Shown here piece after piece: positions 1-64,000 of a DNA stretch of 64,000 nt. Origin of the DNA: Loxodes magnus (Eukaryota; Ciliophora; Karyorelictea; Loxodida; Loxodidae); assembly GCA_946699065.1 (NCBI GenBank), contig CAMPDV010000063.1:788501-852500 (forward strand). Direction: 5' to 3'. The notes beneath the pieces are model-generated. The model saw only the letters and a program-made list of their open reading frames with translations. It did no database searches and was not told the origin of the DNA. The stretch's first letter is position 1, and the number at the start of each line of letters is the position of its first letter. Position numbers and translations under genes: made by a program.

Positions 1-212
1 AATTAAAGACCACCAAGAGTAAAAAATGTTTTTTCATAATAATAGCCTTCAGATATCCACAAAACCCTAATTTTATCACGATGCTTTTCTTCAAGCATTT
101 GGAACAAATTAGTGTTCTCTCTATAATATTAAGAAAAAAATCAGAATAATCAAAATTTTGTCCCGTCATTTGATTTTTTACTTCAATATTTATGACTTGC
201 ACCTTAGTTCAT
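1..212 (-). CDS. Partial unrecognised protein, N-terminal 70 residues
   Basis: This minus-strand frame starts at an ATG at 212 and runs off the left edge. The visible N-terminus is rich in aromatic and charged residues and contains WISEGYYYEKTFFTLGG near the edge. Two tryptophans close together (WLFW) are written TGA, which fits the code used elsewhere in the window. I do not recognise a family. The complementary strand is also open, as everything is in this code, but it reads less like a protein, with fewer acidic residues. Strand and start are therefore inferred from composition only. Confidence 0.4.
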
Positions 213-959
213 TATTTTCTACCCAATTTTGCTAATTTAAAATGCTTTTACTTTCTAATAAGAGGAAGTTACTAAAATCCCTATCTACTAAACTCTAAAG
301 TTTATCCTTTCTATTGATTCAATTTTAATTTCTCTTTTTAAAGTATAAAACTTATTATATATAATAAAGATATATAACTTTAAAAAGCGGAACTTTTTAA
401 ACTGCAGGTGAAGCAGATACTTTATATGTTTATTTGGAAACAAAAATCTATAAAAGAAATGTATTGAGCTAAAATGTAGGAATTATACAAGATGCTAATC
501 TAATTAAAATAGAAAAGTTAATAAAGCTACAAATAAAATTTAAAATACTATATAGAAAAAGTATACTAAAGTATTAAGATAAAATCATTCAAGTTAAATA
601 AAATTAAAAGAGCTCTGCTTTTATAAAATAACCATATTAAGAAAGAATATAGCAGAAATGGGTAAGGCTAATAAAAAGTAATTAATTTGCAGGTCTTAAT
701 TTGTATTAATATGAAAGTAAATCTAGTTTAATGATAATTACAAATCTTAGATAAAAAGGAAAAATCTTTTTATATTTTGGTATTAATAATAACTAAACAA
801 TTTTTTAAATCTAAGTAGTCTACAAGATCTAAAAATAATAAAAGTATGATGCAAAAGATAGAATTTTCTAATTTTTTTATAGAAAGTATAATTGGCTTAA
901 TGAAATAACTAAATATAAAGCTTCTCTTAATTTTAGAATTACACTAAAAAATGTTTACT

Positions 960-2900
960 AAGTTTGCTTTATTAGCTTTAATGAAATAATATTGACTTTT
1001 AATAGTAAATAAATATTACTTTAGTATTTTACGAAATCATTTTTAAAAGGTTTATTTATGCTAAAGATTTAAATTTTGTCTATTATTTAAACTCCTCTTT
1101 AGTTCTTGGTTTTTATAATCCTACAAAGTTTAATTTCTTAAAGATTTTAATAGAAAAACTCTATATTTAATAAACTTTCATGGATTCCATTATTAGTTTC
1201 CTTATTAATTTTAAAACTAAGTTAATCTTTATCGAGTACAGCTATTTCTTGTTTAAGTAATTTAACTTTTATTTATTCTGAATAGTTTACTATTTTATAA
1301 TAAATTACCTCTTATATTAAATGAAGTATCTTATATATCCTATTACTATTGATATTTTTCAGATAGATAACAAGATATTGGAGGTAAGTTTGAAAAGATA
1401 TTTAGTGTATTAAACTATCATAATTATTTTAATCTTTATATAAATCACTTCATAACAAATATCCTTCATACTTTTCGCTTTTTCTTATTTCCTTTACATT
1501 ATTACTATTTCAATATTTAACTTCAAATATAATGTAATAAAATCCAGTTCTTAGATATATAACTCTATTTTTATTTTAGTTTTGGCTAGATATTATAGTT
1601 CTAAGGTAAAGTTAATTTTTCAACTTGTTGCTATAAGATTTTTCTTTAATCTGTTCTAATCTTTTTTAGCACTTATTTAGTTCTTTTTTACTAATAGCAT
1701 AACTCTATGTTATTTAAGATTTTTATCTAGTTATATATTTAATAATTCATTTGGAGTTAACTAAAACTATTTTTTCCCTTTATCAAAAACAAAAATTCTA
1801 GTAATAAGCTTCTTTGCTTTGATAGAGTTGAATTTCTAAAATTACTCCTAGATATATTTGCTTAATATTCCAAAGAGAAGTTCATATCAATCTATATTTT
1901 CTCCAACTGAAATAACAATTTATTTCTAAGGATATTTCATGTTAAGTTTAATATAAATAAAGCTTAATAAATACTAAGCAATAATCACTCTTTTGTAAGA
2001 TTAAGTTATCTCAGTATTGCTAATCTCCCTACTAATGAAAAGTTCTTATAATTACTATTATGTTACTTATTTAATAGCAAGCTAAAAAGTTACTTATAAC
2101 TATTGGTCTGAATAAATTACTATTAATTAATCAAGAAATTCAGCAAATTTCTCCTTTCAACTTACTTGCTATTTACTAAAGTAGTCTTTCCATTGACTTT
2201 CTTTAAACTTCCTTACCTTAGTTAAAAGTAAGATATTGAACTTAACTTGATTTAATCCTAAATATCTTAATAGTAAAAGATAAAGTGGATTATTTAAAAT
2301 AATAGTAGTATATTATAAAGGTATGAAAATTGCTTACTAATGGAGTAGCTAATTTAATCTCTAATACAACTAAAAATGAAAGGAATTGTCTGCTTAACTA
2401 ATTAAGTAAGCTACTTAGTAAAATAAGCATAATAAATAAGACTATTAATATCCTCTAATTAATATCCCAATAATTAGCTTATACAGTTGTAGGTTCTAAT
2501 CTTAAATAGTAGTATTTTAATCTAAAGGAAATCCTTAAAATAGACCTTTTTAAGATACTTGCAAGCAAATATTTTTAAATTTTCTGCTTAAGAAGAAAGA
2601 TTAAATTTTTATTTTTATTCTTTAAAATTTAATTTTAGCATCTAATAATTAAGCTAAGTTAGACTTCAGAATCAAATTAATTAATAATAGAAAAAGTTGG
2701 AAATGCTACTAGTGCTTATAATTATATTGAATCTTTTGATTTTTAAGAAGAGCTTATTTGTAGTAGCATCATGCATGATATGATTTATAACTTATAATAC
2801 AAAGATCTTAGAGAAGGATCTTTCTAAATCTTAGAAGAAAAAGTTTATTGGTTATAATTAAAGATGAGTACTATATACTAAAATAAACAGATAAAAGAAA
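960..2900. repeat. Diverged duplicate segment, copy 1
   Basis: This resembles 10190-12600 with many substitutions and indels; well-matched islands include 1981-2010 with 11345-11370, 2189-2230 with 11629-11670 and 2395-2530 with 11815-11960. Both copies are open and protein-like on the plus strand (KISIINKTINILQLISQQLA in this copy), in frame with the region before gene A. Substitutions in the better-aligned parts do not concentrate at third codon positions of that plus frame, so coding strand or functionality is not settled. Confidence 0.75.
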
Positions 2901-5900
2901 ATAATTATAGTTGAATAGCATTACCTTTATATAAATAATAAAGAAAGTATAATCAGATACTTAGTATGTTATAATAAGTTTTAGTATCTTTGCTATTTCA
3001 GTGTTGCCTTGTAACAAAAAAGGCAAATCTAAATTAAAGGAATATAATAGCAATAGCTTCAATATTCAGTAATGTTATAGCAAAAAAGCATAATGACTTG
3101 GAAAAAGTAACGCAAGATAAGCTAAAAATAAAAGTGTATTTAAATCAAAAATCTCTTAGTTTCAATCATTTTTGCTATATATCCCAATCAAAAATTTTTT
3201 CATTAAGTTCTTCTTCATCTAAGGAATTCAATTAGTTTTATTTGAAAATCTTTAAACAAATTTTTAGTATTTCCTTGTGAAAGATGCTGGAATTTTTCAG
3301 TAATTTAAATACTAGTGTAGATTTAGCTTATTTAAATTTGGGAGTATAAAATTAATTTTTAGTAATTTACCTTGCAATTATCACCAAATAATAATTCATA
3401 AACAATATATAAGGAATCTTTTGCATAGCCAGTGCATTAGAAAATATTAAACCAACAATTAAATTAAAACTTCAATATTAAAATTGAAAAGATTGGATTC
3501 TAGTAAGATTGGCAAAGAACTAATCCTTAATTTCCATCTGAAGAGTAAGCAATGAATAACAATTAATCATAAATGGGATAAAAATTGGATGATATTAAAA
3601 ATAGTTTAATTTAATCCTTCAAATGTTTTAATTTTAGTCTTCTCGGTCCTAGTATAAATTAAAAACAATTGTAAGAAAAGTATAATTATAATAAGAAATT
3701 ATTTAAGACTCAAAGGATAACAGAGAAGTATACCTCTGAATATTGAAGCATATAAGCACAAAAAAATGCTGTTATGAATGTCAAAAGCAGCATCATTATC
3801 AAAGCAGCTAATTAAAATCTTAAATTTATGAAAATAATAAAAAAGAATAATAAAATTCCTTTTTTAAATATGATAAACTTATCAAACATTAATATAAAGG
3901 AAAAACTTCATAATAGTAAATTTAGAAATTCTAAAAATGCCTTTTAGATTTAACAATTTTAACAATAAAAGGCGAAATACAAATAAGACCGTTTGACTAA
4001 CTTAGGCTAACAATAGCATTAGAATAAGAATAAGGAGAGACATTCTGAATAAATTTGGATGAAAAGGTAAATATTTAAATATAAATTCCTTTTGAAACTT
4101 TTTAATTTGATTTTTTAGCTTATACACGAAAAAGTTTAAAAAGTGTAATATCATTACTTCACTTAATAAAAGCCTAGCATAAGAAAATATTTAAAAGAAT
4201 TGAACAATAAATTAAATATTTTATTAATTAAATAAAACTCTTCTACTATAAAACTATGATTAATTACTAGAAATAAGACTTAAGAGTTTATCAAATAACA
4301 GAAAATAACATTTAAATAATTTACTGTTAAAATTGGTTTAAAAAGAGAGTTTTTTTAATTATTTATAAAAATAGAGAAAGATCAATTTAATTACGTTTTC
4401 TAAAACAAAGAAAAATTCTAGAACCTTATACTTAAATATGAGGGCTTTAGTGTGATCAACAAATGATTTTCTTACAATAGTTTAGAAATGTTAGAAAAGT
4501 CTCTTGAGCATGAAGTTGAGTAAGAAGATATCGCAAGTAAAACTCTATGATTATCGTTTTTTAAACTTGACAATAAGGAGGTTTTTGTAAACATTCTTAT
4601 ACAATTTTTCCACCTCTTTTGTACAGAGAATGGTAATATTAATAAGGAAAAGGAAGAACAAATTTAATAATTTTTGAAGAATTAGCTAAGTTAGGTTAAC
4701 GAAGATAAAGGATCATAAAAAATAAGCCTAATTAACTAATAATGATAAAGAAACTTTATCTGTCAGAAGCAAATAGAAGTAAAAATAGACGAATTCTTAA
4801 TGTCCTAACTTGATAATAAAGATACTTCCTTATAAGCTGAAAAGGAAACAATTTCTGTTTTTATTTTAGGAAAGTAAGGATGTAAGTTTTTATAAGAATT
4901 CCTAAGTGATAAAAAATGAACTAAATGCTCCTAAAATGAACAAGTAAATGTATACTAGTGAAATAAATACTAAATAATTGATATCAATAACATAAAGCAA
5001 ATCTAGAAATATATACAGAAAATATCTATCTAAAATTAGAAACTCAAGTTCCTTTACTGTCTACAAAGCCACTAAGTGAAAGAAGATACATAACTTACTA
5101 TGCTTATTAAGACTTATGGTGAATAGATTCTAGAAAGTACTCTTTTTGTTTTATTTGATACTGAAGAAGAAAGTTTGAAGAATGTATCTAAAGAATTAAA
5201 AGAAATGACTGAAGATTAAAATTCCAACCTTAACCTACTATCTTGGAATAATGAGAAATAACATTCTTAAAACTAGAATATAATAGCTTAAATAATTCTT
5301 AGGGAAATGAAGTCTTATAATAAACTTCATTCTACTAACTTATAAACTCTAAGTAAAACAGAAGAATCATAAGAAAATAAAACTAATATAAAAACTAAAA
5401 GAGTTATAGTTTAATAGCTTGAGAGTCTTTATAATAAAGCTTATCAAAACTATATAGTAAAAATACCTTTTGAAGAATTAGGATTTACAAATATTAAATT
5501 AGTTCGTGTCATAAGTGTAGGCAGTCTATGGATAGAGTTTTACTTATCGGCTTAGGAGATAAAAAGCAATGATTAAATATGACTAAAAATAGAAATGTAC
5601 AAAAATATAGAATAAACTGCTTTAGTATATTAAACATAAAGGAAATAAAAGAAGGTAAATAGTGAATAAATGATATAATATAAGCATTATAAAGACTTAA
5701 GTAACGAATCTACTTATATTCGTATTTACTAAGAATAAAAATCATAAAACTCCTAAAGTTTATTTCCTCTAAAGTAAGTAATAGAAACTAAAAGATCTTA
5801 AGAAAATATAGTAAGTAGTAGTCAGCTAGAAAGTTTACTATACTAAATAATGAGATTTGGATTAAACTTAATAAAATAGAATTAGTTTGTTAGCTTAAGT

Positions 5901-8417
5901 TTAGACTCTATTTTAGTAAATGAAGAAATGAATAAAGTAAAGTTTTATTAGCAACCAATTTAAATGAAACTACTATAAGAAAATCATATTTTAATATTAG
6001 AAAATAACTTAAACAATTATCAATACTTTCCTTTAGAAACTTTAGAACAAATTATATCTAATCAAGCATTTTATGACCAAAAAATCTAAGAATAGTAACT
6101 CACTAAGCTAGTTTAAAACTTAATACACTAAGAAGAACAAAACTATTATGAAATTAAGAACTAAAAATGATAAAGAGCTGAAGAATAATAAAAATAGGAA
6201 AATAAAGATTATTAGTACTTAGATAGTTTATTTTAAAAATAGTAAGAATAGAACAATTAAAAATTAAGTTTTAGAAAGCTAGTTGAAACATTCATTGCTT
6301 AATGTAAATATTTAGATTAGCAACAAAAGCAAGAACTTTAATAACAGTTATAAGAACTCGAATTTAGTATTAAAATTTCTTAAACGTAAGAACAAATAAT
6401 TTAGAAAAATCTAAAATAAGTGAAACAATAACAAGCTTAATAAAGTTAAAAGAAAAAATGTATTTCAATATACAAAAAATTTGAAACTACTTAAAATAAT
6501 ATAATAAATGATATTAGTATCTAATAAAGCATAAACAACAATGATAATTTCATAAAAGAGTAAGATTTAATAGAAACTTTTTAGTAAGTATAAGAAAAAG
6601 AAAATTAAGAAGATTAAGAAAATTAAGAAGATTAAGAAAATTAAGAAAATTAAGAAGATTAAGAAAATTAAGAAAAGATAAAATCTCTATTCGAAAGATT
6701 TACACAATCATAAAACTAATACAAATAAAATATTTCTATTAAATGCAAAGATGATCAATAAAAATAGTCTAAATACCTGTCCTAACACATTATTCTGTAA
6801 ACTAAAACACTTAAAAATTACTATGATAAATATCAGAAAAGTAATAACAAAAAACTTATAAAGGGAATCGTTTAATTCATATTTAACTAAAACAACTTCT
6901 AAAACTATTTAAACTAACAATTTAACTAACTCATAGCCAATAACACCTTTACTCTATAAACTACTTAGGTAACAGAAGAATCATTTATCTTAAGCTATAA
7001 ATGCAGACTCTATAACTACTTCAAGTAACAAGCCAGAGATTTCTAACTCAACACTTTCTAACTATCTACTCTTGCTATCTACTTAGAAAGAAAAGGTTTA
7101 TAAGAGTACATTGATAACTACGCTCTTGTGATTCCTTTTAGTTTCTTACTAATTTTATAGTTGTTTAGCAATAGAAACTTTGAGACTTATTAGATATACT
7201 AGGAAATAGCAAATAATGGAGGATTTAGTTTACTGTTTAACTGGTATATCTATAGTATGATAGAACATAAATAAGCTATTTAAATAAGTTCTTACCAAAT
7301 AAACTAGAAATATAAGCAACTAATCTCCTTAAGTAGACACTTCTAATCTAATCACTAACTACTTAACCTTAATACTGCTATTCAAATATCTAAATAACTT
7401 CTGATAGACTAATCTGATTCACTTGATTTCAATATGAAAGTAAAGATGCAAAACATTGATAATGACTATATCTATCAGATTATTAGTAAACCTTAAATTT
7501 AAGAAATTATATAAGCAGTTTAGAGAGGAAATAAAATAGCTTTCGTTAATAGCAAAAGATAAGACTTTACTACTTATTGAACTAATGTAAACCTATTCGA
7601 TAGATCAGTTTTACTCTCTAAATAAGATGAGATTGTAGCTAAGTAGTTAGTTAAATAACTTCTAAATATGGTTAACTGTGGATTAATTCCTATTACCTTA
7701 CTAAAGAAACAAAGAATTTACTTTCCATTCGAAGAAAATTCATCAGAAGAGAAGCAAAACTAAAAGTTAGACTATTGGTAGAATAATCATTAGAATGATG
7801 TGTTATGTATAGATGTGAAAGAACTTTAGGAGTTATAGATGTTATACAATAACCTAAAGAAGACATTTTAGTAAAAGAAGTCAGCTATTTAGACTCTTTC
7901 GTATAATAAAGTTTTAATGCTTTCTTCTGAAAACATAATTCAAGAAAATGGTTATGTAAGTTATTTTTATTTATAGAAATCAAGTATAGAATCTGATTCA
8001 AATTAAGACAGTAAAGAAAGTCCTTTATTGGAATAGAGAGGTTAATAGTACAATTAGGAAGATATAAACAAGGAAATGTATAAAGGTCTTGTGGATTAGT
8101 TAGGCTTTCTTTTTTCAAATGGGGATTTATAGTTGTAGCGTAGAACTTATGGACTTAATATAAATTAAGAAGAAAGTAAATAAGAAGATTTATAAAATAA
8201 AATTTAGAATATTTTAACTCCTAAAGTAAATTGATAAGTGCTTCTATCACATGAAGGGTAGCAAAACATATCTAATACAATGTTACAAGATCAATCATCA
8301 TTGCTAAATTTTATGGGGTTTGCTATTGATATCTAAGGATTTAGAGAAGTCTAAGAAATTTTACCTTCTCCATCCATTTAGGAAGGACGTCATGATTTAC
8401 TTTCAGGCTTGCGCTGA
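960..8417 (+). CDS. Giant multidomain paralog A (pseudo-GTPase/pseudokinase family)
   Basis: The main frame from 4488 to the TGA at 8415-8417 is 1310 codons with TAA/TAG as Gln and a few TGA as Trp. In order it shows a helical N-terminal part (HLFCTENGN), a region resembling AIG1/GIMAP GTPases (ISVFILGKQGC, where a P-loop would be, then LTMLIKTYGEQILESTLFVLF), a degenerate kinase-like region (IKLVRVISVGS, then LSLDSILVNEE), a Gln/Glu coiled coil with ENQEDQ repeats, and an unrecognised C-terminal region. A 16-nt GT-AG intron at 4395-4410 would join this frame to an open upstream frame that stays protein-like back to about 1800. A further frame change lies between about 1090 and 1800. The gene may begin as early as about 426; the true start is unresolved. 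The C-terminal tail (8118-8417) differs from B, C and D. Domain calls are by eye. Confidence 0.5.
4145..8115 (+). repeat. Direct long repeat, copy 1 (core of gene A)
   Basis: From about 4145 this sequence matches 13965-17875 almost base for base, apart from a replaced cassette at about 6325-6530 and a different number of ENQEDQ codon repeats at 6600-6680. The match ends abruptly near 8115, where the C-terminal tails diverge. The identity is by eye, not computed. Confidence 0.9.
6598..6677 (+). repeat. Short tandem repeat coding ENQ/EDQ
   Basis: Tandem 9-nt units (GAAAATTAA or GAAGATTAA) encode Glu-Asn/Asp-Gln. Copy number differs between paralogs: about nine units in A, two or three in B and C, and three or four in D (31138-31170). 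This suggests slippage inside the coiled coil. Confidence 0.85.
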
Positions 8418-9150
8418 GAGGTAAAATAAATTTTTTTATTTATGGTATTATTTATCTTACTTAAAAGGAAATAATTTTGGAAGTAAGCTACTAAGATCTT
8501 TTAGAGAATATAGTATTTTATCCTTAAAATCCTTTTTTTAAATAAATTTATATTTATTATAACTTGAAATGCTTCTAAAAATATTAGTTAGTTTATTTCC
8601 TTCTTTTTCAAACTAAATGGTCTTTATAAATAAAATCTAAAATTTGGTTATAGAGATATTTTAATAGCATGTATTAAGTTTATCTACAATTATATTAATT
8701 CACTGTTAAAAGTGTAGCCAGTTTTTTACTTGAAGTAAGATTTCTCTATAAAATCGTCCTATATTTGTTTTTTCTATAACTAAGTTAAGTACGAATTAGT
8801 AAATTTATATGAGTATTATTTAATTTGGTTCATTTTATCGTTTAAATCTTCCTAAATCGAAATTTTCTAGTTAGCTTCCCATTTTTTTCTTTTTAAGTAT
8901 AATTTCAACTAAATTAATAAACCTTATATCAAATAAGTAAAATGCTCTTAATTTTCGCTTTTATATTTTAGTTTGAAGTTGCATTCTTAAACTATTTATC
9001 AGTATTAAAGTAACATATCAAGTAAGTTTAACTAAATAAAGACTGCTGATTATATTTGCTATTTGAGATAATTTATCATTGATAGTAGAATTTAGAAATA
9101 AGGTAGTTACACCATCAAACCATTATATTTTAAGCTAAATTCTATTTTTT
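8418..9150. other. AT-rich stretch, nothing recognised
   Basis: Low-complexity AT-rich sequence between the end of gene A and the first coding-like sequence of the gene B segment. I see no RNA gene or convincing frame. Confidence 0.4.
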
Positions 9151-12100
9151 ATGCTAAAACTAAGTTAGATTTTTCACTTTTTAAGTAAAGACTGAAACTT
9201 GGAGTTAAATTCATTTTTAAGTTTTTCTGACTAAGTTGTTTCTAAGCTAAAAAGAAGATTATATGTTGCTTAAGGATCACTAAATTAACTCGATAGCTAT
9301 AAAGATTTTATTAGCTTCTTACTAATAAAATAAAACTACCAGTGGAAAATAATGATAAACCTGCATATTATGAGAGAAAGATTGCTCTTTCAATTATAAA
9401 ATATAAAGACTAAGGAAAATGGTAAAATTTAGAGGAATGTAATTATTTAGCTTAGTAATAATAAAACATAATACTCCTTCTAGATATTGGAGTAAACTCT
9501 AGCACATCTTCATTAGTATATCTCAATATCTTTATCAAATTACCATAATAATAGTGCTATACAGTGACTCCTTTCCATGTATTTCTTAAGGATAAACTTT
9601 TTGATATCTGCTTGTCAAATCAATTTCTTAGTTGAATTAAAAAAGAGTATAGCACAATATCTCATAAATCAAAAGGTAAGTTATCAATTCATATATATAA
9701 TTGACTTTATATATGTCAAAGAAAACAATCTGGAAAGAATCCAAATTTTGAAATTGCTAATTTAAAAGAGCCAAGAAAAATATTAGGCTTTCTAAATAAC
9801 TTTAAAAAATCATTCAAATGTTTAGATGTTAAAATAAAAATCCTAGCTAATTTAAATTATAGCAGAAAGTAAATTAATTAATTAATAGGAAAATATCTGA
9901 AGAAGCATTCATCATGCAATAATATTAGCTAAAAATAAAAAGAAAGAAAATCTATTTTAATCTCATTTAAAAAGCCTAGAAAAAGAAGGAAAAATTTTTT
10001 TCTAGTTTGGTTCAGTTATATATAAACAGCTTTCTTGGAAATTTAGCAATCAAAAAGATCTAAAAATTAATGAAAATTGGATTTAAAAGACTGAAATATC
10101 TTAAAGTTTTGATAAACAAAGGCAAAGCTTATTTACTTAAGTAATAAGTATTAAATTTCTTTTAATTTAAAAAATATACTAACAAATATTTTAAGTTTGC
10201 TTTGCTAATCTCAATGAAGAATTTATTTTCACTAAATACTTTAAAAGTTTTGATTATATTAAAGATTATTACTATCTCTAATATTTAAGCTCTTCCTTAG
10301 TTATTGGTTTTTATATACCTACAAAATTTAATTTCCTAAAAGACTTTAAAACTACTAAATTTCCATCAAATCTCTTTAATATTCAATTTTACTTCCTTCT
10401 TAATTATTTAGAAACTTAAATGAATCTTTATTGAGTAAAGCAAAAGATGCGTTCTTTAGGAAAATTTTAAGTATTTAAGATAATAAATTACGCACAGAAT
10501 TAAAAGACCTTGGAAAACAAAAAAATGCAAATCATTAGCTTAGGATTTTACAATCAAGTCTAAATTAATAAACAATATAGAATAGCATTTGAAGATTAAT
10601 TATTCACTGACGTCCCTTTTTTTCTTTTTTACGATATAATAAATATTTTGAAGTAATTTATGAGATTTAGATGATACTAAATGATTACCAAAGGCTAATA
10701 ATTTGATTACTTAAGAGTTGTCTATTTTATAGAAGATTAGCTTCAAATAATAAACTAAGTATCTATTAAGCCTTATACATTTTCAGATTAATAATAAGAT
10801 ACAAAAGATATTTATAAAAAGATATTCAGATTACTAGAGTAACGTAATAAATCTAATCTTCATTTATCTATCTTTTATTAATTTTATATTGCAGTTTGAT
10901 TATCTAAGATATTACTTGCCAACAGTTTTATTATTATTATTAAGTTAATTTTATATTTTAAGTTTTTGCTTAAATTTATAGTTCTTAGATGAAATTAATT
11001 TTTCAATTTGCTACTTTAAAATCAAATTTTTAAACTCGATTATGCTTTTTATCCCTTATGTAATTTTTTCGATTGAAGGCTATACTCTATCTTGTTTAAG
11101 CTTAGTAACTTGTACTAATATTTAATACTCCATATGGATTTAGCTTAAATTATTTTAATTTTCCTCATTTAATTTAAAAGATAAAATTCATAAATTATTT
11201 ATTCACTTTGATAGAATGTAATTCCTTTAATACCTCCAAATGCGTTTAGATTAATAAGCCTAGGAGATATTCATCTCAATCTCAAATATAATTAATTTTT
11301 ATTTCCATTGATATTTTATATTAACTTATATAAAAATAGCTTACTAAGCACTAAGCAATAATCACTCTTTTGTAGGATTAATTATCCCAATTCTGTAATC
11401 ACACGAATAAAGGATAAGTTCCTTTATTTCCATTTGCTACCTATTTCTTTGTAAGTTAAACAGTAATTAGTAACTTTTGATCTTAGCCAATTACAACTAA
11501 TAAAATAATTAGAATGAGTGAATTTCTTTTTTCAACTTACTTATCAACATTTATAGTTGTAGATTCATCATAATCTCTTGAAGCTACTCAACTTTTAATT
11601 ACCTTCATCTAATTTAATTTTAGCCTTTCCATTGACTTTCTTTAAACTTCCTTACCTTAGTTAAAAGTAGATAATTAACTTAGCTTAATTTAACCTTAAT
11701 ATCTTTAAAGTAAGAGATAAAGCGGGACATTACAAATAATGGTAAGAAATTATATATAGATTGGTTACTCTTAGAGTAACTAACTTAATGTCTATTAAAC
11801 TATAAAAGGAAAAGAATTGTCTATTTAACTAATTAAATCAGCTACTTAGTAAAATAAGCCTAATAAGTAAGACTATTTATAACCTCTAAACAATATCCCT
11901 ACAATTAGCTTATATAGTTGTAGGTTCTAATCTTAATTCTATCTTAAATAATAATATTTTAATCTAAAGGAAATTATGACCTTCTTAAGATACTCATAAG
12001 CAAATATTGACAGTTATATATCCTTTAAGAAATGTAAGTTCATAATACTGTGTAGATTAACAAATTAGAAACTTATTTAAATTAACAAAGCTAGATCAGA

Positions 12101-15100
12101 AAGATTTTTATGTACTTATAATTATAGAACTGCTGCTTCCAGCTATAAGTACTATATTCATAAACAGAGATACTTATAATTTAAATTTATTAAGATCTAT
12201 TAACTTTGCTTCCTATTATTTTAAAAGCTATTTACTAAAGAAGAGTTAAAGTCTAATTTAAACTTTTCTTACTTAAGAAGAAAGATTAAATTTTATTTTT
12301 ATTCTTAAAAATTTGTTTTTAGCAGCTAATAATTTAGCTAAGTTTCCTTGGCTTCGGAATTAAATTAATTAATAGTAGAAAAAATTGGAGATGCTGCTTG
12401 TGATTTAATTAAACCAAATTCTTTGACTAACAAAGTAGAATCTACTCTAATTTACCTTTTATTTTTAGATTAAAAACGATTATTAAAAAGATTAATAGAA
12501 GAATCTTTCTGAACCTGAGCAGATAGATTTACTGATTATAGATAAAGCTGAAAAAGTATATAAAAAGGTAAAGGGATAAATACAAAAATATGGTGAATAA
12601 TAATGCTTATATACAAATAATAGATGTAAGTGCATCCAGATACTTAGTACTTTATAATAGATATTAATTATTCTGTTTGTAGAGTAAAGTTTAATTATAC
12701 TTAAACTTAGAATGAAGTCTAATATCTCTTATTTTAAAATAAGCTAAGTAAAGTTCTCAATTCATGTCTTAATTAAAAAGATTTTTGAAGATAATCAAAG
12801 TGCTTTTAGATGAATTAAAGTAGGGAATAGTGAAATAATAAAGAACAAAAAGAATGAAAATATTTAAAAGAAGATCCTTACATCATATTGTAATCCATTA
12901 ATTTCAGCATAAATCAATAAAAATTAAAACTAAAGTTCTTCAAAATAAAAAAGTATATAAGTACTTTGAGTATCTTAAGTCTTATATCAAGAAATATAAC
13001 TAGCAAAAGTGATTCTCTTATAACAATAAAAATAATTTTATTAATGGTATTCTCTTGCTTCATTCTTAAACAGTAATCAATATCTTCTAAAATAATATTT
13101 AGATATTTATTTTATAACAATCTAATATCTACTGATCATTTAAGATAACGCCTATAAAATTATTACTTTTTAAAATTTAAGCTAGTTCGAATAACCTTCT
13201 ATAATAATAAAATACTGACTAAAAGAAAAATAGTATCAATAAGATCAAAAGTATAGAGCATCATTTTACTATTTTATATTTTAATCATATAAATAACTTT
13301 AAAGCATTTTTCTCAATATTCTTCTCTAAATAAAGCATTTTAATAGATAAGGAATTCAAAGTAATGAGAATAAATTAGAATATTTCTAGTAGTCTATTTA
13401 TAATTTATAGTCAGTCTATTTTTTAAAATAATGACAATATAAAATAATGGTATATTTAAGAGAACCTCAATTGGTGATTTTAAATATAAGCCGATTTCTT
13501 CAGAGGAAGAAGCTTTAATAATTTGGTAGGCGCTAAACATGTTTGAATGCTAGATCTGTACTTGTATCTTGCTTTTTATAATTTTTTCTCTTTCAATATA
13601 TTGAGAATCAATTCTTCATTCAATATGAACGAGGTTTAATATTCAGAATTCAACATATTGCAGACCATCACTTCAAATGCATAGTTTTCTTATACCTGAT
13701 CTAAACTCATCGCTTAAGGAGGGTAGAAAAATTTTTCTCTAACCTTAAAAATTAATGAGCACAATTAAAAACCTTTAGCAAGTTAATATTCATGGCAAAA
13801 TTTCATAACTATAAAGTAATAAAAGAATAATTTTAAAGACTTAAAGAAACTAAATTCTGGATTAATAGCAAAAAAGTAAGACATAAAATACCTAAATTCT
13901 AATGCATGGAAAAGATAAGAATCTAATAGTTCTTAAACTAAAAGGATAAATAAGTGTAATAATTACTCTACTTAATAAAGCCTAGCATAAGAAAATATTT
14001 AAAAGAATTGAACAATAAATTAAATATTTTATTAATTAAATAAAACTCTTTTACTATAAAACTATGATTAATTACTAGAAATAAGACTTAAGAGTTTATC
14101 AAATAACAGAAAATAACATTTAAATAATTTACTGTTAAAATTGGTTTAAAAAGAGAGTTTTTTTAATTATTTATAAAAATAGAGAAAGATCAATTTAATT
14201 ACGTTTTCTAAAACAAAGAAAAATTCTAGAACCTTATACTTAAATATGAGGGCTTTAGTGTGATCAACAAATGATTTTCTTACAATAGTTTAGAAATAGT
14301 AGAAAAGTCTCTTGAGCATGAAGTTGAGTAAGAAGATATCGCAAGTAAAACTCTATGATTATCGTTTTTTAAACTTGACAATAAGGAGGTTTTTGTAAAC
14401 ATTCTTATACAATTTTTCCACCTCTTTTGTACAGAGAATGGTAATATTAATAAGGAAAAGGAAGAATAAATTTAATAATTTTTGAAGAATTAGCTAAGTT
14501 AGGTTAACGAAGATAAAGGATCATAAAAAATAAGCCTAATTAACTAATAATGATAAAGAAACTTTATCTGTCAGAAGCAAATAGAAGTAAAAATAGACGA
14601 ATTCTTAATGTCCTAACTTGATAATAAAGATACTTCCTTATAAGCTGAAAAGGAAACAATTTCTGTTTTTATTTTAGGAAAGTAAGGATGTAAGTTTTTA
14701 TAAGAATTCCTAAGTGATAAAAAATGAACTAAATGCTCCTAAAATGAACAAGTAAATGTATACTAGTGAAATAAATACTAAATAATTGATATCAATAACA
14801 TAAAGCAAATCTAGAAATATATACAGAAAATATCTATCTAAAATTAGAAACTCAAGTTCCTTTACTGTCTACAAAGCCACTAAGTGAAAGAAGATACATA
14901 ACTTACTATGCTTATTAAGACTTATGGTGAATAGATTCTAGAAAGTACTCTTTTTGTTTTATTTGATACTGAAGAAGAAAGTTTGAAGAATGTATCTAAA
15001 GAATTAAAAGAAATGACTGAAGATTAAAATTCCAACCTTAACCTACTATCTTGGAATAATGAGAAATAACATTCTTAAAACTAGAATATAATAGCTTAAA

Positions 15101-18100
15101 TAATTCTTAGGGAAATGAAGTCTTATAATAAACTTCATTCTACTAACTTATAAACTCTAAGTAAAACAGAAGAATCATAAGAAAATAAAACTAATATAAA
15201 AACTAAAAGAGTTATAGTTTAATAGCTTGAGAGTCTTTATAATAAAGCTTATCAAAACTATATAGTAAAAATACCTTTTGAAGAATTAGGATTTACAAAT
15301 ATTAAATTAGTTCGTGTCATAAGTGTAGGCAGTCTATGGATAGAGTTTTACTTATCGGCTTAGGAGATAAAAAGCAATGATTAAATATGACTAAAAATAG
15401 AAATGTACAAAAATATAGAATAAACTGCTTTAGTATATTAAACATAAAGGAAATAAAAGAAGGTAAATAGTGAATAAATGATATAATATAAGCATTATAA
15501 AGACTTAAGTAACGAATCTACTTATATTCGTATTTACTAAGAATAAAAATCATAAAACTCCTAAAGTTTATTTCCTCTAAAGTAAGTAATAGAAACTAAA
15601 AGATCTTAAGAAAATATAGTAAGTAGTAGTCAGCTAGAAAGTTTACTATACTAAATAATGAGATTTGGATTAAACTTAATAAAATAGAATTAGTTTGTTA
15701 GCTTAAGTTTAGACTCTATTTTAGTAAATGAAGAAATGAATAAAGTAAAGTTTTATTAGCAACCAATTTAAATGAAACTACTATAAGAAAATCATATTTT
15801 AATATTAGAAAATAACTTAAACAATTATCAATACTTTCCTTTAGAAACTTTAGAACAAATTATATCTAATCAAGCATTTTATGACCAAAAAATCTAAGAA
15901 TAGTAACTCACTAAGCTAGTTTAAAACTTAATACACTAAGAAGAACAAAACTATTATGAAATTAAGAACTAAAAATGATAAAGAGCTGAAGAATAATAAA
16001 AATAGGAAAATAAAGATTATTAGTACTTAGATAGTTTATTTTAAAAATACTAAGAATAGAACAATTAAAAATTAAGTTTTAGAAAGCTAGTTGAAACATT
16101 CATTGCTTAATGCAAATATTTAGATTAGCAACAAAAACAAAAGCTTTTATAACTCTTAAAAGAACTCGAATTTAGTATAGAAAAATCTAGTTTGAAAGAA
16201 AAAATCAATCAAATAATCTCGTAAAATGAGTAATAGAAAATAACTAATAAAATTAAAAAAAAGAATAAAGTTTAAGTATTAAAAGCTATTTAAATTACTC
16301 TAAATAATTAAACCAATGATAATAACATCTAATAGAGAATTAACAACAATGATAATTTCATAAAAGAGTAAGATTTAATAGAAACTTTTTAGTAAGTATA
16401 AGAAAAAGAAAATTAAGAAAATTAAGAAATATAGCAAAGGATAAAATCTCTATTCGAAAGATTTACACAATCATAAAACTAATACAAATAAAATGTTTCT
16501 ATTAAATACAAAGATGATCAATAAAAATAGTCTAAATACCTGTCCTAACACATTATTCTGTAAACTAAAACACTTAAAAATTACTATGATAAATATCAGA
16601 AAAGTAATAACAAAAAACTTATAAAGGGAATCGTTTAATTCATATTTAACTAAAACAACTTCTAAAACTATTTAAACTAACAATTTAACTAACTCATAGC
16701 CAATAACACCTTTACTCTATAAACTACTTAGGTAACAGAAGAATCATTTATCTTAAGCTATAAATGCAGACTCTATAACTACTTCAAGTAACAAGCCAGA
16801 GATTTCTAACTCAACACTTTCTAACTATCAGCTCTTGCTATCTACTTAGAAAGAAAAGGTTAATAAGAGTACATTGATAACTACGCTCTTGTGATTCCTT
16901 TTAGTTTCTTACTAATTTTATAGTTGTTTAGCAATAGAAACTTTGAGACTTATTAGATATACTAGGAAATAGCAAATAATGGAGGATTTAGTTTACTGTT
17001 TAACTGGTATATCTATAGTATGATAGAACATAAATAAGCTATTTAAATAAGTTCTTACCAAATAAACTAGAAATATAAGCAACTAATCTCCTTAAGTAGA
17101 CACTTCTAATCTAATCACTAACTACTTAACCTTAATACTGCTATTCAAATATCTAAATAACTTCTGATAGACTAATCTGATTCACTTGATTTCAATATGA
17201 AAGTAAAGATGCAAAACATTGATAATGACTATATCTATCAGATTATTAGTAAACCTTAAATTTAAGAAATTATATAAGCAGTTTAGAGAGGAAATAAAAT
17301 AGCTTTCGTTAATAGCAAAAGATAAGACTTTACTACTTATTGAACTAATGTAAACCTATTCGATAGATCAGTTTTACTCTCTAAATAAGATGAGATTGTA
17401 GCTAAGTAGTTAGTTAAATAACTTCTAAATATGGTTAACTGTGGATTAATTCCTATTACCTTACTAAAGAAACAAAGAATTTACTTTCCATTCGAAGAAA
17501 ATTCATCAGAAGAGAAGCAAAACTAAAAGTTAGACTATTGGTAGAATAATCATTAGAATGATGTGTTATGTATAGATGTGAAAGAACTTTAGGAGTTATA
17601 GATGTTATACAATAACCTAAAGAAGACATTTTAGTAAAAGAAGTCAGCTATTTAGACTCTTTCGTATAATAAAGTTTTAATGCTTTCTTCTGAAAACATA
17701 ATTCAAGAAAATGGTTATGTAAGTTATTTTTATTTATAGAAATCAAGTATAGAATCTGATTCAAATTAAGACAGTAAAGAAAGTCCTTTATTGGAATAGA
17801 GAGGTTAATAGTACAATTAGGAAGATATAAACAAGGAAATGTATAAAGGTCTTGCGGATTAGTTAGGCTTTCTTATTTCAAATGAGAAGTTATAATAATA
17901 GATTTCAATAAGTAGCTAGTAAGTTTTTGAGAGCTAGAACTAAGAGAATAAATAGAGGGCGATTCAAAATAGAAATGAGGATAAGGAAGAAGTGAAGTAA
18001 AAGCAACCAAGAGAATCTTAATAAGTTAATGAGGTTTTAGGATCAGAGTAAAACTTCATAGTAAGGAACATAATATCCAAACATCTCAAGAATCTAAAAG

Positions 18101-18207
18101 AGTTCTACTTCAGTTACATGAAGAAATCGGAAAGTATGTACGAACTCCTCAGCTTTTTTTCATCTCTCAAAATTTCGCATCACTAGTGTTTATAGACTTT
18201 ATTTTGA
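9151..18207 (+). CDS. Giant multidomain paralog B, probably frame-disrupted upstream
   Basis: From about 14296 to the TGA at 18205-18207 this is a near-copy of A in the same frame (1304 codons): GTPase-like, kinase-like, coiled-coil and C-terminal regions. Upstream, 10190-12600 is a diverged copy of the sequence before A, and 9320-10073 reads well in a further frame (for example ILLLDIGVNSSTSSLVYLNI). The first Met of the segment is at 9151. At least two frame changes, near 9310 and near 11670, have no GT-AG intron that repairs them, so the 5' half may be decayed or carry introns I cannot place. Differences from A: the ATG at 4488 of A is ATA here, the coiled-coil cassette and the ENQ repeat are of the C/D type, and the C-terminal tail matches C and D. 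The 16-nt intron lies at 14203-14218. The 5' end of this entry is a rough limit. Confidence 0.42.
10190..12600. repeat. Diverged duplicate segment, copy 2
   Basis: Counterpart of 960-2900 upstream of gene B. It contains a 2-nt net length difference near 11670 that breaks the frame relative to copy 1, and further indels near 11935-11960, so this copy is likely to be decaying. Confidence 0.75.
13965..17875 (+). repeat. Direct long repeat, copy 2 (core of gene B)
   Basis: Second copy of the A core, offset about 9.8 kb. Unlike the A/B match, the match to the C/D arms continues through the C-terminal tail to about 18125. B therefore resembles A at its 5' end and C/D at its 3' end, as expected of a recombinant. 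Confidence 0.9.
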
Positions 18208-18922
18208 CAATTTATTTTAGATTGTATCAAAAATATTAAAATAGTTATTTTCTTCTTTCTCTTTTAATACTCTATATCTATTAGCTTATATAATTTTTTT
18301 TATTTTATATATTATTAAAATGAATATACTATATGCATAAAAATTTATTTTTATATGTTTTTTATCTTTATTAATTCAATAGAGATCATAAAATCTTTAC
18401 GCAACGATAGAAAATTTTTTTAAAATATAAGAATAATTTTTCTTAAGGGTATTATGCTTTTTTTTCGTTATATTTATAGTAAAAGTGTAAGCAATGTATT
18501 TTTAAATTACTTTTGATAGATTTAATTACAAATTTTTAATTAGTTTTCTTCTTTCTATGTAAAATCTACTTGAGTTTTTCTTATTTATTTATAACTCTTT
18601 TAGTATCGCTTTTACCTTTGGCATCTCAATTAAATATCCTATTTTACTTAAAGTTTGAATTATTTTCTATTATTTAGGTTTTCTTTTTATCCGATTTTTT
18701 TTAATACCTTCACTTCTTACTTATTTCAATTAAACCATCTTGTTTATTCAGAATATATTAAAACATCTTTTGAGTTTTTATTCATTAAGATATTTTAAGT
18801 TTGAAAAGTTCTTTGATTAGATAAATACCTTTTTTTATTATTTTTTCTTTTTGTTTCAAATTTAACTTGGATTTTTTTTTACATAAATTGAGTGCAAATC
18901 TCAAATAACCTTAAATTTACTT

Positions 18923-19756
18923 ATGAAGCAAATATCTATTCTGTATAAAATTAAATATTATACTTTCAATTTTTGAATATTATTAGAGAATTCTTTAAGT
19001 AAACTTACTAAACTTAATAAAGTTGTGCTTTTAGCTTTTATAACGCTAACCTTTTTTCTAAATATTTTTATTTTATCTTTATCCTTTTTTATTTTGACTC
19101 TTCCAGCTGCAATAAGTTCTTACTTCTACTATTTTAATTTTATTAATCAAAACTTACTTCTTTAGATAATTGTATCCTACAGTCTTAAGAAGCTTAATTT
19201 TATATAGCGATATTTCTTAAATATATAGTGAGATTTTTTACACCTTAATGAAGAAATTAAAATTAAATCCTCTAGAAAGTTAAGATTTTAGGATTTAGTA
19301 GATTAGGATGCTATAAACTTTTTTTGATACTGCAAAGATGAAACTATAAAGGGTTCAGTAAAACAGGGTAGACGATTAAAGAACGACAGTACAAAGTAAA
19401 ATATTAAAGCAAACTAGAAGACAAAAACACTCCTATTAAAGGAAAATATAGCATTGACTAAAATAAGACTAAAACATAAGAATTAGAATAAAAAGAAAGA
19501 TATAGCTTGAAAAGAAAAACTGTTAACTCTATCAAAGAGTAAATATCAACATCATTTATAAATTCAATCGTTAAGCTAACTCAAGAAAAGCAAAGAATAA
19601 TTAAATGAAGCATAGAAAATCTGAAGAGATTTATGAAAAGTTATTTATGGAGACGGATGTTCTTTTTTAAATTGGGAAAAGAAGAAAATGAGGGGAGGAA
19701 TGAATTTATTAAATATATAGATCGAATAAAATAATTTCAGTGAATCGTCGAATTGA
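18923..19756 (+). CDS. Unrecognised protein with N-terminal membrane segments
   Basis: An ATG at 18923 opens a frame of 278 codons closed by TGA at 19754-19756. Residues about 30-80 are strongly hydrophobic (VVLLAFITLTFF and onward), suggesting one or two membrane segments. The rest is basic and ends with a distinctive stretch, IYGDGCSFLNWEKKKMRGG. The C-terminal half has the Glu/Lys/Asp/Gly content expected of real protein. No family recognised. It lies between the convergent genes B and C, so it may have been carried along with that duplication. Confidence 0.42.
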
Positions 19757-20196
19757 TTTTTAAGAATCTTTCAAAACTTATCATCCAGTTAGCATATTTC
19801 AATTTTTTCCTTTTAGAAAAAAGCATGCTTTTAAATAGCTTAAATACTCTTGATTTTTGGATATGATAACCTCCAATTAAGCTAATGAGTAAAAATTATT
19901 TAAGCCAAAAAATAAAAATTTGTTTAAGATAAGCGATTGAAAGAAATAAATATAAATGCTTAGAATTAAAGAACTTTTATTATGATGCTAGATATTCCAA
20001 TAATATTCAAGTCTGATCTTCATAAAAAGAATTTGAAATTACATCTTCACTGAAGTAATTCTAGTAAAGAAGGAAAAAAATAATTTAATAATTAAAGTTT
20101 TAAAAGAGATAAAATCTCTTTTTTCTTCGTCTTACTCTAAGTAAATGTTATAGCACTATAAGAAAATTAATGGAATATGTATTAAATACTTACTAT
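19757..20196. other. Intergenic, with a perfect hairpin
   Basis: No gene seen. An inverted repeat (AAAAGAGAT, 3-nt loop, ATCTCTTTT) lies at about 20103-20123 between two convergent ORFs. It could mark a transcript end, but that is speculative. Confidence 0.35.
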
Positions 20197-21124
20197 TCAA
20201 ACTTTTGATATTAAAATTCTATTTTTTAAACAATCTAAAAAGCAAGAAAAGTATAAATGTTCAATCTAAGCTAAGTGACTAGCATTTAACTTATAATAAT
20301 TTATCTTTATATATAATCCAAGCATTTAGAAGTGGTTTTCTTGATTTATAATGACTATATAATTAATGAAAAGTAGCAAAATATTAAAAAGAATAAACCT
20401 TCCAATATAATAACAAATAAAGCAAAAAGTAAGAGCTATATATATCGTTATTAATACAATTGAATCATTAATAATACCAAAAAAGATTTTTAAGGGTATT
20501 GATTAAATGCTTAATAATAGGAATGCTTTATTTATAAATTTAAAGCTAAAAATTATTAAATTTATCTTCCTTTAATTAATGAAAATAGAGTTCTTTTTTC
20601 TTAATTATAGCCTTATAAAATCATAATATGATAATTTTAATAGACGAAAGCATTAATATAAGTCTTTAGTATATATTAATTTAATTAATTTAGTTAAAGC
20701 CACTCTAATCTCTCCGAGTTTCGTAAAAGATTTTAGAATAGTTCTTATTACTTCCTTTTATTTGATTTATGTACTTATGCTGCAAATAGATTTTCTTTTT
20801 CTTTTTGTATTTTTCAATAATATTAAGATCATAAGTTAAAGCCCTGATTTTTATAAATCATTTATAATCTTTTTACTGTTTGCATTTCAATAATTTAAGC
20901 TTAACTATCTTTATAGGAAGCACCAAAGCACATCAATTTTCTTATGATACTTTTCCTTTCTGCAAATTATTTTTTCAGTCTCCTTTTCAAATATATTAAC
21001 AATTAAGAAAATAAGAAATTTCTTCAAAAGGTAATTCTGAAATTAACTTAATTGAGTATAAAATAAAACTCACAAGAAAGCTAATTTTCCTTTTAAGAAA
21101 TAAAGTAACCAGATTACTTTTCAT
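20197..21124 (-). CDS. Unrecognised hydrophobic protein, one probable intron
   Basis: The minus-strand ATG at 21124 starts MKSNLVTLFLKRK. Frame continuity to the convincing downstream stretch (FEKETEKIICRKEKYHKKID) needs removal of a length equal to 1 mod 3; a 37-nt GT-AG segment ending in TTTCAG fits, giving 297 codons to the TGA at 20197. The C-terminal half carries several hydrophobic segments, so it is probably a membrane protein. The exact intron is uncertain because it is longer than the others found here. No family recognised. Confidence 0.35.
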
Positions 21125-21256
21125 TTCTTATAATTTTTCCACAATAAAAAGATTTAATTATAGCTCTGTCTTAAGTTTATAAAGGAAGTATATTAAATGT
21201 AATCAAAATAAATAAATTATTAATTGTAACTATAAATCCTTTGTTTTAAAATAAAG

Positions 21257-21733
21257 ATGCTAATAAACAAATATATTCTGAAATAATGAAAGAGGAAGAG
21301 CTTAGATAAAGCATTTTAATGGATCTATTAATTTCAATAGAATAAGGTATATGGATAAAGTGTTATTTCTAAGTTTAAATTTATTAAAATATAGTAGTTA
21401 ATTATATCGAAATAATATGTATTAGGTTAAAAATAAATAGGTGAGTATTTGTTTGCTGTTGATTCTTACTCTTTTAATTTCTTGAGATAAGTGTATAAGC
21501 ACAAAATAAGAGATTTAGTAAATGCTCAAATTTATAACTAATTCACATAAAAAAGAGTCCTATAAGAAGAAAACATAATTGATTTAAATAATAATCATCT
21601 GGAATATTTATTTAAAATAGAAGTTTAAGCAATCAAGAAATAATATTTTAAGTATAATTAATAAAAAATTTTAAAAATTCTTCTAAACCTCTTAGTTATA
21701 TACTTTAATTCATTAGTTGATTTTAAAATTTGA
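21257..21733 (+). CDS. Unrecognised 158-residue protein
   Basis: ATG at 21257, TGA at 21731-21733. The product begins MLINKYILKQW, is basic and Gln/Tyr-rich, with a middle containing IGEYLFAVDSYSFNFLRQVY, and a hydrophobic end. It lies just beyond the 3' end of gene C on the opposite strand. No family recognised; the call rests on composition and an uninterrupted frame. Confidence 0.38.
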
Positions 21734-21827
21734 TATATAAAAGAGAAAAAAATTGTAAATATATTAATTTTATTTTTTAATTTAAGATTTTTTTAGTAAA
21801 TGTGTAAAATTCTTAGTTTGCAAAATA

Positions 21828-24800
21828 TCAAAATGCAAGAGCATTCAGTCTTATACATAAACTTAGAAAAGAATTGTAGCATTCTGTTTTCTTCATGTAA
21901 CTGAAGTAGAACTCTTTTAGATTCTTGAGATGTTTGGATATTATGTTCCTTACTATGAAGTTTTACTCTGATCCTAAAACCTCATTAACTTATTAAGATT
22001 CTCTTGGTTGCTTTTACTTCACTTCTTCCTTATCCTCCTTTCTATTTTGAATCGCCCTCTATTTATTCTCTTAGTTCTAGCTCTCAAAAACTTACTAGCT
22101 ACTTATTGAAATCTATTATTATAGCTTCTCATTTGAAATAAGAAAGCCTAACTAATCCACGAGACCTTTATACATTTCCTTGTTTATATCTTCCTAATTG
22201 TACTATTAACCTCTCTATTCCAATAAAGGACTTTCTTTACTGTCTTAATTTGAATCAGATTCTATACTTGATTTCTATAAATAAAAATAACTTACATAAC
22301 CATTTTCTTGAATTATGTTTTCAGAAGAAAGCATTAAAACTTTATTATACGAAAGAGTCTAAATAGCTGACTTCTTTTACTAAAATGTCTTCTTTAGGTT
22401 ATTGTATAACATCTATAACTCCTAAAGTTCTTTCACATCTATACATAACACATCATTCTAATGATTATTCTACCAATAGTCTAACTTTTAGTTTTGCTTC
22501 TCTTCTGATGAATTTTCTTCGAATGGAAAGTAAATTCTTTGTTTCTTTAGTAAGGTAATAGGAATTAATCCATAGTTAACCATATTTAGAAGTTATTTAA
22601 CTAACTACTTAGCTACAATCTCATCTTATTTAGAGAGTAAAACTGATCTATCGAATAGGTTTACATTAGTTCAATAAGTAGTAAAGTCTTATCTTTTGCT
22701 ATTAACGAAAGCTATTTTATTTCCTCTCTAAACTGCTTATATAATTTCTTAAATTTAAGGTTTACTAATAATCTGATAGATATAGTCATTATCAATGTTT
22801 TGCATCTTTACTTTCATATTGAAATCAAGTGAATCAGATTAGTCTATCAGAAGTTATTTAGATATTTGAATAGCAGTATTAAGGTTAAGTAGTTAGTGAT
22901 TAGATTAGAAGTGTCTACTTAAGGAGATTAGTTGCTTATATTTCTAGTTTATTTGGTAAGAACTTATTTAAATAGCTTATTTATGTTCTATCATACTATA
23001 GATATACCAGTTAAACAGTAAACTAAATCCTCCATTATTTGCTATTTCCTAGTATATCTAATAAGTCTCAAAGTTTCTATTGCTAAACAACTATAAAATT
23101 AGTAAGAAACTAAAAGGAATCACAAGAGCGTAGTTATCAATGTACTCTTATTAACCTTTTCTTTCTAAGTAGATAGCAAGAGCTGATAGTTAGAAAGTGT
23201 TGAGTTAGAAATCTCTGGCTTGTTACTTGAAGTAGTTATAGAGTCTGCATTTATAGCTTAAGATAAATGATTCTTCTGTTACCTAAGTAGTTTATAGAGT
23301 AAAGGTGTTATTGGCTATGAGTTAGTTAAATTGTTAGTTTAAATAGTTTTAGAAGTTGTTTTAGTTAAATATGAATTAAACGATTCCCTTTATAAGTTTT
23401 TTGTTATTACTTTTCTGATATTTATCATAGTAATTTTTAAGTGTTTTAGTTTACAGAATAATGTGTTAGGACAGGTATTTAGACTATTTTTATTGATCAT
23501 CTTTGTATTTAATAGAAACATTTTATTTGTATTAGTTTTATGATTGTGTAAATCTTTCGAATAGAGATTTTATCCTTTGCTATATTTCTTAATTTTCTTA
23601 ACTTTCTTTTTCTTATACTTACTAAAAAGTTTCTATTAAATCTTACTCTTTTATGAAATTATCATTGTTGTTAATTCTCTATTAGATGTTATTATCATTG
23701 GTTTAATTATTTTGAGTAATTTAAATAGCTTTTAATACTTAAACTTTATTCTTTTTTTTAATTTTATTAGTTATTTTCTATTACTCATTTTACGAGATTA
23801 TTTGATTGATTTTTTCTTTCAAACTAGATTTTTCTATACTAAATTCGAGTTCTTTTAAGAGTTATAAAAGCTTTTGTTTTTGTTGCTAATCTAAATATTT
23901 ACATTAAGCAATGAATGTTTCAACTAGCTTTCTAAAACTTAATTTTTAATTGTTCTATTCTTAGTATTTTTAAAATAAACTATCTAAGTACTAATAATCT
24001 TTATTTTCCTATTTTTATTATTCTTCAGCTCTTTATCATTTTTAGTTCTTAATTTCATAATAGTTTTGTTCTTCTTAGTGTATTAAGTTTTAAACTAGCT
24101 TAGTGAGTTACTATTCTTAGATTTTTTGGTCATAAAATGCTTGATTAGATATAATTTGTTCTAAAGTTTCTAAAGGAAAGTATTGATAATTGTTTAAGTT
24201 ATTTTCTAATATTAAAATATGATTTTCTTATAGTAGTTTCATTTAAATTGGTTGCTAATAAAACTTTACTTTATTCATTTCTTCATTTACTAAAATAGAG
24301 TCTAAACTTAAGCTAACAAACTAATTCTATTTTATTAAGTTTAATCCAAATCTCATTATTTAGTATAGTAAACTTTCTAGCTGACTACTACTTACTATAT
24401 TTTCTTAAGATCTTTTAGTTTCTATTACTTACTTTAGAGGAAATAAACTTTAGGAGTTTTATGATTTTTATTCTTAGTAAATACGAATATAAGTAGATTC
24501 GTTACTTAAGTCTTTATAATGCTTATATTATATCATTTATTCACTATTTACCTTCTTTTATTTCCTTTATGTTTAATATACTAAAGCAGTTTATTCTATA
24601 TTTTTGTACATTTCTATTTTTAGTCATATTTAATCATTGCTTTTTATCTCCTAAGCCGATAAGTAAAACTCTATCCATAGACTGCCTACACTTATGACAC
24701 GAACTAATTTAATATTTGTAAATCCTAATTCTTCAAAAGGTATTTTTACTATATAGTTTTGATAAGCTTTATTATAAAGACTCTCAAGCTATTAAACTAT

Positions 24801-25799
24801 AACTCTTTTAGTTTTTATATTAGTTTTATTTTCTTATGATTCTTCTGTTTTACTTAGAGTTTATAAGTTAGTAGAATGAAGTTTATTATAAGACTTCATT
24901 TCCCTAAGAATTATTTAAGCTATTATATTCTAGTTTTAAGAATGTTATTTCTCATTATTCCAAGATAGTAGGTTAAGGTTGGAATTTTAATCTTCAGTCA
25001 TTTCTTTTAATTCTTTAGATACATTCTTCAAACTTTCTTCTTCAGTATCAAATAAAACAAAAAGAGTACTTTCTAGAATCTATTCACCATAAGTCTTAAT
25101 AAGCATAGTAAGTTATGTATCTTCTTTCACTTAGTGGCTTTGTAGACAGTAAAGGAACTTGAGTTTCTAATTTTAGATAGATATTTTCTGTATATATTTC
25201 TAGATTTGCTTTATGTTATTGATATCAATTATTTAGTATTTATTTCACTAGTATACATTTACTTGTTCATTTTAGGAGCATTTAGTTCATTTTTTATCAC
25301 TTAGGAATTCTTATAAAAACTTACATCCTTACTTTCCTAAAATAAAAACAGAAATTGTTTCCTTTTCAGCTTATAAGGAAGTATCTTTATTATCAAGTTA
25401 GGACATTAAGAATTCGTCTATTTTTACTTCTATTTGCTTCTGACAGATAAAGTTTCTTTATCATTATTAGTTTTTTAATCCTCTTTGCTTTTGTTCATCA
25501 CTACTGTTAGACCCTTCTTATTTCTTGCTTACTTAGCTTAGTTGATCCTACAAAAATATTTAAACCTTTTATTCTAGTTCCTTATTAAGATTATCATCCT
25601 AGAAGTTGAAACTTTCGAAAAAAAGCTATAAGATTCTAGAGAATATTTTTTGATCATTGATTCTAAATAACTCTTGGAACAAGGTTTAAACTTGACAGTT
25701 TTCTTGAGGAGGATTCTTTTAAAGAGACTGTTCAACAGATTATAAATCTTTTAGGGTGTGACATTTGATGATAATACTTAAAGCATTATGATTACTCAT
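21828..25799 (-). CDS. Giant multidomain paralog C
   Basis: This is an open frame of 1324 codons from the ATG at 25799 to the TGA at 21828-21830, with in-frame TGA only where the paralogs also have Trp. Rough residues: 1-140 N-terminal helical region (related to A but clearly diverged), 145-250 AIG1-like region without a usable P-loop, 330-565 kinase-like region without catalytic residues, 570-745 coiled coil, then an unrecognised C-terminal region. The Met at 25799 may be internal. The frame stays protein-like without interruption upstream to about 26390 (for example SINQNPDKKHTLVKQNSQLK), and an ATG at 26500 opens another good frame, so the real start probably lies in the 25.8-26.5 kb stretch. 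C is the left arm of a large inverted repeat shared with D and ends in a copy-specific tail. Confidence 0.52.
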
Positions 25800-25815
25800 T
25801 AGTTTCTAGATGGTA
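21880..25815 (-). repeat. Left arm of a ~3.9 kb inverted repeat (gene C)
   Basis: The reverse complement of this stretch matches 28935-32870 with only scattered substitutions, for example a small difference around 25753 against 28991. The inner boundary lies close to the Met at 25799. Confidence 0.9.
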
Positions 25816-28800
25816 TCTCTGTTTTCATAGAAATCGAAATCTTAATTTCACATTGTATTTTTTATATAAAGATTCAATATATTTTTATTAAATTTTTGTC
25901 AGAATTATTTAGTTTTATTGTTCAGTTTTCTTTGAGGCGAAACTATTATATAATAAAGTTCAATAGTTTTCTTCTTTTATAGTATAATTATTTTTTATTT
26001 AGATTCGCTTTTGCTTTGGAAGAGATATGCTTGGTATTTAACTTTAAGTTGGCTATTTTATTTTACTAATGTATGTTTTTTATCAGGATTCTGATTGATG
26101 CTACTTTGCTTTTTTAATGCCTTGGATTTTTAACTTTAAATAGCTACCTAAACAGTTCTTATAAATTGTTAAGATATTGGCAAATAATATAGAATGGACC
26201 AAGTCTTTTATGAGTACTTTTCCATCTTTGACTAATATAAATCCATGAACGGTGCTTCTTCTCAAAGTCTATCTCTTTAAATTTTCTCTAAGATCCCTTA
26301 TCATCCTTATTAATACCTAGCATGCTTTAATTAGTTGAAGTGCTTGCCTTCTTGGTAAAAATTCTGGAATTAAAGAAAAAAGCTTACTGTAACTTGATCT
26401 TAGTGAATATTTAAATTATGAATCAATTATAAATCATTAGATTTCATTTAATATGCAAAGAGTATTTTTGAATAAGCTTTTCAGATAACTCATTAGCCAT
26501 CACTAACTATTTCCAACTTTAATTCTTAATTTAGAATTTTCCCCCTTCAAACTGTAAAAACCATATAATCTGCATTAACTATCATAGTTTTCAGTATAAG
26601 TTCATATGACTTAACTGAGCTATTTTAAAATATTATATATAATATTGATTTCATTTAAGGAGTCATTTAAAATTAAGCTTATTAAAAAGCATTATCATTT
26701 TGTTAATTCCTTATAGCATTTCTTCTTTAAAATTATATCTATTTACATGGAAAAGTTAGATTCTGTCATTTGTAAGGGAAAAGAAATATAAATTAACAAA
26801 ATATTTCATCTCTCTTTATTGTAAATCTATTGCTATACTTCTTCTTCTATGAAGTTATAGAGTTTTTTAATTATCTTAGACAGAATATCTAAGGTATTAA
26901 AGGTATTTCCTTTATATGGATTATGTATATCTGATTCTTATACTTGGAAAGTTAATACTTTGATACTTTGAAGTGAAGATAGTTCCTAGTATCTTCTTGT
27001 CGTTTAAAAACTAGAATGACAAATTTTCTTGGGTTTATTAATTTTAGCATTAGCTGTAGTTTCTAACTAGAGTAAATTTTTAAAATTAATGAGAGATTTA
27101 AATCAAACTTCTGATTTCATTCTGAAGAACTCTCACCTTATACCTTACTGAGCTATATTGGCCTGTTACTTAGATATTCTCTTACTCAAATTTCCTTTTT
27201 TCTTTGCTTTTTAAAACTTATTCTAATTTATTTTTCAGTTCATCTTCCTTGCTCCCAAGAAACTAAAATCAAAGTCTTTCAAGATAAATTCTAGATTAAA
27301 AGATCAAATCAGAATAATTTCACAACCAAGTAATAATAGACCCTTATAAATATACCCAATACCTTGCTAGATATTAAATAAGAGTCACCTAAGCAACTAG
27401 CATCAAAAAGAGCAAAGGATTGCATAATCATAACTGGAAGGTAGTAAAAATGTATACTTTATATATAAGCAACAAAAGAAAAGCTCTTTAGCCCTAAGAA
27501 CTAATAAAATAATTAAAGCCACTCAAAAAATACTTAGATATAATATAATAAAAAGAAGCTTACTTGTAGAGGTATTTCAATAGTTTCTTCACTTTGTATA
27601 GTACATTTGGTATTTAAGCTAGGAAATATAATTTTTGTACACTCCTTAGATATATAGGATATTAATTTATACTTAGGTACAAGAATATAATATTTTAAAA
27701 CGAATCATAAAATAGAGCATTAATAATAGCCTTTAGATATACTTAAATAATAAAAGACTAAATCTTTTAAATAGATCATAGATAGTTATCTAGAAATGAA
27801 ACTGCTACTTTCATGTTATAAATAATAAAAAAAGTAGCAAGATGAAATTCTTTCACTTTGATGAGGATATAGAACTGAGAAGTGATATCATAGAATTACT
27901 AAATTCTTAGTTTAGAAGCAATTAAATTTTTAAATATAAATCTAGAAAATTAAATTAATTCTCTCTATTTACTCTTATACTCAACTTTCTAGCTTTAAAC
28001 ACCTAAACTACTAAAGCTAACATTTTTTACTTTAAAGTCTAATTTTGAAACAATAATTGAAATAATGAGTTACTAGTTTAAATTGCTAAAATATATATAA
28101 TCTCTTCATTTTAACATTAAATAGTTATTTAATAAATCAAGTTATTTCTAAAAAATGCTGAATTTTAGATAGGAAGAGATTTGAGCTTTAGATAAGGGAA
28201 TTATAAATAAAAGCAGTGAGATGAAAGAGAGGTGGAGAGCCTATTTGAAAATCAAAGCTATTAGGATCTTTTGAGAGCCTAAGATTTTACACTTCGAGTG
28301 CCAGTACTAATTTACTGTTTTTGTTTCCTCCTTTAGACAAGTATCTTCTTTCCGAGCTAAAAGTGATTTTAAATTGGGCAGTGTATGTCATCATTTACGG
28401 AGTGCTCGTTAGCACTTGCTTTTTCCTTGACGGAATTCAGTGCATTAGAAAATAAATTTTAAGGGAACTATGCCAAGAGACTAGGATAAGTATTTAAATC
28501 TAAAATTTCTTCTTGAGATTCCATTAAAGGCCTAGCTGAAAGATCTAAATTTACTAGCTAATGGTAAATTGGCTTAACTATGAGAATTAAGAAACAATCT
28601 AAACTTCAGCAAGAGAGTCTCAAGCAACAATGTTTCTTTTTTTTGAAATTTGGATATTAAGTTTCTATCATAAAAGGAGAAAGAAACTTTTTAAGCCAAA
28701 TTCAGATTTATGGTAAGGATTAAATAGATACTAAAAATATATATTCTAAATCTATTTTCCCTTATAATTTATATTAATTATCATTTAATTTATAAAAAGG

Positions 28801-28934
28801 ATCTTTCTAAAGGAATTTTATAGAATTCTAGAAGCTTTTGATTAAATGAACAATTTAAAGGAAGATACAAAAGAACTCATAATTTTAAATGAGACATACG
28901 CCCTGTGAATTTTATTGAAATAGTAGAAACCAAA
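25816..28934. other. Spacer of the inverted repeat, with probable 5' ends of C and D
   Basis: Minus-strand frames from 26500 down to 25800 look like the N-terminal part of gene C. Further stretches are coding-like but strand-ambiguous: 26806-27243 minus gives a 145-residue ATG-to-TGA frame with NPYKGNTFNTLDILSKII, while the plus strand over about 27070-27530 reads equally well and could be the 5' part of gene D. A divergent promoter between C and D is expected around 26.5-27.1 kb, but no motif is recognisable. The remainder is AT-rich. Confidence 0.4.
28180..28450. other. GC-richer island with hairpin
   Basis: This 270-bp stretch is clearly less AT-rich than its surroundings. It contains a perfect 6-bp hairpin with a 4-nt loop (AGTGCT CGTT AGCACT, about 28401-28416). 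The minus strand also holds a short frame starting MMTYTAQFKITFSSERRY. It could be a small structured RNA or a short exon. It matches no snRNA, SRP or RNase P consensus that I can recall. Confidence 0.35.
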
Positions 28935-31900
28935 TCTAGAAACTAATGAGTAATCATAATGCTTTAAGTATTATCATCAAATGTCACACCCTAAATGATT
29001 TATAATCTGTTGAACAGTCTCTTTAAAAGAATCCTCCTCAAGAAAACTGTCAAGTTTAAACCTTGTTCCAAGAGTTATTTAGAATCAATGATCAAAAAAT
29101 ATTCTCTAGAATCTTATAGCTTTTTTTCGAAAGTTTCAACTTCTAGGATGATAATCTTAATAAGGAACTAGAATAAAAGGTTTAAATATTTTTGTAGGAT
29201 CAACTAAGCTAAGTAAGCAAGAAATAAGAAGGGTCTAAAAGTAGTGATGAACAAAAGCAAAGCGGATTAAAAAACTAATAATGATAAAGAAACTTTATCT
29301 GTCAGAAGCAAATAGAAGTAAAAATAGACGAATTCTTAATGTCCTAACTTGATAATAAAGATACTTCCTTATAAGCTGAAAAGGAAACAATTTCTGTTTT
29401 TATTTTAGGAAAGTAAGGATGTAAGTTTTTATAAGAATTCCTAAGTGATAAAAAATGAACTAAATGCTCCTAAAATGAACAAGTAAATGTATACTAGTGA
29501 AATAAATACTAAATAATTGATATCAATAACATAAAGCAAATCTAGAAATATATACAGAAAATATCTATCTAAAATTAGAAACTCAAGTTCCTTTACTGTC
29601 TACAAAGCCACTAAGTGAAAGAAGATACATAACTTACTATGCTTATTAAGACTTATGGTGAATAGATTCTAGAAAGTACTCTTTTTGTTTTATTTGATAC
29701 TGAAGAAGAAAGTTTGAAGAATGTATCTAAAGAATTAAAAGAAATGACTGAAGATTAAAATTCCAACCTTAACCTACTATCTTGGAATAATGAGAAATAA
29801 CATTCTTAAAACTAGAATATAATAGCTTAAATAATTCTTAGGGAAATGAAGTCTTATAATAAACTTCATTCTACTAACTTATAAACTCTAAGTAAAACAG
29901 AAGAATCATAAGAAAATAAAACTAATATAAAAACTAAAAGAGTTATAGTTTAATAGCTTGAGAGTCTTTATAATAAAGCTTATCAAAACTATATAGTAAA
30001 AATACCTTTTGAAGAATTAGGATTTACAAATATTAAATTAGTTCGTGTCATAAGTGTAGGCAGTCTATGGATAGAGTTTTACTTATCGGCTTAGGAGATA
30101 AAAAGCAATGATTAAATATGACTAAAAATAGAAATGTACAAAAATATAGAATAAACTGCTTTAGTATATTAAACATAAAGGAAATAAAAGAAGGTAAATA
30201 GTGAATAAATGATATAATATAAGCATTATAAAGACTTAAGTAACGAATCTACTTATATTCGTATTTACTAAGAATAAAAATCATAAAACTCCTAAAGTTT
30301 ATTTCCTCTAAAGTAAGTAATAGAAACTAAAAGATCTTAAGAAAATATAGTAAGTAGTAGTCAGCTAGAAAGTTTACTATACTAAATAATGAGATTTGGA
30401 TTAAACTTAATAAAATAGAATTAGTTTGTTAGCTTAAGTTTAGACTCTATTTTAGTAAATGAAGAAATGAATAAAGTAAAGTTTTATTAGCAACCAATTT
30501 AAATGAAACTACTATAAGAAAATCATATTTTAATATTAGAAAATAACTTAAACAATTATCAATACTTTCCTTTAGAAACTTTAGAACAAATTATATCTAA
30601 TCAAGCATTTTATGACCAAAAAATCTAAGAATAGTAACTCACTAAGCTAGTTTAAAACTTAATACACTAAGAAGAACAAAACTATTATGAAATTAAGAAC
30701 TAAAAATGATAAAGAGCTGAAGAATAATAAAAATAGGAAAATAAAGATTATTAGTACTTAGATAGTTTATTTTAAAAATAGTAAGAATAGAACAATTAAA
30801 AATTAAGTTTTAGAAAGCTAGTTGAAACATTCATTGCTTAATGTAAATATTTAGATTAGCAACAAAAACAAAAGCTTTTATAACTCTTAAAAGAACTCGA
30901 ATTTAGTATAGAAAAATCTAGTTTGTAAGAAAAAATCAACCAGATAATCTCGTAAAATGAGTAATAGAAAATAACTAATAAAATTAAAAAAAAGAATAAA
31001 GTTTAAGTATTAAAAGCTATTTAAATTACTCTAAATAATTAAACCAATGATAATAACATCTAATAGAGAATTAACAACAATTATAATTTCATAAAAGAGT
31101 AAGATTTAATAGAAACTTTTTAGTAAGTATAAGAAAAAGAAAATTAAGAAGATTAAGAAAATTAAGAAAAGATAAAATCTCTATTCGAAAGATTTACACA
31201 ATCATAAAACTAATACAAATAAAATGTTTCTATTAAATACAAAGATGATCAATAAAAATAGTCTAAATACCTGTCCTAACACATTATTCTTTAAACTAAA
31301 ACACTTAAAAATTACTATGATAAATATCAGAAAAGTAATAACAAAAAACTTATAAAGGGAATCGTTTAATTCATATTTAACTAAAACAACTTCTAAAACT
31401 ATTTAAACTAACAATTTAACTAACTCATAGCCAATAACACCTTTACTCTATAAACTACTTAGGTAACAGAAGAATCATTTATCTTAAGCTATAAATGCAG
31501 ACTCTATAACTACTTCAAGTAACAAGCCAGAGATTTCTAACTCAACACTTTCTAACTATCAGCTCTTGCTATCTACTTAGAAAGAAAAGGTTAATAAGAG
31601 TACATTGATAACTACGCTCTTGTGATTCCTTTTAGTTTCTTACTAATTTTATAGTTGTTTAGCAATAGAAACTTTGAGACTTATTAGATATACTAGGAAA
31701 TAGCAAATAATGGAGGATTTAGTTTACTGTTTAACTGGTATATCTATAGTATGATAGAACATAAATAAGCTATTTAAATAAGTTCTTACCAAATAAACTA
31801 GAAATATAAGCAACTAATCTCCTTAAGTAGACACTTCTAATCTAATCACTAACTACTTAACCTTAATACTGCTATTCAAATATCTAAATAACTTCTGATA

Positions 31901-32870
31901 GACTAATCTGATTCACTTGATTTCAATATGAAAGTAAAGATGCAAAACATTGATAATGACTATATCTATCAGATTATTAGTAAACCTTAAATTTAAGAAA
32001 TTATATAAGCAGTTTAGAGAGGAAATAAAATAGCTTTCGTTAATAGCAAAAGATAAGACTTTACTACTTATTGAACTAATGTAAACCTATTCGATAGATC
32101 AGTTTTACTCTCTAAATAAGATGAGATTGTAGCTAAGTAGTTAGTTAAATAACTTCTAAATATGGTTAACTATGGATTAATTCCTATTACCTTACTAAAG
32201 AAACAAAGAATTTACTTTCCATTCGAAGAAAATTCATCAGAAGAGAAGCAAAACTAAAAGTTAGACTATTGGTAGAATAATCATTAGAATGATGTGTTAT
32301 GTATAGATGTGAAAGAACTTTAGGAGTTATAGATGTTATACAATAACCTAAAGAAGACATTTTAGTAAAAGAAGTCAGCTATTTAGACTCTTTCGTATAA
32401 TAAAGTTTTAATGCTTTCTTCTGAAAACATAATTCAAGAAAATGGTTATGTAAGTTATTTTTATTTATAGAAATCAAGTATAGAATCTGATTCAAATTAA
32501 GACAGTAAAGAAAGTCCTTTATTGGAATAGAGAGGTTAATAGTACAATTAGGAAGATATAAACAAGGAAATGTATAAAGGTCTTGCGGATTAGTTAGGCT
32601 TTCTTATTTCAAATGAGAAGCTATAATAATAGATTTCAATAAGTAGCTAGTAAGTTTTTGAGAGCTAGAACTAAGAGAATAAATAGAGGGCGATTCAAAA
32701 TAGAAAGGAGGATAAGGAAGAAGTGAAGTAAAAGCAACCAAGAGAATCTTAATAAGTTAATGAGGTTTTAGGATCAGAGTAAAACTTCATAATAAGGAAC
32801 ATAGTATCCAAACATCTCAAGAATCTAAAAGAGTTCTACTTCAGTTACATGAAGAATACAGAATACTTTG
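28935..32870 (+). repeat. Right arm of a ~3.9 kb inverted repeat (gene D)
   Basis: Mirror image of 21880-25815. The arms are separated by about 3.1 kb of spacer. The outer boundary falls inside the C-terminal tail, after the shared codons for FYFSYMK. Confidence 0.9.
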
Positions 32871-33208
32871 ACTTGCTCACTTTTCTATAATATGGAAATA
32901 TCATTACAGAGAAGTCATTATCCAAAAATTCTTAATTCATAAATAAAAAAATTAATTAAAAATGCTCTTTAAATAAATAAACTGTTTTTTTAATCTTTTA
33001 GCTACCTAATAAAATATACCTAAGCTTAAATTATACTTCAGAAGATATCTAGAAGACTGAAATTTAATAATAAAAGTATCTTTTAGTATAGAAACGACAA
33101 TTTTTTTTTGATATATGCTAGAGAAAAGCTTTTAAATTAAATTAGCTAAATTCTCAAGTAGAAGAGATTGCATTTATTATATCCAAAAACTTAATTAAAA
33201 TGCACTGA
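28946..33208 (+). CDS. Giant multidomain paralog D
   Basis: This is an open frame of 1421 codons from the ATG at 28946 to the TGA at 33206-33208. It is nearly identical to C over about 3.9 kb, then has its own C-terminal extension (32850-33208) containing SEDIQKTEIQQQ and ending FIISKNLIKMH. Apparent Trp codons written TGA include those in DKKW, VYQW, NDQIW and TTYW. The GTPase-like region at residues 145-250 has GKQGC-K where GxxGxGK[ST] is expected and lacks DxxG. The kinase-like region at 330-565 has SLDSILVNEE where HRDxxxxN is expected, and no DFG. I infer a non-catalytic scaffold or sensor. Upstream plus-strand sequence is weakly similar to the corresponding part of C (EFYWNSRNQIQKLM against DFYENRDTIQKLM), so the N-terminus may extend further. 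Confidence 0.52.
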
Positions 33209-33418
33209 AGACAAATTTATTTCATTTGCTGTTTTCTAAATTCAAATTTGATTCTAGATTAATATTTGTTCCTTTATTTCTTAAAGATTAGCTCCAAATT
33301 TATTATAATCTGTATGTTATCGTATAAGAAATTTTAATTGAAAGGTATAATTTCGGGAAATATTTGAATTAACTTTAATCACCTATCTTAATTTTATTGC
33401 CAAAAATTAAACTTCAAG

Positions 33419-33715
33419 TCAATTTAATATGCAGCTTTATTTCTTAATCAGTTTATTTTTATCTTTTAGAGTTTCTTAAGTAAAAAAATTTTAAGAAGAC
33501 TCATTGAAATTGTGGCCAGTTACTTAAATCTCTTTATTACATAGCAGGAACTTATTTAATGGTATGTTTGTATGGAATCTTTAAAATTTACCAGCAAACA
33601 AGAGGTCACAACCCGCTTTCATTTCAAGATCTCTAAATTTTATTTTTTTAATAGCCAAAATTTTTTTTAAATGATGCTTTTTTACAATTTGCTTAGTTAA
33701 CTCTCATGCACTCAT
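33419..33715 (-). CDS. Unrecognised 98-residue basic protein
   Basis: ATG at 33715, TGA at 33419-33421. The protein starts MSAWELTKQIVKKHHLKK with Trp4 written TGA, is strongly basic in its first half, and contains KAGCDLLFAGKFQRFHTN. It lies just 3' of the tRNA-Phe on the same strand, after the tRNA's T-run. No family recognised. Confidence 0.38.
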
Positions 33716-33778
33716 GATGACTAATCCTTTGCTTTGCTTTTACTAGCTCTTATGAATTTTTTATTTTTTGGAGTGGTT

Positions 33779-33784
33779 AAAAAA
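33779..33784 (-). terminator. RNA polymerase III terminator of tRNA-Phe
   Basis: A run of six A on the plus strand is TTTTTT on the tRNA strand, 14 nt downstream of the tRNA 3' end, as expected for Pol III termination. Confidence 0.75.
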
Positions 33785-33798
33785 GTAGATGACTAAAA

Positions 33799-33871
33799 TG
33801 CCGAAACCCGGGATTGAACCGGGGACCTTTAGATCTTCAGTCTAACGCTCTCCCAACTGAGCTATTTCGGC
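33799..33871 (-). tRNA. tRNA-Phe (anticodon GAA)
   Basis: This 73-nt sequence folds as a complete cloverleaf: acceptor GCCGAAA pairs with TTTCGGC, discriminator A, D-arm with GCTCAGTTGGGAGAGC, anticodon loop CTGAAGA giving GAA, T-arm GGTTCAATCC. The internal A and B boxes are intact. There is no intron, and CCA is not encoded, as in other eukaryotes. Confidence 0.97.
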
Positions 33872-33953
33872 AGCTGAGATATAAATAAACTAAGGTATTT
33901 AAAAAGGAAATTAATAGAGTTACATATACAGTAAAAAAATTGACTATCCACAA

Positions 33954-34442
33954 TCATCTTAAGAGATGACTATGAGAGGAAACAAAATGTAAATTAAGAT
34001 CCAAAAGTAAGATTATCTAATTGCCTTATGTTCACAACACCTTTTCTAAAGATATAATCTACTAATAAATATAAGCAAAAGAATTCTGTTCATCTCATGT
34101 TATCACTGAATTTACTAAATTTCAACAGACAGATATAAGTGATTAAAACTGCCTCCTTCTAAATTTATAAAGCTTCTTTACTTATTCCAAATTATAAGAA
34201 TTAATATCCTCATTCAAAAGCTTAGAGTAACTCTTCAAAGTTTGGCTAAATATTCTTGTTTAGTCTCAAGTTTAAACATCCGCTTTCATTTGATAAGGAA
34301 AAATTTTATATCCTTTTGATGTATTGAATGTATAAAAAATAGATAACCTCTTTAGCTCACTACTCTTTTCCCAATATACAGAAGGAGAAATAGTATTAAA
34401 ACGCTTAAGTAAGATTTGAAGTTAGATGGAAATTCAAGACAT
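33954..34442 (-). CDS. Unrecognised 162-residue protein
   Basis: ATG at 34442, TGA at 33954-33956. The middle is convincing protein (SYSKLLNEDINSYNLEQVKK, then a basic FRRRQF and SVITWDEQNSFAYIYQQI). Five tryptophans would be encoded by TGA, an unusually high share. It is one of a run of minus-strand ORFs between the tRNA and the kinase. No family recognised; strand inferred from composition. Confidence 0.4.
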
Positions 34443-34553
34443 CACATCTAATGAAATAACTGATCTATTCCTTAAAATATTTCAATAATAAGTATCTAAC
34501 AGAAATCAAAAAATACTTAAATCATTCTATAGACTATAGTGATAAGAGCTATG

Positions 34554-35336
34554 TCATTAATATATAGGAAGGATGCTAATTGGATAACATATAATTAACA
34601 TGACTAGCATTATTAATAGATCTTGATTTAATTAATTGCTTTTACTCTTTTTTTTTGCTAACCAAAATTAATGGAATAGATGTATATCTATCTAGGTGCT
34701 TTTAAGCTGCTTATTATATGTGTAATAGATGGAGGCATTAAGAATGACTTGAGACTTACTTAATTAAAATTATGAGATATGAAAACTTCTGTTTTCACTT
34801 AATTTTAACTTAGAAGAAAAATGATTTTTAGTTTACTTATAATTCGCATTAGTATCATATAACTTAGTTCATTATATATCGAAAAATTTAAACTGATATT
34901 TCAGATTTTAATCACTACACTAAGAAGGAACATAATCTCTTTAATATGCTATTATCAACTTGAAGCTTTTATATCAAAGAACGAAGAACGCATGATTCTC
35001 GTTACTTCTCTCAATGTTTCGAGGCAAAGCTGCAAAAATAATTTTTAATGCTTCTACTAAAATTTCATTTACATAAAGAGGGAAAAATGTACCTTTACAT
35101 ATTAGCAATATTCCTATAAATGAAATGCTTATTTTCTTTAACTTCCTTTTCACCTAGTAATCATATAAGTAATTCGTACCTTGTTATTCTAAATAGAGTA
35201 ACTTACTATACTAGCTTTTACTTTTAAGATCAAGCTAAAAAAATAAATTAGTAAGCCTTAGTTTAAAGATAGCAACAGTTGATCCTTTTAATACTAAGAA
35301 AACAGTCCAAGAATGACATGAAGGTTTTAGTCTCAT
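34554..35336 (-). CDS. Unrecognised 260-residue protein with C-terminal hydrophobic segment
   Basis: ATG at 35336, TGA at 34554-34556. It contains the stretch EILVEALKIIFAALPRNIER, then a Lys/Ser/Gln-rich region, and ends in a hydrophobic segment (LLIMLVMLIICYPISILPIY) that could be a tail anchor. A second hydrophobic stretch, ISISFIGILLIC, lies near residue 85. The opposite strand is also open and only slightly less protein-like, so the strand is not certain. No family recognised. Confidence 0.35.
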
Positions 35337-35636
35337 TAAACATTCAATATTTAAATATCGTTTCACATATGAAAAATAAAGGTACTAAAGCCATTCATTT
35401 CCCTAGTCTATTATACAACTCTTTTATAGAATGAAGTATGTAATATAAAGAGGGACTTAGAAAGTGAAGTGATTAAGATATTATTTATCGTTTCATGAGT
35501 TAAAATAATAAAGTTATAAAATAAGAGTCAATACCGGTAAAAATTAGAACTATAACTCAAAATTAGGTGTTATTTTTCTCTCTCTTTACTCAGCAATCTA
35601 TACCTCTAGGTCTAAACAGTGCTCTATATTACAATA

Positions 35637-36373
35637 TCAGTTAATAAAAGAGAAGGTGAGCTATATTCTCATCCTTATCCAAGTGTATTGATCGGTTTTC
35701 TATAAGAAAAAAGTCTAATGAAAGGTAAATAAGTGTAAAGCTATTGATTTAATAAAATAAAATATACCTAATATTTAATTAAAATGATCTTCAGAAGGCG
35801 AAGAACTACTTAGACTATAAAAATAATACCAAGATGCTTTGATTTTCAAGATATTAAACTTGCTTTCTTGGTAATTATAACCTTTGATGTCATGATGACA
35901 GTCTTCTCATAGTGTTTGCTTATTTTTGTAAACTCAATAAGTTGAAATTGGTGTAGACTCTTTCCATTTCCCTGTGTACTGTTCAATTATTAGGTAGAGC
36001 AAATTCAAGTTTTGAAATGGATAATACAGTTGATGCAGTGAGTGTTTTTGTGTATGTCTATTTTGGCTATACCATTTAAAAAATTCATCTGAATGAAGAT
36101 TTATGCTTTCTGAAAAGTTTTTCAGAATATATACTCATTTATCTACTTATGCCTCGTCTTCCAGGAGTAAATAGCAAACAGTCAAGATTATGACAGTTCG
36201 ATGCTGAACATTCTGCTGTACATTATGCTCTTTTTGTGAATAAGTGTGCAGATCTATATGACATGTTGCATATTGTACGCTTTCAAGTAGTATAGATATG
36301 ATTATTAGAACAAGGAAATAAACTAGGTTGCTCTTATTTGATTTTTTAAGTTAACAGAAAGTATAGAAAACAT
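35637..36373 (-). CDS. Putative secreted or membrane protein, probable 5' intron
   Basis: The minus-strand ATG at 36373 followed by removal of a 23-nt GT-AG segment (about 36332-36354) joins MFSILS to a hydrophobic leader (NLVYFLVLIIISILLE) and then YATCHIDLHTY, which looks like a signal peptide followed by a mature domain. The body contains LLLEDEAQVDKWVYILK and IIEQYTGKWKESTP. TGA codons at 35934 and 35907 could be stops or Trp; the following residues (EDCHHDIKGYNYQE) look like real protein, so I extend to the TGA at 35637. It is less AT-rich than its flanks. No family recognised. Confidence 0.42.
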
Positions 36374-36965
36374 TTTCACTTACTAATCGATTTTTCCTTT
36401 AAATTTATATTAATATCTTCTGTTCTAGTTTAACTTTTTTATCTTGCATTAGCTTTGCTATTTATAAATGCTAGACAATCCGTTTTTAAAGTTCGTGCTA
36501 CTGAAATTACAATTTGATTTTGTTTAAAATTATAAATACGCGAAGAGTGGGTTTGCATTTTTATCTGAAAATTAAAGCATTATTTAATAACTTTTAGACT
36601 TGCTTTGACAATCAAAATTTTTACAATTGATATTGATTATTGAGAAGTTGATATCTTTCTTTTCCTTTGATTAAAAATTCCTTTAGTACTTTAACTTTTG
36701 GTATAAAATTAATTTAAGTAAGGGAAATATCTAAGTGCTCTTGACTTCATTCTATATAATTCTTAATTTCTATTATCTTTTCTTTATCTCTAGAAAATTT
36801 TCTTAGCATAAGCAATATAGCATTTATGATCTTATTCAAATAGATTTGTAAATGTAACACTTACTATTAATAGCAGGCTTTGTGTTTGATATAGTGCATT
36901 TAAAAATTATGAGATCAAAATAATATGTAAAACTTTAAGAATTTCCAAACACTAATTTAAACTGA

Positions 36966-39023
<2,058 letters not shown>

Positions 39024-39029
39024 TTATAT

Positions 39030-39627
39030 AATAAAATTGCCTCTATCTATTTATTTTTACTACCTACTTATCAGTGACTACCTCATCAGCTTAGAGTTCT
39101 TTTCTTTACTAATTTTATTACTTTTAGTTACCAGCTCTAACTAACGTTTCTAAGAATGTATATAAGTAGTTAGTATTATTCTTAGGCTTATATGAAGGTT
39201 GAAAAACACTAGGGTAATTAATGTGTAGATATATAACTAATATGTGTGTTAAATTATACTGGCCAGCTCTTGCTAGTTTACTATATATAGTATCTTTAGC
39301 ATTAAATAGAGTAAAACTTTCTTAACTAATCAGTAGATTTTAAAAATCAAAGTAATGAAAATAGTTGAATAGAAATTTAGTTCTCAGGTATAATAAAATG
39401 AAGATGACTTCTTTGATAAAATCCTCGATTCTTTTTCTTTGATACACGAAAAGCTTCTTTTACTACACTTGATTTTTGTTTTCAAGTTGAATTAACACAA
39501 TATTCTAGTATAGAATAGTTCAGAGGCTTTGCTTAAGCAATGAGAAGCTTATTAGGTAATTTAAAAGAGATTTCAATAAGTAGGTTGGTTTTTCTGCATA
39601 TGTGTTTTGAAGTCTCATCTTCATCAT
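39030..39627 (-). CDS. Open frame upstream of the kinase, separate gene or 5' exon
   Basis: An ATG at 39627 begins MMKMRLQNTYAEKPTYLLK. The frame reads well down to the kinase start, including RKELQADEVVTDKQVVKINR, but reaches no TGA before it overlaps the kinase start in another frame. That is expected if a short intron joins the two, and unexpected for an independent gene. No domain recognised. The exact splice cannot be placed by eye. Confidence 0.35.
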
Positions 39628-39807
39628 ATTAGGAAACAAGATAGTTTATAAGATATTAAGACTAAGAGTTACATCTCAAGCTTATAATAATCGCATTTAC
39701 CTATTTACTCTTTAGCACATACTAAATTCTTACATAAAGCCTAAAATTACACATACTAGGTAAAAGATTTGAATAGTATATTGATATGCTTTGATTATAA
39801 TACATAA

Positions 39808-40455
39808 TCATACTTTAATCTGATAGAATTAAGATTTATTTTGACCTACATTGACACTATATCAAATTCCTGTTTATTTCAATACCCAACATAAGCTATA
39901 AAAAAGATTAGCTTTGAAAATTTATCTCCTAAGATGTTTATTATTATAAAAAGAGATATAATCAAGAAAATAGACTACTCTTAAGAAAGAAAGCCATTTT
40001 CGTTTAGTGTCAGTAGTTTTCAATCTAAAATGTTCTAAACTACTAAAAGTCTTGGGAGATCAATAACATTCTCTGCTTTTCCTTCTAATCCTTTATAACC
40101 AAGCGTCTATAAGCACAACTATGCAAAAACGTTTATATGATATTTAAAAACCCTTTTATATAAAGTTCTTAGTAGCTTCTTACTAGAAAAAAGGAAGTAA
40201 AGAGGCTGATCTTGTAACATAATTTACTTCTTTAAATGTATTATTTAAAAGGAATAGGATCAAGGTTGCTTATCCTATGATTGTATTTATTAAAAAAAGA
40301 GAAATTGCTATAGGAAGTACAGTTTGGAAGCATGATTCATGATACTTGCATCTTCTAGCACTTTCTTCATATATGGAAGCAGTTTTCTATCAATCTCGCT
40401 GTATCAGTTTTTTAAGTTTAAATATTGACAAACAACGTAACAAAAAGAGATCCAT
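39808..40455 (-). CDS. Unrecognised 215-residue protein, strand uncertain
   Basis: ATG at 40455, TGA at 39808-39810. It contains SARRCKYHESCFQTVLPIAI followed by hydrophobic stretches, consistent with a membrane protein. The plus strand of the same interval is also plausible (a frame with FGSMIHDTCIFQHFLHIWKQ), and nothing here decides between them. Confidence 0.28.
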
Positions 40456-40489
40456 TAAATTGTCTTCATATCAAATAGCTTAAAAAAAG

Positions 40490-41000
40490 AAAAATTACCT
40501 ATTATTAGTCTTAGCCTAGTAAATTTCTAAAGTTATTCATTATCCTTAAGTTGAAGATTTAAAGGTTTGATAGTGACTAAATAGCTAGACATTATTACAA
40601 GAAAAATATATAAATAGCTTTATTTTCGATGCAAGGAAAAAAGTTCTAAGTACTTCGGCTTTGCTAAATAAAGGATTCTGTGAATTATTATATACTTACT
40701 TCAAAAAAATGGTGATAACTACTATTATTACTATAAAACTGAAAGATAATCATCAAATTACTTTTATTTATAGATCAAATTTGATGACAGAGCTTTATCT
40801 TAAGACTATCATTTTTAAATGAATCTACTTGCTAAAATATTCAGAATAAGAACAAAATACCATCTAAATGGTTTCTATTTTTTCTTACTTTTTTTTAATC
40901 TAATTATGCACCTCAGAAATCACGTTAAAATCGGGTTAATTGAGTTAAATTTTGAACGAGTTTAGTTTAAATTAATTAATTAGCCTTTTATATCGATTAA
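40490..41000 (+). CDS. Coding-like stretch, ends unresolved
   Basis: The plus-strand frame contains CKEKSSKYFGFAKQRILW, a Tyr-rich run, and IKFDDRALSQDYHF, then a hydrophobic segment. I find neither a clear ATG nor a TGA stop, so this may be an exon or a decayed gene. No family recognised. Confidence 0.25.
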
Positions 41001-41042
41001 GATAACACTCATTTAATGTGTAATATAATATAAATTTAAATG

Positions 41043-42044
41043 TCATTCAAAGTTAGAGTCTTTCTTACTTCAGTTCACTTTATTACCTTTCTGCTCCTAT
41101 TTTTCATTCAGTAGTTCTTTGTTCTAGTTTTATTTCCCCTCAATTCCTGATACTCTAGCCGCTAACTCCTTTTACTTCATTTAATGACTTTACAAAAGCC
41201 AAGCATAGTTTGATTTCCATGCTTTAATTTCCTTCTATAGCATTTTGATTCAATCTGTGTATTTGGTAGTTTCTTAACCTAGCTTTTTAATCACTATATT
41301 ATAGAAAGTAGAAATAGATTTTCATGCCACTATTTATTACTAAAATTCCAGCACTTTTGACTAATTTAATTTAGCTTCTTGATTGAATTTCTTATTCAAA
41401 AACTCACTATTTTATTTTCTTATTGTGATTTCTTATTAAAGGCCTCTCAACTACTAAGCTACTTATTACTTATACTCGCTATGCCTCTAAATTTGCATTT
41501 TCAACTACTAGACTTATTCTTCTTTACTACTCAGTTATTACTTTATCTACCTAATTTCTGCTTATAGTTCATATATCTATTTCTGCTACTGAGTGATAAT
41601 ATTATTCTTCTCATCCTTGTTTTATAGCAATTCTAGGTTTTTTTTTAAGTTAGATATCTAGATCTAGAACTGCTCTTCCTAATTCTATTAGCTTAACTGC
41701 TAGGAATGAATAGTTTCCTTATAGTGCTCTAACTCTATATCAAGGCTTTAATTCCTATCCTTCTATTCCTAAAGTTGCTTCTAGTAGACATAGTTATTTC
41801 TAGTCAGGTCATTTTAGCATGATTTGATCTATTATTTATAAGCCTCGATTTGTTTAGCTTGATACTGATTCATAATTTCGAGACCTTACACATCACTAGA
41901 TTAAGTTAACATACTGATCATATCAGTTTCTTCTTTGGTGTACCTAATCTAACTACTACTGCGATCATTACCTTGACAATAGTTAGTACAATTTCCACCC
42001 CCTAAAAGCTTGTGTCTATTCAATGAGAGGAACTAAAGCTACAT
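41043..42044 (-). CDS. Coiled-coil protein
   Basis: ATG at 42044, TGA at 41043-41045, 333 residues. After a short N-terminus with LLGGGNCTNYCQGND the protein is almost wholly Gln/Glu/Lys/Leu-rich with heptad character over about residues 55-235 (for example LEHYKETIHSQQLSQQNQEE), then a lysine-rich tail. Very many glutamines are TAA/TAG, so it is invisible in the standard code. It is probably a cytoskeletal or centrosomal coiled-coil protein, but no specific family can be named. Confidence 0.78.
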
Positions 42045-42157
42045 TATAATTAAATTAAATTAGGGGTATTTTAACTGAAATTCAGTCAAAGATGATAGGC
42101 ATTTAAGGTAACTGATTTAGTTAAAACAGTTTTAGTTTTAATTTTACGAGCAAATGG

Positions 42158-42574
42158 TCAGTTTATTGGATATCTTTATACTCTAATTATTACACTTGCC
42201 CATTCACTTCTAGGAAGTATTCAAGAGTAATAAATACTATGACAGATATATGCTGATGGTCTTATTTTGTACTTCAGTATTTACCTTTTTTATTTAATGG
42301 CTTGAAGATAATTTATGGCTACTAAAGATTAAAGTATGTATATGATTAGCATGAAAGAGGAGATTGGAATGTGTATAAGAGTTAGTTTTGAGATCATATT
42401 TGTAACCTTATATATGGAGTATTAGCTTCTTGTATATACTTTACTTCTAACTTTACTTGGGTGCATTTTAATTACCTTTAAGCTTAACTGATTAACAACA
42501 GTATTATCGCTTACATTTTTTACACCCTCTAGTTCAATTTTAGCATTTAAGAAAAGTGAGCTCTAGAGCTTCAT
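42158..42574 (-). CDS. Unrecognised protein, start uncertain
   Basis: The TGA at 42158-42160 closes a minus-strand frame that contains AKIELEGVKNVSDNTVVNQL and KVIKMHPSKVRSKVYTRSQ. The first reasonable Met is at 42574, but the frame stays plausible upstream. A hydrophobic segment (IPISSFMLIIYILQSLVAI) suggests membrane association. No family recognised. Confidence 0.35.
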
Positions 42575-42690
42575 TTTCTGTTTTTTTTGCTTAACTTATT
42601 CAGAAACGGATACTAAAGATATCCATTAATATGCTTTAAATTAATGAGCTTTTCTTATTTTTGATTATAGGTTTAGTATTATCTGCTGTA

Positions 42691-43642
42691 ATGAGTTATT
42701 AAGACATGGTTTAAGTATTTTATGCTTTGATAATGATATTATAAAAGAGGAAGAAAGCTAAGGGGAAACTTGAAAGAACGGAATGGATCGTTAAATATAT
42801 TTAAACTAGTGTTGGAGTTAGGAAAAGAACGTACCAGTTCTAGAAAATTAAGGAGTAACTGACGAAATGAATATGAATGCTTCAATTAGTTATAGATAAA
42901 TTAAATTACCATTGCTGAAAAATACCTTAGAGGAACTTCAACTACAGCTAAGATAGTAAATAAAAGCTGATACGTTTTTTATTAAGTTAGGCGACTCCTT
43001 TTGGAGTTTTTACTAAATTTATAAAAGCAACATCATGATTGTTTTATAAGCATTCGCTACCAAGAAATGTATGCATGATAAGAATCCATTTATAGTTAAT
43101 AATCAAAGCTGAAAGCATGTGCAGGTAGGATTTATTTTTACTTCAAGTGCTAATAAAATATCCTCTTGCTGAAAAAGCTAAATTGCGTTCAAAATGATAG
43201 TAGCAATACTAAGAGAAGCAAACTCTAGTGTATAACTAAAGAATAAATATAAACAGCCCTCTCTAGTAAAAAATAAATTCATCCTATTCAATTCTGGTAA
43301 ACTACTTTCCTTATCTTATGTTTTAAATTTCCTAAATTACAAACATTTGGTACTAGACATAAGTATATAATAGCTAGTAGTACAATGAAATTACTTCTTT
43401 TAGTTGGTACATTTATATATTACACTTACCAACAGATTGAAGACATATTACTACTCACTTCTGTCTAGAAACTTTTCTAATAGTTGCTAAATCTAATTGT
43501 TTTGGCAATTTTAAGTCCGTTTCAAGTGATTGGTTGCTAATGTATAGTAAATTAGATCCAACTATTGCTATTTAAGGTTTGATTAGATGAAGGAGTTGTA
43601 AAGCTAGATAGTCAGAGAAGAAAATGAGGGGTAGAAGATTGA
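42691..43642 (+). CDS. Unrecognised basic, possibly membrane protein
   Basis: Two overlapping plus frames are coding-like. One begins at the ATG at 42691 (MSYQDMVQVFYALIMILQKR). The other, from 42722, continues through GTSTTAKIVNKSWYVFYQVR to TGA at 43640-43642. A short intron equal to 1 mod 3 would join them, but I cannot choose one. The C-terminal half has a hydrophobic stretch (MKLLLLVGTFIYYTY) and ends in DSQRRKWGVED. No family recognised. Confidence 0.35.
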
Positions 43643-44028
43643 TTCTTTATCACTTACTGAAGAAATAAATAAAATAATGGTTAAAATAACAGTTAATAGC
43701 AAATCCAAGAATAAAAAATGAGAAGCTTTAAATATAATAATCAATCTTTAAATTTAAAATAGCAGAAAAATAAGAAATACTGAATATTTTATGCTACTTA
43801 AGACATAAATTTGATTAAGGGCTTGAGTTTATCAACTCATGTTCTGTATTTTTTATCCTTAGAATAGAATGAGAAATCAACTATATCTCTTGTATTGTTT
43901 TGATATCCTTCTGAGCCCTCATTTAAAGGCAATATAACAACGTACTTAAGTCTTTTATCCTAACTTCTCTTATTTAATTTTAATTTAATTAGACGTGTAA
44001 AATAACGTCAATCAAATAAAATCGTAAA

Positions 44029-45857
44029 ATGGAGCAACAACGTTGAAAACTGATGCTGTATGTTTGCATCTCATTAATGCTCGTTAACTTACTATCAACA
44101 GTCATTCATCCCATTAACTTATAGAACAATCAAAATTAATTAGATTTAACAGAAGAGAATTCTGATCAGTTGAACTCTACCGATTCGAAAGAATTTGATA
44201 AAAGTTCAAATTCTAGCTATCAAAACTATACATAAAAGAAGGAAATTAAGTAAAAAAACTAAACTTAAGAAAAAAATTGAAACGAAACTTTAGCCATTTA
44301 GATTAAATAGCAAGCAGAGAAGGAATATTCTTCCCATATAACTCCAGAGTAATATAAAAATAAGTGAAATTAGAATTATTAAAATTTCATTGGCATTAAA
44401 TAGTACAAAGGACATTGAAGTTCTAATTATGCAAGTTAGATGAAAACTCTTTATCACTTCCAAAAATAGAAAGGTCTTGCATACATTCAGTTCATGAATT
44501 TGGAAAATTAAATGGGTAAAAATTAAATAATCACCTTGTCTTTTAAATTCTTCAATGGATATTGACGATCTGATGATAGTATTAGGTTCTTTGCAAGTGA
44601 AGGAATATATTATTTATCTCTATAGGAGCTGATATTTATTAACTAGACTTAATACATTTATAACTATTATGGAAGCTAAGGCTAATGTGATTTCTTTGTA
44701 CAAATCGATTTCCAAACTTTGAATCATACATATAAATTAAACGCCTACGTAAAATCTAATTTGTGTCAGATAGATTTATTGGCAGAAATGTAACTTTTAA
44801 CATTGCAAGAGATGAAGCAAAGCATGATTAACTACTCATTTTTTGTAACTTTTCTATCCGCGATCATGTTATTAGGATTATTCAGTTAGAGCAATTTTAT
44901 GAGAAACGAAAGAAATACAAATAAAGTATCAAAATTTTCCCTTTACATGAACTTTTTGATTGATTTCGTCCTCTTTGTCTGACATATCGCGATAAGCTTC
45001 ACTCAATCAGTAAGTAATTTTACTTATTTAGTTAATAGCTGATTACATGATTTTCGCATTCCTTATGAGCTTTGTTATAGTTTTCTTCCAAGCTAAGAAG
45101 ATAATTCAAAAGGCATACCTTTCATAGACTAGATTTATTCAAAATTTGGAGAACTTCCAGTAATAAGAGATGTTGAGAAGGTTTATGTAGAAGCTTTGTA
45201 AGTTTTTATACAGATTTGTACGCTTTTCTAGCTTCAATTCTAATGCTCGTAACGTTTTAGCTTCATGATTTTTTCATTCTCCTACTTTATTTATTTTGAA
45301 CGCCCCAAATACTTAAGAACATAGCTTTTGGTATAAAGCATTCTCTATCAACTACCTACATAATAACGATGACAATATCCAGACTGTTCTACATTTGCTA
45401 CTACTTAGGATATAAAAATAATTTTTTGATTTACGAGCCTAAAAAGCTATTTTGTGGGGTTATTATTGCTATTCTTTTGCTCTAAAGCTTCATTCTCATT
45501 TTATAGCAGATAAAAACTTTTCGTTTCTTAGTTCCTAAGATACTTAGGCCAAGAGTATATACCTATTTTAGAACCAAGGAGTAGGAGAAACAAATTCGAA
45601 AAGAAGTACAAGATCATAATTGCGCCATTTGCATGGCTCCTGTAAATTTAGGAGACGAAAACGACCAAGAAGCCTAAGTTTAGCCATAACAAAGTGATTA
45701 GATTTTCAATAAGAGGCCTACAGTGCACACACCTTGCAAGCATATGTTTCACTAAACTTGTTTATAGCAGTGAATGTAAATAAAAATGGAATGTCCTGTC
45801 TGTAGAAGAAACTTACCACCAATAATCTAGTTTGAGGAAGAACAAGAGCAATGTTGA
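44029..45857 (+). CDS. Transmembrane RING-H2 E3 ubiquitin ligase, TUL1/FLY-like
   Basis: The gene has two introns (45010-45031 and 45198-45213); exons sum to 597 codons exactly, ATG at 44029, TGA at 45855. The protein has an N-terminal signal segment (KLMLYVCISLMLVNLLS), a lumenal part (TLYHFQKQKGLAYIQFMN), several membrane segments, the family-typical LYLFWTPQILKNIAFG, and a C-terminal RING-H2: CAIC, then PCKHMFHQTCLQQWMQ and ECPVCRRNLPP. Yeast Tul1 and plant FLY1/2 have this architecture and ubiquitinate membrane proteins in Golgi/endosomes; I infer the same role. At least six tryptophans are TGA, including those in KNKW and KGHW and the one in FWTPQ. Confidence 0.88.
45010..45031 (+). other. 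22-nt spliceosomal intron in the RING gene
   Basis: It begins GTAAGT and ends TTTAG, at a phase-0 junction after the codons for SFTQS. Removing it restores the family-typical membrane segment ADYMIFAFLMSFVIV. Leaving it in shifts the frame. Confidence 0.82.
45198..45213 (+). other. 16-nt spliceosomal intron in the RING gene
   Basis: GTAAGTTTTTATACAG. Splicing joins the RRFMQKL frame to the YLYAFLASILM frame, which aligns with the RR...LYxxFY region of Tul1/FLY proteins. It is among the shortest intron sizes known, otherwise familiar from heterotrich ciliates. Confidence 0.75.
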
Positions 45858-46277
45858 GTGTTTAATAACATATTGATTGAATTAAAATGCTTTTATAGTC
45901 TTTTAGTACGAGAGCACCTAATTTCTATCTCTTATTCTGAAGATAGTTATTTATATATAAGAACTTAGATTCTAATATCATATAAAATGATATATTTATT
46001 ACCTAACTGTTTAAATGGATATATTGATATATATTAAATGGTCTCTTTACTATTATATTTGATAACTTTCAATAAATATTAATTTATAATGCTAAGTTAA
46101 GTTAGGAACTATAATACCATTGAAATAACTACTCTATCTATCATCCTATACTAACATAAGATATACCAAGCAGCCTTATTCTCTCAAACACATTCCATCT
46201 CTTAGATCTGCTAAACAGGTAGATTTAGTATAATCCTATAAAGTAAGATTTAATTTAAGAGTCGAGTGACTAAATAA
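45858..46277. other. Intergenic, nothing recognised
   Basis: AT-rich sequence between two plus-strand genes. No frame or structured RNA seen. Confidence 0.5.
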
Positions 46278-47477
46278 ATGGTAGTGAAGAGAGTATAAAC
46301 ATTATTTGCTCTTTTAGTGATTTTATCATTTCTAAGTTATGTTCTAATATACAATTCATTGTAATACTCTAGTCAGTAATCTTATGTACTTGCCAGCTAG
46401 CGAGACTTAATAAGACTTGGTAATTAAACAACTAAGATTGCTTAGCTTATTAACCCTGATGCTTATAACGTTTAGTTGTAGTAGGTTGCAAAATTGGCTC
46501 TTTCTATTTAGAGTTAGATTTTTAATGGGACTAAGAAGATGAAAGCTGTAAGGTAGAGAAGTCTGCATTTTTAGTTTAGTAATTAAGTTCTTAAATTATT
46601 CAAAACGAAGCGTGATCCTGCATCTAATGATATATCAAGAGTTTTTGAAGTAGGCAAATATAAACCTGCTACTTTGCTAATTTTGGAGCATTTTTTGAGA
46701 CCGAATTTCAAGGTTATAGACGCAGGAGGTTGGTATGGGCACTTTCCGATTGTAGAAGCAGCATTGCTAGATCACGATAAGGGAGGAATGGTATATACCT
46801 TTGAGCCTAATGAGCTGATTTTTCAGTTTCTATAAAACGCGATTGCAACTAATGAATTCGAGAATAAGATTAAAGGATACAACTATGCTCTTTATAATAC
46901 TAACGGTTTGATGGATTTTAGTATGTTCTAATACTCTCTATACTCTGCTATATCAGAACTTTACACCAAACCAACTGATTAAAAAATCTACCTGATAACG
47001 AACAATTTTTTAAGTACCGTAACTAAGGTCAAAACAATAACCTTAGATCACTTCTTTGATAAAATGATTTTGAATGAAATAAATTTGCTAAGATTGGATG
47101 TGACATTTTCTGAACTTTATGTACTTTAAGGAGCGAAGAATTTAATAAAAAGGTCACCTAACTTAGTCATCATTTTCTAGTGATGGAGTAATTTCAATAG
47201 TTTATATGGTGAGAATTATGTCTCACAGACACTTGATTGACTTATATCCTTTGGCTTTAAATTCTGATATCTAGATAATAATAAGGTGAACCAGGATTCT
47301 GTAGATCTGCATTCAATTAAAGAAGCAAAATAAAACAATACTATAGCACCTAAATTCTAGATGGTGGATAAAAATTTCCTTTTAGGATATTACTTTCTAG
47401 ACTTCTAGGTAGAAATAATGGCAGCGAGAAAGGAAACAGTGATCAGATATTTGGAACATTTTAAATGGATTTTTTGA
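46278..47477 (+). CDS. FkbM-family methyltransferase, membrane-anchored
   Basis: ATG at 46278, TGA at 47475-47477, 399 residues, no intron needed. Residues about 7-28 form a signal anchor (TLFALLVILSFLSYVLIYNS), making a type II membrane protein. The SAM-binding core follows: FKVIDAGGWYGHFPIVEAA (motif I, VIDAGxxxG), GMVYTFEPNELIFQFLQN (FEP, typical of FkbM), then TLDHFFDKM and LLRLDVTFSELYVLQGA (LKID-like, altered to LRLDV). FkbM enzymes usually methylate sugars or small molecules; the substrate is unknown and a lumenal orientation would suggest glycans. Several tryptophans, for example in FWYLD, are TGA. Confidence 0.85.
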
Positions 47478-48259
47478 AATATTTATTCCCATGTCAACTT
47501 ATTTAATCTAAACAAACTCTAGTTTAAAGTATTCTTTCCTTATGAAGTCCACTTTAACTATTTTCTAGATGTAAAGATTACTCTCTTAAAGTATGAGGTA
47601 AGAGAAAAATATTAAAGCACTAAGTATAGAGTGAGAATCAAGAGAAGCATTCAATCTCTAGGATGCTTCTTTGATTTTTGTTTTCAAGCAAACTGAGAAA
47701 ATAAAAGTGGAACTAATAAGCAAAGGAAAATATCCCTCTAAGGTACTTTAAAAGCAAAGTAATACTTTAGTCTGCTAAGCATATATAAAGGAATGGAACT
47801 TATTCTACTATAAATATCTAAGTAAAAACTAAGCCTAAATTTCAATCACTTTTAAACTTAGCAATTTATCTCCTAAACTAAGCTGTAGATTAGATTAGCA
47901 TTATTCTATAAAATTAGTCAAAGCATTCATTAAATTAAAATGATGATGACTAATATCATCTTATAGTATTATATACCCCTTTAGTTAAATGTCAGATATA
48001 TGTACTAATTGAATGATCAAGTATCAAAATATCACGATACTAAATAAGCAAAATTTGATTGCTTGTACATATACAAAAATAAGTATAAAGGCTAGCTATG
48101 CAAGTTTATACAGAATCACTGCATTCTCACTCTTTGGTATGTATTAGGTTTATTTAAGCCTTATAGTATAAGTATTTTAATATAGCAGGTAAATGGAATG
48201 ATGTAGTTGAGTTTTATTTACATCAGGATTTAAAATCTTAAGTTATATAATTTATATAA
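47478..48259. other. Intergenic with an 8-bp hairpin
   Basis: No confident gene. AGAAGCAT (47643-47650) pairs with ATGCTTCT (47663-47670) across a 12-nt loop, followed by a T-rich stretch. It could be a 3'-end signal or a small RNA, without further support. Confidence 0.4.
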
Positions 48260-51200
48260 ATGAAAGCCAAAATTCCTAAACTTAAGATTAAAACTCCTTA
48301 AGAACCAAACGAACCTGCTCCTCCAAAATCTGTTCGAGGTTTAAGGCAACAAAGAGTAAACAAGAATCAAAGAAGATCTTAAACTCCTGGAAGAACTGCG
48401 TTAAGTGAAGCTATTCAATAAGGATAAACCGGTACTGAATAGATAGCGATAACCATGACTAAGAAGTATCCTAAGGTATTTTATCAGTATGAGAAAGACT
48501 AGAAACCTATTTCTGTTATGGTTTAAAGAGATGACTAGCCTTATAAGTTTAAGATGAAAGGGTTAAAGGATGAATAATTAACTTCCATTTTGCCTGATGG
48601 AAAACTTATTCACTTATTCGAAAGTCCAGAAAAAACACACAGCCATGTTCAATAATAGTCTGAGTATATAAAAGAGAACTTGTAATACACTCTATGCTCC
48701 TAGCTCAAACTATTCAAAAATTTTAGAAAGAGAAAAATACTTAAAAAGTGAAGAATGGCAAATGTGTACCGATAATATTGCATTTAAAGAGCAAAAATGG
48801 TGAAACACTGACCGATGGCAAGACCTTTGTTTTCTCAGCATGTAGGGGACTTCTAAAAGCAAATATACGATATAACGTAAATAAACCTCATCTACATAAA
48901 GTCTAATTAACTATTCAAGTATAATGACTCATTTTAGGACAAAACTGCTTAGTAACTACAAGTAGGTGTTAAACTATTTGAGAAATATTTGGCAAATGTC
49001 TAGAAGGTAATAAATAGTACTGTGCTTTTACTTGACTCTCGACATGGAGTGGAGGATGAGTAGTTCTACAAGAAATAGATCAACAATATGTTCACTTTTA
49101 AAAAGCCCGGATTCCAGGATCTGAATGTAGAGACGAAGAATTTGAACTTAACGGCTGAATAGAAATTTAACTTGAATAGAAAGCTTGAGCTGGATATAAG
49201 AGAAAGGTTTGTTATATTTTTGAAATCTTAATTAGTAGATACAATTGCAACTCTGCTCATAAACAACCAGCAATAACTTCAATCCTGAATTGAAACATCT
49301 CCAGGTAATCCATAATGGCAACTATCTCTATAACCTCAAAGAGTATTAATCCCAAGTTTAAAAGACTTATGCACGATCATGAAATAGACGATTAACAACA
49401 TGAACGAGTCTATTATTTTTAGTGAAGGTTTGGAAAAAACAGTATAAATGTTACCTTAAGACTATGGACACTTTGTTACTAATGTTAAATTCGTTCTGGA
49501 AAAGAAATTAAAGATAAATTACTTAGAGTTAATTTAACAGAAGTTTGAGAATGAGTTCAAACAAGCATAGGAGAAAGTGAATGAACTTAAATTCACAGAC
49601 GGTTTGAAAGGTATTTTCTAAGAAGGGCTTGCTTAGATAAAGAAGAATCCAATACAGTACTATAGAGAAAACCTCCATAGCTTAGGGCAATATGAGAACT
49701 AATTAGAGCAAATTCCTAACCAAGACGTACATGTTGGTATTCTGATAATAGAGCCTCAAGATTTCAGAAACTCTTTATTCAAGCTTCTCAAGTAGCTCAA
49801 CTTTGAGCTAAAGGATGCAATGCTTTGTACCTTAAACGAAGATGCTCGCGTTCTTAGAGAGTCAATGATGAAAGACTATGAAATTCTTAACATAACCGCA
49901 GGTGATATTCAAACTTTTGTCAACTAGATAAATACCTTTACTAAGCTCAACAGTATAACTGATGGATAGACTCTATTTTAATTCTACTAGCAAAAAAGAA
50001 ATGACTTGACATTCATGAATTAGCAATGCAGGAAGCTTCAACTTAAGATATCAGCTAATACTAGTTTAGATCTAGATAACATAAAGAACTACGAATATAA
50101 GCTGCAAACTATCCTTGAAACAATCCAGACAAAACTGATGGACTAACATTCTGACTTTATATACATTCTGAAAAACAACGTGGAAAAGCTTACAAGGCAA
50201 ATATAGGATTTTAAGAAAAAGTACGTCAAACGATATTTGAGTGAGGAATCAGTGAAAAGGCAAAATATACTAAAGGAACTAGAAATTAGATCAGAGGCTA
50301 TAGAATAAATGTAGAAGAGACTCACTGAGTTTTAGCAGTTCTCAGACGAAATTTCTAACTTTAGTAAGCAATCTAAGACTAAATCCTGAATCGAAAACTG
50401 TAAAATTGCTTTCTAAGAGATCACAATTATCCATGAGGATACGGTAAAACTCTGGAAGATCATATATTATACCTACCATTTTGCTTAGAATGTTCTATAG
50501 CTAGACTTTAAAATCTTAGATTTCAGTAAGGTTTATAAGGATATTTCGAATATCAAAAAAGCCCTCTCTAAAACGAACTTCAAAGAGGGATTTGCTAGTT
50601 CTATTGAGAAGCTAATTAAGAAATAACTCGGTACAGTTTCTGAACTGGAAGCACTGCTTAAGAAATTCGAGCCTTTGAAAGCTCCATCAATGTAAATGCA
50701 TAACTGGGATTAAGTTTTTCAGTCTGTTGGCGAAGCTAGAGCACCTTCAGTGTTCACAATATAGCAGTTGCAGGATAAAGGTTTACATAATGCATAGATA
50801 AACATGATTCTTAAAGAAGCTTAAATTTAATATGAGATCTAGAAATTCCTTAATAAGATATAAGATCAATGAAGTCAATAGCAACTTCTAATGGCAGCTT
50901 ATAAGGATAAAAAAGACGTAACACTGATTTCAAATAGTAAAGATGTTCTCAACCAAATTGACTCAGACTAAGTTCAAGTTGATCAGTACTTATAGGTGTA
51001 AAACTAGAATGAAAATTTGCTATAGTGAAAATAAAAATTTTCGAAGTGAAAGGAAGTTTTACAAAACCTAGCTGAGCTTTAGAAATTGTACTTAAAAGTG
51101 GAACAAGCACATACTTTAAACTTACTAGAAGAGCGTGAAATGTTTACTTAGTTCAAGCAAGTCATGTTTCATATCTAACTTCATCCTCTTGTATAAGAAT

Positions 51201-54200
51201 GCCTATTGAACGTACAAACTAATGTATAGAAACTAGTTCAAGAATTCAAGAACATAAGAGCGAATGTGACTACATAGTTAGAAGGTAAAAGGATTTCATT
51301 TCCAAGATTGTTCTTCCTGTCAGATGGGTAATTAATAAGTTTCTTGAGTAGTAGTTACTCAGAACATGCTCATTTTGTTTTTCCTAATATAAAGGAATTT
51401 TATATATAGGATGTTCATATGGGTGAAAAACAGTCTTAAAGCAGTACGAGAAATCTGACATAAGCTTTAGCAGAAGAATGTTTCCATAAGAAGGTACTAG
51501 GAATGATAGGATCGTAGATGGAAATTTTCCTTTTTGAAAAATCAATTCCTTTAGATTTTTCCAGAGAGTCAAGCTAAGAAGGCTATAACATCTTAGAAGA
51601 TATTGAAAAGAGTATGCAAGAAACTGTTCGATCTTAGATCGGAAAAGCGATTTAGGATTTTCCAAAGGAAAGCTTAGATGAATGGGTGTAAGATTGGAGT
51701 CTTTAAGCGATATTAACCTCAATCCATTTAATTTTGACACATGAGATATCAGATTTGCTTGAGTAAGGAGGCGAAATTTAAGTAGTTTAAAATAAATTGT
51801 AGGAGAAAAGCTTAGACGGTTTATACCATAGACTTCTGTTCTGGATTGAAAAATTACTTAACTGTTAGAAGTAAAACTAGCTATTCAAAGGCATGCCGCT
51901 TTAAATGCAGTCAATACTTACTCATTTAATTTACTTTAAGGAGTTAGTTTGGGAACTAAAAAATGAAAAGACCCTCAAGCCAGATTTTGAGTGGTATAGT
52001 TAAATGCGTCTCTACTGGATGGAATCTGAAGAAATGGTAAAAGTAGAATGTGGTGGATGGGCGACTTATCAAGGTAATGAATATCTTTCCTTATATCGCA
52101 GCTTTTTAAATCCTTTAACAGTTAGGTACATGCTTCACGTGGCTAGCACCTTCCGTGAAAGAAGCGCTGTACATATAATGGGAGAATAGAACAATATAGT
52201 ATAAGAAATGGCAAGCATATGCACTTAACCATACTTCACATGTCAATGTAATTCTGAAATCAGTCAAAGTTTACTTATGTAGTATCTAAACGGAGCAGCT
52301 CTCACTAATTTCTGGGTGCTTTTTTAGAATGTTGAATACTTAAAAATATAAGACCTGCAAGCTCTTGTTAAAGAGGTTCAGATGGTATAGTAATAGTTCT
52401 TAATAGCAGAATTACCATCATCTGAAAGTATAAAGTAAAATAGTAATAGTCAATCAGGTAGCAAAATAGATAACTAGAAGTCTGAAGACCAAGAAAGCGT
52501 GAACAAAGATGAAGATAGTAGTGAAGAGGAATAAGACCTAGAAGAAGAAAGGAAAGCGTAATTAAAGAAAGAAACATAAAAGTATGTTTTAAAGTAACTG
52601 GAAAGAGAAAAGAAAAAAGAAATAGAGCAAGATTAAGATATTGAAGATTAAGACTAAGACTAAGACTCAGATCAAGATAATGAAAACGAAAACGAAAACG
52701 AAAATGAAAACGAAAATGAAAACGAAAATGAAAACGAGAAATAATCCAACTATAAAATTCAGCAGTTACAAGAAGAACAGCAGTCTTCTAAATAAGATAG
52801 TTTGACAAGTATATCAATGGAGTCATCTAGTAAATCTGACACTCCAAAAGCATCACTATAAAAATCAATCTCTCCTTAACTAACTTAATTCAGCGTATTT
52901 ATTCACTCATCTATTAAAATTCCAAATATCGAATTAGGACCGATATATACCTCTTTTAGAACTATCTCAATCATACCACCTTGTAACAAAGTTCTCCTTG
53001 AAGCTCTATGCATTACTCATGGAATAATCGAAAATACTACTGAAATAGCAACATTACCTTTGAAGTAGATTATCTAGTTTTAGAATACAATCTTACCAAA
53101 GTCACTTAACATAATAGACCTAAAAGCAGTCTGTGAAATTGTCAAGAGTACACTTAAAAACTCTTTTAAAAGCATTTAGGAAATAAAGCAGGCATTTGCC
53201 TATAGTTTAGCTTAGATATGTCATCTGAAGTTCCCAGACTATAAAGAATAAACTAACAAATACATTTACAACATCTTTGACGTTAGGATTCCTATTATAT
53301 AAAACACTGACGTTACTAACAGTCTGAAGCAGTTTTCAGCTAAAAATGGTCTTCAAACATTGGAAATTTAATATTAATAAGTAATTCAGATTTTATAGGC
53401 GCTAGGATTTAATAAAATCGTATGTCTAACAGGATAAATAGGCAAAACAACATCCATCCAAATGCTAGGCCATGTACTGAAAGAACTTAAAGGAGTGTAG
53501 CTCCATACGTTTGAACTATGGCCAAGTGCATTGAATATAGATACTCTGATTTCAAAATCAGATGCTTAGGGACTTATTTATAGAATTATTGAAGCTGCAT
53601 CTTAATATAATATGTCAGCATTACTGTTTAAGACTCTAAACATTCAAGAATACATGCTTTAGTTCTTACTGTAAGTAGTTGAGGTAAGGAATACTATAAT
53701 CCTTCCAAACGGAGTTTTACAGAAATGGCCAAAAGATTTATGCGTTATAATCGAAACTACTCATATAGGAAAATTACCCCCATCTTTCATCGGTAATATG
53801 AGCATTGTTCACTCTTATAACATTACATGGGAAGATCTTATGGAAAATCTATACTTTAAAATAGAGTAAAACGGAGACTTTTTAAAGATTGGTATGTCCT
53901 AACTATTTGTCAGGCAGAAAATTAACTCAACGCTAATAAAATTCATAGCTCGTATTTGCAAGAACTGTAAACTTAGTAATTAGAAGCAACTTAAGATGGT
54001 GTACAGTTTCCAGAACCTACTTTACTTACTACTTAAGAAACTAATCCAGTCCAATGAGAGGTTAGAGCCTCCTGATATTTTAGACATAGCCTTATAGATT
54101 AGTTTAGTGCAAGGAATACTAACCTAGCTAACTCAAGATTAGAGAGCGATATTCTATTAAGAATGGAAGCATATTCAAATGGATTAAAGGTACAAGATAC

Positions 54201-57200
54201 CTGGGGAATCTTTGCTTGATTACTATTGGGATTCTGATAGCTTGTAGTTTAGACATATCAGCACTGGTGAATGGCCTCTTTACTCCAATACCTTAATATA
54301 CCAAAACCACTACAACGTAATAGTTCCTACCTAGATAATGCAAGAGGATAGATAAAGCTTGGAGCTATTAAGTGAATATTTCCCTACAATTCACTTGATA
54401 GGTAAGCAAGGACATGGAAAAACTACTCTTATAAGATATAGCAAAATCCTGGCAGAACCACATTGCTATACGTATCAATCAGCAATACTATTCCCTATAA
54501 ACTGGACTAACTAGAATATCTTGATTGATGATCTTAATATAAGTGATGGCAATAAATATGAGCAGCTACTATCATTGTAGAGATAATAGGGATATTATGA
54601 TGACCAATTTCAATTCAAACCAGTCACTGGCAAGCAAATAATTGTCTTGAACAAATCCTCTGATTGGATGGTTTATGATTCTCATGATTTTTTTATTTAA
54701 AGTCCAGGAGACGAAGAATGCTACGACATTTTCATTAAGATAATTACAAACTGGACCATTCTGTACAAATACAAAGATTTGCTATACAATGCTACAAAGA
54801 AAGTCTTGGAAAAAGAGTAAAAGGATTGCAAGAATCTGACTTTCCAGACTAAAACAGTCTACAGAATAATATGGTAGAGCTAGAAATTGGGAGATGAATG
54901 CTTATAAACGTGTTAGAATCAAAATGAGGTGATAACCAAAATGTGAAGCACTTCTATACTTTTATCTATTACAAACGATAGTAAGCTCATAAAAGCAATA
55001 AGCAAGGAGTTCTTTGGAGACTATAAAATTAAAAATATCAATATTTAGAACTACATTGACCAACAGTCATTGAACAGTAACAAAATAGTTAGCACCACTG
55101 ACATTATTTAGAAGATAAAGACACCATTAACTACTTACTTTTGCACTTGTGATAGCTCATACTCAATGCCTTAATGGACAAAGAGTATATAAATGATACA
55201 GTTTGTATGGAATATATGCCATCTTTTAACAAGCTAGAACACTTAGATCACGATCATATCCCCACATGGATAAGGAGTATTTGAGCTGCTTCAAATAAGC
55301 TGTGCTTTAATTAACCACTAGATTAAGTTTATAATGACTAGCGAAGATATTTTCCTTTAGAATCCAAATTCAGAAGTTTTACTCTACTATGACTACTTCA
55401 AAAAGAGTGATGAGGAAAGGAGTAAAATACTATAAAAATTGGTATAGCTAGCAGTGCAGTAGTCAATTCAGAGCATGTTCTAAGGAGTTAACATCTAAAA
55501 TAGGATAATTCTAATTTTCAACTCGATGGAAGACTATCAACGTAATTTCTTGGATAAATACCAGGTTAATGTCGAAAGTTTATTTTAGGTAGTTGTGAGA
55601 CCATAGGAAAAGATAAACAAGCTAGTGAGATAATAGATAGAGTATATTAACTTTTAGAAGACATACATAAATGAGGTTTACTCTGGAATAACTAATGGAC
55701 TGAAGTACTTAAGCGAATAAGGTATCGATATTTCTTATATCAAAGCGCTTTAACTTATTGAAATGTGCGATAAAGTAAGTAGGAAGTTAGTCTAGTCAAT
55801 GATGGATAGAAGATCGACTATAGACTAGATTTTAACCAAATTGCTTTACTAGAAGTAAATCCTTGACGATCCTAGTTTGTTAGGTACTAATACAGTCAAA
55901 ATTCAGAAATTAGATAAAAATATAGCTTCATTGAAATAGGATTATGAGGAGAAACAGGAAGTAGTGGAAGAATCCAATCAAAACATTAGTAGAATTTAGG
56001 TCAGATTAGATATTTTGGAATCACAGCTCAAGTAACATCTTGAACCTAAGAAGCAAAACATTGAAGAAAAGTTCAAAATTTTGCAAAACATCGATGCAGA
56101 ATAATGGGCTAACTTGTAGACGCTTGTACCAGAAAAATCCTTCGACTTTTCCATAATTCTAACTCTTGCTCTTATAATTACCTAAGACTAATAACTAACA
56201 AAAGAGTAAGTATATGAAACTTTAAAGGAAAAAAAGAATGTTACAATATAGCTAAGAAAACGGAACTAAGAGACATTTCCTCCTTTTATTTGCTTAAAGC
56301 TAGCTGAGACGGTAGATTAGGGTAAACGCAAAATTAAGCAAGCAGTCTGTAGCGCTACATATGACTATTTAGAAGCCCTTTATATGAACCTTCAGGCTAT
56401 GAACATTCTAGCTTCTAATCTTTAGGAATTTAATAGCTTAAAGGACTAACTTGAACATCATTAAAAAACTAAAACTTAGACTTAGCAATTTCTACAGAAG
56501 ACAGAGGAATCAATGTATAACCTAACGCTTATAAAGAATAAACTAGCGAAGGAAAATGTGGTTAAAGAGTAGTCTAAAGAGTCTATTTCAACCTGTGTTG
56601 TCTCTTTGCTAGATAGATATAAGCTGAAGTAAAAAACAATATAGCAACATCTGGATAATTTGCTAGGAGATGTTCTTATGGCTTCATTGTCCACTTTGTT
56701 TTTAGGTGTTGTTGAGCCAGACTAAATTGTATAAATCCGCTCGAAACTCGCTAAGTGTGTAACGAATGATTTTATCAAAATGAATGAAGCTTGGTATAGC
56801 GAAGAGTCTCATATATCTATCTTTAAGAAGATCTTGAAACATCTTGGATTGAAGAAAGAAATGGACTAGAAACTAACTCTAGTACTTGATGAAGGTTAGG
56901 TATCTGAAGCTATTTTTAGTTACTTCTACACTGTAAGCACACCGTATTTCTTAGACTCATATGGAATATTCTACGAACTATTGACAGAGATAGTAGATCT
57001 CCCTATTAACAAAACAAGCAAAAGTGTTAAATTTATCTATATGGGATTGTAGCCAGCTGAGCTGGAAAATAGTACAAATGGATTTTTAACAATCGTATAG
57101 TACAAAAATTAATTGGGAGATTGCTGGCATAACTGCAAAACAGACCGAAACGATAATTTCATTTTTCAGAGAGCTTTATTTGCGAATAACTACGGATAAT

Positions 57201-58555
57201 TAGACAAATGCATTCAGCAAGAAAGTACAATTATCAGATGTGACAAGTTGAATATCCCTGAAGCTTGGGCTAATTTAAAGGAAGTATTGCTGAAATACAT
57301 CGCTCCAGAAAATTACAATTCGTTGTAAGTTATTAAGAAAAAGGTGGTTGACCATAAGAGCAATTTATAGAACTAGAAAGTAAAGCTAGAAGAGTCACTA
57401 ATAGCAGGTGAGCAGGAATTTTTAAGTTAACTTAAAGAAGTCTAAACAATGGAGTAAAAGTTCAATAAGGCTGTCGACAAATTCAACTACACTATGAATG
57501 ACATTCCGTTACTTGCAGCGACTAGTCACTTGATATCCTTAATGTACTTAGCTGCTAAAAGCCAAAATTGCAAATACTCTTGGCCATTCTTCTTAGAAAT
57601 AATAGACTTGCTAGTTTCTAAGTCACTTAGAGACTTTAACAACAAAAAAGAAGGAGAACAGGTAGATGAGCAATTTTTCTATCGAAATCTACTGCCAAAC
57701 ATATGAAACCTATTTATATGCAGCATTCCATAAAATGAAACTATCTTGCTTAACTTAAGAATGGCAATTCAACTGTCTTAGAATCGAAATGAAATCTCCT
57801 AATAAGCAATGCAGTTGTTTTGAGATAACTTCATACCAGACTAGATAACTACTAAGACGATTAAAACCAAAACAGCAGATATTTTATTCTAGATAAAGCA
57901 GATATATGGAGAGGAGGTTAGCATTGATATCAATAGTAAGGAATTTTAATAGTCGAGTACATTCTGTAAAATATTGCTTGCTTTGAATGTTAATGATAAT
58001 ACCCAGATTTTCAGTTAATTAGCTAGGCAGTTCATATATGAAAGCTTAACGTAAGCATGGGATTTTGTTGAAGATATACCAAAATTGCATAACTATGTCA
58101 AAATGGCAAGTTGGTCAGTCCCAGTCGTTCTTTACAGTCGCTTGGGAATGAATGTTGTGCATACTATATGTGCATTAGCGAATTATTACTCAGTTGGACT
58201 GGAAGTTATAAGAACAGACTCAGGAAAAGAGGATGACCCAGCTGTACAGACAATTCTAAAATGTGCAGAAGAAGGTAACTGGGTTCTACTAAGCACAACA
58301 AAATATCCACCTTTCTTCAAAAAAGTTTTACAGAAGTTACAACTCCTAAGATCTTGCAGAAGCATAGTAAACTCTTTCAGACTCTTCATCGATTTACAAT
58401 GCATGGAAGACGTCGAAATGGATCTAGTGATAAACAAAGGAGTGGTATTTCATATGGACTACTTGAACCTAGAAGAAGTGGAAGGATATAACGATGTATG
58501 GGGAAATATGTTAGAAGGACCTCTGGAAATTAGTCGTGCAATTGCAAATGATTGA
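48260..58555 (+). CDS. Divergent dynein heavy chain with inactive AAA1
   Basis: The frame is uninterrupted over 3432 codons from the ATG at 48260 to the TGA at 58553-58555. The stem has the axonemal-type W...NVYRQYCIQRAKMVKHW region; the linker tryptophans (LLQWKQKFSKWKEVL) are TGA. AAA1 begins at about residue 1245 (WYSQMRLYWMES, NPLTVRYMLHVAS), but where GPAGTGKTET is expected it reads HIMGEQNNIVQEM, and the Walker B is lost. AAA2 has TGQIGKTTS. AAA3 at about 2045 keeps HLIGKQGHGKTT and LIDDLN. AAA4 is degenerate (SPHGQGVFE). The stalk coiled coils lie at about 2550-2800. AAA6 (CAEEGNWVLLS) is near the end, with no C-terminal domain. An acidic NENENEN tract lies between AAA1 and AAA2. Probably axonemal, but not a normal motor. 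Confidence 0.88.
52676..52742 (+). repeat. Asn-Glu codon repeat in the dynein gene
   Basis: Tandem GAAAA(C/T) hexamers encode about eleven Glu-Asn pairs, preceded by Asp-Gln repeats. The tract sits in an acidic insertion between AAA1 and AAA2, where dyneins normally have no such linker. Confidence 0.9.
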
Positions 58556-58756
58556 AAATTTTAAAATATCTATTTTAAGTTTAAATCTTAACGCATTTTA
58601 TACAATGTCTCTTTTCTTAATCCATCATATATAAGACATAATTTAATACTGAGTATTTGTTCTATATGTTGGAGTTTCAAATATTATCGATGTTTAATTT
58701 ATATTCTAGATATTTTAAAACTATATAACCACGAAGTAAACTATTTTTAATATAAT
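58556..58756. other. Short intergenic region
   Basis: About 200 bp of very AT-rich sequence separate the dynein stop from the next start. No other feature seen. Confidence 0.6.
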
Positions 58757-59980
58757 ATGGATGATCCAAATGAAAAGGACGTGCTTTCGTAGGAAAAGCC
58801 AATTATGATTAAGAAAAATATTATTGATAGAGATCCTCACTGGGGGGATGTTATGACGTTTATGCCTTTAACTCTCCTAGCATTACTGATAGTTTGACTG
58901 TTCTATTTCCATAGAAATTTCTGGGTAATTATTTGGATTGTTTACGCACTATTTCCTTTCCTAGACTATATAGCTCCACATGATAATGCAAATCTAAGTG
59001 AAAGAGTAGAGAAAACATGGGCTAATGACAAAAGATTTTTGATTCCCTTGTATCTATTTTGGGTAACTGATGTTGCTTTATACTTTTGGTCGTTGTATGT
59101 AGTATCAACTGGATAGTTAAATGGGTGGAAGGAATGGATGTTGTTCACATACACTTTAGGTAATCTATGTGGAGCAAATGTGGTTAATGGACATGAGTTA
59201 GCTCATAGAAGAGAGGGCTTATCTAAATTTATGGGAACCATAACCTTTGGTAAAATGATTTATTCTCATTTCTATATTGAGCATCTATTTGGTCACCATA
59301 TGAACGTAGCTACTGAAAATGACCCAGCTACGGCAAAGAAAAATGAAATTCTTTATCCATATATTATAAAAAGTGTACTGGGCGGCTTCAAAGATGCTTG
59401 GAAGATTGAAAATTCATGGTTTCATAGAAGAAAGAGAAGCGCATTTCACTACAGCAACAGAATGATTTGGTTTACCCTGCTCCACATCGTTTAACTAACA
59501 GCAGTTTACTATTTCTTAGGCAAGCAAACTTTATACTTTCATCTTTGGTATTCAGCTTGTGGTACTTATTTACTAGAAACTGTTAATTACATTCGTCACT
59601 ATGGTCTATAGAGGAAAATGAAAGAAGACGGTTGTTTCGAAAAGATTGGTTTCACTCATTCATGGAACGCTCCACAACGTTTCACAAATTACCTTCTTTT
59701 CAATCTCTAAAGACATTCCGACCACCACTACGATTCAAGTCGTCCTTACTAAGTCCTAAGATCATTAGAATAATCTCCAATAATGCCTCACGGCTACTCA
59801 GTCTGCATAGTCTTGGCAATGGTAACTCCAGTATGGTTCGCGATTATGAACCCATACGTAGATGCCTTGCGACAAGGTGAAGAACTAAAACCAGCAGTAA
59901 AAAAGAGAGTTCAATTCTTAATTCTAACTACTCTAATAGTTATCTCTGGTGGTTTGACATTTGCAATGCTATTTATTTGA
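58757..59980 (+). CDS. AlkB-type alkane/fatty-acid membrane hydroxylase (diiron)
   Basis: ATG at 58757, TGA at 59978-59980, 407 residues, close to the usual ~400 of bacterial AlkB. Histidine boxes are complete: HELAHRREG, EHLFGHHMNVATENDPAT, LQRHSDHHYDSSRPYQ, plus NYIRHYGLQ where the family has NYxEHYGL (Glu changed to Arg). Several transmembrane segments precede and separate the boxes. One Trp, in LLIVW, is TGA and Gln residues are TAA/TAG, so the gene is adapted to the host code. Predicted reaction: O2-dependent omega-hydroxylation of alkanes or fatty acids with rubredoxin-type electron donors, at the ER membrane. AlkB is mainly bacterial, so old lateral transfer is likely. It is less AT-rich than the flanks. 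Confidence 0.92.
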
Positions 59981-60713
59981 TAGAGATATGAGGATTATAT
60001 ACAACTTCTATATAAATTAAATCTTTTTTAAAACATGCTAATTAAAACAAGTTTAGTAAGGTAAATACTATCATTCTCTATACGAACCTACCTCATAATC
60101 TTAGTCAGTAACCCATTTAGATTTTTCAATATCTACTAGTCTTTATAATGTCATTGATACTTCGCTTGGCGTTATTTTTATTTCTTATCTATTCCCTTAC
60201 TTATTATGCTTTACATCTATAAATGATTTATATTCAAGAAAGTAATTTTAAGTAACTTGCTAGCCATGTAGTTAATTTTAGGAAACACTCTTATAAACCA
60301 ATGCTAAGTAGCATTTTTTATTTAATGCTAACTCGAAAAGCTAAATGTTATCATAAGAAGAATCCAACATGAGATGCATTAGCAAGAGGATAAGAAGTGA
60401 TTGATGATGTTCTTGTACCTAAGTCATCCGACTAAAAATTGAGTAAAGGATGAAGAAACTAATCTTAACTTAGCTCTCTTCCTGTATATTTTTAATTAGC
60501 ATCTCTCATTAAAATTATTATATCTCCTAGTTGAAGAAATATCTTGAATTGATACCCTAAAATACATAATAGGATCATCAAAATATTGAAATAGCAACTG
60601 AAGAAAAAAGGTAGTGAAGTAACAATTTTCTAATCTTAAGAATGTAGCCAATCTTGATAATATTGATACTATCATACTTATGTATGTCTAATATGGTAAA
60701 TGACATGCTTTTA
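59981..60713. other. Intergenic, nothing firm recognised
   Basis: AT-rich sequence between the AlkB-like gene and the next plus-strand ORF. I see no RNA gene and no convincing frame with both ends. Confidence 0.35.
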
Positions 60714-61409
60714 ATGCTATGATAGTGTAGCTTTGAGTGTAGATAAGAGAGTTATAAAAGAAAAATTCTGGATTAGAAGTCATTCAATAATCTCTAAGAG
60801 TAAGAATAATTTCTGAGTTCTTGTTCCAAAATTTGCTAGCATTCAGATTCTATTCGCTCCACTAAAGGATTAATTAATCTTTAAATTAACCTTACTATAT
60901 AAAAATTAAGTAATGAAGAGTAAATCAAATCATTACACTAAGTTATTAGATTCAATGGATAAGAACAATAGAAATTAACAGCCCATTAATTATTATCTTT
61001 TTACTAGGAAATACATAATAGATAGAGCTCATTAACTAATCTAAAACTTCAATAAGATAATCATTAAATTATTATTGAGAATATAGGTTAGATAATAGTT
61101 AACTGATCCTATAACTAGTACAAAGTTAGGTACTTTATTGAAGACTTAGATATAAGATTCAATAAAGATGTAATAAAAGATTCTTTGAATATAATGAAAT
61201 TTTAATTAATAGAAGGTAGTTTATGGATGAAAGAGTTAGACTAGACAAAAATTAGTTTTGGTAAAGGAAAGCTTATTATATATATGTACTTTTCTACTTA
61301 ATTTATATTATCAAGTCTAACACTCCATGCGCTATTACTCAAATCAAATTCGAAGATTGAAAATCCTTTAGATCGATCAAAGGATAAGGTGAAAATCGAA
61401 GCTCTTTGA
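60714..61409 (+). CDS. Unrecognised 231-residue protein
   Basis: ATG at 60714, TGA at 61407-61409. The interior reads as genuine protein: IRSTKGLINLQINLTIQK, FNGQEQQKLTAHQLLSFYQE and RYFIEDLDIRFNKDVIKDSL. Alternating hydrophobic positions in the second half suggest beta-strands or a leucine-rich-repeat-like fold, but no family motif is certain. The 3' end overlaps the convergent kelch gene by 71 bp, so the true stop may be earlier or reached by splicing. Confidence 0.42.
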
Positions 61410-62137
61410 ATGTTTGGTTAGAAATGGCAATAAGACTAATTCTAAGAAGGAAATTGGGCTTATAAGGCGTAAAGCGATTTAAAATCTCATATTCAGGTAG
61501 TTCTATGTCCTTAATACTGCTCATAAATTACTATGACTTAGTAATTCTAAAAATAGCAAGAAGAAACTACTTGTGTATATCTATGCAAAAACTCATATTG
61601 TAAGTTTCAGCTATCAAGCAATGAATCATACACTTGCATGATGTTCGTTTTTCCTTTTACTTTATTATGACCACCTATCACATAACATTTTCCAGAAGCA
61701 CAACAGCAGCCAAAACCTAGTGTACTTTCTATGAAACGGGAAATCTTTTTCTATTATTAGCTTTTATGGTTAAGCATCTCATTACCAAATATATCTGCTT
61801 CACTTTAATTCAGGATATAGATATTATAATTAGAGTCTTAAACGCAGCTACATTAAGAAGATTCGTCCAACAATGCAATGTCAGTTCGATTTTTTTTTTA
61901 AGAATCATGCAAGGTTAAAATATTAGCCTCAGCTCGTTTAACATAATATTGATTTTCATCAACTTACAACAAAAAATCTTTATATATATTGAAGTTATCA
62001 CTGATTTATGCATGTGAACTTATCTTCTTTCTATTAACTAAATATTCCTATATTTTCCCTTTTGATGTATAAAACAAGAAATTTCTCACAAAACGCTACT
62101 TATAAGCAAGATTAGTCAACACTTCGTACTTGATCAT
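61339..62137 (-). CDS. Kelch-repeat protein
   Basis: ATG at 62137, TGA at 61339-61341, with a 22-nt intron at 61510-61531; exons sum to 259 codons exactly. The N-terminal half is helical (KGKIQEYLVNRKKISSHAQI, QYYVKRAEANILTLHDSQ). The C-terminal half has kelch signatures: GKCYVIGGHNKVKGKTNIMQ followed by VYDSLLDSW, then DIELPEYEILNRF. Only two to three repeats are present, fewer than a full propeller. Kelch domains bind proteins, often as ubiquitin-ligase adaptors or cytoskeletal linkers; the role here is unknown. Confidence 0.78.
61510..61531 (-). other. 22-nt intron in the kelch gene
   Basis: On the coding strand it begins GTAATTTATG and ends TATTAAG. Removing it joins NYQVI to DIELPEYEI in frame. 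It has the same length as the first intron of the RING gene. Confidence 0.75.
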
Positions 62138-62558
62138 TAAAATACCCAGCTTTGCAAACTGAATTCCCTTTTGGTTACTTAACTTGCTTTTTCCTTTTTA
62201 CCTTAGAAAAATGATCTTAATAAGCTAATTTTATTTGTTTCCCACTTCTACTAAATGATTCATTTCCTTTTACTAGAATTGAAATTAATTTCTCAAAATC
62301 TTTATAAAAGAAAAGTAAGAAACTAGATCTTAGCTATTTAAGTATAAAGAAATGATTAATAGTTAGAAATAGAAAAAAAAGTAGATGAATAGACTTAGGA
62401 CACCAAAATTCTCTTATACTTAATGTAGTGAGAGCATATTTATGAAAGATAGTAATCGTACATTAGCAATTATTAGCACTGTTTAGGAATTTTAAATAAA
62501 CCATTTATAAATTTAATTATTTAATCTTTTATTAAATCAAAGAGTAATTAAAAAAAGT
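62138..62558. other. Intergenic between kelch and Q/N-rich genes
   Basis: Both flanking genes are on the minus strand, so this contains the kelch promoter and the 3' flank of the Q/N-rich gene. AT-rich; no motif recognised. Confidence 0.5.
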
Positions 62559-64000
62559 TCATTGTTACTGACGATCTAATTCCTTGATTCTATTTTCAAT
62601 CATAGTAACTATTATCTTTACATTCTCCTTTGAAATTTCCTCTTAAAATTTTTGTTCTAGTTATTATATATCTTATTTTACCTATTCAAACAACTATAAG
62701 TTGTTCATGTTTCTCTGATTATCCAATGGTTAAACAGCATATATATAGATATTATAAAGATCTAATATTCTCCTTTAAACTTATATATCTTATCCTAAAT
62801 TTTTTTATTCTGCATTTTAATCCCAAATCCACCAGTAGCATTGCACAAGCTTCTCTACTTTTTATTTAAATTATTTCGAATCTAACTTAAATTAATTTAT
62901 CTTCCTTTTCAGTTATTCCTTTTTTTCCTATTAAATCATATTTTATGCTGAAGACATGCTTTAATAAACCTGTTTTACTTATTCATTTAATCGTAATATT
63001 TTATCCAAGCCTTTCATCATAAATAAGTAATTAATTGAGAAGTCAATATATGCCTATTTATTAGCCTTCTATAAGTTATATAGCTGATATATTATAGAAA
63101 GATTTATATCCTAGTGCAGAAGTTAAGCTTCTAAATTTCAAATTAACTACTATACTTTACGATTTAACTCTACTTAATCTTAAGACAATTAAAGTGCATT
63201 CTATTTAATAGGAGAAGAAGTAGTTGTATTCTTCTATTAAGAGCTTTGATTATTGTTTTATTTAACCCTTTCTGCTGAATCTTACCTTTAATTAACGTTG
63301 GAATTAGGCTTGATTGGAATTTAATTTTATGCATTGTAGTTTTGAGGATAATTACTTTGGATTTAACTTTACTATTAAGGATTTTAAATGGATGGATAAC
63401 TTTAATTTTATATTTATTAGACTCCAGGATTAGCTCCTATATTATAATTATTCTCATTGTTATATTAATTTTATGCTTAAGAATTCTAGGGACTTATTCT
63501 ATTTTATTAACTTTACTATTGAATAGCTTCATTAGGACTGTAAGGAGGCTTTTAAGTTAATATTTATTATTGCTTTAAATTTGGTTAATACTAGATTTGG
63601 TTTTAATTAATCCCTTAATTATCTAATGCACGCATTTAATTTCCATTACTGTTAATATTATTATTTTAATTAGATTAGTTATTTATACCTATTTGCTGCT
63701 AATTTATGTCTCTCTGTGTCTAAGGGATTTAGCTTTACTATTATAAATTATTCTAATTCTACCAATCATTTAGTAGTTAAGGCTTATTTTAGTACTAAGT
63801 ATTTTAGTTACCTAAGTTAAGCTGATTGCTTCCAAGTTAAGAGTTTTAATTCATAAAATTAGTTTAAGGTTAAATTCCTTATTAGAAGGCTTACTATTAA
63901 TCTATTATGCTTTAAGCATTATTCATATTCTAGTTCTAATATACCTAATTATTAGTGGATTAATCATTACTTAGAAATGCTTTTCATATTTCTTATCCTG
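62559..64000 (-). CDS. Q/N-rich (prion-like) protein with C-terminal coiled coil, partial
   Basis: The frame enters at the right edge and ends at TGA 62559-62561, about 480 residues visible. The first 250 or so are low-complexity Gln/Asn/Pro/Ser (for example SYPSIQNPQQQSQIQS, FQQGIQPQTNFMNQNSQLGS), typical of prion-like or phase-separating domains. The C-terminal 200 are charged and helical (KELDRQQQ at the end; EKKEQLKRKINQFKLDSKQF in the middle), a coiled coil. About a third of codons in the first part are TAA/TAG for Gln, so the gene is invisible under the standard code. It could be an RNA-binding, endocytic or cytoskeletal protein; no folded domain is recognised. Confidence 0.75.

Follow-up and report, generated by a model that had tools for sequence, protein, structure and literature searches.

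The gene at positions 48260-58552 of the window (the whole 64-kb stretch of the Loxodes magnus genome analysed here) is dynein-derived, judged from its sequence, and most likely encodes a non-motile dynein-shaped scaffold. Alignment to the ordinary dynein heavy chains of the same genome confirms the loss of its AAA1 site; genes with such a loss are called dead below. On balance, we think that the product is a pseudo-motor, probably a ciliary scaffold that is static or switches slowly, and that it comes from one old AAA1-dead lineage with at least 11 genes in this genome.

Reading frame and AAA1 site

The gene forms a single frame of 3431 codons under the karyorelict code (code 27), followed by the stop TGA at 58553-58555, so that the intact frame reported by the first-pass annotation of this DNA holds. 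It is open only when TAA and TAG are permitted as glutamine and TGA as tryptophan; in the available text of the genome paper, UGA of L. magnus is described as Trp or stop (PMC11441545). The frame contains 10 in-frame TGA, whereas the remaining two frames of this strand have 67 and 124, and the tryptophans encoded by TGA at residues 871 and 923 align to tryptophans of the ordinary linker. GC content is 32.7% in the gene against 18.9% in 58556-58756.

We consider the gene to be dynein-derived since it matches the linker family DHC_N2, its closest solved structures are dynein chains (Chlamydomonas DHC2, 8glv_Lc, E 1.8e-22; DNAH1, 9fqr_X1, E 3.5e-19), and hhalign aligns its residues 728-2122 with eight of the ordinary dyneins from this genome at E 1.8e-28. 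Its features up to AAA1 are the following:

48260..58552, + strand: dynein-heavy-chain-like gene with a dead AAA1 (3431 codons, code 27; Pfam linker match)
48260..50437, + strand: N-terminal tail ahead of the linker (without a Pfam match at E 1)
50438..51646, + strand: linker, DHC_N2 (Pfam, residues 727-1129, 136.6 bits, cut-off 31.9)
52067..52417, + strand: first part of the AAA1 large subdomain (register shared with ordinary dyneins; start taken from the alignment)
52172..52195, + strand: HIMGEQNN at the position of the Walker A loop, against GPAGTGKT, about 4 residues short (alignment to ordinary AAA1 sites)
52310..52345, + strand: place of Walker B, FWVLFQNVEYLK against CFDEFNRI in ordinary genes (alignment)
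52418..52879, + strand: acidic low-complexity insertion in AAA1, about 150 residues (read directly from the translation)
52880..52927, + strand: place of AAA1 sensor 1, FSVFIHSSIKIPN against FITMNPGYAGR in ordinary genes (by eye)

The first-pass annotation had described a dynein-type protein in which the P-loop of AAA1 is replaced and the Walker B CFDEFNR is gone, within surroundings that are still recognisable (NPLTVRYM). The alignment to 28 ordinary AAA1 sites bears this out. GPAGTGKTE and C[FL]DEFNR are present in 28/28 ordinary heavy chains found in the genome, and in the gene studied here the Walker A row reads RERSAVHIMGE----QNNIVQEMA, while CFDEFNR is replaced in register by LFQNVEYL (QNVEY for DEFNR). 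NPLTVRYM lies at 52109-52132, the flanks are in register, and the spacing from Walker A to Walker B has the same length as in ordinary genes. Downstream of the acidic insertion, sensor 1 also appears by eye to be lost.

That an assembly error or an unrecognised intron conceals a normal AAA1, with a GxxGxGKT motif restored upon correction, is extremely improbable. Introns of L. magnus are tiny (mean 19.3 bp in the available text of PMC11441545) and the AAA1 region offers 13 GT..AG pairs of 3n length. However, intron removal cannot restore the P-loop in a site that already falls short of the normal length, and a missed intron is no explanation for a short site whose two flanks lie in register in one frame; Walker B is lost in ten further genes too. 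In the six frames of 51801-52700, the sole P-loop-like string is GIWRNGKS near 52021, which we rejected as a chance match because it lies in another frame, with TGA read as W, about 150 bases upstream of the Walker A position.

Elsewhere in the window, a FkbM-type methyltransferase domain (Methyltransf_21, 46764-47264, + strand) lies just 5' of the dynein-like gene, and a protein kinase gene (Pkinase, 209.8 bits) occupies 36969-39329 on the - strand. Multi-kilobase repeats, direct and inverted and 96-100% alike, are found at 4169-8138, 13977-18132, 21878-25811 and 28934-32867. Frames of 454 and 306 codons recur in them and gave no Pfam match in a scan of one copy of each; the repeats may be of recent mobile or segmental origin.

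Other AAA modules, stalk and end of the protein

The features downstream of AAA1 are the following:

53420..53455, + strand: AAA2 P-loop, two residues short, LTGQIGKTTS
54392..54427, + strand: AAA3 Walker A, intact, HLIGKQGHGKTT, with GKQGHGKTT (fits the consensus)
54518..54538, + strand: AAA3 Walker B, intact, ILIDDLN (FVDDLN and similar in ordinary genes)
55247..55279, + strand: ITIISPHGQGV where Walker A of AAA4 is expected, degenerate (consensus compared by eye)
55871..56608 (approximate limits), + strand: probable stalk, a long helix, a tip of short helices and a long helix (single-sequence fold)
56609..56716, + strand: beginning of AAA5, weakly matched to a profile of ordinary dyneins (hhalign 33.7, E 0.004, probability 8.4%)
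58115..58423, + strand: AAA6 core, Dynein_heavy (residues 3286-3388, 26 bits, E 9.6e-6, below the curated cut-off of 30.5)

AAA3 retains GKQGHGKTT and LIDDLN as first annotated, with a Walker A that fits the consensus; further canonical residues around it seem altered by eye, which counts against the pseudo-motor reading. The loss goes beyond AAA1, the AAA2 P-loop being shortened, AAA4 degenerate and the protein ending shortly past the AAA6 core. The gene shares the linker with the axonemal inner-arm chains DNAH1 and Chlamydomonas DHC2, its best solved-structure matches, and differs from them by its dead AAA1 with an acidic insertion, its shortened AAA2 P-loop, its degenerate AAA4 and an AAA6 lid and C-terminal domain that were not found with Pfam.

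The probable stalk was modelled from the single sequence, without relatives, with a mean pLDDT of 54.7. Block values are 71-84 for residues 101-150 of the model and 76-83 for residues 281-320, and the tip falls to about 28-43; pLDDT above 70 across much of the paired helices was counted for the pseudo-motor reading. The top Foldseek match of this model is a trypanosome dynein heavy chain (9e5c_6c), at an E of only 0.01. Dynein chains rank 1, 5, 21 and 43 among the best 50 listed, none with E <=0.001, and the dynein stalks 3wuq, 8i3j and 5ayh rank lower; in a second Foldseek comparison, unrelated coiled coils reach equal or better scores. A homology to the microtubule-binding tip that had been seen by eye was unsupported by profile comparison, which recovered only the start of AAA5 (hhalign score of 33.7 against a maximum of 20.4 in 20 shuffles).

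The protein stops 43 residues beyond the AAA6 match. Neither the protein nor the three forward frames of 58200-60401 gave a Pfam match to the AAA6 lid or the C-terminal domain; a copy too diverged for Pfam would escape this search, yet just 43 residues remain. The frame past the TGA at 58553 continues without further TGA into a desaturase-type gene. A continuation of the dynein-like protein into a C-terminal domain was ruled out, the gap having 18.9% GC and the downstream Pfam match being FA_desaturase (77.4 bits). This gene (58757-59977, + strand) starts 201 bp past the dynein-like stop in the same frame, no in-frame TGA lying in between, and its product is a desaturase-type membrane enzyme that may resemble alkane hydroxylases.

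Dead and ordinary dynein genes of Loxodes magnus

We searched the L. magnus assembly (705.7 Mb, 7843 contigs) for the linker family. Of the 46 DHC_N2 matches, 28 lie in ordinary genes; the other 18 are weak and correspond to the gene studied here, ten other dead genes (C20, C35, C175, C147, C73, C59, C74b, C9, C38 and C4b) and fragments on C19. At least 39 linker-bearing dynein genes are thus counted, 28 ordinary and at least 11 dead, as lower bounds from 43/43 candidates scored in each of the linker and AAA1 searches; the C19 fragments (4 of the 18 weak matches, in three places) and the C382 pair are excluded. The single pseudo-dynein of the first-pass annotation does have a dead AAA1, but at least ten further genes of this genome share that state. 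For comparison, 25 dynein heavy chains are tabulated for Tetrahymena in the accessible part of PMC3341644, and the word 'dynein' occurs 0 times in the available text of the L. magnus genome paper (PMC11441545).

AAA1 was read in all 11 divergent linker-bearing genes, and its Walker B is lost in every one (11/11), so that the ten others resemble the gene studied here in having a linker and a lost Walker B. Walker A is lost or shortened in 10/11, C73 retaining GxxxxGK followed by Q. In the genome profile search, the AAA1 family PF12774 was detected in 5/11 dead genes, the gene of the window not being among them. At the place of Walker B, N-[VIA]-E-x-L is found in six of the 11 (this gene, C20, C35, C175, C147 and C74b). 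The other modules vary: the AAA2 P-loop has its full length in 5/6 dead genes compared and is shortened in the gene of the window and in C59, and the AAA3 Walker A fits the consensus in this gene and C73 while it is altered in C175, C147, C20, C35 and C59. The best solved-structure match of a profile built from six other dead genes is DNAH1 (E 2.1e-99), and no dead chain is apparent by name among the best 60 of 83 matches to solved structures.

Some further loci were met in these searches. L017 and L019 (C382a, b) are diverged genes with AAA_6 matches and an intact dynein AAA1, without a DHC_N2 match. On C20, one dead and one ordinary gene (C20:1163429 and C20:1179105) share a strand, their AAA1 sites being separated by about 16 kb, and perhaps stem from an old tandem duplication. 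Broken dynein copies with in-frame TGA are found at C19:898k and 930k, on the same contig as the ordinary dynein C19:1000075.

Trees separate dead from ordinary genes. The branch between 7 dead and 8 ordinary genes has a support of 100/100 from linker to AAA2 and 99/99 with the linker alone, in unrooted trees that hold 8/28 ordinary and 7/11 dead genes; with AAA1 alone, 11 dead and 28 ordinary genes split at 100/99 (all 39 genes, 146 columns, Walker columns retained). The branch of the gene studied here is long (2.44 to 3.66 across trees), and the split may partly reflect an attraction of fast rows because branches are long. Within the dead genes, the six others with long sequence form their own clade (100/97, linker tree) with the gene of the window outside. 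A pairing with C59 is rejected on the linker (p-AU 0.0097), and the AAA1 tree groups the gene with C59 and C74b at 82/82. In these trees, the gene attaches firmly to none of the dead subgroups.

The simplest reading of these sequences would be one origin of the dead genes, with the gene of the window branching early. A loss of AAA1 in a separate dynein, independent of that in the other ten genes, is unlikely. In its favour, besides the position of the gene outside the clade of six, profile comparison gives a stronger match with ordinary dyneins (E 1.8e-28) than with six other dead genes taken together (E 1.1e-15). By blastp, six ordinary loci were matched (best E 6.3e-17), no other dead gene was matched at E 1e-4, and among the divergent loci compared only C175 was matched (E 7.2e-4, over AAA1); the ordinary L003 and L007 were present on the wrong strand and unable to match. 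Against a separate loss stand the 99/99 support with which all 7 dead genes are set apart from the 8 ordinary ones, and the N-V-E-x-L at the place of Walker B that the gene has in common with dead relatives.

Selection could be judged in two pairs of dead genes, by pN and pS only since silent sites are saturated. The pair C175/C147 (5129 codons, protein identity 58.2%) gave pN 0.251 and pS 0.843, and the pair C20/C35 (4709 codons, 60.1%) gave pN 0.236 and pS 0.784. In the dead AAA1, identity is 73.6% in C175/C147, the best-kept stretch computed, and 60.9% in C20/C35. Because pS is saturated while pN is low in both pairs, at least four dead genes are maintained, with strong purifying selection against amino-acid change in C175, C147, C20 and C35. 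As to the gene of the window, its maintenance as a protein, stated by the first-pass annotation, draws support from the open frame and these four paralogues, and not from a dN/dS of its own, for lack of a close paralogue. That lack, the very long branch (2.44 on the linker), the several degenerate AAA modules and the truncated end would also fit a decaying pseudogene whose frame is still unbroken. We consider this quite unlikely in view of the 3431-codon frame, the strong depletion of TGA and the purifying selection on the four other dead dynein genes. A truly broken copy looks different: C19:848237 (L023), the one of the three C19 places at which AAA1 was read, keeps GPAGTGKT and a Walker B DEINR yet has four TGA in a 324-codon match, the reverse of the gene studied here.

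Proposed role of a dynein with a dead AAA1

Taken together, a dead AAA1, the retained Walker A and B of AAA3, the linker, the open frame and a ring and stalk that presumably still fold lead us to propose a static or AAA3-gated strut. In this proposal, the chain would still fold into linker, AAA ring and stalk, but a power-stroke cycle would be impossible without AAA1 hydrolysis. The protein would then be a strut or scaffold on microtubules, probably those of cilia, either static or slow to switch, with AAA3 perhaps serving as a nucleotide switch, ATP at this site stabilising or switching shape instead of driving movement. One old lineage would have lost AAA1 activity and multiplied later, the gene of the window being an early or isolated branch. 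For the pseudo-motor we count the linker match, the dead AAA1 against 28/28 intact ones, Walker B lost in 11/11, the AAA3 consensus, the low pN with saturated pS of two dead pairs, the dead/ordinary tree splits and N-[VIA]-E-x-L in 6/11; against it, the profile and blastp results closer to ordinary dyneins, the long branches and the rejection of the C59 pairing by the linker.

Since Walker A and B of AAA3 match the consensus, the protein might still move or work enzymatically with AAA3 as its power source. This is very unlikely, the ATPase powering the dynein complex being AAA1 by published description (accessible part of PMC8754002) and the Pfam search of the protein and of the forward frames of 58200-60401 having found no AAA6 lid or C-terminal domain. 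Descent from the orphan DNHD1 lineage, of this gene alone or together with its ten relatives, is improbable as well. DNHD1 is the nearest case by description and the sole comparable one found when reports of such a loss of AAA1 were sought, in a literature that excludes most subscription papers. In the available text of these reports, it is a human orphan dynein-related "ghost gene", possibly turning pseudogene (PMC8754002), a long protein required for sperm flagella (PMC8754002, PMC9916431), and its mutations are reported with sperm flagellum defects (PMC8754002, PMC9916431, PMC9749982). Both genes are dynein-related and DNHD1 stands outside the 15 human dynein heavy chains, a likeness of description. 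However, the best PDB matches of the gene studied here are DHC2 and DNAH1 chains, and one such gene is named in humans against at least 11 dead genes in L. magnus. Moreover, AAA1 of DNHD1 may even be live, because one disease variant is placed in its hydrolytic ATP-binding site (PMC9916431).

With the strut reading preferred, a broader idea can be put forward tentatively. The usual definition of dynein makes it a motor. Karyorelicts may have built a second, motorless dynein class, at least 11 of 39 linker-bearing genes being dead and the testable ones conserved; its members could serve as struts or nucleotide-gated microtubule linkers, set here by AAA3, and perhaps be paired with live heavy chains. 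If this is true, the ring, linker and stalk of dynein would be useful without a power stroke, with more than a quarter of the linker-bearing genes found dead at the power site and kept nonetheless. Such genes would provide a natural set of mutants for the roles of the other AAA sites and of the stalk alone, and the unexplained human orphan DNHD1 may have found company.
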